Assembly: GCA_021325635.1 (NCBI GenBank)
Contig: JAJPGV010000028.1
Location: forward strand, 1 to 39,644
Direction of reading: 5' to 3'
Source: Chloroflexota bacterium
Lineage (GTDB): Bacteria > Chloroflexota > JAJPGV01
Length of the DNA stretch: 39,644 nucleotides
The translations under genes and the position numbers were made by a program. This document shows, in pieces, positions 1 to 39,644 of this stretch (positions are counted from its first letter, which is position 1; the number at the start of each line of letters is the position of its first letter). The notes below the pieces were generated by a model. The model saw only the letters and a program-made list of their open reading frames with translations. It was not told the DNA's origin and searched no databases.

Positions 1-39
1 CCGGCCACCCTGGTGCTGATGCACATCGGCGGCCGGTGA
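1..39 (+). CDS. 3' end of an upstream gene (partial), probably part of the Tad locus
   Basis: An open frame from the first base ends at a TGA at 37-39 and encodes the tail PATLVLMHIGGR. It is too short to assign to a family. Position alone, directly upstream of a Flp pilin, suggests a Tad secretion-platform gene such as TadC, but this is inference. Confidence 0.4.
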   Translation, partial: PATLVLMHIGGR

Positions 40-96
40 GGGAGCTCGAAACATGGCAGGCAGTCTCGGGTGCCACAGGCAAGAAAGGAGGCAGGT

Positions 97-312
97 ATGT
101 GGCTGGCAGTGAGACATAGCGGCGGGAGGCTGGCGGGGGCCCTGGTCTGGGCCGGGCGGCGGCTGAACACGCACCAGCGGGCGGCGGTGATGATCGAGTA
201 CGCCATCATCGCGGCCCTGATCGCCATGGTGGCCATGGCCGCGGTCCAGGCGCTGGGCGGCGGCATCGTGGGCGTCTTCCAGGGCATCCTGGGCCATCTG
301 CCGCACGCGTAG
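97..312 (+). CDS. Flp/Fap-type pilin subunit
   Basis: A 71-residue protein with a basic leader (residues 1-31) followed by one hydrophobic helix containing VMIEYAIIAALIAMVAMA. This matches the Flp pilin pattern, in which a conserved Glu-Tyr pair sits just after the prepilin peptidase cleavage site. Glu would be at +5 if cleavage falls between the two alanines of QRAAVMIEY. The residue at -1 would then be Ala rather than the usual Gly, which is atypical. I chose ATG 97 over the GTG at 70 because AAAGGAGG (84-91) lies five bases upstream. The product is probably the major pilin of the Tad fibre, processed by the peptidase encoded at 6730-7161. Confidence 0.85.
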   Translation: MWLAVRHSGGRLAGALVWAGRRLNTHQRAAVMIEYAIIAALIAMVAMAAVQALGGGIVGVFQGILGHLPHA

Positions 313-320
313 GACAGACC

Positions 321-749
321 ATGCGTCCGCTGGAGGGGCGGTGGCTCGCCGCGCTTGGCGGCCGGCTGACCCGCGGCTCGGCCATGATCGAGAGCGCGCT
401 CAGCCTGCCCATCGTGCTGATGGTCACCATCGGCCTGGTGCAGTTCGCCGTCTACTACCACGCCCAGAACGTGTTCACCGGCGCGGTCCAGGACGGCGCA
501 CGCGTGGCGGCCTCGGCCGACGGCACGCTGCAGGACGGCGTCAATCACACCAACGAGCTGCTGCAGGCCGGCATCGGGCAGACGGCGACCAATGTCAACG
601 TGCAGGGGCTGGACGGCCAGGACGAGATCGCCATCCAGGCCACCGGGCACTTGCGGCTGCTCATCCCCTGGGTGGCCGACGCCACGCTGCCGCTGGATGC
701 GCGGGCGGTCATGAGCAAGGAGCACTTCCGTGTGGGGCCCGCACGTTAG
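321..749 (+). CDS. TadE-like minor pilin (pseudopilin)
   Basis: A 142-residue protein with a short basic N-terminus, then RGSAMIESALSLPIVLMV, the TadE signature in which a Gly/Ser-rich site and a Glu precede a single hydrophobic helix (about residues 19-45). The rest is a soluble pseudopilin-like domain rich in VRVAA-type repeats after the helix. It starts 9 nt after the Flp gene, and its 3' end overlaps the next gene by 20 nt, so it is translationally coupled. TadE proteins are minor subunits of Flp pili and are cleaved by the prepilin peptidase. Confidence 0.82.
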   Translation: MRPLEGRWLAALGGRLTRGSAMIESALSLPIVLMVTIGLVQFAVYYHAQNVFTGAVQDGARVAASADGTLQDGVNHTNELLQAGIGQTATNVNVQGLDGQDEIAIQATGHLRLLIPWVADATLPLDARAVMSKEHFRVGPAR

Positions 750-1194
750 CCGGCGCCGCATGGCAGGGCGGCTGGCGGCGGTCGAGCGCGGCTCGGTGCT
801 GATAGAGACGGTGATCGTCATCCCGATGCTGCTGACGCTGGTGTTCGGCATCGTCGGCGTGGGCCGGCTGACCCAGGCCGAGATGGCCGTATCCGGTGTG
901 GCCCGCGAGACGGCCCGCGCGGCCGCCCTGGCCAACAACCCCGACCAGGCCCGATCGTGGGGCTCGGATCGCGCGCAGCAGGTCGCCGCCGGCTACCAGC
1001 TCGAGCCGGGCCTGCTGCAGGTGACGCTGGACCCCGGCTCGATGGACCGCGGCAGCCAGGTCACAGCCCAGGCGCGCTACACCATCCGGCTGACGGACCT
1101 GCCTTTCCTGAACTGGACGCAGTTCGTGGTGCAGTCCACGCACTCCGAGCGGGTCGACCTTTACCGCAGCCGCTGGCCGGAGTCGCACTCGTGA
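730..1194 (+). CDS. TadE/TadF-like minor pilin
   Basis: A 154-residue protein with ERGSVLIETVIVIPMLLTLVFG (about residues 19-40), again the TadE-type processing site followed by a helix, and then an extracellular domain. I chose the GTG at 730 because AAGGAG at 717-722 is seven bases upstream. An internal ATG at 760 is an alternative. The start lies inside the end of the preceding tadE-like gene and the stop overlaps the next start as GTGA, so three pilin-like genes form one coupled unit. Confidence 0.8.
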   Translation: MWGPHVSRRRMAGRLAAVERGSVLIETVIVIPMLLTLVFGIVGVGRLTQAEMAVSGVARETARAAALANNPDQARSWGSDRAQQVAAGYQLEPGLLQVTLDPGSMDRGSQVTAQARYTIRLTDLPFLNWTQFVVQSTHSERVDLYRSRWPESHS

Positions 1195-1634
1195 GAGGCC
1201 TGATCTCCCGGCTTGAGCGTGGCTACGCCATGGTCTGGACGGCGGCCATGCTGCCCTTTCTCCTGATCGTGGTCGGTCTGACGGTCGACGGCGGTGTGAT
1301 GTTCGACGGCCAGCGGAACCTGCAGAACATCGCCGACGCGGCCGCGCGTGCTGGCGCGATGCAGATCGATCAGAACGTGTACAGGCAGACCAACGGCGCA
1401 ACCGTGGCGCTCGACCAGAACGCGGCCCGCGACGTCGCCGCGCAGTCCGTCGCCGGCGAGGGAAGCGACCTGAAGGGCACCATAACCGCCGACGGACAGC
1501 GGGTGACGGTCAAGGTCGAGCGCGACGTGCCCACCAGCTTCATGCAGATAGCTGGCATAAAGACGGTGCACCTGACGGCCATCGCACCGGCCGAAGTGCG
1601 CTTCGGAATTGAGCGAGGGAACAAGCAGCCATGA
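1191..1634 (+). CDS. TadG-like pilus assembly protein, N-terminal type
   Basis: A 147-residue protein starting at a GTG that overlaps the previous stop codon. The N-terminus ERGYAMVWTAAMLPFLLIVV is the TadG-type helix. It is followed by VDGGVMFDGQRNLQNIADAA, the segment typical of putative Flp pilus-assembly TadE/G-like proteins, in which the region after the helix resembles the start of a von Willebrand-like fold. The large C-terminal domain of full TadG is absent, so this is a short version. It overlaps the next gene by four bases. Confidence 0.75.
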   Translation: MRGLISRLERGYAMVWTAAMLPFLLIVVGLTVDGGVMFDGQRNLQNIADAAARAGAMQIDQNVYRQTNGATVALDQNAARDVAAQSVAGEGSDLKGTITADGQRVTVKVERDVPTSFMQIAGIKTVHLTAIAPAEVRFGIERGNKQP

Positions 1635-2287
1635 ACATCAACGCGTCTCCTGGCGGTAGTCCACGCTATCCACTAGTGGCGGCGCTGCTGGTGGGCGTCG
1701 TCGCTGCGCTGCTGGTCGGCGGCTGGTTCGCCAGTCAGCACTTTCGCGGGCAGGTCGGCACCGAGCCCGCGCGATCGGTGGCTGCGCCCTCACCACGTAC
1801 GACAGCACCCGCCGATGTGGCCGTGCCAGCAGCGGTGACCGCGGCGTCACCGGCGGCCGTGACTTCGGTCGCGGCGTCTCCGGCGCCGAGCTTCCGAGTG
1901 GCGTCCAGCCCGTTGGAAAGAGAGATAGAGCAGGCGTACCTGCACTACTGGGATGTCCGGGCGGCGGCCTATTTGAACCTCGACACTTCGCATCTAGCCG
2001 AAGTCATGGCAGGTGCTGAGCTGGAAAGGATGTCTCAGCAGATCAAGGACTTGCAGGCGAAGGGCCGGGCGGTAAAGGTCGATATCGACCACCGGTACCT
2101 TTTCGCGAGCGAGAGCCCGGACAAGGCCGTCATTTACGACGAATACCTGAATCGCAGCCTGTTCGTGGATGTTGCAACAAACCAGGTACTCCCCACCTCC
2201 AGCCCTGCCGTCACCGAGAAGATTTCGTACGAGCTCCAGAAGATTGATGGCTCGTGGAAAGTAATCGATGGGGCGCAACACACTTAG
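1631..2287 (+). CDS. Membrane-anchored protein with IMS/ARC6-like or NTF2-like domain
   Basis: A 218-residue protein. Residues about 14-36 form one transmembrane helix (LVAALLVGVVAALLVGGWF). A Pro/Ala/Ser/Thr-rich linker follows to about residue 95, then a folded domain beginning LEREIEQAYLHYWDVRAAAY and ending ISYELQKIDGSWKVIDG. The closing KIDGSWKVID motif is typical of NTF2-like and ARC6-IMS-like domains, but I did not verify the family. The start overlaps the previous stop (ATGA). Its position suggests an envelope accessory factor for the pilus. The function is not known. Confidence 0.55.
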   Translation: MNINASPGGSPRYPLVAALLVGVVAALLVGGWFASQHFRGQVGTEPARSVAAPSPRTTAPADVAVPAAVTAASPAAVTSVAASPAPSFRVASSPLEREIEQAYLHYWDVRAAAYLNLDTSHLAEVMAGAELERMSQQIKDLQAKGRAVKVDIDHRYLFASESPDKAVIYDEYLNRSLFVDVATNQVLPTSSPAVTEKISYELQKIDGSWKVIDGAQHT

Positions 2288-3341
2288 CGCGGTTTTCGCC
2301 AGCGGCTTCCTGACGGCAAGTCTGCTCCTGTGCTTGGGCTGTCCAGATGCGTACGCTGGATCCGACGAAGGACACGCCTCTTTGGATGGGGACAAGCCCA
2401 CCACGAGGTTTGAAGCTCGCGTCCAATCCAACTCAAACGGCGTTGACGTCCACATCACCGGCCGTCAAACCGTTCCCGCCGACGATCAGCCGAGCCGCGC
2501 ACCTGCGCCCGCGCCGCCGGCTAATCCTGCGCCTGCCCCAGCCGCGCCCGCAGCGGCTCCGCCAGATCAGCCGAGCCAGCCGGTCATTCACGCGTGGACG
2601 GATGAAGCAGGCATGCACCGCGTCGATCCCGATGGCACTCGGACCGACCTGAGCCCGCCGCTCATCGGTTTCGGATCACAGGTCTCCTGGCAGCAGGAGT
2701 CGCAGCAGCATTCGCAGCAGACGCCCTGGATCCTGACGGTCAACGACCAATTCCAGGGTGTCGTCTGGCTGCCAGACATGTCGCCGGGGCCGGTCATGAT
2801 GAACCAGCCGCAGCCGATCGACAACCAGATGCCGCAAGGTGACGGTGGCAGCCACGACCCACGAATGGTTGCGCTGGACGTGCTGGCACACATTCCCCTG
2901 CCGCCGGTCGTGGTGCGCATGAACCCCGATTTGGGCATGGTCGCGCTGCCGGGCTGGTTCTGGGTGGATGGCTACGACGGCCACGACGTCAGCCAGTCTC
3001 GAACGGTCACCTTTCCGCCGCCGGCGCCCGGACTGCCACCGACCAGCTTCACGGTCACCGTGCGGATCTGGCCGACGAAGTACGACTGGGACTTCGGCGA
3101 CGGCACCGCCATTGAGACCCACTCCCTGGGCAAGCGCTACCCGGACCAGTCGGACGTGCAGCACAAGTACGAATTCTCATCGCTGCCATTTCCCAATGGC
3201 TTCGCGGTCCGCTTGAGCATCGAGTTCGCCGCGGAATTCCGGGTCAACGGCGGTGGGCCGCAGCCCCTGCCGCCCATCCGCCACACCTGGGAGAACGACT
3301 TTCGGGTTCAGGAGCTGCAGCCGGTCCTGACGCAGCACTGA
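2268..3341 (+). CDS. Secreted protein with a PKD-like domain
   Basis: A 357-residue protein with a signal peptide (hydrophobic stretch about residues 8-25, likely cleavage after AYA near residue 30), then a Pro/Ala-rich linker (about 75-105). Its C-terminal domain contains YDWDFGDGT and an HKYEF strand, the hallmark of PKD folds (WDFGDG plus HxYxxxG-type strand). ATG 2268 lies inside the end of the preceding gene, with GGAAAG just upstream. PKD domains are usually extracellular interaction modules, so I infer a surface or pilus-associated protein. The exact role is unknown. Confidence 0.6.
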   Translation: MGRNTLSAVFASGFLTASLLLCLGCPDAYAGSDEGHASLDGDKPTTRFEARVQSNSNGVDVHITGRQTVPADDQPSRAPAPAPPANPAPAPAAPAAAPPDQPSQPVIHAWTDEAGMHRVDPDGTRTDLSPPLIGFGSQVSWQQESQQHSQQTPWILTVNDQFQGVVWLPDMSPGPVMMNQPQPIDNQMPQGDGGSHDPRMVALDVLAHIPLPPVVVRMNPDLGMVALPGWFWVDGYDGHDVSQSRTVTFPPPAPGLPPTSFTVTVRIWPTKYDWDFGDGTAIETHSLGKRYPDQSDVQHKYEFSSLPFPNGFAVRLSIEFAAEFRVNGGGPQPLPPIRHTWENDFRVQELQPVLTQH

Positions 3342-3361
3342 GCCTGATGGAGGAAAGCACC

Positions 3362-6300
3362 ATGCGCACAGAAGCACGCACCTCGAAATGGAAGGATCGG
3401 CTGCAGCTGGCCGGCCTTGTGGCCGTGCTGATCGGCACGGCTTGGGCGCTGCACGCCTGGGTCGGTTGGCCGCACCTGCCCGGCTCGCGCCCGAGCCTCG
3501 ACGCCATAGAAGTGGGCCTGCAAGGCACGAGCCTCTCGGCGGGTGCCTTCCTTTATATAGTGGGGCTCGCCGCGTGGGCGGCGTGGTTCTACCTCGCCGC
3601 CAGCCTGGCGCTCTACTCGATTGCGAGCCTGGCCGCCGCGCTGGCGCCGGGTAACCGCCATGTGGCGTCGCTGCGGGCGTGCCTGGCGCGGGTGACCCTC
3701 CCGGCAGTTCGCCGCCTGGTAGAGGGAGCATTTCTGGCCAGCATCATCCTGAACGCCGGCCTGCGTGCCGCCCCGGCGCTGGCTCAGTCGGCCGCCACGC
3801 CGGCGGCCGTGACCGTCTCGACCCAGAGTGTCGCGCAGGCTGTCCCGGATCAGCCGGTCGAGTCGAGCGACATCGAGTACACCGTCCAGAAGAACGACAC
3901 GCTGTGGGACATCGCCCGGCGCTTCTACGGCGATGGGGAGGAGTACCGGCAGCTGCTGTCGGCCAACCAGGGCCACCAGATGGCGGACGGCCAGAAGTTC
4001 ACCGAGGCCGGCGTGATCCGCGAGGGCTGGAAGCTCCGTATTCCGCTACCCAGCGCGGCGATCCAGGTTGATCAGGACCAGGTGCGCTACGTCGTCCAAC
4101 CAGATGACTGGCAGGGTCTGAGCGGCATCTCCGCCCGTCTGCTCGGCGACCCCAACCGCTGGGGCGAGATCTACCAGCTGAATAGGGGCAAAGCCCGCAT
4201 GCCGGACGGCCGCGTACTCCTTGGCCCCGACGTCATCTGGTCGGGGCTGCCGCTGACGCTGCCCATCAAGGCGCCGGCCGCGCCGCCGGTCGACGCCCCT
4301 CCAGCTCCGGTGCCACAGCTCGTGGTCGAGCCGCCGAGCCCTGCTGTTGAGGCGCCTTCGGTGGAAGCGCCGCCCGTGACTCCCGTGGTTTCGGAACCAT
4401 TGCAATCGGCGCCAGCCGAGCCGGCGACCGCTGCGCCGGGCCCTTCGACGGACATCCCGAAGGTGCTGGCCGAAGCCGCGGCGGCCGCAGCACTGGCTGG
4501 TGCGGGAACACTGCTTGTAAGGCGCCGGTTCCGGCGCAGTTTGCAGGAGCCGCCGCCATTGCCCGCCGAGGCTGACAGCGGCGATGGCGGCGAGGGCTTC
4601 GCCGAGGCCGAGCTGTCCAGAGCGTTCAGCCACCGGCTGCACAGCGGCGAAACCGACACCGCCGTGCTGGCCGCCCGGGCCCTGTCCCAGGTGCTGCGCG
4701 ACAAGGGTTTGGACGCAGTATCCATCGTGACCGCCAACCACGGACGGGCGAGTCTGGACCTGACGCTCGAAGCTTCGCTGCTGGACCAGGCCTCGCTGGC
4801 AAAGGCCGTGCCCGACATCCAGCGGCGTCTGGGCTGCAACGCGCGCTGCTCCGTCACGGCCGACCGGGACGTCCTGCTGCAGCTGACCGGCCTCAAACGG
4901 TCGAACCTGGCCGCGCTGGATCGCGGCGAATCAGACGGCCCGCCGCTGATCGGTCTGGGGCTGACGGCACAGCGCGGGACACTGTACGCCAGCTGGGACC
5001 AGCTCGGGCACGTCCTCATCGCCGGCCTGCCCGGCGGCGGAGCAGAGGTGGCGCTGACCGGTCTGGTGGCCGCGCTGGCTTGCCGCAAGCGGCCGGCCGA
5101 CCTTCAGCTGCTGACTATCGGCAGCCACCGTGTGCTACCTGCCGCCTTCGGCCAGTTGCCGCACCAGCGCTTTGGCCTGCTGGAGAGCAGCGACGAGCGC
5201 CTGGCCGAGGCACTCGACTGGCTGCGCGGCGAGCTGCACGAACGCCGGATCAGCGCGGGCCGGCTGGAGACGCCAAATCCTGCCCGGCCGGAGATCGCGC
5301 TGGTGCTGTCGGAGCTGCAGGAGTGTGCGGGTGCCGAGGGCCTGGTGGAGTCGATTCTGGCGGAGGGTGCGACGTACGGCCTGCGTGTGATCGCCGCTAC
5401 GCAGCGCTCCGAGGACATTCCCGAAGAGCTGCTGACGCAGTTCGACACCCGCGCAGCCTTGCAGATGCTGGATGAAGACCACAGCATCCGCCTGTTGGGC
5501 CAGCCTGACGCTGCCGAGCTGCGGGGCGGCGGCGACGCCCTGGTCCGGGTGAGCGGCCGGCGCGGACTGCGGCTGCGGCTGTTCCGCGTGGCGGATGACC
5601 ACCTGCAGGAGCTGACGGAGCTGATGCGTGCCGCCTATGAGCCGGCTGCCCCACCTCCATTGGCCGCCGAGCAAGCGAGCGCTGATGTTTCGCGTGAGCC
5701 CGAGACTGCTGCGGCGGAGCCACAAGCCGTCCTACGCGTTGAGATCACGCTTGACGAGCCGGTTGTGGACTGGCCCGAGCCGGATGTGGTGGTCCTTGGC
5801 GAGGCCCCAGCTGACATAGCGGACGCTGCTGAGGAGCAGGACGCGCAGGTCGAGGCCATCGAGCAGGTGCCGCTGCCGCTGTCGTTCGGCACGGATACGC
5901 AGCTGCGCGTCCGCTGTCTTGGCCCCATGCGCGTGCTGTTCGGCGAGCGCGAGGTGTTGCCCGGGCCGAAAGGCGCCAAGCCCTGGGAGCTGCTCGCCTA
6001 CCTGGCTACACGTCCCGGCTACACCGCCAGTACGGAAGAAGTGCTGGCCACGCTGTGGCCCAAACGCACGCCGCAAGAGGCGCTCAACCCGTTCTACATC
6101 GCGGCCTCGCGCTTACGGAATCGCCTGGCCAGCCAGGTGCCAGAGTTGGGTCAGGACGTGCTGCTGGTAGATCACAACGGAGGCTGCGCGCTCGATCCGC
6201 GCAAGGTCAGCACGGACCTGGCCGAGTTCCTGGAGCTGTGCCGCAAGGCGCCAACCTTGCCACCGTCCGAGGCGGTGGTCACCTACGCACGCGCACACGC

Positions 6301-6733
6301 GCTGTACGGCGGCAACCTGCTGTCGGGCTGCGAGTACGAGTGGATGTTCGACCGCTCCCAGACCGGCGTCTCGGAAGAGGAGCGCTATCGCGAGAACTTC
6401 TACGCCGTCACCAATGAGCTGGCCCGGTTGCAGCTGGACGCCGGCCATCCCGAGCTGGCCGTTCCGCTGTTGAAGGGCCTGCTCCGCGAAGAGCCAACGC
6501 TCGAGGACGTCGTTCGGAGCCTGTATCGCTGCCACGCGGCCATGGGTGATCGCATGGCGCTGCTGCGCGAGCACAAGCAGTTGCAGGAGGCCCTGCATCA
6601 GCTCTTCAGCGAAGACGGCAAGGAGCCAGATCCAGACCTGTGCCGGCCCGAGGACGAGACCATCGCGCTGTTCCACGCGCTGATCGAATCCATGGGTGGC
6701 GACAGGATTGTCGAGCAGCAGGCTATCGCGTGA
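3362..6733 (+). CDS. LysM / degenerate FtsK-like motor / BTAD regulator fusion
   Basis: A 1123-residue protein. I chose ATG 3362 because GGAGGAAA lies at 3349-3356. Two or three transmembrane helices lie in residues about 15-140. A LysM repeat starts at Y173 (YTVQKNDTLWDIARRFYG) and a second LysM-like repeat at Y243. A Pro-rich linker and another helix (about 375-385) follow. Residues about 430-730 align by eye with the FtsK/SpoIIIE core: GHVLIAGLPGGGAEV (549-563) replaces the Walker A motif, VLSEL (648-652) replaces Walker B, and RVIAATQR and the GRGD-like GGGDALV segments are kept. The C-terminus from residue 848 is an OmpR-like winged helix plus a BTAD helical domain. LysM-BTAD proteins are known from Actinomycetota and Chloroflexota. 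Its location implies a link between wall, pilus and transcription, but this is inference. Confidence 0.8.
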   Translation: MRTEARTSKWKDRLQLAGLVAVLIGTAWALHAWVGWPHLPGSRPSLDAIEVGLQGTSLSAGAFLYIVGLAAWAAWFYLAASLALYSIASLAAALAPGNRHVASLRACLARVTLPAVRRLVEGAFLASIILNAGLRAAPALAQSAATPAAVTVSTQSVAQAVPDQPVESSDIEYTVQKNDTLWDIARRFYGDGEEYRQLLSANQGHQMADGQKFTEAGVIREGWKLRIPLPSAAIQVDQDQVRYVVQPDDWQGLSGISARLLGDPNRWGEIYQLNRGKARMPDGRVLLGPDVIWSGLPLTLPIKAPAAPPVDAPPAPVPQLVVEPPSPAVEAPSVEAPPVTPVVSEPLQSAPAEPATAAPGPSTDIPKVLAEAAAAAALAGAGTLLVRRRFRRSLQEPPPLPAEADSGDGGEGFAEAELSRAFSHRLHSGETDTAVLAARALSQVLRDKGLDAVSIVTANHGRASLDLTLEASLLDQASLAKAVPDIQRRLGCNARCSVTADRDVLLQLTGLKRSNLAALDRGESDGPPLIGLGLTAQRGTLYASWDQLGHVLIAGLPGGGAEVALTGLVAALACRKRPADLQLLTIGSHRVLPAAFGQLPHQRFGLLESSDERLAEALDWLRGELHERRISAGRLETPNPARPEIALVLSELQECAGAEGLVESILAEGATYGLRVIAATQRSEDIPEELLTQFDTRAALQMLDEDHSIRLLGQPDAAELRGGGDALVRVSGRRGLRLRLFRVADDHLQELTELMRAAYEPAAPPPLAAEQASADVSREPETAAAEPQAVLRVEITLDEPVVDWPEPDVVVLGEAPADIADAAEEQDAQVEAIEQVPLPLSFGTDTQLRVRCLGPMRVLFGEREVLPGPKGAKPWELLAYLATRPGYTASTEEVLATLWPKRTPQEALNPFYIAASRLRNRLASQVPELGQDVLLVDHNGGCALDPRKVSTDLAEFLELCRKAPTLPPSEAVVTYARAHALYGGNLLSGCEYEWMFDRSQTGVSEEERYRENFYAVTNELARLQLDAGHPELAVPLLKGLLREEPTLEDVVRSLYRCHAAMGDRMALLREHKQLQEALHQLFSEDGKEPDPDLCRPEDETIALFHALIESMGGDRIVEQQAIA

Positions 6734-7161
6734 TCCCTGCCTGGCTGACACCCGCCGCGACCGGGCTTATCCTGCTGATCGGCACCGCCTACGACCTGCG
6801 CTGGCGCCGCGTGCCGGCCTGGCTGACCCTTGGTGGTATCGTGAGCGGCTTTGCCGCGGCCGGCTTGGCCGGGGGAGCTGGTCTGTTTGGCAGCCTTGCC
6901 GGGGCCGCGGTGGGCGGTCTCCTGTTCGCGCCGCTGGTCTTCCTCGGCGGAATGGGCGCGGGAGATGCTCTCCTGCTGGCGGCGGTAGGCGCCTGGACCG
7001 GCGCGATGTTCGTCCTGCAGGTTACGTCGTGGGGCGCACTCTTCGGCGCGGTTGCGGCAGTGGTGCTGTGGCGTCTGGGCCGGCGGGAGTTCCCGTACGT
7101 GCCGGCGATCAGCGCCGGCGCGATTGCCGCTGTCGTAGCGGGCCCGAGCCTGCTGCGCTGA
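6730..7161 (+). CDS. Prepilin peptidase (TadV/CpaA-like, A24 family)
   Basis: A 143-residue polytopic membrane protein starting at a GTG that overlaps the previous stop (GTGA). It has both catalytic aspartates of the A24 family: D22 in YDLRWRRVPAWLT and D79 in GMGAGDALLLAAVG, the latter a variant of the GGGDxK motif. It lacks the N-terminal methyltransferase domain of PilD-type enzymes, as expected for the Tad class. It should cleave the leaders of the Flp and TadE-like proteins encoded upstream. It closes the pilus operon. Confidence 0.85.
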   Translation: MIPAWLTPAATGLILLIGTAYDLRWRRVPAWLTLGGIVSGFAAAGLAGGAGLFGSLAGAAVGGLLFAPLVFLGGMGAGDALLLAAVGAWTGAMFVLQVTSWGALFGAVAAVVLWRLGRREFPYVPAISAGAIAAVVAGPSLLR

Positions 7162-7266
7162 ACACGCGGCTGCTTGAGGCCGGCTCGGCCGTCAGACCCT
7201 CGCTCTCGATCAGCTCGAAGCCCCATCACCGGCGCTGTGCGTGAAACGTCACCCACTGGGGAGCCC

Positions 7267-7282
7267 TAGACTCGAGAAGATG
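7267..7282 (+). promoter_or_regulatory. Leaderless promoter -10 of the MmcQ-like gene
   Basis: TAGACT at 7267-7272 is followed by seven bases and then ATG 7280. No Shine-Dalgarno sequence is present. This spacing places the transcript start at the start codon. Confidence 0.4.
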
Positions 7283-7624
7283 CAGGCGGACTTTGCCCTG
7301 AGGACCTGTCGGAGCTTGCCGGGGGCGACCGAGGGCTACCCCTTCGGACCTGGAGCGCTGGTGTTCAAGGTGGCTGGCAAGATGTTCGCGATCGCCCACG
7401 ATTCCCGCATAAGCCTGAAGTGCGATCCCGCGCTTGGCCTGGTCCTGCGCGAGACCTACCCCGCGGTAACGGCCGGCTACCACCTGGACAAGCGCCATTG
7501 GAACAGCATCGAGCTGGACGGGTCGGTGGACGACGACGAGTTGCGCGACTGGATTCAGGATTCCTATGACCTGGTGGTGGCGTCGCTCAGTCGCTCCCAA
7601 CGGGCGGCACTGACCTCCGCTTAG
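7280..7624 (+). CDS. MmcQ/YjbR family protein
   Basis: A 114-residue protein with CRSLPGATEGYPFG near the N-terminus, VFKVAGKMFAI and HWNSIELDGSVDDDELRDWI, all characteristic of the MmcQ/YjbR (CyaY-like fold) family. Proteins of this family have been called DNA-binding, but their cellular role is unclear. ATG 7280 is preferred over GTG 7241 because family members begin close to the LPGATE motif and because a -10 box lies seven bases upstream. It is the first gene downstream of the pilus operon and is probably transcribed separately. Confidence 0.75.
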   Translation: MQADFALRTCRSLPGATEGYPFGPGALVFKVAGKMFAIAHDSRISLKCDPALGLVLRETYPAVTAGYHLDKRHWNSIELDGSVDDDELRDWIQDSYDLVVASLSRSQRAALTSA

Positions 7625-7679
7625 CTCCGGAAGGCTCATGGACCGGCGCGCGTGCGCTGCGCCGGCCTGCCTCGTTTTC

Positions 7680-7691
7680 GTACATATGTTC
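7680..7691 (+). promoter_or_regulatory. LexA-like (SOS) box upstream of uvrD-like helicase
   Basis: GTACATATGTTC differs at one base from the Gram-positive/Terrabacteria LexA core GAACRNRYGTTC. It touches the putative -10 (TATCCT, 7692-7697), which lies six bases before GTG 7704, so a bound repressor would block a leaderless promoter. The site was identified by eye. Confidence 0.5.
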
Positions 7692-7703
7692 TATCCTGAG
7701 CCC

Positions 7704-9743
7704 GTGAGCAGGCTCGTGCTGGCCGATTTGAACCCGGCCCAGCACCGCGCCGCGACGTACGGCGATGGTCCGCTGCTCGCTATCGCCGGTGCTGGCACCG
7801 GCAAGACCAAGACGCTGGCCGCGCGGGTCGCTTACCTGATCGACCAGGGCGTCCCGCCCGAGCGCATCCTGCTCCTCACTTTCAGCCGCCGTGCAGCGCA
7901 GGAAATGCTTGGCCGGGCCGGCCAGATGGTCGGCCGAACGCAGGTGGCGAAGGTGTGGGGGGGGACATTCCACGCGGTCGCCAACCGGCTGTTGCGGGTG
8001 CACGGCCATGCCGTCGGGGTGCCGCCGAACTTCACCGTTCTCGACCAATCGGACTGCGCCGACCTGATGAACCTCATCCGCACTGAACAGGGGTGGTCGG
8101 AGTCGAAGCGGCGCTTTCCCAAGAAGGACACACTGGCCGCCATCTACAGCCGCACGGTCAACACCAGTATCAAGCTGGGGCAGGTGCTGGAGACGTGGTT
8201 CCCGTGGTGCGCCGACGACCTGGACGACATGCGCGGCGTGTTCCAGATGTACCTGGCACGCAAACGCGAGCAGGCGGTGCTGGATTACGACGACCTGCTG
8301 CTGTTCTGGAAGGCGCTGCTGCAGGCGCCGCAGGCCGGTGAGCTCATCGCCGGCAGCTTCGACCACGTGCTCGTCGACGAGTACCAGGACACCAACGCGC
8401 TGCAGGCCGACATCCTGGCGAGTCTCCGCCGGAGCAGCCGCAACATCACCGTGGTCGGCGACGACGCCCAGGCCATCTATTCCTTTCGCGCCGCGACAGT
8501 GAAGAACATCCTGGCTTTCCCGGAGCGGTTCCCGGGCGCCGAGATCGTGAAGCTGGAGCAGAACTACCGCTCCACGCCACCTATCCTGGCGGTGGCCAAC
8601 GCCGTCATGGGTGAGGCCCGCCAGCAGTACGACAAGGAGCTGTGGTCTCGACGGCCGGGCGAGGCGCGCCCGCGGCTGGTGACTTGTCTCAACGAGACGC
8701 AGCAGGCGCAGGTGGTTTGCGATCGCGTCGTCGAGCACCTCGAGCAGGGCATCCCGCTTACCCACCAGGCGGTGCTGTTCCGCACCGGGCATCACAGCGA
8801 CTTGCTGGAGGTCGAACTCACCCGTCGCAACGTGCCCTTCGTGAAGTACGGTGGCCTCAAGTTCATCGAAGCTGCCCACGTCAAAGACATGCTGGCCTTC
8901 CTGCGCATCCTTGAGAACCCGGACGACGACCTGGCTTGGTTTCGCGTCCTCCAGTTGCTCGACGGCATGGGGCCGCGCCACGCCCAGGCGGTATTGGGCC
9001 AGCTGCGCGGCCAGCACAGTCCGGGAGAGGCGCGGCCGAACGGAGCGCTGGACCGCTTCCTGGCGGAGCCGGTTGAGGCGCCCGTGGCGGCGTCCAAACA
9101 GCTGGACGAGCTGCGGAACGCACTGCGCGACGCACGTTCGCTCGGGCCGGCCCAGCGCGTCGAGCGGCTGCGGCGCTTCTACGACCCGGTGTTCGAGCGC
9201 GCGTACGACAACGCCGCCGTCCGCGTTCGCGACCTGGAACAGCTGGAGCAGCTGGCCGGCACATACGGTACGACGCGCGACTTCATCACCGACCTGACCC
9301 TCGATCCGCCGGCTTCGACAAGCGATTTGGCCGGGCCGCCGCTGCTGGAGGAGGACTACCTGATCCTGTCCACCATTCACTCGGCGAAGGGGTGCGAGTG
9401 GGACGTGGTGCACGTTATCCACGCGGCCGACGGCAACATCCCGAGCGACATGGCCACCGGCAGCGCGGAGGAAATCGATGAAGAGCGCCGGCTGTTCTAC
9501 GTGGCGCTGACACGCGCCAAGGACTGGCTGCACGTGTACTTCCCGCTTCGCTACTACCACCGGCGCCACGGACGGGGTGACGCGCACTCCTACGCCCAGC
9601 TCACCCGGTTCATCTCGCCTGCCGTCAAGGCCCATTTCGAGCTAGACGTCGTCTATGACGAGCAGGACTCCGACGCCTTGGAGGCAGAGGCCGTGGCCCG
9701 GACGCCCGTGGACGCGCTGCTGAACCAGCTCTGGGCGGACTAG
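7704..9743 (+). CDS. UvrD/PcrA/Rep-family SF1A DNA helicase
   Basis: A 679-residue protein with all main SF1A motifs: the Q-motif region LNPAQHRAA, Walker A AGAGTGKTKT (residues 28-37), motif II DEYQDTN (from D225), motif III GDDAQAIYSFR, motif IV QNYRSTPPI, motif V STIHSAKGCEWD and motif VI LFYVALTRAKDWL. It unwinds DNA 3' to 5' in repair and replication restart. The length is close to UvrD/PcrA. I prefer GTG 7704 because a -10 and an SOS-like box lie directly upstream. ATG 7638 or 7686 would extend the protein by 22 or 6 residues, with no SD support. The next gene follows after 14 bases. Confidence 0.92.
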   Translation: MSRLVLADLNPAQHRAATYGDGPLLAIAGAGTGKTKTLAARVAYLIDQGVPPERILLLTFSRRAAQEMLGRAGQMVGRTQVAKVWGGTFHAVANRLLRVHGHAVGVPPNFTVLDQSDCADLMNLIRTEQGWSESKRRFPKKDTLAAIYSRTVNTSIKLGQVLETWFPWCADDLDDMRGVFQMYLARKREQAVLDYDDLLLFWKALLQAPQAGELIAGSFDHVLVDEYQDTNALQADILASLRRSSRNITVVGDDAQAIYSFRAATVKNILAFPERFPGAEIVKLEQNYRSTPPILAVANAVMGEARQQYDKELWSRRPGEARPRLVTCLNETQQAQVVCDRVVEHLEQGIPLTHQAVLFRTGHHSDLLEVELTRRNVPFVKYGGLKFIEAAHVKDMLAFLRILENPDDDLAWFRVLQLLDGMGPRHAQAVLGQLRGQHSPGEARPNGALDRFLAEPVEAPVAASKQLDELRNALRDARSLGPAQRVERLRRFYDPVFERAYDNAAVRVRDLEQLEQLAGTYGTTRDFITDLTLDPPASTSDLAGPPLLEEDYLILSTIHSAKGCEWDVVHVIHAADGNIPSDMATGSAEEIDEERRLFYVALTRAKDWLHVYFPLRYYHRRHGRGDAHSYAQLTRFISPAVKAHFELDVVYDEQDSDALEAEAVARTPVDALLNQLWAD

Positions 9744-9757
9744 GACCGCCAACGAGC

Positions 9758-10099
9758 ATGTCGGCCGATCTCTTCGCCGGGATTCAGGTCAAGGACTACG
9801 CCGCAGCCGTGGCCTGGTACCAACGGCTGTTCGGCGCTGCCCCCTCATTCGTCCCTACCGACGGTGAGGCCGTGTGGCAGCTCGGCGAGCACTGTTTCGC
9901 GTTCCTCGAGCTGAAGCCGGAGCATGCCGGTCATGCCAGACACCTGCTGTTCGTCGAGGACCTCGACACACGGGTGGCGCAGATTGCCGATCGCGGACTC
10001 CGGCCCGCTGAGCAGGAAACATTGGCCAATGGCGTTCGAAAGGTGGCCTATCGAGATGAGGACGGGAACGAGTTCGCCTTCGGCGGTGCCCCGCTGTGA
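9758..10099 (+). CDS. VOC (glyoxalase/bleomycin-resistance) family protein
   Basis: A 113-residue protein with one VOC module pair: MSADLFAGIQVKDYAAAVAWYQRLFG, the HLLFVEDLD strand and a closing DEDGNEFAFGG. VOC proteins are small metal-binding enzymes or binding proteins. The substrate cannot be read from the sequence. It lies 14 nt after the helicase gene and is probably co-transcribed with it. Confidence 0.75.
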   Translation: MSADLFAGIQVKDYAAAVAWYQRLFGAAPSFVPTDGEAVWQLGEHCFAFLELKPEHAGHARHLLFVEDLDTRVAQIADRGLRPAEQETLANGVRKVAYRDEDGNEFAFGGAPL

Positions 10100-10124
10100 C
10101 CCCAAGCGCCGCCTGAGCGGGGCA

Positions 10125-10140
10125 TACAATCCCCGTCGTG
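10125..10140 (+). promoter_or_regulatory. Leaderless promoter -10 of the SRAP gene
   Basis: TACAAT (10125-10130) is seven bases upstream of GTG 10138, and no SD is visible. The -10 sits in the loop of a short GGGG/CCCC inverted repeat (10119-10134). Confidence 0.45.
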
Positions 10141-10851
10141 TGCGGCCGCTACGGGTACGAGAGCCCGGAATTCACCGAGACCCGCTTCCAGGCTCAGCTG
10201 CTGCCCGATGTGCCACCCGAGATCCTGGTCCCGCGCTACAACATCGCGCCGACACAGCCGGTCCTGACCGTTGCACCGTCCAAGCGCCTCGGTGGGCGGC
10301 GCGGGATCAAGAGCGTGGTCTGGGGCCTGACGCCCGGCTGGGCGCTGCGGGACCGGTCCAAGCCGCGGTCCATCAACATCAAGACTGAAGGCATCTTGGA
10401 CCGCCCGACCTATCGTCATCTGCTGCTGCACAACCGCTGCGCTGTGCCGGCGGATGGCTTCTACGAATGGCAGCACAACAATGGCAAGACCGGTCAGCCG
10501 TACTCGATCGCCCTGCGCGGCGGCGAGCCCTTTGCCTTCGCCGGCATCTGGACGGCGACCAAGGATGAGCGGGATCAGTGGCTGGTGTCGTGCGCGATTC
10601 TGACGACCGGTCCCAACGAGCTCGTAGCCCAGTTGCACGACCGCCAACCGGTGATTCTGACGCGCGACCAGGAACAGACCTGGCTCGACGCCGATGTCAC
10701 CGATGCTGGCGAACTGGTGCCGATCCTCAGCCCCCTGGACCCCACGGCCATGGAGCTGTTTCCCGTCTCGCGCCTCGTCAATAGCGTGGCCAACGAGGGA
10801 CCGAGCCTGCGCCAGCGCGCGCCGGAGTCGCTGCAGGCTTCGCTGTTGTAG
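10138..10851 (+). CDS. SOS response-associated peptidase / HMCES-type abasic-site shield
   Basis: A 237-residue SRAP-domain protein. After removal of Met1, the invariant Cys2 (MCGRYGY) forms a covalent bond with abasic sites in single-stranded DNA. The other active-site residues are visible: N35 in PRYNIAPTQ, E110 in DGFYEW and H167 in LHDRQPVIL. The family is E. coli YedK / human HMCES and protects abasic sites. The GTG start is fixed by the requirement for Cys at position 2. Its own promoter appears to be leaderless. It fits the neighbouring DNA-damage genes. Confidence 0.92.
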   Translation: MCGRYGYESPEFTETRFQAQLLPDVPPEILVPRYNIAPTQPVLTVAPSKRLGGRRGIKSVVWGLTPGWALRDRSKPRSINIKTEGILDRPTYRHLLLHNRCAVPADGFYEWQHNNGKTGQPYSIALRGGEPFAFAGIWTATKDERDQWLVSCAILTTGPNELVAQLHDRQPVILTRDQEQTWLDADVTDAGELVPILSPLDPTAMELFPVSRLVNSVANEGPSLRQRAPESLQASLL

Positions 10852-10896
10852 GGTTCGCCGCAGCCGTCTGTCGGCGCCTCACTCGCGCGCAGGTCG

Positions 10897-11370
10897 TCAG
10901 GCCCGAGTCAGACCCTCAACGGAAGGTTCGTGGCTGCTCGCAAGGTGCTCCTCCAGGCGGTCGAAGAACGCTTGCTGAGCGGGGTGAATCAGTACTCTGG
11001 CCTGAGCGATGGGCACGAACTCCACCTGGTCGACTTCCCACGACGCGCACCTTGGATGCGCATCGCCGGGACAGGGTGCGCAGAAAGCGTGGACGCGTTT
11101 GCCGTTCTTATAGGTGACAAATTCCAGCGGCGTGAGCACAGCCTCGACGGCGACGCCAGCCTCTTCCAGTGTTTCCCGAACCGCCGCCTGCTCGAGCGAT
11201 TCGCCGTGCTCCGGCCAGCCCTTCGGCAGACTCCACGGCGCTTTCTTGTTGTACCAGCCGGAAGGATGGACGAGGAGCACCTCCAGGCCGCTGTCAGATC
11301 GCCGGTACAGCAACACCCCGGCCGAGTCGTGCCGGCGGGCGCCGCGCTCCGGTTTGCCAGCCTTTTCCAT
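10897..11370 (-). CDS. NUDIX hydrolase
   Basis: A 157-residue protein containing the complete Nudix box GWPEHGESLEQAAVRETLEEAGV split as G-x5-E-x7-RE-x2-EE-xG, preceded by the WSLPKG strand. Nudix enzymes cleave nucleoside diphosphates linked to another moiety. The substrate is not predictable here (MutT-like sanitation or Ap4A hydrolysis are possible). I chose ATG at 11370 because upstream residues do not resemble the family. The gene is convergent with the SRAP gene and divergent from the small gene at 11466. Confidence 0.85.
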   Translation of the reverse strand: MEKAGKPERGARRHDSAGVLLYRRSDSGLEVLLVHPSGWYNKKAPWSLPKGWPEHGESLEQAAVRETLEEAGVAVEAVLTPLEFVTYKNGKRVHAFCAPCPGDAHPRCASWEVDQVEFVPIAQARVLIHPAQQAFFDRLEEHLASSHEPSVEGLTRA

Positions 11371-11430
11371 CCCAGCACTGATTCTCCACCCACATTGGCG
11401 GCCTACACAAACGCGGCGCAGTTCCCGGCA

Positions 11431-11468
11431 TTGCACACTGTACATATGTGCAGTATTATCCCGTCATG
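11431..11468 (+). promoter_or_regulatory. Promoter with embedded palindrome (leaderless)
   Basis: TTGCAC (11431-11436), a 17-base spacer and TATTAT (11454-11459) form a good sigma-70-type promoter. ATG 11466 follows six bases later with no SD, so the transcript is probably leaderless. The spacer contains GTACATATGTGC (11440-11451), a partial match to the SOS core (two mismatches) and similar to the box at 7680. Confidence 0.6.
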
Positions 11469-11636
11469 GAACCGCTGTACGTGCTGCATCTACGGCTGGC
11501 GAGCATCGGCGTTATCCCGTGGGCGGTGTTCTCAAAGGCAGCCTATGAGGCGCTGCTCGAAGCTGTCGAAGTGGGGGAGTTTGGCCCGGCTGCCATCGTC
11601 GAGCTTGAGTCCGAGCACCTTCCGGAGGCGGCTTAG
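11466..11636 (+). CDS. Small hypothetical protein (56 aa)
   Basis: A 56-residue acidic protein beginning MEPLYVLHLRLASIGV. I do not recognise a family. The start is defined by a consensus promoter whose -10 lies six bases upstream. An in-frame ATG at 11448 falls inside that promoter and is rejected. The next gene starts at the base after its stop codon, so the two genes are probably co-expressed. Confidence 0.55.
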   Translation: MEPLYVLHLRLASIGVIPWAVFSKAAYEALLEAVEVGEFGPAAIVELESEHLPEAA

Positions 11637-11996
11637 TTGGACCCGCAGAGCAGGTGGTATCGGGGCTGGATCGGGGTCGGCGGCGAGTTCAAGGTGATGG
11701 CCTCCAACGGCAGTACGCCGGAGGTGCTCAAGGCCGACGTCACGGAGTTCCACGACCGCGCGGATCGGCTCGATTCCTTCGATTGGGGCCGGCCCAGCCG
11801 GGCCGCCTACATGCTGGCTCGGACACTCCTTGTGGACGCGCTCGGCCGCCCGACTGCCGATGCGTTCGACCCGGCCGATTTCATGGACCAGGTGCTGATG
11901 CGGTTCCCGATGGGTCCAGACTGGCAGCTCACCGCCGCGGACATCCGTCGCTGGGCGGCCGCCACGCGAAGCGAGGCGACGCCGCGTCCGAGATGA
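11637..11996 (+). CDS. DUF6166-like protein
   Basis: A 119-residue protein. The pattern (YRGWIG near the start, FDWGRPSRAAYMLARTLLVDALG in the middle, LTAADIRRW near the end) resembles DUF6166 proteins, which have no established function. The TTG start immediately follows the stop of the 56-residue gene. Internal starts are possible. The last ~20 residues lie antisense to a decayed YbaK-like pseudogene, so the C-terminus may have been altered by decay or rearrangement. Confidence 0.55.
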   Translation: MDPQSRWYRGWIGVGGEFKVMASNGSTPEVLKADVTEFHDRADRLDSFDWGRPSRAAYMLARTLLVDALGRPTADAFDPADFMDQVLMRFPMGPDWQLTAADIRRWAAATRSEATPRPR

Positions 11997-11999
11997 CAT

Positions 12000-12298
12000 C
12001 GTCGGCCGATGTCATCCGCAGGTTCTTCACGCCATACGCCGCCTTGAAGGCTCTGCTATCCAGTCGCAGATTGGCCGGCACGACGATCAGGATCAGGCGG
12101 TTGTCCGCATGGCAGACGAGGGCCTTGGCGCCGTCCTCCAGCGGCGTGCCCCGAACGCCGGGCCGCCTGTTCACTGGTGAACACGGGCTCGTGCTGCAGC
12201 ACCCGGTGCTCCACGCCACTGGCCGCGAGCAGGTCCAGAACCCCCCGCACCAGCGGTGACTCATCGGCGGGAGTGTCCATCTCGTACGGACGAAACAT
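12000..12298 (-). pseudogene. Decayed YbaK/ProX-like aminoacyl-tRNA deacylase
   Basis: Two minus-strand frames together give a YbaK-type sequence. The first half reads VLDLLAASGVEHRVLQHEP and VFTSEQAAR. The second, one base out of phase, reads GTPLEDGAKALV, RLILIVVPANLRLD and KNLRMTSADDV. An extra base near 12157 explains the frame change. The C-terminal glycine/proline motif (GxxPPFG) expected of the family is missing, and unrelated sequence follows. The 5' end is ATG 12298 or 12280. YbaK-type enzymes hydrolyse mischarged tRNA. Here the gene is almost certainly inactive, unless the extra base is a sequencing error. Confidence 0.6.
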
Positions 12299-12367
12299 GC
12301 CATAGTTGCCGCGCACATGGTGGTCGAGGTGCAACGCAAGCCAGCCGACGTTCGGGCGTCGGACCCC

Positions 12368-13339
12368 ATGCCACGGGCACTGGCGCCGATGCTGGTTCAG
12401 CTGGCGCACGAGCTGCCCGAACACGACGAAGACTGGGCGTTCGAGCCGAAGTGGGATGGTTTCCGCGCGCTGGCATTTGTGAACAAGGGGAAGGTGCGGG
12501 TCAGCAGCCGCAACGGCGGCGACTTCACCGGACATCTGCCCGAGCTGCAGGCGCTGGCGCCCGCACTCGGCGGCCGGCCCGCGGTGCTTGACGGCGAATT
12601 GGTGGCCGTGCGCGAAGACGGGCTGCCAAGCTTCGAGCTTCTCCAGGAGCGCATGGGCCTCGAGCGCACGAGCCGCCGCGAGCCCATCCCGATCATGCTG
12701 ATGGTATTCGACCTGCTGTACCTGGACGGCCGTTCGCTCTTGCCCGAGAAGTACGTTCAGCGCCGCTCAGAGCTCGATGCGCTGAACCTTAACGGCGACT
12801 TCTGGAGCACGCCCCCAATGTGCATTGGGCAGGGCGCAGCACTGTATGAGAGCAGCTGTCACATCGGCCTGGAAGGTGTGGTCGCCAAACGGCTGAACAG
12901 CCGCTACGAGCCGGGCAAAAGGTCGGGCGCGTGGATCAAGGTCAAGCGCCGGCACCGCCAGGAGCTCGTCATCGGGGGCTGGATTCCCGGTGAGGGCAAT
13001 CGCACTGGGCGCATCGGCGGACTGCTGGTCGGGTATTACGAAGGGGGCAAGCTTGTGTACGGCGGTAGCGTCGGCACCGGCATGACGGACGCGACCCTGC
13101 GTCATTTACGGGAGGTCCTGGAGCCGCTGGCCTGCTCCAACAATGTGTTCGACGGCGGCGAGCTGCCGCCCTGGCAGCTGCGCTTCGTGCGGCCGCAGCT
13201 GGTCTGTGAAGTCGAGTTCTTGGAGTGGACGAAACGCAGCGGGCAGCTGCGCCATCCATCGTTTCGCGGGCTGCGGCCGGACAAAGACGCACGGACCGTC
13301 GAGCGCGAGGACCTTCCTCGCTGGCATCCCGCCGATTGA
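12368..13339 (+). CDS. ATP-dependent DNA ligase (LigD ligase-domain / LigC type)
   Basis: A 323-residue protein with nucleotidyltransferase motif I EPKWDGFR (nucleophile K28), motif III VLDGELVAV, motif IV LEGVVAKR, motif V WIKVKRR and an OB domain ending LRHPSFRGLRPDKDA. It seals nicks using ATP, and in related bacteria it acts in non-homologous end joining. The polymerase and phosphoesterase modules of LigD and a Ku gene are not in this window. I chose ATG 12368 because the family begins with LAPML directly before motif I. ATG 12317 would add 17 atypical residues. It is the last gene before the conjugative element. Confidence 0.9.
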   Translation: MPRALAPMLVQLAHELPEHDEDWAFEPKWDGFRALAFVNKGKVRVSSRNGGDFTGHLPELQALAPALGGRPAVLDGELVAVREDGLPSFELLQERMGLERTSRREPIPIMLMVFDLLYLDGRSLLPEKYVQRRSELDALNLNGDFWSTPPMCIGQGAALYESSCHIGLEGVVAKRLNSRYEPGKRSGAWIKVKRRHRQELVIGGWIPGEGNRTGRIGGLLVGYYEGGKLVYGGSVGTGMTDATLRHLREVLEPLACSNNVFDGGELPPWQLRFVRPQLVCEVEFLEWTKRSGQLRHPSFRGLRPDKDARTVEREDLPRWHPAD

Positions 13340-13362
13340 TCGCCCGACGGCGCTAACCGGAA

Positions 13363-13494
13363 CCTTTCCCCCCTCGCCCGATCCTTTCCCGCCGTTCCTT
13401 TCCCGCTGACCGCCTGACTCTCTGACCTTTCCCGGCACGGCCGGCCTTCACCGCCCGAGCGCCGCTTTTGAGCTCGGGAAAGGTTTGGGAAAGG
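13363..13494. repeat. CCTTTCCC direct repeats and inverted GGGAAAGG boxes
   Basis: Four exact CCTTTCCC boxes lie at 13363-13370, 13383-13390, 13397-13404 and 13426-13433. Two exact reverse complements lie at 13476-13483 and 13487-13494. Spacing is irregular (20, 14, 29, 50 and 11 nt start to start). Between the two groups is a perfect 7-bp inverted repeat CCCGAGC/GCTCGGG (13454-13460, 13472-13478) with an 11-nt loop. The array sits in the 200-bp gap between the ligase and the first gene of the conjugation module. It could be regulator sites for the operon, an iteron-type origin, or part of an oriT. Confidence 0.65.
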
Positions 13495-13539
13495 ACCTGT
13501 CACTAGCGTGGGCTGTGGAAACGAGTTCGAGGCCCGCAC

Positions 13540-14937
13540 ATGGAATTTCCCTTCACTTTCGAGTCGGACAGCCAGGTTCGCTCCTTCTCCTGGCCGTCGT
13601 TCGACCGGCGCCTGTGGTTAGTCCTCGTCATCCCGGTGCTCGCGGTCGGCGTGTTCCTCCAGCGCCACCGCGACACCGGGGCGCCGGTTCACCCGGGCAC
13701 TGTTATGGTCTCGGCCACTCCGACCGGCGCAGCCGTCAGCGTTGACGGCAAGTCGCGCGGACCCGCCCCCCAGCAACTGAGTCTCGCCGCCGGCACGCAT
13801 CGCATCGAGCTGCGGCGCAGCGGCTACCTGACCGACAGCTTCGCGATTGACGTTCGGCCGGACGCCACACTCGACCTGAATCGTGAGCTGTGGCCTGAGC
13901 GGCCACACGCCACCTTGTTGCGGCCACCGCTGCCGGGGACTGCTGTCGCCGGCGCGACGTTCCTGGCCGATGGCCGCCTGGCGTTAGCCGTGGCCGTCTC
14001 GGCCGAGGAACGCCAGTTATGGGCCTATGCCGGCGACTCCGATAGTTACCAGCGGCTTGGACCGTCCGGCGCATCGGCAGTGGCTGGGAGCGCCGATGGA
14101 CGCACGGTCGCCTACATCAAACGGAATCAGGCGTTCGGCGTTGAGAGCGGACCCGCCTGGACAGTCCGAGCGATCGATTCGGCCGGATCGGACCGGCAGG
14201 TCTACCAGGCCGGCAGCGGGGATGGCCAGGCGGTTGATCTGACGCTGTCGCCCGACGGGCGCCGGATCGTCCTCGCCGAGCGCAGCTCACTCGGAAGCAG
14301 CTCCCGGACTAAGCTCGTGCTCTTCGACGCGGGCCGTGAAGCACCGCAGCCGTTCACCGAACTTCCCGCCGAGCTGGTGCCAGGCAGCTACGTCTGGGCG
14401 CCGGACGGATCACGGGTGGCCTTTGCCGTCACGACGCCCACCGGCCAATCGCTGTGCCTGATGTCCACCGATGGGCGGTTTCGCTATCTCGGCGAGGTCG
14501 CGTCCGTGGGCAGCACCATCGCCCCGCTGCCGGTCGCGTGGTCCCGGAGCGACCAGCTGGCCTTCGAACGTCAGGGTGCGCCGGGCGGCGGCATCGGTCC
14601 ATTCGGCGTCTCTTCCTCACCACAGGTCGCACTCACCGAGGCCGCTGAAGGCAGCGTGCAGGTGCGGGGCAGTGGCGTCCCCGCGGGCTGGCTGGACGAC
14701 GGCTCGCTACTGATTCTCCACCGCCCCAAGCGGGACGGTCAGCTTGAGCTCAGCCAGCTGACAAACGATGGCGCCACGCGAACCCTGGCGCAGCTGCCCG
14801 TGAAAGGCGGCAACTACGCCGGTGAGTGGGACGGCCAGCGACGCCGGCTCATCGTGGGTGCCAGTCGCGACGCGACCCTGGGCGGCTCCGGCACCGATTT
14901 CTACCTGGTTGACCTCAGCGGCGGGGAGGTGTCATGA
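13540..14937 (+). CDS. Membrane-anchored PEGA-domain protein with TolB-like propeller
   Basis: A 465-residue protein with one transmembrane helix (about residues 26-42), then a PEGA domain (VMVSATPTGAAVSVDGKSRG, THRIELRRSGY; about 52-105). A repeated-strand region follows with LSPDGRRIVLAE, VWAPDGSRVAFA and similar blades typical of TolB/WD40-like propellers. The start is supported by GAGG at 13529-13532. PEGA domains occur in surface proteins, and the propeller suggests protein binding outside the membrane. As first gene of the conjugation operon it may be a mating-channel or surface adhesion component. It ends with a 4-nt overlap with the next gene. Confidence 0.65.
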   Translation: MEFPFTFESDSQVRSFSWPSFDRRLWLVLVIPVLAVGVFLQRHRDTGAPVHPGTVMVSATPTGAAVSVDGKSRGPAPQQLSLAAGTHRIELRRSGYLTDSFAIDVRPDATLDLNRELWPERPHATLLRPPLPGTAVAGATFLADGRLALAVAVSAEERQLWAYAGDSDSYQRLGPSGASAVAGSADGRTVAYIKRNQAFGVESGPAWTVRAIDSAGSDRQVYQAGSGDGQAVDLTLSPDGRRIVLAERSSLGSSSRTKLVLFDAGREAPQPFTELPAELVPGSYVWAPDGSRVAFAVTTPTGQSLCLMSTDGRFRYLGEVASVGSTIAPLPVAWSRSDQLAFERQGAPGGGIGPFGVSSSPQVALTEAAEGSVQVRGSGVPAGWLDDGSLLILHRPKRDGQLELSQLTNDGATRTLAQLPVKGGNYAGEWDGQRRRLIVGASRDATLGGSGTDFYLVDLSGGEVS

Positions 14938-15932
14938 AACGGCTGCTCTGCCCGGCCTCGGTTCTGGCGCTGGCGGTCCTGCTGCTTACGCCGGCAGCGG
15001 TGGCGGCCCAGACCGGTAACCCCGCTCCGAATCCGGCCGGTGGGCTGATGGGCCTGCTGCCCGACCCCAAGCAGTGGGCCGGCGATGTGTTCAGCCAGGT
15101 GTTCGTCAACCTGCTGCAGAGCATCGCCACGGGCCTGCGGCAGATCGTCTCCACCGTCCTGAACAGCCAGGTCAATGTGATCACGCGTACGCCGCCCGAA
15201 GCGTCGTATGCCAGCGCCACCGTCCAGAACCTGTGGGGCGTTATGCGCACCGTGGCGAATGGTGCGCTGGCGCTGGCCGCCATGTGGGCGGCCTTCGATC
15301 TCATTGCCCGTGAGCAGCTCGGCTCGCCCTACCACGAGGCAATGGAGATCCTGCCGCGCCTGGCGCTCGGAGCCTTGCTGGTCAACACCAGCCTGTCGTG
15401 GGCGCAGCTCAGCATCGACGCCAACAACGCCCTGTGCGGCCTGGTCTCACAGGGCAGCCTGCCCGCCTGGGACCAGACAACCGAGATCAGCCAGCTGCTC
15501 ATCCAGGTGCTGGCCACCCTGATCTATCTGATCACCGCCCTGCTTCTGCTGCTGCAGATGCTCATCCGCATTGCCCTGCTCGACGTGCTGGTGGTCGTCG
15601 CACCGATCGCGTTGTTGTGCGGCATCCTGCCGCAGACCCAGCGCTGGTCGGGGCTGTGGACCAGCACCTTCTTCGGCGCCGTCTTCACCCAGTTCGTCCA
15701 GATGGTGGCGCTGCGCCTGGGCAGCTCGATCCTCGGCGACCTGACGCCACTCGGCGCCGACGGGCGCCTCCTGTCGATCTTCTTTGGCATCGCCCTCATG
15801 GCGCTGACCCTGAAAATCCCCGGTCTCATCGGCCGGCATGGCGGCGACGGCCTCAGCTTTGCCCGCTACCTCGCTTACCGCCAGGCCGCTCGGGGTCTCG
15901 ACTCGCACGGCAGCCGGGGAGGCGACAAGTAA
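14934..15932 (+). CDS. TrbL/VirB6-like conjugation channel protein
   Basis: A 332-residue protein with a signal peptide (residues 1-25, cleavage near VAAQ), a soluble segment and then about six hydrophobic helices. The stretch LLQMLIRIALLDVLVVVAPIALLCGILP is characteristic of TrbL/VirB6-type proteins, followed by a polar C-tail. It should form the inner-membrane part of the type IV secretion channel. It overlaps its upstream neighbour by ATGA and the next start by TAATG, so translation is coupled. Confidence 0.75.
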   Translation: MKRLLCPASVLALAVLLLTPAAVAAQTGNPAPNPAGGLMGLLPDPKQWAGDVFSQVFVNLLQSIATGLRQIVSTVLNSQVNVITRTPPEASYASATVQNLWGVMRTVANGALALAAMWAAFDLIAREQLGSPYHEAMEILPRLALGALLVNTSLSWAQLSIDANNALCGLVSQGSLPAWDQTTEISQLLIQVLATLIYLITALLLLLQMLIRIALLDVLVVVAPIALLCGILPQTQRWSGLWTSTFFGAVFTQFVQMVALRLGSSILGDLTPLGADGRLLSIFFGIALMALTLKIPGLIGRHGGDGLSFARYLAYRQAARGLDSHGSRGGDK

Positions 15933-16843
15933 TGCCCGCCGCGGTGCTGCTGCTGGCCTTGACCGGACTGGATCGCGACGCCCTGAAGGTGCTCGGCGGG
16001 CTGGCCGTGGCCCTCGCTATCGCGCTGGCCTTCGCTATCTCCAGCTTCATGGCCACGCTGGGCGCGATCGCGCCGGGCGAGACGGTCCATCGCACCGAGC
16101 CCAAGACCATTCCCGCCGAGCAGCTGGTGGTCATGGAGGACGCGGCCGGCCTGTGCGGCCTGCCGTGGCAGGTGCTGGCGGCCATCGCCGATGTCGAATC
16201 GGACTTCGGCCGCAACATGGCAACCTCCGAGGCCGGGGCGATTGGCTACGGCCAATTTCTGCCGCAAACGTGGGCTGCATACGGCGGCGATGGCAATCCC
16301 TACGACTACCGCGACGCCATCCCGGCGATGGCGCGCTATCTGTGCGCCAACGGTGGACCGCAGGACCTGCGCGATGCCGTGTACGCCTACAACCACGCCG
16401 GCTGGTATGTCCGCGATGTCCTGACGCTGGCCGCCAAGTATGGGTACCTCGTTCCAGGCGGCGCCAACTCGCAGGTGGTCGAGATCGCTCGTTCGCAGAT
16501 CGGCATGCCCTACGTCTGGGGTGGCGCCAGTCCGGAGACGAGCTTCGACTGCTCGGGGCTGGTGCAGTGGGTCTACGGCCGCATTGGCGCCCGGCTGCCG
16601 CGGACCGCGCAGCAGCAGTTTGATGCCACGGCGCGAGTGCCCATCGATCAGCTGCAGCCGGGCGACCTGGTGTTCTTTGCCCAGACCTACGCCTCCAGCG
16701 ATTACATCACGCACGTCGGCATCTACACCGGCAACGGGCGCATGGTCAATGCGCCCAGCCAGGGCGACGTCGTGCGCGACATGCCGGTATTCGGCGGCTA
16801 CTGGCTGGAGCACTACGCCGGCGGCGGACGGGTGGTGCGCTGA
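15932..16843 (+). CDS. VirB1-like cell-wall hydrolase: transglycosylase SLT plus NlpC/P60
   Basis: A 303-residue bifunctional enzyme. An N-terminal membrane helix (about residues 18-45) anchors it. An SLT-type lytic transglycosylase domain has the catalytic Glu E89 in IADVESDFG and the GAIGYGQFLPQTW motif. The C-terminal NlpC/P60 peptidase has Cys C207 (FDCSGLVQW) and His H261 (ITHVGIYTG). One domain cuts glycan strands and the other cuts stem peptides, as in conjugative hydrolases of Gram-positive elements such as TcpG/CwlT types. It would open the wall for the mating channel. Confidence 0.9.
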   Translation: MPAAVLLLALTGLDRDALKVLGGLAVALAIALAFAISSFMATLGAIAPGETVHRTEPKTIPAEQLVVMEDAAGLCGLPWQVLAAIADVESDFGRNMATSEAGAIGYGQFLPQTWAAYGGDGNPYDYRDAIPAMARYLCANGGPQDLRDAVYAYNHAGWYVRDVLTLAAKYGYLVPGGANSQVVEIARSQIGMPYVWGGASPETSFDCSGLVQWVYGRIGARLPRTAQQQFDATARVPIDQLQPGDLVFFAQTYASSDYITHVGIYTGNGRMVNAPSQGDVVRDMPVFGGYWLEHYAGGGRVVR

Positions 16844-16935
16844 TGACGCTGCCCTTTCAGCTGTTCGGCCGGCCGCCGTGACGCCCAGGCCTGAATCCCG
16901 TCATCCCCACATTTCGAGTTCAAAGGAGTTCACCC

Positions 16936-17169
16936 ATGGATGCCATCAATGCCTTGTTCAACAACCTGCTCAACGTCGGGCTCGGCGTCGCCGTGGCGGT
17001 CGCCGCCTTCTTCCTGATGAGCGGCGCCTTCGTCTACATGTCCTCCGGCGGGAATCCCCGCCAGATGGAGAAGGGCAAGACAGCCATCGTCAACGCGGTC
17101 GCCGGCCTGGCGCTGGTGCTGTCGGCCAAGGTCGTCGCCCAGATGCTGCAGACCGCGCTGGGTCATTAG
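16936..17169 (+). CDS. VirB2/TrbC-like pilin subunit
   Basis: A 77-residue protein with two hydrophobic helices (about residues 12-35 and 50-68) separated by a short basic loop SGGNPRQMEKGK. This topology is typical of VirB2-like subunits in PrgI/VirB4 systems. AAAGGAG at 16922-16928 is a strong SD seven bases before ATG 16936. The 92 bases between the hydrolase and this gene hold no convincing gene. Confidence 0.7.
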   Translation: MDAINALFNNLLNVGLGVAVAVAAFFLMSGAFVYMSSGGNPRQMEKGKTAIVNAVAGLALVLSAKVVAQMLQTALGH

Positions 17170-17176
17170 GTGCGGT

Positions 17177-17557
17177 ATGGCGCTGAGGCATCACGAGATC
17201 CCGACTCACCTGAACGTCGAGGACCGCGCCTTCTTCGGGCTGTCGGTCCGCCAGTTTACCGACCTCATCGCCGGTCTGGCCGGCACCTACAGCCTGTGGA
17301 ACACCTGGCCCGACCTGCCGATCGGCCTGCGGGTTTCCCTGGCGGTGCTTTCGTTGCTGATGACCGTGGTGGTGGCGCTGGCCAAGCCCGGTGGGCGGCG
17401 CGTCGAGCAGTGGCTGTTCGTGCTGCTGCATTACCTGCTGACTCCCAGGCGGCTGGTGTGGTGCCCGCGGCCGGTCGACGAGCTCGACTGGCGCACCGAG
17501 AGTCGGGAATGGGCCGAAGGCTCACCGACGCCCGCCTGGTCGGAGGCCCGGCCGTGA
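17177..17557 (+). CDS. PrgI family protein (VirB3-like)
   Basis: A 126-residue protein. The N-terminus HHEIPTHLNVEDRAFFGLSVRQF is diagnostic of PrgI proteins. Two transmembrane helices follow (about residues 28-50 and 52-70). PrgI proteins are VirB3-like inner-membrane partners of VirB4 and usually lie directly upstream of it. An AGGTG SD precedes the start, and the 3' end overlaps the next gene by four bases. Confidence 0.88.
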   Translation: MALRHHEIPTHLNVEDRAFFGLSVRQFTDLIAGLAGTYSLWNTWPDLPIGLRVSLAVLSLLMTVVVALAKPGGRRVEQWLFVLLHYLLTPRRLVWCPRPVDELDWRTESREWAEGSPTPAWSEARP

Positions 17558-18207
17558 TCGGCCGTGGTTCCGGCCAGCAAACCCTGGTCGCGCTGGATCG
17601 CATCGAAGACTCAGTCGCCTACCTGCGCGGCGGTCTGGCGCGGGCCGTCCTGGAGGTCGGCAGCATCAACTTCCGGCTGAAGGGCGAGGTCGAGCAAGAG
17701 GCCATCATCGCCGGCTATGCCGCCTGTCTTAACAGCCTGACATTCCCGGTCCAGATTCTCGTGCGCGTTCTGCCGATCGACGTCGAGCGCTACCTGACCG
17801 AGCTGGAAGAACGTGCCCGGCGTGAGCTGAACGATGCGCTCATCGAGCTGGCGCGCGACCACCTCCAGTTTGTGCGCCGGCTGGCACGCAGCCGCACGCT
17901 GCTCGAGCGTCGCTTCTACGTCGTGGTGCCCGGCGGCGACAGCCAGTTCGCGGTGAAGCTGCCGTGGGTCTCCCGCCGGCGCGAGCACAGGACCGACAAG
18001 ACCAGCCTGGAACAGCAGATCACGTTTCGCTGCGAGGAGGTCGAGCGTCAGCTGACGCGCTGCGGACTGCAGGTCCGGCGCCTTGGCGACACCGACCTTG
18101 CGCAGCTCTACTACTCATCGTTTTGCCCCGAGCTGGCTCGCCTGCAGCGGCTCAAACGCGACCTCAGCGACTACACCACCGCGGCCGTCCTGCCGGCGGC
18201 CGCTTAG
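17554..18207 (+). CDS. TraC-like protein (VirB4 N-terminal partner)
   Basis: A 217-residue soluble protein. GTG 17554 has GGAGG at 17542-17546. The sequence has YLRGGLARAVLEVGSINFRLK, then NSLTFPVQILVRVLPID, then a helical region and LEQQITFRCEEVERQLTRCGL. This is the N-terminal beta-rich domain seen in TraC/VirB4 proteins, encoded here as a separate gene directly before the ATPase. It probably assembles with VirB4 at the membrane. Confidence 0.7.
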   Translation: MIGRGSGQQTLVALDRIEDSVAYLRGGLARAVLEVGSINFRLKGEVEQEAIIAGYAACLNSLTFPVQILVRVLPIDVERYLTELEERARRELNDALIELARDHLQFVRRLARSRTLLERRFYVVVPGGDSQFAVKLPWVSRRREHRTDKTSLEQQITFRCEEVERQLTRCGLQVRRLGDTDLAQLYYSSFCPELARLQRLKRDLSDYTTAAVLPAAA

Positions 18208-18216
18208 GAGACCATC

Positions 18217-20046
18217 ATGCGATCCCTCAAGATACGCCGCCGGGCCAGGCCCGAAGCCCTGTCGCCCGACGAGCGGCGGCTGGCACTCGGCGTCCGCACC
18301 ATTGCGGACCTCATCGCACCCGCCTCGGCGCAGATCGGCCGCGACCACATCCGGCTCGACTACCACTACTGCCGCGCGCTGGCAGTGCACGGCTATCCAC
18401 GCACCGTCGCGCCGGGCTGGCTGTCACCACTCATCGACTTCGAAGCACCCCTCGAGCTGAGCCTGCACGTGCATCCGCTTGAGACGGCCGAGATGGTGCG
18501 CGCCCTCACGCACAAGCTGGTGCAGCTGCACTCCTCGCGGCTGCTGGCAGCCAAGGACGGCCGCCTGGCCGATCCCGAGCGCGAGGTGGCCTACGAAGAC
18601 ACCGAGCATCTGCGCGATGCGCTGCAGCGGGGTGAGGAGAAGGTCTTCTCCGTCGGGCTCTACATCCTGGTCCGGGCGCCCTCGCTGTCGGCATTGGATG
18701 ACCTCACGCGGCGCGTCGAGATCGCCCTCGACTCCATGCTGGCGCTGTCGCGGGTGTGCATTTTCGAGCAGGACTCCGGGCTGCGCTCCTGCCAGCCGCA
18801 AGGCTTCGACCAGCTACTGGTCACGCGCAACCTCGACACCAGCTCGCTGGCCACGACATTCCCGTTCTCGTCCTCCACACTCTCGATGGATAGCGGGGTG
18901 CTGTACGGCATCGCCCGGCACAACCACTCGCCGGTCATCTTCGACCCGTTCGACAGTTCCCTGGAGAACGCGAATGCGGTGGTGTTCGCCAAGTCCGGGG
19001 CGGGCAAGTCGTACTTCACCAAGCTCATGGCGCTGCGCAACCTGCTGGCGGGCGTCGACTTCATCATCATCGACCCCGAAGACGAGTACCGCAGGGTGTG
19101 TGAGGCGGTCGGCGGCCAGTATATGCGCTTGTCGAGCACGTCTTCGCACCATCTCAATCCTTTCGATCTGCCGCCTGCGGAGCCCGGCGAGGAAACGCGC
19201 GACCCGCTGGCCGAGCAGGTCGGCGAGATCCTGCGCCTGCTCGAGGTCATGCTGGCCGACAAGGACCGCGGGTTGAGCGCGCACGAGCGTGCGGTCCTGG
19301 ACCGGGCCATCTACACCGCCTACAGCCAGGCCGGCATCACTGCGGATCCGGCCACGCACGACCGGCCGGTCCCGCTGATGCGCGACCTGGCAGCAGTACT
19401 CGACGGCTGGCCCGGCGACGTGGCAGCCGATCTGGCCGTGCGCCTGCGCCGCTTCGTCGATGGCTCGCTGGCGGGCCTGTTCAGCGGGCCGACCAACGTC
19501 GCTCTCGACCGTCGGCTGGTCGTCTTCAACCTGCAGCGGCTCGAGGACGAGCTGCAGCCGGTCGGCATCCACCTCATCACCAGCTTCGTGTGGAACCAGG
19601 TACGCCGTGCCCGCAAGCCGCGGCTGCTGATCATCGACGAGGCCTGGAAGCTGATGCAGTTCGCCGAAGGCGGCGCCTTCATCGCCAGCCTCGCGCGGCG
19701 GGCTCGCAAGTACTACCTGGGCCTGCTGACCATCACCCAGGACGTCTCGGACTTTCTCAACTCCGATCACGGCCGGACGGTGCTGACCAACGCGTCCATC
19801 AAGCTGCTCATGAAGCAGGACAGCAGCACCATCGAGCCGGTCGTCAAGGCCTTCCAGCTGTCCGAGGACGAGCGCCAGTTCCTGCTGGCCTCGGGCAAAG
19901 GCGAAGGGTTGTTCTTCGCCCGCGGCAGCCATGTGGCCCTGCGGGTCGAGGCCAGCCCGGCCGAACACCGCCTCGCCACGACGGCGCCTCAGGAGCTGTA
20001 TGCGAATGCCACAGCGGCCGAGCCGGCGGCGGTGGCGGCGAGTTGA
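18217..20046 (+). CDS. VirB4-type conjugation ATPase
   Basis: A 609-residue protein with Walker A AKSGAGKS (residues 258-265), Walker B LLIIDEAWKL (from L470, acidic pair D474-E475), the DPEDEY motif and TITQDVSDF, all diagnostic of VirB4/TraC ATPases. The N-terminal domain before residue 250 is shorter than in full VirB4, which fits the separate TraC-like gene upstream. AGGAG at 18206-18210 precedes ATG 18217. It energises assembly of the channel and pilin extraction. Confidence 0.93.
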   Translation: MRSLKIRRRARPEALSPDERRLALGVRTIADLIAPASAQIGRDHIRLDYHYCRALAVHGYPRTVAPGWLSPLIDFEAPLELSLHVHPLETAEMVRALTHKLVQLHSSRLLAAKDGRLADPEREVAYEDTEHLRDALQRGEEKVFSVGLYILVRAPSLSALDDLTRRVEIALDSMLALSRVCIFEQDSGLRSCQPQGFDQLLVTRNLDTSSLATTFPFSSSTLSMDSGVLYGIARHNHSPVIFDPFDSSLENANAVVFAKSGAGKSYFTKLMALRNLLAGVDFIIIDPEDEYRRVCEAVGGQYMRLSSTSSHHLNPFDLPPAEPGEETRDPLAEQVGEILRLLEVMLADKDRGLSAHERAVLDRAIYTAYSQAGITADPATHDRPVPLMRDLAAVLDGWPGDVAADLAVRLRRFVDGSLAGLFSGPTNVALDRRLVVFNLQRLEDELQPVGIHLITSFVWNQVRRARKPRLLIIDEAWKLMQFAEGGAFIASLARRARKYYLGLLTITQDVSDFLNSDHGRTVLTNASIKLLMKQDSSTIEPVVKAFQLSEDERQFLLASGKGEGLFFARGSHVALRVEASPAEHRLATTAPQELYANATAAEPAAVAAS

Positions 20047-20050
20047 TGCC

Positions 20051-21130
20051 ATGCGCCTCGATAACCGCCGCTACGACACGGAAGCTCTGCGCTCCGCGCA
20101 CGCCGTCGAGGACGTCGTCCGCGCCTCAGGCGTTGAGCTCAAGCCGACGGGCAAAGCACTGGTCGGGCTGTGCCCGCTGCATGCCGATGGCCATCGGCCC
20201 AATTTGTATGTCTATCCGCTGACCCGCAGCTGGTACTGCTACCGCTGCCAGCTCGGTGGCGACGTCATCAAGTTCGTCCAGCTGCGCGAAAACCTCGGCT
20301 TCGTCGAAGCCTGCAAGCGGCTGGACGCCCAGCCGGAGGTTCGGCAACCGGTGACCTGTACGGCTCCGGCACCGGAAGACTCGGCCGCCTGGGAGCACTT
20401 GTCACGTCACGACCAGCTGCTTATGGACGCGGCGGCGGCCATCTACCAGGAGTGCCTGTGGCAGAACGAACGAGCGCTGTCGTATGTCCGCCGACGCGGC
20501 CTCACCGACGCAACCATCCACAGCTGCGGCATCGGGTATGCCGACGGCGTCAGCCTCGATCGCTACCTGGCTCGTCGCGGCCGCACCGAAGACGCCCACC
20601 GACTCGGGCTCCTCACCCGCCGGCCGTGGTGTACGCACGGCGTGCGCACGCGTGAACTGCTGGCTGGCCGGGTGGTCGTGCCGGAGCAGCGGGACGGACA
20701 CGCCATCTGGTTCATCGCCCGGGCCATCGACGAGCTCGAGCCAAAGTATCTGGCGCTGCCACACGCGCGCCCGCTGCTGGGCTATGGAACGCTTGCCGGA
20801 CAGCGCGAAGCAATCATCTGCGAAGGCGTCTTCGACTTCCTCAGCCTGATCGAGCTGGGCTGTCAAGCGGTGGCCTTGTGCGGAACACATCTCCCGCTGG
20901 AGCGTCTGGCCTTCCTGCGGGACTACGACCCCGTGGTTGGGCTGCTAGACCCGGACAAGGCCGGGCGGCAGGCGACGCAGCGGCTGGCGGAGTTCCTGGG
21001 CGATCGCTTCCGCGCGGTGGAGCTCCCCAACGGCTGCGATGTCAACGAGCTGACCCTCCGATCGGGCGGGCAGCAGGAGCTCATCAACCTCATTTCCCTG
21101 GCAAGGAGTCAACATCATGAAGCGGCTTAG
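20051..21130 (+). CDS. DnaG-like primase with CHC2 zinc finger and Toprim
   Basis: A 359-residue protein. The zinc finger uses C41, H44, C63 and C66 (CPLH ... CYRC) near the N-terminus. The Toprim region has AIICEGVFDFLSLI (E258) and LLDPDKAG. The middle (about 115-200) resembles the DnaG catalytic core N-terminus. It lacks the long C-terminal helicase-binding domain of chromosomal DnaG, so it is probably an element-encoded primase for the transferred strand. It begins four bases after virB4 and overlaps the coupling gene by 14 nt. Confidence 0.85.
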   Translation: MRLDNRRYDTEALRSAHAVEDVVRASGVELKPTGKALVGLCPLHADGHRPNLYVYPLTRSWYCYRCQLGGDVIKFVQLRENLGFVEACKRLDAQPEVRQPVTCTAPAPEDSAAWEHLSRHDQLLMDAAAAIYQECLWQNERALSYVRRRGLTDATIHSCGIGYADGVSLDRYLARRGRTEDAHRLGLLTRRPWCTHGVRTRELLAGRVVVPEQRDGHAIWFIARAIDELEPKYLALPHARPLLGYGTLAGQREAIICEGVFDFLSLIELGCQAVALCGTHLPLERLAFLRDYDPVVGLLDPDKAGRQATQRLAEFLGDRFRAVELPNGCDVNELTLRSGGQQELINLISLARSQHHEAA

Positions 21131-23765
21131 TTTCAAAAGCCGGCCCGCGGGTCCGGCTACCCATCTGCTCGAGGTTGTGACCCCCGGCAGCAGCCTGGCA
21201 GGCATTGAGGCGACCGCCAATTTCCTCGCCTCGATGGCGACGTCGCGCCCGTTTGCCCTGGAGATCGCGGGCACCAGCGACGCCCGCTGGCTGCTCGTCC
21301 GGGCATACGACGCGGTCACACTCCACCAGCTGGAGCAGCAACTGATCGCGGCCTATCCGCAGGCCCAGCTGCGGCAGGTCGACCTGGACCGTTACCCGTC
21401 GGCCGACCCGCTTACGCCGCGGTCCCATGAAGCCTCTGGCGTATGCGAGCTGGCGCTAGAGGAGCCGGAGTATCTGCCCCTCCGGACCTTCGGCGACGGC
21501 GCCGCGGGGGACAGCCGGCCCATGCAGTCCGATCCCGTGGTCGGCATCGTGAACGCCTTGCGCGTTCCGGACGGTCGCCGCGCCGTCGCTCAGCTGGCGC
21601 TTGCACCCGCCCCGCGCGGATGGGCCAAGCCTCACCAGCAGCTGATCGCGCAGGAAGAAGCGCGCCGGCGCATGCCGTCCCTGGAGACCGCTTCCTGGAG
21701 CGGCATCGCGACACCGATCTTCGCCTTTTTCGGAATCGTGTCGCTGATGCTGGGCTGGCGCTGGTATGGCGACGGTGAGTGGTGGAAGATCGCCCTGGTT
21801 GCCGGGCTCGGAATGGCAGGCGTGGCCGCTGTCTTCCTTTACCTGCGGCGCTCCGGGCAGACTCTGCCGATCGACCCCGACCAGATCAGAGCCAAGATCA
21901 CGCCGCCGGCATACACGGCCCGGCTGCAGTTGGCAGTGTTCGGCCCGGCGAGCGCATCGGCCGCGGAGATGGGTGCCCACCTCCGGCGGATTGCCGGCGC
22001 CTACGGGCAGTTCAGCCTCAGCACCGGCAACACGCTCGGGCCGCGCAAAGCGTCGGGATCTGACCTCCGTGTCCTTGCTCCATGTTCCGCCCAACGGCTG
22101 AACATCTTCGAGCTGGCGGGACTGTGGCACCCTCCCCTCACCGGCGCGGATGTGCCGCTGGTGGAGCGCACCGGCTTCCGGCGCAGCCTGCCGATGCCGG
22201 ACGTCGTCCGCACCGGCTGCCGCATTGGTGTCTCGGAGCACCAGGGCCACTCCATGGCGGTCCACCTCCCCGACGAGCTGCTGCGGCGGCACATGCTGCT
22301 GGTGGCCAAGACCCGCCGGGGCAAGTCCAGCCTCATGCTTCGCGTGGCTACGCACCTGATGCGGGCACACGACCCGCTGCTCGGTCCGCCGGCTGTTCTG
22401 CTGGTAGACCCGCACCGCGACCTGGCGCAGGCCGCACTCGGCCTGGTGCCCGAGGAACGGCGCAAAGACGTCGTCTACCTGGACCTGACCGACACCGACT
22501 TCCCGTTCGGCCTGAACCTGCTAGATGCGGGCCTGGGCTGGGACCGCGACAAGGCCGTGCACAACACGCTCGACATCATGCGCCGCCAGTGGGAGAACTT
22601 CTGGGGTCCGCGCATGCGACTCGTGTTCGAGTTCGCGCTCCAGACCATCTATGAGGCCAACCGCGCGCTGTGTCTGGCCAGTCCCGACGGCCGGCGGCGT
22701 CAGTACACCCTGCTGGACGTCGCGCCTCTGCTGATCGACCCGATGTATCGGCGCCATGTGCTGGCGTCGGTGCAGGACCGCAAGATCAAGGAGTACTGGG
22801 CCAACGAGTTCGAGAAGCTCGACCGCACCACTCAGATCGCCAGCATCACCCCGGTCCTGACGAAGGTTGAGCGCTTTGCCGCCAGCATGATTGCGCGCCG
22901 GGTGGTCGGTCAGCCCGCATCGACGATTGATCCCGCCGCCTGGCTGCGGAACGGCTCGATCGTCATCGTCAACACCGCCAAAGGTGTGGTCGGCGAGGAC
23001 ACGGCCGCGCTCATCGGCGCCACGCTACTGAACCTCATGAATGTCGTTGTGAGCGAGCAGGCCTCTCTGCCTGAGGACCAGCGGCACCGCATCGCCATCC
23101 TGGTCGACGAATTTCAAACGATGCCGGGCGCCGGCTACGAGATGACGCTGGGCGAGCTGAACAAGTACGGCGCGAACCTGGTCCTGGCGACGCAGACACT
23201 CTCGACCATCGACGTGCTCGACCGCGAGGAGGGCCGTGACCTCAAAGGCAACCTGTTCGGCAACCTGGATGGCCTGTTCACCTTCAACATGAGCGCCGAG
23301 GATGCGACGTACCTCGTTGCCGAGCTGGGCGAACCCTTCGTGGAGCAGGACCTCCTCAGTCTGCCCGAGCACACCTGCTACGCGCGGATCTCGGCCAGGG
23401 GCGTGCCGCAGCCCCCGTTTTCTGTGGTGCTGGACCCGCCATGCCAGTCGGACCCGCGCGTTGCGGCGTTACTCGCTCAGTCGTCGGCCGCCCTCTACGG
23501 CCGGCCGAAAGATGATGTCGACGACGACCTCATGTCGGCCATGGCCAGGCTGGAGCAGGTCCGCCCGCAGTGGACCAATCCGGACGGCGCCGGACTGCCG
23601 AACGACGGCGGCGGCCGCGGCGGGAAACGCAAACGCGATCGCCGGGGCAACGGCGACCCACGTCGAGGACCGAAGCCTCAGGACGCCACGCAGATGGACT
23701 TGATGCCGGAGCAACCGGACGATGCCAGTTCTGGCCAGAGGCCGACAGACGACGCCGGCCGTTAA
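21117..23765 (+). CDS. TraG/VirD4-like coupling ATPase
   Basis: An 882-residue protein. Two transmembrane helices lie at about residues 198-245. The ATPase domain has a P-loop AKTRRGKSS (397-405, first Gly of Walker A replaced by Ala), DPHRD, Walker B LVDEFQ (acidic pair D664-E665) and ATQTLSTID (sensor region). The C-tail (from about 795) is low-complexity and charged. AAGGAG lies 10 bases before ATG 21117. Such proteins bring the DNA-protein substrate to the channel. The large N-terminal extension is typical of Gram-positive-type elements with an SPFH/DUF87-like layout. Confidence 0.85.
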   Translation: MKRLSFKSRPAGPATHLLEVVTPGSSLAGIEATANFLASMATSRPFALEIAGTSDARWLLVRAYDAVTLHQLEQQLIAAYPQAQLRQVDLDRYPSADPLTPRSHEASGVCELALEEPEYLPLRTFGDGAAGDSRPMQSDPVVGIVNALRVPDGRRAVAQLALAPAPRGWAKPHQQLIAQEEARRRMPSLETASWSGIATPIFAFFGIVSLMLGWRWYGDGEWWKIALVAGLGMAGVAAVFLYLRRSGQTLPIDPDQIRAKITPPAYTARLQLAVFGPASASAAEMGAHLRRIAGAYGQFSLSTGNTLGPRKASGSDLRVLAPCSAQRLNIFELAGLWHPPLTGADVPLVERTGFRRSLPMPDVVRTGCRIGVSEHQGHSMAVHLPDELLRRHMLLVAKTRRGKSSLMLRVATHLMRAHDPLLGPPAVLLVDPHRDLAQAALGLVPEERRKDVVYLDLTDTDFPFGLNLLDAGLGWDRDKAVHNTLDIMRRQWENFWGPRMRLVFEFALQTIYEANRALCLASPDGRRRQYTLLDVAPLLIDPMYRRHVLASVQDRKIKEYWANEFEKLDRTTQIASITPVLTKVERFAASMIARRVVGQPASTIDPAAWLRNGSIVIVNTAKGVVGEDTAALIGATLLNLMNVVVSEQASLPEDQRHRIAILVDEFQTMPGAGYEMTLGELNKYGANLVLATQTLSTIDVLDREEGRDLKGNLFGNLDGLFTFNMSAEDATYLVAELGEPFVEQDLLSLPEHTCYARISARGVPQPPFSVVLDPPCQSDPRVAALLAQSSAALYGRPKDDVDDDLMSAMARLEQVRPQWTNPDGAGLPNDGGGRGGKRKRDRRGNGDPRRGPKPQDATQMDLMPEQPDDASSGQRPTDDAGR

Positions 23766-23779
23766 AGCGAGGAAATGTG

Positions 23780-25540
23780 ATGGATTCCGAGCACACCTGG
23801 GGCGACGCTATGTCGGCCGCGCACAAGCTGACACCCAGCCACCGCACGGTAATGCGGCTTCTGATCCGGCTGCCGCTGGCACCGGCGGACACGCTCCGGG
23901 CGTTGTCGGGCGCGGCGGGACCCTCAGCGGTCTACCGGCAGCTGAACGAGCTCCAAGCGCGCGGCCTCGTAGCGCGATTCAACGCCATGCAGGAAGAAGG
24001 GCGGCCGGGGGCGCTGTACTACCTCACCGACCTCGGCGTCGCGGCGATCTGCATCGTCTCCGGCGTCGAGCCACGGCCCGTGGCTCAGCGCTACCGAATC
24101 CGCTACTGGGACCTGCTGCAGCAGATGCCCACCCTGCCGCAGCTTTTAGCCGAGTACCGCTTACTGGCCCGAGTCGCCGACGCTGGTTACGGACGCCCTA
24201 ACCTGTGCGCCTGGCAGCGGCCATGGCGCCCTCCGAACTGGCGCGTGCGTGGCCGGCAAGTGCCGCCACTGGTGGATCTGGAGTGGGAAGAAGGGCGCAT
24301 TCGCGCCATCCTCCTGGCGGACGCGGGCTTCTATCCCCTGAGTCTCTATCGGCGCCTGCTTCGCTATCTGGCGGATCGGGCGAGGCAGGACGTCCCGAGC
24401 CCGCCGCTACTGATCGCCTCACCGAACGAATTGCGTACGAGCGGCTGGCGCGCCGTGCTGCGTCACGTGCTTCAGGATGTCGGCGCGGCTCCAGATGTAA
24501 CGCTGAGCGGGCCGGGCGCTCTTGACGTAGACGACGCGCTCGCCGCCCTGGCGGCCCGCGCTGCGCTGGCGGATGCCCAGCGTCCTTCCCCGAGCCGGTT
24601 TCCCCAATTTCGTCCGCGCGATGCAGAACGGCCCCTCCCGTGTTTCGCCGGCTGGGCCGACGCGATGCAGCATCGCCTTACGCTCCGTACCGAGCTCGGG
24701 TTGAAGGCCATGCAGCTGACGCGGGCCGATCGTGAGCTGCTGGACCTACTGGCACAACATCCGTTCCTGTCGGCTAACGACATTGCCTCATTCCTGTCCC
24801 GGCCGGTGAGGTGTATCCACCGCGTGTTGCGGCGCTTCGTCGCAGTGGGTCTCGCCCTGGTCGTCGAGCGGCGCCATGGCCGCCGCAGATCGTACGAGTT
24901 GTGTACGACGGGATTGGAGCTCGCGGCCATGCAGGCGGGCTTGACGCTGAAAGCCGCCTCGACGCAACTTGGCTTCGCCGGCGGCGGACCCCAGCAAGAC
25001 ATCGGCCCACGCCGCGACCTGTGGCTGAAGTTCACGCACACCCGGAAGGCCGATGAGGCTGTGGCGCTGCTGGCGAGCGACGCAGGCGTGGATGTCGTTG
25101 CATGGCGGTCCGCGCAGGCGGCTCTGCAGGGGAAACGCTTTCGACCTGACGGTTATCTCGTTCTGGGCGTCGGCCGGCAGGGGGCCGGCTTCTTCTTCGA
25201 ATTCGATACGGGCAAAGCCAGCATGGCCGATTACCGCCAGAAGCTCGGGACCATCTTCGACTTCTTCGGTCGGTCGCACTGGCGCCATCGCTATCAGAGT
25301 CCACCAGGCTTTCTGTTCGTCACCGAGCAGCAGCCGGCTGAAAGCCGCTTCTGGAGGGCGACCGCCGAAATGGTGTCGGCCTACGGCTTCCCACTGCCCA
25401 TCTTCACTACGACCATGGCGCAGCTAAAGGCCAGCGGCGTACGCAGTCGCATCTGGCGGCACAGCCCGGTGGCGAGTGAGCACCGGATCGCTCTCCTGAC
25501 ACCCGCCGGGTCGCGGGCCACTCGCCGGCCGGCGGCCTGA
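23780..25540 (+). CDS. Replication-relaxation family protein
   Basis: A 586-residue protein. Two winged-helix modules are visible (residues about 14-95, LTPSHRTVMRLLIRLPLA ... LYYLTDLGVAAI; and about 310-400, LTRADRELLDLLAQHPFL ... YELCTTGLELAA). The C-terminal region has RPDGYLVL (D457), FFFEFDTG (E474, D476) and YRQKL (K488), resembling a PD-(D/E)xK nuclease fold. The family is widespread in actinobacterial and Chloroflexi plasmids and elements and is named for a presumed relaxation role. SD AGGA precedes ATG 23780. The gene directly follows the coupling ATPase, the usual position of a relaxase. Confidence 0.75.
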   Translation: MDSEHTWGDAMSAAHKLTPSHRTVMRLLIRLPLAPADTLRALSGAAGPSAVYRQLNELQARGLVARFNAMQEEGRPGALYYLTDLGVAAICIVSGVEPRPVAQRYRIRYWDLLQQMPTLPQLLAEYRLLARVADAGYGRPNLCAWQRPWRPPNWRVRGRQVPPLVDLEWEEGRIRAILLADAGFYPLSLYRRLLRYLADRARQDVPSPPLLIASPNELRTSGWRAVLRHVLQDVGAAPDVTLSGPGALDVDDALAALAARAALADAQRPSPSRFPQFRPRDAERPLPCFAGWADAMQHRLTLRTELGLKAMQLTRADRELLDLLAQHPFLSANDIASFLSRPVRCIHRVLRRFVAVGLALVVERRHGRRRSYELCTTGLELAAMQAGLTLKAASTQLGFAGGGPQQDIGPRRDLWLKFTHTRKADEAVALLASDAGVDVVAWRSAQAALQGKRFRPDGYLVLGVGRQGAGFFFEFDTGKASMADYRQKLGTIFDFFGRSHWRHRYQSPPGFLFVTEQQPAESRFWRATAEMVSAYGFPLPIFTTTMAQLKASGVRSRIWRHSPVASEHRIALLTPAGSRATRRPAA

Positions 25541-25566
25541 ACTCATCACTCGAAAGGAACGACCCT

Positions 25567-25914
25567 ATGGACCAAACAATGGCAGCGGGCACTGAATTGC
25601 CGGCCCAGGCCGTCACGGGCGCTGAGCCAACTAGCGCCGTCACTCCCGAGCACAAACGATCCGATCCCGACCTCCTGGCCTGGAAGCTGGCCTACACCAT
25701 CCCCGAGGCCGGCCTGCTCATCGGGCTTTGTCGGGCCAGCGTGTACAAGCTGATCGCGGATGGGCAACTGTCAACCGTCAATCTGGCAGAACGCGCGCCG
25801 CGCATCCTACGCGAAGAACTTCAAGCCTTCCTCCAGCGCAAAGCAGCGGCCGTGCAAGCCCGCCGGGAAGCCGTGGCGGCCACGCTCGGGACATCCGCCA
25901 GACGCTGGCGATGA
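25567..25914 (+). CDS. Excisionase-like HTH_17 DNA-binding protein
   Basis: A 115-residue protein with a MerR/excisionase-type helix-turn-helix (about residues 43-90): YTIPEAGLLIGLCRASVYKLIADGQLSTVNL, then RILREELQAFL. An AAAGGA SD precedes ATG 25567. It lies just upstream of the integrase and probably acts as the directionality factor (Xis) or as a regulator of element genes. Confidence 0.75.
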   Translation: MDQTMAAGTELPAQAVTGAEPTSAVTPEHKRSDPDLLAWKLAYTIPEAGLLIGLCRASVYKLIADGQLSTVNLAERAPRILREELQAFLQRKAAAVQARREAVAATLGTSARRWR

Positions 25915-25966
25915 TCGGCGACCGGCTGCTCGTAATCCAGCCATCAGAAGGGTAAGCTTCGATTTA

Positions 25967-25978
25967 GAACACACGTTC
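25967..25978 (+). promoter_or_regulatory. LexA (SOS) box abutting the integrase start
   Basis: GAACACACGTTC is a perfect match to GAACRNRYGTTC. It ends one base before ATG 25980, so a repressor bound here would cover the integrase start codon and promoter. This points to DNA-damage control of element excision. The site was read by eye and is not tested. Confidence 0.6.
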
Positions 25979-25979
25979 T

Positions 25980-27320
25980 ATGCAACGGCAGATAAGCTCC
26001 CGTAACCGCTACGGCGAGGGCAGCATCTATCAGGACAAGCAGGGCTACTGGCGGGCCAAGCTGTACACGCCCGACGGCGGGACCAAGTTCTACTACGGCA
26101 AGACCAAGAAAGAGGTCCGCGAGAAGCTCGCTGACGCCATGGGGCTGCTCAAGGACGGCCTCGCGCTGCCCTCGAATCAGCCGCTCGGCGACTACCTCGA
26201 GCAGTGGCTAAACAACGAAGCCCGCAAGGAAGCGATTACCGACAGCAGCTGGGTCTCGTACGAAGGCCACATCCGGCTGCACATCACGCCGGCCCTCGGT
26301 GCCGTTCGCCTGTCCGATCTGACGCCCGAGCACATCGATCGGTTAACCGGCGCGCTGGTCGCCAAGAAGTTGTCGGCCAAAACCATCCGCAACATCCGGG
26401 TCACATTGCGGGCGGCGCTGGAGCAAGCACGGCGCCGGGGCCACGTGGTTCGCAACGTGGTCGACCTGAGCGAGGCGCCGCGGGTGCCCCGCAAGGACAA
26501 GCGCGCCCTCACGCCCGAACAGGTTCGCGAAGTATTCCAGGCTGTGTTGACGCACCGGCTCGCCGCACTCTGGATTCTGGACGTCGCGACCGGGCTGCGC
26601 AAGAGCGAGCTGCTCGGCCTGCGCAAGGCCGACCTGGACCTGCAGATGCATGAGCTGCACGTCCTGGTGCAGCTGCGGCGGAACCGCATCACCGGGGAGC
26701 TCCAGACGCGCGAGCTGAAGACCCGCGAAGGCCGGCGGGTGATCGCCCTGCCCGAGGGCGTGATGCGCGTGCTCGAGGCCCACCTGACCAACCAGGATCG
26801 CGAGCGCGAGCTCGCCGGCGACGGCTGGCTCGAGTCAGGCTTCCTGTTTACGACAGACCATGGAACGCCCCTGGACGGCGACAACATCCTGCGCACCTTC
26901 CAGATATTGATCAGAAAGGCGGGGCTGCCGCATCTCACGATGCACGACCTGCGCCACGCAAACAGCAGCTTCATGGCGCTGTTGAACGTGCACCCGAAGG
27001 TGGCTCAGCGCCAGCTGGGCCACAGCCAGATCTCGACGACGATGGACATCTACACCCACGTGGCCGACGACAGCAGCCGTGAGGTTGCCGCCAAGTTCAA
27101 CAAGCTGTTGTTTCAGACCGCCGACGCGACGGTGGACGGCGTGGCCTACGGCTTTGATCTGCCCGAGCCCGACCGGGCCAACCTGGAGCTGCAGTCCAGG
27201 ATGGAAGGACGGTCGCCTGCGGAGATCGTGTGCAGCGCGCTGCGGTGGTACCTGGAAGCCGAACGGCGGCGTCGCGAGGAGTGGGCGGCAAACCGCTCAC
27301 TGGAGGGCGGCCTAGACTGA
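25980..27320 (+). CDS. Tyrosine recombinase (element integrase)
   Basis: A 446-residue integrase. The N-terminal arm-binding module begins RNRYGEGSIYQDKQGYWRAK, followed by a SAM-like core-binding domain and the catalytic domain. Active-site residues are R207 (ATGLRKSELLGL), H322 and R325 (MHDLRHA), H348 (QLGHSQ) and the nucleophile Y358 (DIYTHV). A C-terminal extension of about 60 residues (about 383-446), containing SPAEIVCSALRWYLEAE, looks like a ribbon-helix-helix-type module and is not part of standard integrases. No SD is visible. An SOS box overlaps the start region. Confidence 0.93.
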   Translation: MQRQISSRNRYGEGSIYQDKQGYWRAKLYTPDGGTKFYYGKTKKEVREKLADAMGLLKDGLALPSNQPLGDYLEQWLNNEARKEAITDSSWVSYEGHIRLHITPALGAVRLSDLTPEHIDRLTGALVAKKLSAKTIRNIRVTLRAALEQARRRGHVVRNVVDLSEAPRVPRKDKRALTPEQVREVFQAVLTHRLAALWILDVATGLRKSELLGLRKADLDLQMHELHVLVQLRRNRITGELQTRELKTREGRRVIALPEGVMRVLEAHLTNQDRERELAGDGWLESGFLFTTDHGTPLDGDNILRTFQILIRKAGLPHLTMHDLRHANSSFMALLNVHPKVAQRQLGHSQISTTMDIYTHVADDSSREVAAKFNKLLFQTADATVDGVAYGFDLPEPDRANLELQSRMEGRSPAEIVCSALRWYLEAERRRREEWAANRSLEGGLD

Positions 27321-27323
27321 TTG

Positions 27324-27674
27324 ATGGCCACCTATTCGGTGAACAAGCCGGCCGTCGCCAAAGCTCGCGACCTGATCGACGCCCGACGGTACCGCCTCCG
27401 CAGCCGGTGGGCCGACGTTCAGCCAAGCGCGGCCCAAGAGAACGCCTTCCTCAAGGCCCAAGGTTGGGAGGAGTACTCGTCGTGGCACCTCGCGCTCACC
27501 AACGGCGCATCCGACCAGACCAAGGGACGCTACGCCTTCGTGTTCGGCGACTTCCGTCGGCTGCACCGGATGGGTTTGATCGCCTGCTACTACCGGGCCG
27601 CCGAGTGGCAGCACACCGAGGTCATGATCGCCGCGCACGAGCTGCTCCTGTACCTCGACAAGTCAAGGGCCTGA
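27324..27674 (+). CDS. Conserved hypothetical protein downstream of integrase
   Basis: A 116-residue protein (VNKPAVAKARDLIDARRYRL, WEEYSSWHLALTNGA, RYAFVFGDFRRLHRMGLIAC, YRAAEWQHTEV). From memory, closely similar proteins occur in Actinomycetota and in genomic islands, but no function is known. ATG 27324 follows the integrase stop by three bases, and a TTG at 27321 is an alternative. It is probably translated with the integrase. Confidence 0.7.
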   Translation: MATYSVNKPAVAKARDLIDARRYRLRSRWADVQPSAAQENAFLKAQGWEEYSSWHLALTNGASDQTKGRYAFVFGDFRRLHRMGLIACYYRAAEWQHTEVMIAAHELLLYLDKSRA

Positions 27675-27696
27675 ACCACCCGCGGCTCCCAGAAAT

Positions 27697-27715
27697 TAGG
27701 TGTGGATCTAGGTGT
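27697..27715 (+). repeat. Paired TAGGTGT boxes, copy A
   Basis: Two exact TAGGTGT boxes lie at 27697-27703 and 27709-27715, a 12-nt period. They resemble direct-repeat arm or core sites of tyrosine recombinases and begin 23 bases after the stop of the gene downstream of the integrase. The same pair with the same spacing occurs at 32528-32546. Confidence 0.6.
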
Positions 27716-27864
27716 AGAAGCAGGCGGCGAAAGGCGCCCTGCAAGCCCCTAACCATTGGCTTCCGAGCTCAATCTGGGGCCTATCGAGGACTCAATTGGG
27801 ACGACGACCTTCGAGCGAGTAACCGGATGGCTGGAGGGGTGCGCGAGCCAGGGGGACATCAAAC

Positions 27865-27889
27865 CTACCGGCTCCAGCCTGGTTCTTTT
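27865..27889 (+). terminator. Intrinsic terminator ending copy A
   Basis: ACCGGC (27865-27870) pairs with GCC-T-GGT (27875-27881) around a UCCA loop with one bulged T. TTCTTTTTT follows. It would end transcription from the integrase operon or from the ncRNA. Confidence 0.6.
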
Positions 27890-28027
27890 TTGTTGTCTGT
27901 CAGCGAGCGGTCAAAACCGTATGGCCGCCGGTACAGCAGCGGCCGTCGTCGCGGCCGGGGCTGCAGCAGCGTGGTGGCGGCCGCCTCGTCCGAGTAGTTG
28001 GATCCATTCTTCGACGTCCGCGGCTCG

Positions 28028-28945
28028 TCAGGAGACGTACGACAGGAAGCCCAGGTAGATGGGCATGTCCAGGCCCGCGTGCAGCAGCGACGAGGGCAGG
28101 ATGCTGCGGGCGCTGCGGGTGAGGTAGCCACCGAGGAGTCCCAGCGGAAGCACGAACAGGACGATGAACACCAGGGCGGAGGACGTGTAGGTGACGCCCA
28201 CGTGCCAGGAGGCGAAGACGATCGCCTGGACGAACGTCGCCAGGACCGGGCCGAAGGTAAGGTTGAGCTTCGACATCAGCAAGCCGCGAAACATCAGCTC
28301 CTCCAGGGACCCATTGGTGGCGACCATGATCAGCAGCGGAGGCGTCAAGCTGAGGTAGCGCGCAAGCGTGATCACGCCGTGCTCGGGCATGAAGGTGGTG
28401 CGGGACAAGACCCTGAAGGTGAGGACGTAGAACACTATCAGGCCGACGATGCCGATGACGTGGGCTCGACCGAAGCGGCCGCGGCGAACGTAGATTGAGC
28501 TCAGCGAACTCCCTGACAGCCAGAGGACGAGCAGGACGGCGGCGACCGTGAGCAGCAGCTCGACAAGCTGGATGACGACGGTGCCGGCCACCGTGGAGGC
28601 ATAGGGATTGCCGGGCACGGGGCTGTCGTGCAGGAGGTTCAGCTCTACCAGACGCGGGACGTACCTGTCGGCCAGGACGAATAAGGCAAGGCCGAAGAAG
28701 GCGAGGGGAATCTCCCAGTACTTGCGAAGGGAGGCGGTTTGGCGCGCCAGGAGCGCTAGGGTGCCCAACACGGCAGTGACGAGGACGCCATAGGCGAACC
28801 GGGCGACGCCGCCGGCAACATACCCGGCCGAAAGCGGCAGGAAGCCCGCGACGACGCATGCGACGGCCAAGGCCGCCTGCTGCGCGGCACCGAATGGCGC
28901 GCGGTCGGCGATGGCCGCCGTCCGACCAGAGAGGGCTACATCCAT
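28028..28945 (-). CDS. CPBP family intramembrane metalloprotease
   Basis: A 305-residue polytopic membrane protein (about eight helices). The three CPBP/Abi motifs are present: EELMFRG (EExxxR), FASWHVG (FxxxH) and LLHAGLD (HxxxN/D-type). The family ranges from CAAX-prenyl proteases to bacteriocin-immunity and stress proteins. I chose ATG at 28945 because GAGGAG lies just upstream on the minus strand. Longer starts upstream are not supported. It is divergent from a TetR gene that probably regulates it. Confidence 0.85.
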   Translation of the reverse strand: MDVALSGRTAAIADRAPFGAAQQAALAVACVVAGFLPLSAGYVAGGVARFAYGVLVTAVLGTLALLARQTASLRKYWEIPLAFFGLALFVLADRYVPRLVELNLLHDSPVPGNPYASTVAGTVVIQLVELLLTVAAVLLVLWLSGSSLSSIYVRRGRFGRAHVIGIVGLIVFYVLTFRVLSRTTFMPEHGVITLARYLSLTPPLLIMVATNGSLEELMFRGLLMSKLNLTFGPVLATFVQAIVFASWHVGVTYTSSALVFIVLFVLPLGLLGGYLTRSARSILPSSLLHAGLDMPIYLGFLSYVS

Positions 28946-28974
28946 GGAAGAACTCCTCGGTAGATTCGTTAGCG

Positions 28975-29005
28975 TACATCCTACGGTATAAACTACGGAA
29001 AGCAG
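28975..29005. promoter_or_regulatory. Divergent promoter/operator between CPBP and TetR genes
   Basis: TATAAA (28987-28992) can serve the TetR gene, and TAGGAT on the minus strand can serve the CPBP gene. Two CTACGG direct repeats (28981-28986 and 28993-28998) flank the TATAAA. They are candidate TetR operator half-sites, by position only. Confidence 0.4.
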
Positions 29006-29680
29006 GTGAATAGGACTGACAAGCGTGCGCGCCGACGGCCGCGCGGCTCCTTGACCCGGCACCAAATCGTGGAGGCGGCGCTGGAGCTAGCCGATCGGGA
29101 TGGCGTCGAGGCGCTCACGATGCCCGCGCTGGCGGCCAGCCTGGAATGCGGCGTGATGACGCTCTACGGCTACGTCGAGAGCAAGGAGGAGCTCATGGCT
29201 GCCATCGCGCTGCAGGGTCTGACGGATTTGCGGTTGCCGTGGCCGCTGCCCAAGGAGCGCACAGAGATCCTGATGGCGTGGGGACGAGCGCTGCGCGCGA
29301 CCATGCTGCGCCACCCGAGTATGCCGATGATCTTCCTGTCCCGAGCGGTGGTAGGCGAGGGCATTTTCCGGGGCATCGAGGCGCTCTTGGTGGCGCTTCG
29401 TTCGGCCGGAATGGCCCCGGCGGCAGGCGTGCGCGCGATCTACGCGGTGGTCACCTATGTCACCGGGTTTGTGGCGTGGGAGATCCCGCGCACGCAGCAA
29501 CAGTCAGGGGAGGTGTACGCGGCGGAATGGCGCCGAGCGTTCGGCGGCTTGGCGCCAGCCGACTTCCCGCTCACGGCCACAGTCCTGGCTGACCTGGCGG
29601 AAGTGGCGAGCGAGCAGCAGTTCGAGGTCGGGCTGACGGCTCTCGCCGCGGGGTTGAGTAGGTCGCGCCAGCCACCGTAA
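29006..29680 (+). CDS. TetR family transcriptional regulator
   Basis: A 224-residue regulator. The N-terminal helix-turn-helix is clear (SLTRHQIVEAALELADRDG, TMPALAASLECGVMTLYGYV; about residues 14-65). The all-helical C-terminal ligand domain resembles TetR_C types. GTG 29006 is the likely start; no strong SD is seen, although AGCAGG is close. It probably represses the divergent CPBP gene in response to an unknown ligand. Confidence 0.85.
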   Translation: MNRTDKRARRRPRGSLTRHQIVEAALELADRDGVEALTMPALAASLECGVMTLYGYVESKEELMAAIALQGLTDLRLPWPLPKERTEILMAWGRALRATMLRHPSMPMIFLSRAVVGEGIFRGIEALLVALRSAGMAPAAGVRAIYAVVTYVTGFVAWEIPRTQQQSGEVYAAEWRRAFGGLAPADFPLTATVLADLAEVASEQQFEVGLTALAAGLSRSRQPP

Positions 29681-29928
29681 GCGGGGAACCCCTGGATGCG
29701 AGCGAGGACCGAGCAGCTGTGGCAATTGAATTTCCGGCAGAGAAATCCGCCACTTCTGCATTTGCGGCCACTTTCTCGAACGGCCGCGAATTGGGTCTCG
29801 AGCCCCGCGAGTTCCGCGAGTGGCCAAATCACCTGCCTAGGGCGGGCAGCGCTTTGATTCAAACGACACTGCTGCATCACCGCCACCCACCACCCAGCAT
29901 CGGCCGTGTGCCGTGGAGTGTCGGAACT

Positions 29929-30441
29929 CTAAATGGCGATCCGCTGCGCGAGCGGGGAGCTCTCTAATCGCCGCAGCAGCCAGATCAGCGCCGCCAGCAG
30001 GATGGCCAACGACAAGATCTTGAACTCCAGGCCAAGCAGAGGCAGGCTGCTTCCCATCACCATGGCACCCGCGGTACCCGCGAGTGGAATGACGCAGGTT
30101 GGTCAGCCAAAGCCGGCGATAGCGATGGCCAGCGTTGCCCCGGTTCCGACGCTGCCAGTCATCATTTCTCTGCGGGAGCGGTGGCAGGCCACCGCCAATG
30201 CCAACAGGACTCCCGTTAGAGAGGCCAACAGTACATCCAAGCCCAGGCCGACGTAGAAAAACGCTGCGCCGAAATGCGAAATCTCGAAGTCGGGCGTGGC
30301 GTAGGTCCGGGTGAAGATCGTTGTATTCTCGCCCGCCGAACGCAGACTGAACGTGTAATAGAGCCAGGTTAGAAGCACGGTGACTGTGATGACCAGAACG
30401 AAGTAAGGGCGCTGTCGAAGGACCCTGAGGGCGACGTCCAT
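29929..30441 (-). CDS. Membrane protein with in-frame UGA in a UPTC motif: candidate selenoprotein or nonsense-interrupted gene
   Basis: The frame starting at ATG 30441 (alternative 30459) reads through 112 codons, meets TGA at codon 113 (30105-30103) and then continues without stops to TAG at 29929, 170 codons in all. The second part (LAGTAGAMVMGSSLPLLG, FKILSLAILLAALIWLLRR) is clearly a membrane protein tail that belongs with the first (helices at about 13-30, 60-85 and 98-118). The TGA lies at the first position of UPTC, where related small membrane proteins, as I recall them, have CPxC. A 9-bp hairpin follows (30066-30086). Either selenocysteine is inserted or the gene carries a nonsense mutation. 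No SelA/B/C/D genes are in the window. Confidence 0.5.
30066..30086 (-). promoter_or_regulatory. SECIS-like hairpin downstream of the UGA
   Basis: On the minus strand CACTCGCGG (30086-30078) pairs with CCGCGGGTG (30074-30066), nine bp including one U-G, around a GUA triloop (30077-30075). The loop G is 25 nt after the UGA, and a G is first in the loop. Both fit the loose bacterial SECIS pattern (loop 16-37 nt from the UGA). The hairpin could also arise by chance in GC-rich coding sequence. Confidence 0.4.
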
Positions 30442-30459
30442 GCTCTTGCATTCTGCCAT

Positions 30460-30688
30460 GGAGATCCGGCCAGGCCTGGATTAACGGCCAAGTTGTCCTT
30501 TAAGTCAGCCAGTATGAGCTGGTCATCCGAACTCAGCGCGCGGCCACTTTGCCGCAGGGGGAGCGGCAAGGAGTTCATTCAACTGACAGCGGAGGTCGTC
30601 GCCGCGGTGGTTCCCGGCCGCGGGAAGTCTTGGCGTGTTTGCTAAGCGGCGGCGGGCGGCGCGGCGGCCGGCTGCCGCCACTACTTAC
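30460..30688. other. Intergenic stretch without a supported gene
   Basis: About 230 bases between the UGA-containing gene and the VanZ-like gene. It contains TTCCCGGCCGCGGGAA, a 16-base near-palindrome, and a run of GGC repeats. No promoter, RNA or ORF that I can support. Confidence 0.4.
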
Positions 30689-31225
30689 CTATGCATTCGT
30701 CGACTGCGGCCGCTCAGAAACATATCGCAAGATCGGATGTGCTGATACATCCCACTTCTGAGATGTACGCCGGTAGATACGCACGAATCCAACAAAGACC
30801 AGATACCCGAGTGCGACACCAACTGTATTGAAAATCACATCATTGATGTCAGCAACTCGAAAAGTCATTCCGGCAATAACTCCGGTTATCAGCTGCAACA
30901 GTTCGATAGCAATGCTGAAGAGCGCCCCAACAACAACTGTCTTCTTCATGCGAACGTTCGAAACGAACGGGAGACCGAATCCGAAAGGAAGCATGAGCAG
31001 AATGTTGAGGAGGGACGTGTTCAGATCCTCAACGGTGAGCGTCATCAGGGGAATCAGATTTACGCTCCTCTCCGCCGTCTGACCATTCAGGATGAGGCCT
31101 GGGACGAAATGCTTCATAACAAGGAGAGACTGAAATTGAAACAGCGTGTAATCAAGAACCTTGAACAGATAGATATAAAACAAAGTGAAGAACGTCAAAT
31201 ACGCAAGACTCTGCTTCTGCTTCAC
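30689..31225 (-). CDS. VanZ-like membrane protein, 5' end uncertain
   Basis: A 178-residue form from GTG 31225, with VanZ-type motifs SVNLIPL, NILLMLPFGFGLP, IELLQLITG and VADINDVIFNTVGVALGYLV and four to five helices. The coding sequence is visibly richer in A/T than its neighbours. The frame stays open upstream to a stop near 31342 and encodes DLDAIRTAIDLSPALLFGLV, which reads like a genuine first helix. No ATG, GTG or TTG precedes it (only ATT at 31318), so the original start may be lost or a rare codon used. VanZ proteins are linked to teicoplanin resistance in vancomycin clusters. Here the role is unknown. Confidence 0.75.
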   Translation of the reverse strand: MKQKQSLAYLTFFTLFYIYLFKVLDYTLFQFQSLLVMKHFVPGLILNGQTAERSVNLIPLMTLTVEDLNTSLLNILLMLPFGFGLPFVSNVRMKKTVVVGALFSIAIELLQLITGVIAGMTFRVADINDVIFNTVGVALGYLVFVGFVRIYRRTSQKWDVSAHPILRYVSERPQSTNA

Positions 31226-31386
31226 GCGAAGAAACGCGACGGTACCGATCCAAACCAGACCAAAAAGAAGAGCGGGCGATAGGTCTATTGCAGTTCGTAT
31301 AGCGTCTAAGTCCGTAATTTCAGTGCGCCAGTCCCGTTATGGACCTTGTCTGCCGACGAAGTGCCATGAGGCCTGTCCCGATCAGG

Positions 31387-32313
31387 TTATGCAGGACCCA
31401 CTTCCAACATGATCTTCCCGCGCCGGTGCGGAGCACCTGCCAGCATTTCATGCGCAGTGCGCACCTCGTCCAATGGCACGACGGACCCGACTTGTGGCGT
31501 GACCTTGCCACTATCGAACACTTCTGAAATTGCGTTCAGCCTGGCCGTGGTGACTGCGGCATAAAAGAAGGCTGACCGAACATCCGAACGAGGCGATACG
31601 AACTCAGTGGAGACAACGGACACCAGGATTCCGCCTGGTTTCAGGAGGCCAAACGCGCGTTCGCGTGTTTCACCGCCAACCGTGTCGATGACCACATCGA
31701 CGCTAGGCGCAGCATCGGCGAAATCGGCGACTCCTTCGTCGATCACCTCAGTGGCGCCGAGGCTTCGGACATACTCAACGTCCTTAGACCGCACAACCGC
31801 GATGACATTCAAGCCGGCGTTCTTGGCAAACTGGACCGCGTAGGCGCCAACGTTTCCTGCCGCTCCGAGAATGATGACCCTTTGACCGGCTTGGGCATGC
31901 GCATGCTCAAACAGCATCTGCCACGCGGTGACCGCGACGACTGGGACTGAGGCGGCTTCCAGACCGCTTAGGCGCTGTGGCTTCGGAGCGATCATTTCCG
32001 CGGACGCAACCGCAAACTGCGCGTTGGCTCCAACGAACTGACTGTTCGTCACGCCATACACTTCATCGCCATTCTTGAACCGACTCACGCCGGCGCCGAC
32101 GGCTTCCACTACGCCAGACAGATCGGAGCCGAGCGTAAGCGGCGGCGGTGGGCTGACCTTGCTCTTACCCTCTCGAATGAGCGCGTCCCATGGCGCGACC
32201 CCCGCCGCCGAAACTCGCACTAGAACCTCTCCCGTCGCGGGGCGCGGCAGGGCGATGTCCTCAACCTCAATCACGTCTGGCGGACCAAAACGATGAATAC
32301 GTGCGGCTTTCAT
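31387..32313 (-). CDS. NAD(P)-dependent quinone-oxidoreductase-like (zinc-free MDR) protein
   Basis: A 308-residue medium-chain reductase. It has the N-terminal GroES-like domain (MKAARIHRFGPPDVIEVED, LGSDLSGVVEAVG) and a Rossmann core with GAAGNVGAYAVQFAK, then GGETRERAFGLLKPGG. The catalytic zinc ligands of classical alcohol dehydrogenases are not seen, so this is the zeta-crystallin/QOR type that reduces quinones or enals with NADPH. It is on the minus strand with the VanZ-like gene, 161 bases apart, and belongs to the accessory island. Confidence 0.88.
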   Translation of the reverse strand: MKAARIHRFGPPDVIEVEDIALPRPATGEVLVRVSAAGVAPWDALIREGKSKVSPPPPLTLGSDLSGVVEAVGAGVSRFKNGDEVYGVTNSQFVGANAQFAVASAEMIAPKPQRLSGLEAASVPVVAVTAWQMLFEHAHAQAGQRVIILGAAGNVGAYAVQFAKNAGLNVIAVVRSKDVEYVRSLGATEVIDEGVADFADAAPSVDVVIDTVGGETRERAFGLLKPGGILVSVVSTEFVSPRSDVRSAFFYAAVTTARLNAISEVFDSGKVTPQVGSVVPLDEVRTAHEMLAGAPHRRGKIMLEVGPA

Positions 32314-32492
32314 CGGTCCACGCTATCGCACTCCGCGGACGAGGAAGCCGGTCTGCTCGAGCTGGTAATGGCAGTCCTTCGATGGCGGGCGTGGGCCTTC
32401 AGTCACCTCGACAATCCCAACCACCATGCTGAACGGCCCCCCGGAAAAGTGGAGACTCCGGAGTTTGAGATCGTTCGGCGGTGCCTGTGCTG

Positions 32493-32506
32493 TCAAAACC
32501 TACCGG
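32493..32506 (+). repeat. TCAAAACCTACCGG, near-copy of 27857-27869
   Basis: TCAAAACCTACCGG here and TCAAACCTACCGG at 27857-27869 differ by one base in an A-run. The two sites flank the CPBP-TetR-VanZ-QOR island. They may be a recombination core, or chance similarity. Confidence 0.35.
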
Positions 32507-32507
32507 G

Positions 32508-32736
32508 CGTCAGGGCTCTCCACCAATTAGGTGTAGGTTTAGGTGTAGAAGCGGGCGGCGAGCGACAAGCTCCAACGCTCGGAGCCACTCATTCTGAGCT
32601 CGATCTGGTCCGTTTGGCACCCGAGCTTGGGGGTGGCCACCTTCGGGGGATGACCCCGACATCCTGGAACCGGCGCGCGAACGGAGGGGAGGAGGACGTC
32701 AAACGACGATCCGCCTAGTCTGGCGGTCCTTTTTTG
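32508..32736 (+). ncRNA. Candidate structured ncRNA / conserved non-coding element, copy B
   Basis: Second copy of the element at 27680. The TAGGTGT boxes (32528-32534, 32540-32546) keep the same 12-nt period, the blocks GAGCTCGATCTGG and GGAGGACGTCAAAC recur, and a terminator follows. Internal hairpins include GAGCG/CGCTC (from 32560) and CGGGG/CCCCG around a GATGA loop (about 32643). The sequence has diverged substantially from copy A, so the shared blocks look selected. No integrase gene is adjacent to this copy. Confidence 0.5.
32711..32735 (+). terminator. Intrinsic terminator ending copy B
   Basis: CCGCC (32711-32715) pairs perfectly with GGCGG (32722-32726) around TAGTCT. TCC and then six T (32730-32735) follow. 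The stem sequence differs from that of copy A while pairing is kept. Confidence 0.7.
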
Positions 32737-32864
32737 TTCTCAGCAGGCGAGCGGTGAAACATACGCTGTCGTGGTCGGCTCGCTCGCCTTGGCTCGCCGG
32801 ACTCGATCCCGCTGAACGAGCCGCGAGTCTAATCGACACGCTCTGGTGGTGTGACCTCGCCCAG

Positions 32865-33231
32865 TTACCTGGCGCCCACTTCGGGAAGCCATCGCCGGAC
32901 CAGGTCCTCAACCTCAGCGAGGTCGAATGGTTTGGCGATGAAGCCATCGCAGCCAGTCCCGTCGGCCGCTATGCGTCCCGCTGAAGTCATGAGGATGACC
33001 GGAATCCCAGCAGTGGCCGGTTCACTCTTAAGGCGGCGGCAAAGCTCGGCGCCGCCCATCCGGGGCATCATGACATCCGAGAGCACCAGGTCGGGGCGTT
33101 CTTCCGCCATCATTTCGAGCGCCTGTGCGCCGTGAACAGCGATCCGAGCCTGATAGCCCTCTCCCGTTAACAGTTGGGCCAGCAGCTCACGCACGGGCTC
33201 TTCGTCTTCGGACGATCAGGATCGTCGACAA
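32865..33231 (-). pseudogene. Response regulator receiver with a 1-base frameshift near its start
   Basis: The main frame encodes a receiver with phosphoacceptor D in LVLSDVMMP, T/S in VILMTSAG and K in FIAKPFD, so the core is intact. Its N-terminal strand lies one base out of frame: TTG 33231 (preceded by GGAGGG) reads STILIV, and dropping one C near 33210 restores ILIVEDEEPVRELLAQ. The frameshift may be a real inactivating mutation or a sequencing error. If real, translation could only begin internally and would lose the acidic pair. It lies 16 nt after the KaiC-like gene in the same operon. Confidence 0.65.
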
Positions 33232-33247
33232 AACGTTGCTCCCTCCG

Positions 33248-34729
33248 TCATGCAGACGGGCTCTGATGCGAGATGTCTACCAAGGGTCGGACGATGCCGG
33301 TGAGCAGGCCTTCACCCAACGGCGCAGAGCCCATGACGTGTATGCCTTCGTCTGCCGTAATGCCGTACTCGTAGATCGCCTGGTCATGGTCTGAGAACCG
33401 CATCTTGAGCACCGACAGCACGCGGTGGAGGGTGCTGCGGTACTCAACCTTGCGCATCAGGATGAGGTTCTCGCCGATGATGGACAAGGGCGTATCGAGC
33501 AATTCCAGGGCCGGCCCGACTATCGTCGGTATGTCCAGCGTGAAGTACGTGGTGACGTGCCGCTCCCGGAGGTAGCTCACGAACGCAGACAGGAAGCCTG
33601 CCTTGCGACTGACATCGCCGATGGCCCGGTCGAGCTCGGCAGCTGAGTCAATGACCAGGCGGCGGACGCCTCGGCGCTCGACATCTTCGACGATGAAACC
33701 GGCTATCTCGTCTGCCTCGGTGTCGTAGCCCGGCAAGACCAGCAGGCGCAGCTGGCCCGCCGCCTCGGCCGCTTCCACGTCCAACCCAAACGCACGAGCC
33801 TGCTCGCGAAGCTGAGCGGCGCTCTCCATGAAACCGCAAAACAACACCGGCTCTCCGACCCGGACGCCTTCCAGCGCGAAATGCAGTCCAAGCAGTGTCT
33901 TGCCGACGCCCGGGCTCCCCACCGCCAACGTGACGGTCGCGTTGTTCAGGCCGCCGCCCAACAGCGCGTCGATCCCTTCGATGGCAAACGCGGCTCGTCC
34001 GGAAGTCCAGATTGGCTCGGTGGTTCCGACGGTGGACTCATACCGCGGGAACACGGACACACCGTCGCGGGTGATGGTGTACGGATGCAGGCCGCGCAGC
34101 GGCGAGGAGCCCCGCGCCTTCATCACCTGCAGCAGCTGTCGCTCGCGGCTGTCTATAAGCTCGCGGCGGAGAGCGACGATGGTGTCGCAGACGGTAATCT
34201 CGGGATACCGCGCCGACTCTGCCGGATCTCCTTCGACTGTTATCAGGATCGTTAAGCCCAGCAGGGATAGCTTTGCCCCCAGCGAATACAGAAATTGCGC
34301 CACGGCCTGACCATCCGGCAGCAGACGCCGCATTCCGGCGAAACCATCAATAATCACCAGAGCGGCCTCTTGTGAGCGGGCGGTGGCAACGATCGCATCC
34401 TCCGTTTCGTCTGCCCCCTCCCGCAGCATGTCCAGCACACTCACGAACTGGACCTTGCCGCCGATTACGTCGGGCTCGAAAAAGCTCAGCCCGCGACCGT
34501 GGCTGAGCAACTTTTCGTGGCTCTCGGAATAACCGGTGAGGAACAATGTGGCTTTCCCTTGACCCGCGCAATGGAAAGCCATCTGCTGGGCCATCACTGT
34601 TTTGCCGCTGCCCGGTGCTCCGATCACCATGGCCAGAGAGCCTCGCAGGAGTCCTCCGCCGAGTACGCGGTCCAGCTGGGCAACCCCTGTTTCGAGCCGC
34701 TCGGGAGCAGCATCGGTCGTGTCGGCCAT
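33248..34729 (-). CDS. Double-domain KaiC-like ATPase
   Basis: A 493-residue RecA-fold protein with two KaiC modules. The first has Walker A IGAPGSGKT and Walker B-like ALVIIDGFAGM; the second has Walker A GSPGVGKT and VRRLVIDSAAEL. The residues that follow each beta-strand (GYSESHEKL and GFMESAAQL) carry one Glu where clock KaiC has a Glu pair. The ATG at 34729 has AGGAG seven bases upstream. Standalone KaiC-like proteins are often encoded next to histidine kinases and receivers, as here, and are thought to signal with them. A circadian role is not implied. Confidence 0.85.
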   Translation of the reverse strand: MADTTDAAPERLETGVAQLDRVLGGGLLRGSLAMVIGAPGSGKTVMAQQMAFHCAGQGKATLFLTGYSESHEKLLSHGRGLSFFEPDVIGGKVQFVSVLDMLREGADETEDAIVATARSQEAALVIIDGFAGMRRLLPDGQAVAQFLYSLGAKLSLLGLTILITVEGDPAESARYPEITVCDTIVALRRELIDSRERQLLQVMKARGSSPLRGLHPYTITRDGVSVFPRYESTVGTTEPIWTSGRAAFAIEGIDALLGGGLNNATVTLAVGSPGVGKTLLGLHFALEGVRVGEPVLFCGFMESAAQLREQARAFGLDVEAAEAAGQLRLLVLPGYDTEADEIAGFIVEDVERRGVRRLVIDSAAELDRAIGDVSRKAGFLSAFVSYLRERHVTTYFTLDIPTIVGPALELLDTPLSIIGENLILMRKVEYRSTLHRVLSVLKMRFSDHDQAIYEYGITADEGIHVMGSAPLGEGLLTGIVRPLVDISHQSPSA

Positions 34730-34736
34730 GTATCTC

Positions 34737-35933
34737 CTATTCCTGAGCCGGCCCCGCACTGGCGGTCGGCAGTGTGAAACGGAAGGTAGCTCCTTGACCT
34801 TCTCCGCCCGATTCAGCCCACAACCGGCCGCCGTGAGCAGCGATGATGCCGCGACAGATGTATAACCCGAGGCCTGTGCCGGGCAACCCGCTGGCGATTG
34901 CCTGTGGGGTGCGATAGAAACGTTCGAACAGCTGCGACAGCTCACTGGAAGCGATGCCCATGCCCCTATCGGCGACCGCCAGCTCGATTTCGTTTGTCCG
35001 CCGCTCGACTGTTACAGATACGCGCTCGGTCTCGGGACTGTACTTCAGCGCGTTACTCACCAGGTTGGTCAGCACTTGCTCAATACGGGCCTGCTCCCAT
35101 ACGCCAGAGAGGGGGGCGTCGGGAAGCGTGACATCTATTCGCTCTCGCTCAGCCGCATTCAAACGCCCAAGCACCACTCGCAGGTTTTCAGCCAAGTCGC
35201 ACGCAGCGGCCCGCAATTCGAGGGCGCCCGCTTGCAGCCTCGAAGCATCCAGAAGGTCGTCGATCAGGCGGGTCATGAGCGCGCTCTGCGCTTCAATGGT
35301 CGTCAGACCCTGAGCAATGGATTCTCGGCGCAGCTGCAGCTCCTCGATTGTCCGCAGCAGCAGCTGCGCGAAGCCCTTGATGGAGGTCAGCGGTCCTTTG
35401 AGCTCGTGGCTCGCAGTCGCAATGAACTCCTCCTTGAGGCGATTGAGCTCCTCGAACCTGTCTGCCCGGCTTTCGGCTGTCTCAGAAAGCTTGCGCAATG
35501 ACGTATTCAAAACGGTCATGGTGTCGAGCTGCTCGCGCGTATCTTGAGCTCGGGAGATCGCTGCCTTCAGCTCATCCGGATCTACGGGTTTGACCAGGAA
35601 ATCGAACGCCCCTGCGCGAAGCGCCTGGACGGCCGTCTCCAGCGATGCGTAGCCTGTAACGATGAGCCCAGCTGCAGCCGGCGATCGCTCCTTGAGGCGC
35701 CGCAACACTCTCAGCCCGTCATCCTCACGCAGTCGAAGATCAAGCACCGCCACGTCAAAGACGCTGCGTTCGGTGGCGGCCAGCGCTTGGGCGAGGTCGG
35801 TGGCCTGCTCGACCTGATAGCCGGCGCGATCCAGAATTGCGCGCAGCGTCTCCAGAACCGCTTCGTCGTCTTCGACGATGAGTATCCGCGCGGCCAGCCC
35901 GATGCCTCCTGTGCAAACGGAAGCCCCCCACAC
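34737..35933 (-). CDS. Receiver-histidine kinase hybrid
   Basis: A 398-residue soluble kinase. The N-terminal receiver reads RILIVEDDEAVLETLRAIL, with phosphoacceptor D in VAVLDLRLREDDG and K in FLVKPVDP. A coiled linker follows (about 140-170), then the HisKA H-box ATASHELKGPLTSIKGF and the HATPase N, G1 and G2 boxes (LVSNALKYSP, DRGMGI, GTGLGLYI). No membrane helix is seen. GTG 35933 is the longest start; a CTG at 35897 has a better SD (AGGAGG) and is also possible. It ends seven bases before the KaiC-like start, so it leads the operon. Confidence 0.88.
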   Translation of the reverse strand: MWGASVCTGGIGLAARILIVEDDEAVLETLRAILDRAGYQVEQATDLAQALAATERSVFDVAVLDLRLREDDGLRVLRRLKERSPAAAGLIVTGYASLETAVQALRAGAFDFLVKPVDPDELKAAISRAQDTREQLDTMTVLNTSLRKLSETAESRADRFEELNRLKEEFIATASHELKGPLTSIKGFAQLLLRTIEELQLRRESIAQGLTTIEAQSALMTRLIDDLLDASRLQAGALELRAAACDLAENLRVVLGRLNAAERERIDVTLPDAPLSGVWEQARIEQVLTNLVSNALKYSPETERVSVTVERRTNEIELAVADRGMGIASSELSQLFERFYRTPQAIASGLPGTGLGLYICRGIIAAHGGRLWAESGGEGQGATFRFTLPTASAGPAQE

Positions 35934-36173
35934 CCCCCGACCTGGAGCTCGGCGGGAAGGCCGCGATCGCGATAGAACTCCCGCTCGCTTACCCTAAAGG
36001 AGACTGTCTTTGACCGCGTTTGAGCACGCAAACGCAAGCCGAGGGCCATCCCCGGCCTGACCTCAAGCCAGAAGGCGGCGGCTCGAGGCCGAAATCAACG
36101 CGGTGATTGGCACGCAACATGCGCTGTCGCTAAAGCGAGCTAGCGGTTTTTCCCCAAATGAAAGGAGGCCCCT
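35934..36173. other. Leader region between the kinase operon and the small-gene cluster
   Basis: 240 bases with no supported gene. A hairpin CGCTA (36128-36132) / TAGCG (36141-36145) followed by TTTTT (36147-36151) is terminator-like on the + strand, only 20 bases before the SD of the next gene. It could be an attenuator. No upstream + strand gene explains it. Confidence 0.4.
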
Positions 36174-36353
36174 ATGGTCAAAGACCTTATTGGCGGCCAA
36201 TTCGCAAACAACCTTCGCCGCATGTTCGGCATGCCTGGCCCTGCCCCTGTTCAATTCGGTGGCGAATCCCCAAAAGCGCCCGGCCCGATGTTAAGCGGGA
36301 ATGGGATCCCTGCGCCCCGCGGTTCTGAGGTGGCCAGTGGTGAGCAAGACTGA
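36174..36353 (+). CDS. Small protein (59 aa), strong RBS
   Basis: ATG 36174 follows AAAGGAGG (about 36161-36168) with a five-base gap. The 59-residue product begins MVKDLIGGQFANNLRRMFGM and is rich in Pro and Gly. I do not recognise a family. The strong SD and the coupled genes that follow support expression. It is shorter than typical automatic ORF cut-offs. Confidence 0.55.
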   Translation: MVKDLIGGQFANNLRRMFGMPGPAPVQFGGESPKAPGPMLSGNGIPAPRGSEVASGEQD

Positions 36354-36354
36354 C

Positions 36355-36564
36355 ATGAGCGGCGTAGCCCCAGAGCGACCTGCACTCGATTCGCGTTCGA
36401 GCGCCTTCACCTGGGGACAGTTCAAGGCACAGGTCGACGCCCAATTAGCTGGTCTCATGGGCGACGACGAGTCGCTGAAATTCCTCTCGTGGGATGGCAA
36501 CGAGAAAGCCGTCGTCCGCTTCGACGAGGACCGTCGGGGTCGCCCGTGGTGTGGGGTGGTGTGA
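36355..36564 (+). CDS. Small hypothetical protein (69 aa)
   Basis: The frame gives MSGVAPERPALDS, then FTWGQFKAQVDAQLAGLMGDDESLKFLSWDGNEKAVVRFDED. ATG 36355 starts two bases after the preceding stop; a GTG at 36340 is an alternative. There is an acidic stretch but no known motif. The stop overlaps the next start (GTGA), so it is probably co-translated with the zinc-ribbon protein. Confidence 0.5.
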   Translation: MSGVAPERPALDSRSSAFTWGQFKAQVDAQLAGLMGDDESLKFLSWDGNEKAVVRFDEDRRGRPWCGVV

Positions 36565-36767
36565 CGATCACCAAAGGCACCGTCGAGCAGCGCTGGCTTT
36601 TCACGTGCGGCGGGTGCGGGACGAAGAACGAGCTTCGTGCCGTCAGCGGGCAATACGCTCGCACCCTGGTCGAAAACAGCGGCGGCCGGGAGGACCCTGC
36701 TCTGGGGTGGCTCTGTCCGTTATGTATGGGCGTTGACTTGCGGGAAAAGCGAAGTTGGAAGTCCTGA
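36561..36767 (+). CDS. Small zinc-ribbon protein
   Basis: A 68-residue protein starting at a GTG that overlaps the previous stop. Two CxxC knuckles (CGGCG near residue 16 and CPLC near residue 55) form a zinc ribbon. It may bind nucleic acid or a protein partner. Tandem small genes with a shared zinc ribbon suggest a three-subunit unit, but this is inference. Confidence 0.6.
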   Translation: MTITKGTVEQRWLFTCGGCGTKNELRAVSGQYARTLVENSGGREDPALGWLCPLCMGVDLREKRSWKS

Positions 36768-37148
36768 TCCGGCTTAAGCCACCGGCAACCACAGGCGGGT
36801 GACAAACGTCAGCACCTTGTCCGGGTTGACAATGCCACCCGCGACAGCCCGTTGACATAGGGGCGTCCAAGCTGCCGACCTACGTCCCCGTGCAGGGCCG
36901 AAGCGACCACCTCGCGATGGACCTGTCCTCTGTGCTTGGCTCGGCCGCCTTGAGCAGTTCCGGAACGGCTGGCTGCTCCTGCCGCAACTTGAGCAGCAAG
37001 CGCACCTAGGCATCCTCACTCTGGGCAGAGAGCGGTCTCCCACGGCGCGGGCCACAAGGCAAGCATCACCTGCCGAAACCGCGATGAAGATTTCCGCATG
37101 ACATAGCGCCTGCCTCCTGACAAACTGCCTTTGGAGCCGCGTAAGAGC
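36768..37148. other. Gene-poor stretch with coding-like remnants
   Basis: No clear gene in about 380 bases. On the minus strand, fragments in different frames look coding (VRLLLKLRQEQPAVPELLK; NPDKVLTFVTRLWLPVA), and the last resembles the end of a receiver domain. They may be remains of a decayed regulator. I could not assemble a continuous product. Confidence 0.25.
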
Positions 37149-37667
37149 ATGAGTGCCGAGGTGCTGAGCGTCCGCGGCGATCGTCGATTTACGGTGGTTG
37201 ACGAGGAAACGGAGAAACCTTTGGACCGTGTTAGGGGCTTGGGCCCAATTCTCGTCGTGGACGATTCGCCTGAGATCGCGATGTTGATCGCGATCGTGCT
37301 GCGGGAAGATGGCTTCGCCGTGCAGACGGCGCCTTCCCATGAGGAAGCCTTGAGCAAGGCCGAGCTGGAAATGCCATCGTTGGTGTTACTGGATGCAGTG
37401 CTTCCCACCCCGGACGACCCCTTCGTGGCTGCACTGCACGAGATGTACGGTCGTCGCGTGCCGATCATCGTCGTTTCTGATCTGCCCGAGGCCGCCTTCC
37501 AGAATGCCGCCAGGCGAACAGAAGCGATAGACGCGATCCGCAAGCCGTTCGATATCGACGACCTTGTCGTCCGCGTACGGCGCGCGCTGGAGGGCGTCCG
37601 TCCGTCGCACTCACATTCCAGTGCCGTCTTGGTGGATGGGGCCGCGGTCGTCGCGCTTGTCGCGTGA
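37149..37667 (+). CDS. Single-domain response regulator (receiver) with N- and C-terminal tails
   Basis: A 172-residue protein. The receiver starts GPILVVDDSPEIAMLIAIVL. The phosphoacceptor D is in SLVLLDAVLP, S in IIVVSDLP and K in AIRKPFDIDDLV. There is no output domain, and the C-tail is Ala/Val-rich. ATG 37149 is preferred; a TTG at 37131 would add six residues. It lies 45 bases upstream of a desaturase gene on the same strand, so it may control or be co-expressed with it. Confidence 0.75.
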   Translation: MSAEVLSVRGDRRFTVVDEETEKPLDRVRGLGPILVVDDSPEIAMLIAIVLREDGFAVQTAPSHEEALSKAELEMPSLVLLDAVLPTPDDPFVAALHEMYGRRVPIIVVSDLPEAAFQNAARRTEAIDAIRKPFDIDDLVVRVRRALEGVRPSHSHSSAVLVDGAAVVALVA

Positions 37668-37712
37668 GCTTGTGTTCAGCTACGAAGCACTTGATTTGAC
37701 AAGCTCCGGCCT

Positions 37713-38702
37713 TTGAGCTCGTACAGCGAGCTCAAAGCCGCCATTCGCGCAGAAGGCCTTCTGGAGAAGCAACCGTGGTACTACGCCCGCACCATGCTGG
37801 CGCTGTTTGGCTTGCTCTCCATCAGCCTGGGTGCGCTGTTTATGCTGCCTGGCTTTCCATTGCAGCTGATCAATGCCGCTCTCCTGGCGTTTGTATTTGC
37901 GCAGCTGGGGTTGCTCGGCCACGACGCCGGCCACGATCAGGTGTTTGCCTCACGCCGCTGGAACACCTTTCTGGGCCGCCTCTGCGGCAACTTGCTGCTC
38001 GGCATGGGGCTCGATTGGTGGCGGGAGCATCACAACGCTCATCACGCCAGGCCCAACCAGGAAGGCCGCGACCCGGACGCGGACCTGGGCGTGCTGGCAT
38101 TGAGCCCGGAGCAAGCAGCTCGGCGGTATGGCTTTGGCGGATGGTGCAGCCGACACCAGCTCTTGCTGACGCCGCTGTTTGCCAGCCTCCAGGTCTTCGA
38201 ACTGCACCGTTACACGGTGGGCTTCCTGCTGCGGAGAAGGTCCAGGAGCCGCTATGTCGAGGGCTTCCTCGTGGCGTCGCATTTTGTCTTGTATTTGGGG
38301 CTGCTGTCCATGGCCCTGGGCGTGCCTCGCGGTCTGCTGTTTGCCATCGTGCCGACGGTCGTCTCCGGCTGGTACCTGAACGTGATCTTCGGGACGAACC
38401 ACACCGCTATGCCGCTGCTGAGTCAGTCGCAGCGCATGGGTTTTGTGGAGCAGCAGGTGACGACGTCACGGAACGTTCGCGTTCCTGGCTTCCTGGCCTT
38501 TCTGTTCGGTGGCCTAGATCTGCAGATCGAACATCATCTCTTTCCCACGATGCCCCGCAATCAAATGAGGCGAGCCCAGGCCGCGACAAAGACATTCTGT
38601 GCGCAACACGGGCTCGCCTATCGGGAGTCGGGCTTCGCGGAGACGTACCTCGAGATTTTCACGCACATGTGGCGGGTCAGTCGGCTGGTTGGGACCGGCT
38701 GA
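37713..38702 (+). CDS. Membrane fatty-acid desaturase
   Basis: A 329-residue integral protein with the three histidine boxes HDAGH (70-74), HHNAHH (106-111) and QIEHH (271-275). The last, with Gln as first residue, is typical of front-end or acyl-lipid desaturases without a fused cytochrome b5. Helices occur at about 28-70 and 185-225. The only in-frame start after an upstream stop is TTG 37713. It would introduce double bonds into membrane lipids, often in response to cold. Confidence 0.85.
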   Translation: MSSYSELKAAIRAEGLLEKQPWYYARTMLALFGLLSISLGALFMLPGFPLQLINAALLAFVFAQLGLLGHDAGHDQVFASRRWNTFLGRLCGNLLLGMGLDWWREHHNAHHARPNQEGRDPDADLGVLALSPEQAARRYGFGGWCSRHQLLLTPLFASLQVFELHRYTVGFLLRRRSRSRYVEGFLVASHFVLYLGLLSMALGVPRGLLFAIVPTVVSGWYLNVIFGTNHTAMPLLSQSQRMGFVEQQVTTSRNVRVPGFLAFLFGGLDLQIEHHLFPTMPRNQMRRAQAATKTFCAQHGLAYRESGFAETYLEIFTHMWRVSRLVGTG

Positions 38703-38752
38703 TCGCTGGCACGCTGAGCGATGGTTCTCTTGGCCAGAAGAGCGGACGCCGT

Positions 38753-39475
38753 TTAAGAGGGTTCGACAAGCTCCGAGGACGTCGCGATGAAGCGGTAGCC
38801 TTGGCCAGGCACCGTGTCAATGAAGCGCGGTTTGTGCCAATCATCCTGGAGCTTGGCTCGCAAGTTCCGGATGTGCCGGTCGACGACGTTGCTCTCGGCG
38901 ACGTAGTCCGCGCCCCACAGCGCGTCCATGATCTGGTCGCGGCTGAGTAGCTCACCGGGGTTAGCAGCCAGGACGTACAACAGGCTCTGTTCGACACTGG
39001 TCAGATGCAGCCGCGAGCTGCCGGCCCGTACCTCCCGGTTCAGGATGTCAATCTCGAGCTCCCCGACCTTGATGACCGGGGTGAGCTTGACCTTTTGTCC
39101 GTACACTCGGCGCGTCAGGACGAGCACACGCGCGAGCAGCTCCTCCGGCGAGAAGGGCACCGTCATGATGTCGTCCACGCCCTGTTCAAAGGCTGCCAGT
39201 TTGGTTTTGAGATCGCCACGGCGGGTCAATGCGAGAACCGGCATCCTGGCGTTGCTGCCCGACGGCGCGCTTATGCTGCGCATGAACTGGTCATTGGCCA
39301 GATCCATGTCGATGACGGCAAGGTGCGGATGCCAGTCAGCAATGAGAGCCATGGCCTGCGCCATCGTCCTGGCGCCCCTGGTGACGTAGACGCCATGGTT
39401 CAGTGTGAGGCTGATCGTTTCGCCAACGATGCTCTCGTCGATGAGCAGGAGCACGCGCTCTGGCGCACTCGGCAT
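38753..39475 (-). CDS. OmpR/PhoB-family response regulator
   Basis: A 240-residue regulator. The receiver (about residues 7-120) has D in LAVIDMDL, but its conserved Lys position reads TVPFSPEEL instead of TKPFSPEEL. A winged-helix output domain follows (LTSVEQSLLYVLAANPGELLSRDQIMDALWG ... VVDRHIRNLRAKL ... IDTVPGQGYRFI). I chose ATG 39475 because GGAAG is seven bases upstream. It is convergent with the desaturase gene. The missing Lys suggests atypical or phosphorylation-independent activation. Confidence 0.85.
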   Translation of the reverse strand: MPSAPERVLLLIDESIVGETISLTLNHGVYVTRGARTMAQAMALIADWHPHLAVIDMDLANDQFMRSISAPSGSNARMPVLALTRRGDLKTKLAAFEQGVDDIMTVPFSPEELLARVLVLTRRVYGQKVKLTPVIKVGELEIDILNREVRAGSSRLHLTSVEQSLLYVLAANPGELLSRDQIMDALWGADYVAESNVVDRHIRNLRAKLQDDWHKPRFIDTVPGQGYRFIATSSELVEPS

Positions 39476-39644
39476 AGCTGTCTTCCTGCGGCTCGCGCGT
39501 GCGTCCTCGGACCTGAGCTTACGCTGGACCATGGGATCTCGCAGGCGCGACGCAGAGGACCGCCATCTGCCCTAGTATCGCGCCAATGAGCATGGCGTCG
39601 TGACAAAGTCTTGATGAGCGTGGCGAGGCGTGGCTGGCAGACCG

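Follow-up and report, generated by a model that had tools for sequence, protein, structure and literature searches.

SARP-type promoters and related systems

In Streptomyces promoters controlled by SARP activators, such as the afsS promoter recognized by AfsR and PimR-type operators, direct repeats recur in steps of 11 or 22 bp, and the 3′ repeat is located 8 bp from the −10 element (PMC10936776, PMC5930380). Within a box extending from −40 to −19, the bases contacted by AfsR are the first 8 of every 11-bp unit; the −10 hexamer of such promoters is suboptimal and the −35 hexamer poor (PMC10936776). Combining these box coordinates with a −10 element at −12, which is our reading of a scaffold, puts the start of the last unit 17 bp upstream of the −10. 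The genes under the control of Streptomyces SARPs are antibiotic genes. A protein with a LysM and a BTAD domain, PAGK_2369, is encoded among the Tad genes of the Cutibacterium (Propionibacterium) acnes HL096PA1 plasmid, where it is named TadB and has no stated regulatory role in the part of the account cited here (PMC3666418). SARP control of conjugation was found in none of the titles and abstract openings retrieved from the open-access literature. The kind of promoter is known; its use in Chloroflexota conjugation, element-specific repeat words and a membrane-anchored SARP have, as far as open-access searches go, not been described.

The window analyzed here is a 39,644-bp stretch of Chloroflexota DNA, part of a 4.64-Mb genome. 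It contains a repeat array that is read, with a probability of about 0.82, as the putative operator-promoter of the T4SS operon of an integrative-conjugative-type element, activated by the element's own SARP.

The octamer array of the window

All six copies of CCTTTCCC in the window fall within positions 13363-13494, four on the forward strand (13363, 13383, 13397 and 13426) and two on the reverse strand (13476 and 13487), so that the four direct and two inverted octamers reported in the preliminary description are real. Shuffled sequences contained 0.91 copies on average and at most 4 (100 shuffles). Read as GGGAAAGG, the word forms two groups. The distal group consists of four minus-strand copies (13363-13370, 13383-13390, 13397-13404 and 13426-13433), which face away from the downstream operon and are stepped by 20, 14 and 29 bp. 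The promoter-proximal group consists of two plus-strand copies, the upstream unit of a direct repeat at 13476-13483 and a second unit 11 bp after it at 13487-13494, which starts 17 bp before a predicted plus-strand −10 hexamer, TAGCGT, at 13504-13509. The proximal layout is thus GGGAAAGGTTT-GGGAAAGG-N9-TAGCGT (GGGAAAGGTTT GGGAAAGGACCTGTCAC TAGCGT). The hexamer at −35 spacing, AGGTTT at 13481-13486, is poor and lies under the repeats, as in Streptomyces SARP promoters (this −35 was read in the window promoter). The 8-bp word in an 11-bp unit, the suboptimal −10 at 17 bp and the poor −35 are all shared with those promoters, where 8 bp of each unit are contacted. Antisense promoters were looked for by eye, and no −10 was seen at 17 bp from the inverted distal copies; the window contained no Rfam match.

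The array lies between a DNA ligase-like gene (12317-13339) and a plus-strand operon (13540-25540) that it is predicted to drive, encoding a PEGA protein, TrbL, an SLT-NlpC/P60 protein, a VirB4-type ATPase, a DnaG-like primase and a Replic_Relax protein. The integrase of the element, a tyrosine recombinase, is encoded at 25980-27320 on the plus strand. Of the features of an integrative and conjugative element (integrase, T4SS ATPase, relaxase and att sites at the ends), an integrase, a VirB4-type ATPase and a Replic_Relax protein were found; no tRNA that could serve as an integration mark was found in the window. Downstream of the integrase, and probably outside the element, lies a VanZ-like gene (30689-31225), and a protein with a KaiC-like double ATPase domain is encoded on the minus strand at 33248-34945.

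A perfect hairpin, CCCGAGC-11 nt-GCTCGGG, is present at 13454-13478, as had been noted before, but it is unremarkable, since perfect 7-bp hairpins occur in 105 of 599 132-bp windows of this sequence, which places it at chance level. Same-strand pairs of the octamer 1-60 bp apart were found in only two places in the genome, this array (4 matches) and contig C45 (3 matches). The pattern CCTTTCCCG has 46 matches in the genome, of which 9 belong to the window and C45 arrays, 1 stands alone on C45 and 36 lie elsewhere. The reversed control gave 33 matches, compared with these 36, indicating that CCTTTCCCG is at background outside the two arrays. A lone copy of CCTTTCCC is located near the far end of C45 (L008 13179-13197, at 13186), with no −10 at 17 bp by eye.

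A second promoter at the cpaF-tadB junction

Bases 1-107 of the window (plus strand) overlap the start of contig C45 (locus L008), matching its first 107 bases in reverse complement; this contig encodes RcpC/CpaB, a ParA/MinD-type ATPase, CpaF and a TadB-like protein. Since the cpaF and tadB genes of the element are located on this overlapping contig, the array lies inside the element, and its earlier placement at the likely left end is not upheld. The junction between cpaF and tadB (L008 2002-2186) carries a second promoter of the same layout, GGGACAGGATC-GGGAAAGG-N9-CAGAGT (GGGACAGGATC GGGAAAGGTTCGGCGGC CAGAGT), again with 11 bp between the units and 17 bp from the start of the last unit to the −10. 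Each of the two promoters is accompanied by four more distal copies in the opposite orientation, which on C45 are stepped by exactly 21 bp. These extra upstream copies, at steps of 20-22 bp and inverted in this element, distinguish the arrangement from the SARP promoters of Streptomyces, as does a word that varies between elements; the genes predicted to be controlled also differ, being the T4SS and Tad pilus genes of a Chloroflexota mobile element. On C45, the distal array (L008 2000-2200) extends over the 3′ end of the cpaF reading frame, so that its 21-bp repeat encodes a 7-residue (LSR-type) repeat in a C-terminal extension of CpaF that reaches past the part shared with relatives.

The recurrence of the layout bears on the proposal that the array is part of an oriT or a replication origin, with repeats bound by a relaxase or an initiator. 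The repeats adjoin the transfer operon, and a Replic_Relax protein and a primase are among the products of the element, which would suit such a function. However, the repeats are also present 15.4 kb upstream, at the cpaF-tadB junction, and the related elements on contigs C17 and C24 have theirs in front of operons at three or four places each. An oriT is characterized by a nick site and relaxase-binding repeats at one place, and here the repeats are found at two or more promoters per element; no nick site was noticed. The hairpin, moreover, is no more than chance would give, and an origin is considered very improbable. The oriT and element-end readings were set aside, since the element runs on into C45 and other promoters have the same layout. 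Among the possibilities raised in the preliminary description (origin, oriT or operator), the operator is the one favored by the SARP-type spacing, the second promoter, the relatives and the SARP-domain protein; nothing was found pointing to an oriT or a replication origin.

The layout in related elements

Besides the element on C18 and C45, two further related elements are present in the same genome, on C17 and C24, with VirB4-type ATPases that are 69-70% identical, and relatives are present in other genomes of the phylum (VirB4 matches at 1e-30 in 116 of 400 genomes). The C17 VirB4-type gene (G000:C17:116684-118495) contains one TGA within the reading frame of the match. In the Chloroflexota relatives, the layout is repeated at the same two places, before tadB and before the PEGA gene, mostly with another word. 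The refuting condition named in the preliminary description, absence of the octamers from related elements, is partly inverted by this: an array of the octamer itself is absent from the relatives examined, and a different word occupies its place in the same layout. The words are TGTCACGT on C17, GTGTAATT on C24, GAGTAACT in G088, ATGTAGCC in G080, CCGGGAGC in G064, CGGTGATC in G228b30, GTGACGC in both G160 and G232, and TTGGAAC in G355. Some are alike, GTA being common to the words of C24, G088, G088b, G080 and G228, so that the words differ between most pairs of elements, not all. The distal copies in C24, G160, G232 and G355 are oriented unlike the four in the window. Repeat pairs with a −10 are confined to their own contigs: the C17 pair has 4 matches in the genome, all on C17 (1 match for the reversed control), and the C24 pair has 3, all on C24 (0 for the reversed control). 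On C17 and C24, one extra site each precedes a leftward, homologous-looking gene set with UvrD-like and primase-like genes.

The layout was evaluated statistically in regions defined by gene position (220 bp before the tadB or PEGA gene). In 16 regions, the sum of matches at a lag of 11 was 88, whereas 1000 shuffles gave a mean of 54.8 (sd 5.06) and a maximum of 70; the sums were 76 and 79 at lags 21 and 22, and 52-64 at the other lags from 8 to 30. For 23 regions from 16 elements, the mean layout score was 5.74 of 8, compared with 3.36 (sd 1.23) for 75,399 control windows taken elsewhere in these stretches, giving a z of 9.2 that is optimistic, since the regions and elements are related and the control windows overlap. 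None of 100,000 resamples reached the 23-region mean, a score of at least 6 was obtained in 14 of the 23 regions as against 3.0% of the windows, and the top site of the scan was the described site in 17. The 17-bp rule had been fixed on the first elements, and 7 regions were fetched afterwards. Five of these later regions scored 7 or 8, values reached by 0.4% of windows, although one genome accounts for three of the five, which are near-duplicates; the remaining two regions scored 5 and 2. The two promoters of an element share its word: among the 5040 permutations possible for 7 elements, the pairing of each junction with the pre-PEGA region of its own element was the best, the units having been chosen by eye in register with the −10.

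The layout is not uniform. G301 has no such site (2 of 8), and the pre-PEGA array of G160 contains repeats without a −10 in register (2 of 8). The junctions (J) of G160 and G232 have a proximal spacing of 12 bp, in place of 11 or 22 bp, and the scan picks another site there; in G088b and G015, its top site is in a shifted register. Some regions (C24, G088 P and G080 P) scored at most 4 of 8 in the blind scan, although the word is recognizable there.

The candidate activator

The predicted activator is encoded at 3347-6733 on the plus strand (1128 residues). It contains hydrophobic segments (residues 19-40, 63-101 and 373-391), a LysM domain (178-209), an FtsK/EccC-like domain (about 546-752) and a C-terminal SARP domain. 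AfsR and EmbR share with it the OmpR-type DNA-binding and BTA domains; unlike in those proteins, the SARP domain is C-terminal here, placed behind the N-terminal hydrophobic segments, the LysM domain and the FtsK/EccC-like domain. With HL096PA1 protein PAGK_2369, it shares a LysM and a BTAD domain and a location in a Tad cluster.

The assignment to the SARP family is based on several comparisons. Residues 846-1050 match AfsR positions 22-213 (NF053617), far below that family's own cut-off. The BTAD score of the window protein is over the Pfam cut-off and that of Trans_reg_C is below it (19.6 vs 26.2 bits), and both domains were seen in 11 of 13 family members. AfsR (8hvr) was matched with an E-value of 1.7e-4 using the single sequence and 5.6e-7 using a family profile of 13 members, and EmbR (2fez) with 2e-4; the top matches of the profile, ahead of AfsR and EmbR, are TPR proteins, which align with the BTA part through its helical repeats. 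Arg92 and Arg94 of AfsR align with Arg82 and Arg84 of the window domain, two residues that do not vary among the 13 members of the alignment, but G355 has Tyr where AfsR has Arg92. A structure of the SARP domain predicted from the single sequence was of poor quality (mean pLDDT 46.7) and was left out of consideration.

A SARP-domain protein was found in 9 of 18 stretches, the exceptions being contigs that are too short or have another layout; a tenth, weak match (C15) lies outside these elements. The three G355 elements were found to encode the domain after more sequence was searched, and 28 of 400 genomes match at 1e-15. No SARP was seen in the 39.7-kb stretch of G040. The cpaF and tadB genes are located upstream of the SARP gene in 7 of 20 neighborhoods, the rest being short contigs or SARP relatives without Tad matches. 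A plasmid search with the window protein returned 91 records, none covering 80% of the query, and those among the matches listed were mostly Streptomyces SARP proteins.

The LysM pattern is present in 16 of 20 family members, and two of the other four are short open frames. The Walker A pattern GxxxxGK[ST] is absent in 19 of the 20 proteins, the sole match being at residue 891 of the open frame of G080. An FtsK/EccC-like domain lacking the Walker A lysine, positioned between LysM and SARP, might constitute an inactive-ATPase signaling module. The presence of this domain in the predicted binder, together with a likeness of GGGAAAGG to KOPS-type G-rich octamers, could also suggest that the repeats load or orient the FtsK-like domain, in the manner of KOPS or of the repeats recognized by Streptomyces TraB. 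The missing Walker A pattern and the location of the sites at promoters, at a fixed distance to the −10, make this scarcely credible, and KOPS- or TraB-type loading was rejected on the first of these grounds.

A proposed regulatory circuit

By analogy with AfsR, copies of the SARP are predicted to bind the GGGAAAGG units side by side. Two units spaced 11 bp apart and ending 8-9 bp before the −10 would put the activator over the poor −35, where it could recruit RNA polymerase. The twin operator before tadB on C45 would drive tadB, tadC and the genes behind them, as far as the SARP gene itself. The tadB promoter is directed along tadB, tadC and the same-strand genes leading to the SARP gene, which makes autoactivation likely, assuming that these genes are co-transcribed. 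A positive feedback loop of this kind would raise the Tad pilus, the activator and the T4SS together. The inverted copies of the distal group probably serve as additional binding sites, although this role is a guess.

If correct, this reading would name a conjugation switch for an element family in a poorly studied phylum and extend SARP control beyond antibiotic genes, to the transfer of DNA. It would also provide a natural series of activator-operator pairs, in which the words have diverged while the layout is fixed, so that the regulatory separation of co-resident elements and the way in which a SARP helix reads its repeat would become testable.

Repeat words and the SARP recognition helix

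Motif distance and SARP recognition-helix distance are correlated across 15 elements (Mantel r = 0.60, p = 0.00025). The correlation is r = 0.29 (p = 0.009) when controlled for the BTA domain; the BTA domain alone correlates with motif distance at r = 0.57, indicating that part of the relationship is explained by shared ancestry. Leaving out two of the G355 elements, of which there are three that are near-identical, lowers the Mantel r to 0.35 (p = 0.012) and the partial r to 0.25 (p = 0.044).

These data also bear on whether another DNA-binding protein of the element or host, such as a repressor, uses the array as its operator, the SARP-like spacing being a by-product of helical phasing. Helically phased promoter repeats suit many regulators, and the distal copies of the window are inverted and less regular. 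Yet the 11-bp spacing and the 17 bp to the −10 match SARP promoters specifically, and differences between the repeat words follow those between the SARP recognition helices, so that control by a different regulator is considered unlikely.

Within the preferred SARP reading, a further and tentative possibility, which we hold to be somewhat less than an even bet, is that each element has a private, self-reinforcing switch. The membrane-spanning LysM/inactive FtsK-like/SARP protein would sense the cell envelope or the pilus and jointly turn on the Tad pilus, the T4SS and its own gene, and the words would co-evolve with the recognition helix, such that co-resident elements would not cross-activate. 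Private words are not universal, since the three co-resident elements of G355 share one word, and their recognition helices are near-identical. Exact TTGGAAC clusters (at least three copies) lie near T4SS genes in one of the three G355 stretches.

Follow-up and report, generated by a model that had tools for sequence, protein, structure and literature searches.

A probable membrane-embedded UxxC selenoprotein, encoded in two copies in one Chloroflexota genome

The stretch of DNA analyzed here, which we call the window, is contig C18 at its full length of 39,644 nucleotides, one of the 63 contigs of a 4.64 Mb MAG. On its minus strand, an open reading frame at positions 29929–30441 runs from an ATG at 30441 to a TAG stop at 29931–29929. 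It contains a single in-frame TGA, at 30103–30105, and encodes 170 residues when this codon is counted as selenocysteine (Sec113). A second in-frame ATG lies upstream at 30459 and would add six residues, making the same position 119; comparison with the paralogue described below supports initiation at 30441. The TGA opens a UPTC motif in the context FG-U-P-T-C, and the cysteine of this UxxC/CxxC motif is encoded by a TGC at 30094–30096. A sequence-only reading of this DNA had proposed that the frame continues for 57 codons past the UGA with a coherent membrane tail, and translation bears this out: 57 sense codons follow, and the tail they encode is hydrophobic. Hydropathy analysis identifies four hydrophobic segments, at approximately residues 19–38, 63–91, 102–137 and 141–163 (numbered from ATG 30459), with UPTC inside the third, from which we infer a four-helix-type membrane topology. 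The neighboring genes encode a CAAX protease-like protein, a TetR regulator, a VanZ-like protein and a quinone-oxidoreductase-type protein, and no evident functional link to the TGA-containing gene was seen among them. Elsewhere in the window, at 25567–27320, the ORF translations include a small excisionase-like ORF followed by a tyrosine-recombinase-like integrase, which suggests that an integrated element lies near the gene.

A paralogue of the gene is located on contig C17. The two proteins are 67% identical, and the paralogue carries TGA at the same codon, again within UPTC; the two loci have different flanking DNA. Upstream of the TGA the copies differ at a proportion of 0.24 of non-synonymous sites (pN) and 0.72 of synonymous sites (pS), the latter being near saturation. 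Over the 46 codons downstream of the TGA, pN is 0.16 and pS is 0.62, and there are no indels. The synonymous excess over non-synonymous change in the tail is significant, both across codons 1–46 (p = 3.6e-7) and outside the hairpin described below (p = 3.1e-6). The in-frame UGA is thus flanked on both sides by conserved coding sequence, and purifying selection is equally strong before and after it. A dip in the synonymous rate around the UGA (pS 0.40 over 16 codons, compared with about 0.72) is not significant (p 0.11–0.28).

Cysteine is the usual counterpart of selenocysteine in homologous proteins. Four homologues from the same phylum (in genomes G351, G357, G363 and G112) have cysteine exactly in the UGA column, in the sequence FGCPSC or FGCPGC. 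This agrees with the proposal that the UGA, at position 113, occupies the place of cysteine in a CPxC-type motif; the column is filled by a Sec codon in the paralogue and by Cys in the four homologues. The paralogue and the Cys forms of G351 and G357 align end to end with the window ORF; these two Cys forms show 34–39% identity and read FGCPSC at the site. In an alignment of six sequences (A4; two Sec forms and four Cys forms, numbered from ATG 30459), the residues invariant in all members are L22, L33, R40, G64, R94, F117, G118, C/U119, P120, C122, P125 and G128. The second cysteine of the motif is invariant. The family is rare: of 400 genomes sampled from the phylum, about 1% have it. The Sec form is represented by two sequences, both in this MAG. 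G351, G357 and G363 appear to be large Ktedonobacteria-like genomes, and G112 belongs to another class.

Two of the Cys forms, those of G363 and G112, are cut short past the motif. In G363 (contig C8; loci L028/L042) the homologue ends soon after CPSC, although the closely related copy in G357 is complete. In G112 (L039, approximately 7279–7650, minus strand) the gene goes out of frame just past CPGC and the last hydrophobic stretch lies in another frame; either this copy has decayed or the assembly is in error there. We also considered whether the Cys form marks genomes lacking selenocysteine machinery and found this to be false: the Cys forms carry Cys instead of Sec though selA and tRNA-Sec are present in all four of their genomes. 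The distribution of Cys and Sec forms therefore does not follow that of the machinery, and lineages that decode Sec include holders of either form.

The genome that contains the window has a complete selenocysteine system. Contig C50 carries a sel cluster with selA (PF03841, E 3.6e-131), selB (recognized by its SelB winged-helix domains), a tRNA-Sec with anticodon UCA, and selD. Within locus L024 (G000:C50:370001-390000), the relevant segments are 7839–12308 and 13520–18800, with selD on the strand opposite to selA, selB and tRNA-Sec. The sel locus is compact and is followed by a MobA-like gene and an operon for a Sec-containing formate dehydrogenase. The formate dehydrogenase alpha subunit, adjoining the cluster, has its own in-frame TGA in a U-H motif, the canonical Sec motif of this enzyme. 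It resembles the window gene in its in-frame TGA, in the sel cluster it would share and in having a hairpin after the UGA; it differs in being a soluble molybdoenzyme (PF00384, PF04879, PF01568) with no sequence relation to the membrane protein. Around these loci TGA is the stop codon of 9 of the 23 ORFs checked; since it serves as an ordinary stop in these genes, the codon is not reassigned. Contigs C18, C17 and C50 agree in composition, with GC contents of 0.65–0.66 and tetranucleotide correlations (r) of 0.91–0.93.

The open tail and a downstream hairpin had been read, together with the motif, as three independent features of Sec insertion. We estimated how often the first two arise in this GC-rich genome from 1992 TGAs, sampled in the window itself and in two of the genome's other stretches of 20 kb. 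Of these TGAs, 25% precede an open frame of 57 codons or more, 31% a bSECIS-like hairpin with 6 bp or more, and 2.4% one with 9 bp or more. The local fold downstream of the UGA has a z-score of −1.7, with 13 of 200 shuffled sequences folding equally well. With such base rates the features are neither fully independent nor proof; tail and hairpin are weak evidence by themselves, and the case is settled by conservation.

Two overlapping folds were compared as the candidate SECIS element. The hairpin originally proposed, a 9-bp stem with a GUA loop (CACUCGCGG-GUA-CCGCGGGUG; 30066–30086, minus strand), does exist in the window copy, where the stem begins 16 nt past the UGA and the loop 25 nt past it. 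It is an alternative fold confined to that copy: all nine pairs form in the window (−14.7 kcal/mol), compared with seven of nine in the paralogue (−0.6 kcal/mol), and we rejected it as a conserved SECIS. Both copies share an apical stem-loop, GGUAC-CGCGG-GUGCC in the window (30064–30078, minus strand) and GGYAC-CGYGR-GUGCC as a consensus, in which five of five pairs form in each copy and one pair changes from U-G to C-G. Its 5-bp stem closes a 5-nt loop that starts 29 nt past the UGA and has G at the second position. Published bSECIS rules call for an apical loop of 3–9 nt with G in the first two positions, an upper stem of 4–16 bp, a distance of 16–37 nt after the UGA, and a minimum free energy at or below −7.5 kcal/mol (PMC13188914). 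The shared element fits the loop, stem and spacing rules (PMC13188914), as hairpins commonly do by chance; its energy is −5.7/−6.7 kcal/mol in the window and −7.8/−8.6 kcal/mol in the paralogue, reaching the threshold in the paralogue only. A possible lower stem, CAUUCC / GGUGAUG (30055–30091, minus strand), surrounds the apical stem with six pairs and a bulged U. Its pairs are kept in both copies (6/6), including a two-sided change from U-G to A-U, a weak signal from two sequences. The shared stem-loop is therefore the likelier SECIS, with boundaries estimated from these two sequences.

On C17, genes for an ArsR-type regulator, a DUF169 protein and an IscA/HesB-type Fe-S biogenesis protein precede the paralogue on the same strand, the Fe-S gene being placed between the DUF169 gene and the Sec membrane protein. 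The Cys form of G112 has a DUF169 gene on either side. DUF169 (COG2043) genes thus accompany the membrane protein in two lineages, in its Sec form in one (L025, G000:C17, 7397–10506) and its Cys form in the other (L039, G112:C105, 6427–8852). Because the paralogue is directly downstream of DUF169 and IscA/HesB-type genes and the G112 homologue sits between DUF169 genes, the membrane protein probably serves a DUF169 redox/Fe-S-linked module. The paralogue region is flanked by two near-alike gene pairs, each an ICMT/PEMT-like methyltransferase with the next gene (L025, 4661–6012 and 14073–15209); the second methyltransferase looks frameshifted.

The gene almost certainly encodes a selenoprotein in which UGA specifies selenocysteine, as indicated by the conserved TGA, by homologues with Cys in place of Sec, by a tail under selection and by a complete Sec machinery. 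At the UGA, SelB and Sec-tRNA-Sec would insert selenocysteine, guided by the stem-loop just downstream. The predicted product is an integral membrane protein of about 170 residues with four hydrophobic segments and the UPTC redox motif at the third, where the UxxC pair could undergo reversible selenenylsulfide/dithiol chemistry. Its likeliest role, judged from the motif and its setting, is that of a small membrane-embedded thiol oxidoreductase. An AlphaFold model built from the one sequence is of poor quality (pLDDT 58), and a structure search with it gave no PDB match.

The main rival on function, for the same selenoprotein and in our view less likely, is that UxxC is a ligand for a soft metal or metalloid, acting in transport or binding, and not a thiol/selenol redox center. 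Small membrane proteins with paired cysteines, such as those of the MerT type, bind metals, and an ArsR-family regulator gene stands upstream of the DUF169, Fe-S and paralogue cluster on C17. A predicted MerT selenoprotein is also listed in a published inventory (PMC13188914). The window family, however, has no match to MerT (PF02411 was not matched; the sole hit was NF033560, at E 8.5, from one member) and none to any other metal transporter; CPxC is the classic redox motif as well, and an Fe-S biogenesis neighbor fits a redox role equally well.

Explanations that dispense with selenocysteine fare much worse. The TGA could be a nonsense mutation, leaving a pseudogene or a truncated 112-residue protein in front of a tail that is open by chance, as it is after a quarter of the sampled TGAs. 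The sequence-only reading had named this as its main alternative; it is refuted by the paralogue, which retains TGA at this codon and an equally constrained tail free of indels, with synonymous divergence close to saturation. Both the tail and the residues on either side of the TGA can also be aligned with Cys homologues that are intact, and we regard this explanation as very improbable. Even less credible is that another amino acid is inserted at TGA, by reassignment or near-cognate readthrough: the frame is indeed open through the TGA, but the codon terminates neighboring genes, the genome has a dedicated tRNA-Sec and SelB, and the homologues have Cys there and not Trp, Gly or Arg. An error of sequencing or assembly, conceivable for a single MAG contig, has a negligible chance, as the same TGA codon recurs on a second contig, where the surrounding DNA is different. 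Of the conditions that the sequence-only reading had set as refuting its proposal, none was borne out: the genome has the selenocysteine genes, homologues carry Cys at the site, and the paralogue in effect excludes a sequencing error. Because the TGA has been kept through near-saturated divergence with a constrained tail behind it, neither a nonsense mutation nor a sequencing error accounts for it, and selenocysteine insertion is the preferred reading.

The protein does not belong to a family we could recognize. Profile searches against Pfam and NCBIfam, including the NF04xxxx selenoprotein models, gave no match near any cut-off. The inventory of 2026 lists 119 prokaryotic selenoprotein families or subfamilies, among which there is no membrane protein of about 170 residues with this sequence (PMC13188914), and we found no such protein in the published open-access literature. 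The window protein has in common with listed bacterial UxxC selenoproteins (PMC13188914) the recoded UGA, a candidate stem-loop downstream, the UxxC motif, Cys homologues and sel genes in the genome. The putative mercuric transport selenoprotein (MerT, PF02411, C/SxxU) and the SO_0444 Cu/Zn efflux selenoprotein (UxC) are likewise small or integral membrane proteins with a paired Cys/Sec motif; they differ from the window protein in motif order and show no significant sequence similarity to it. Protein-based scans of genome contigs (two) and viral contigs (two) found no relatives, nor did a plasmid scan with the window protein as query. With a Cys homologue as query, the plasmid scan gave a marginal haloarchaeal match only, a membrane protein on a Halalkalicoccus sp. 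CGA53 plasmid (L048). This protein has a similar hydrophobic pattern and a TGS...GAGCAACG motif aligned at CPxC; it is Cys only, and the match is post hoc (tblastn E 0.07, nominal HMM E 0.002).

Taken together, the gene very probably represents a hitherto undescribed family of selenoproteins. Its members would be UxxC proteins embedded in the membrane, with two copies in this genome, and the paralogue would link them to the module of DUF169 and IscA-type Fe-S genes. Such families stay hidden because gene callers truncate the protein at the UGA. Most prokaryotic selenoproteins known so far are soluble proteins with a thioredoxin fold or metalloenzymes; this one would extend the range to a small integral membrane protein whose Sec sits in a motif near or within the membrane, and it comes from a Chloroflexota-like lineage that has been little sampled. 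It may act as a selenol-based transmembrane carrier, of a new type, for electrons or metal(loid)s, and its function is open to testing through the paired Sec and Cys forms and the DUF169 / Fe-S neighborhood.
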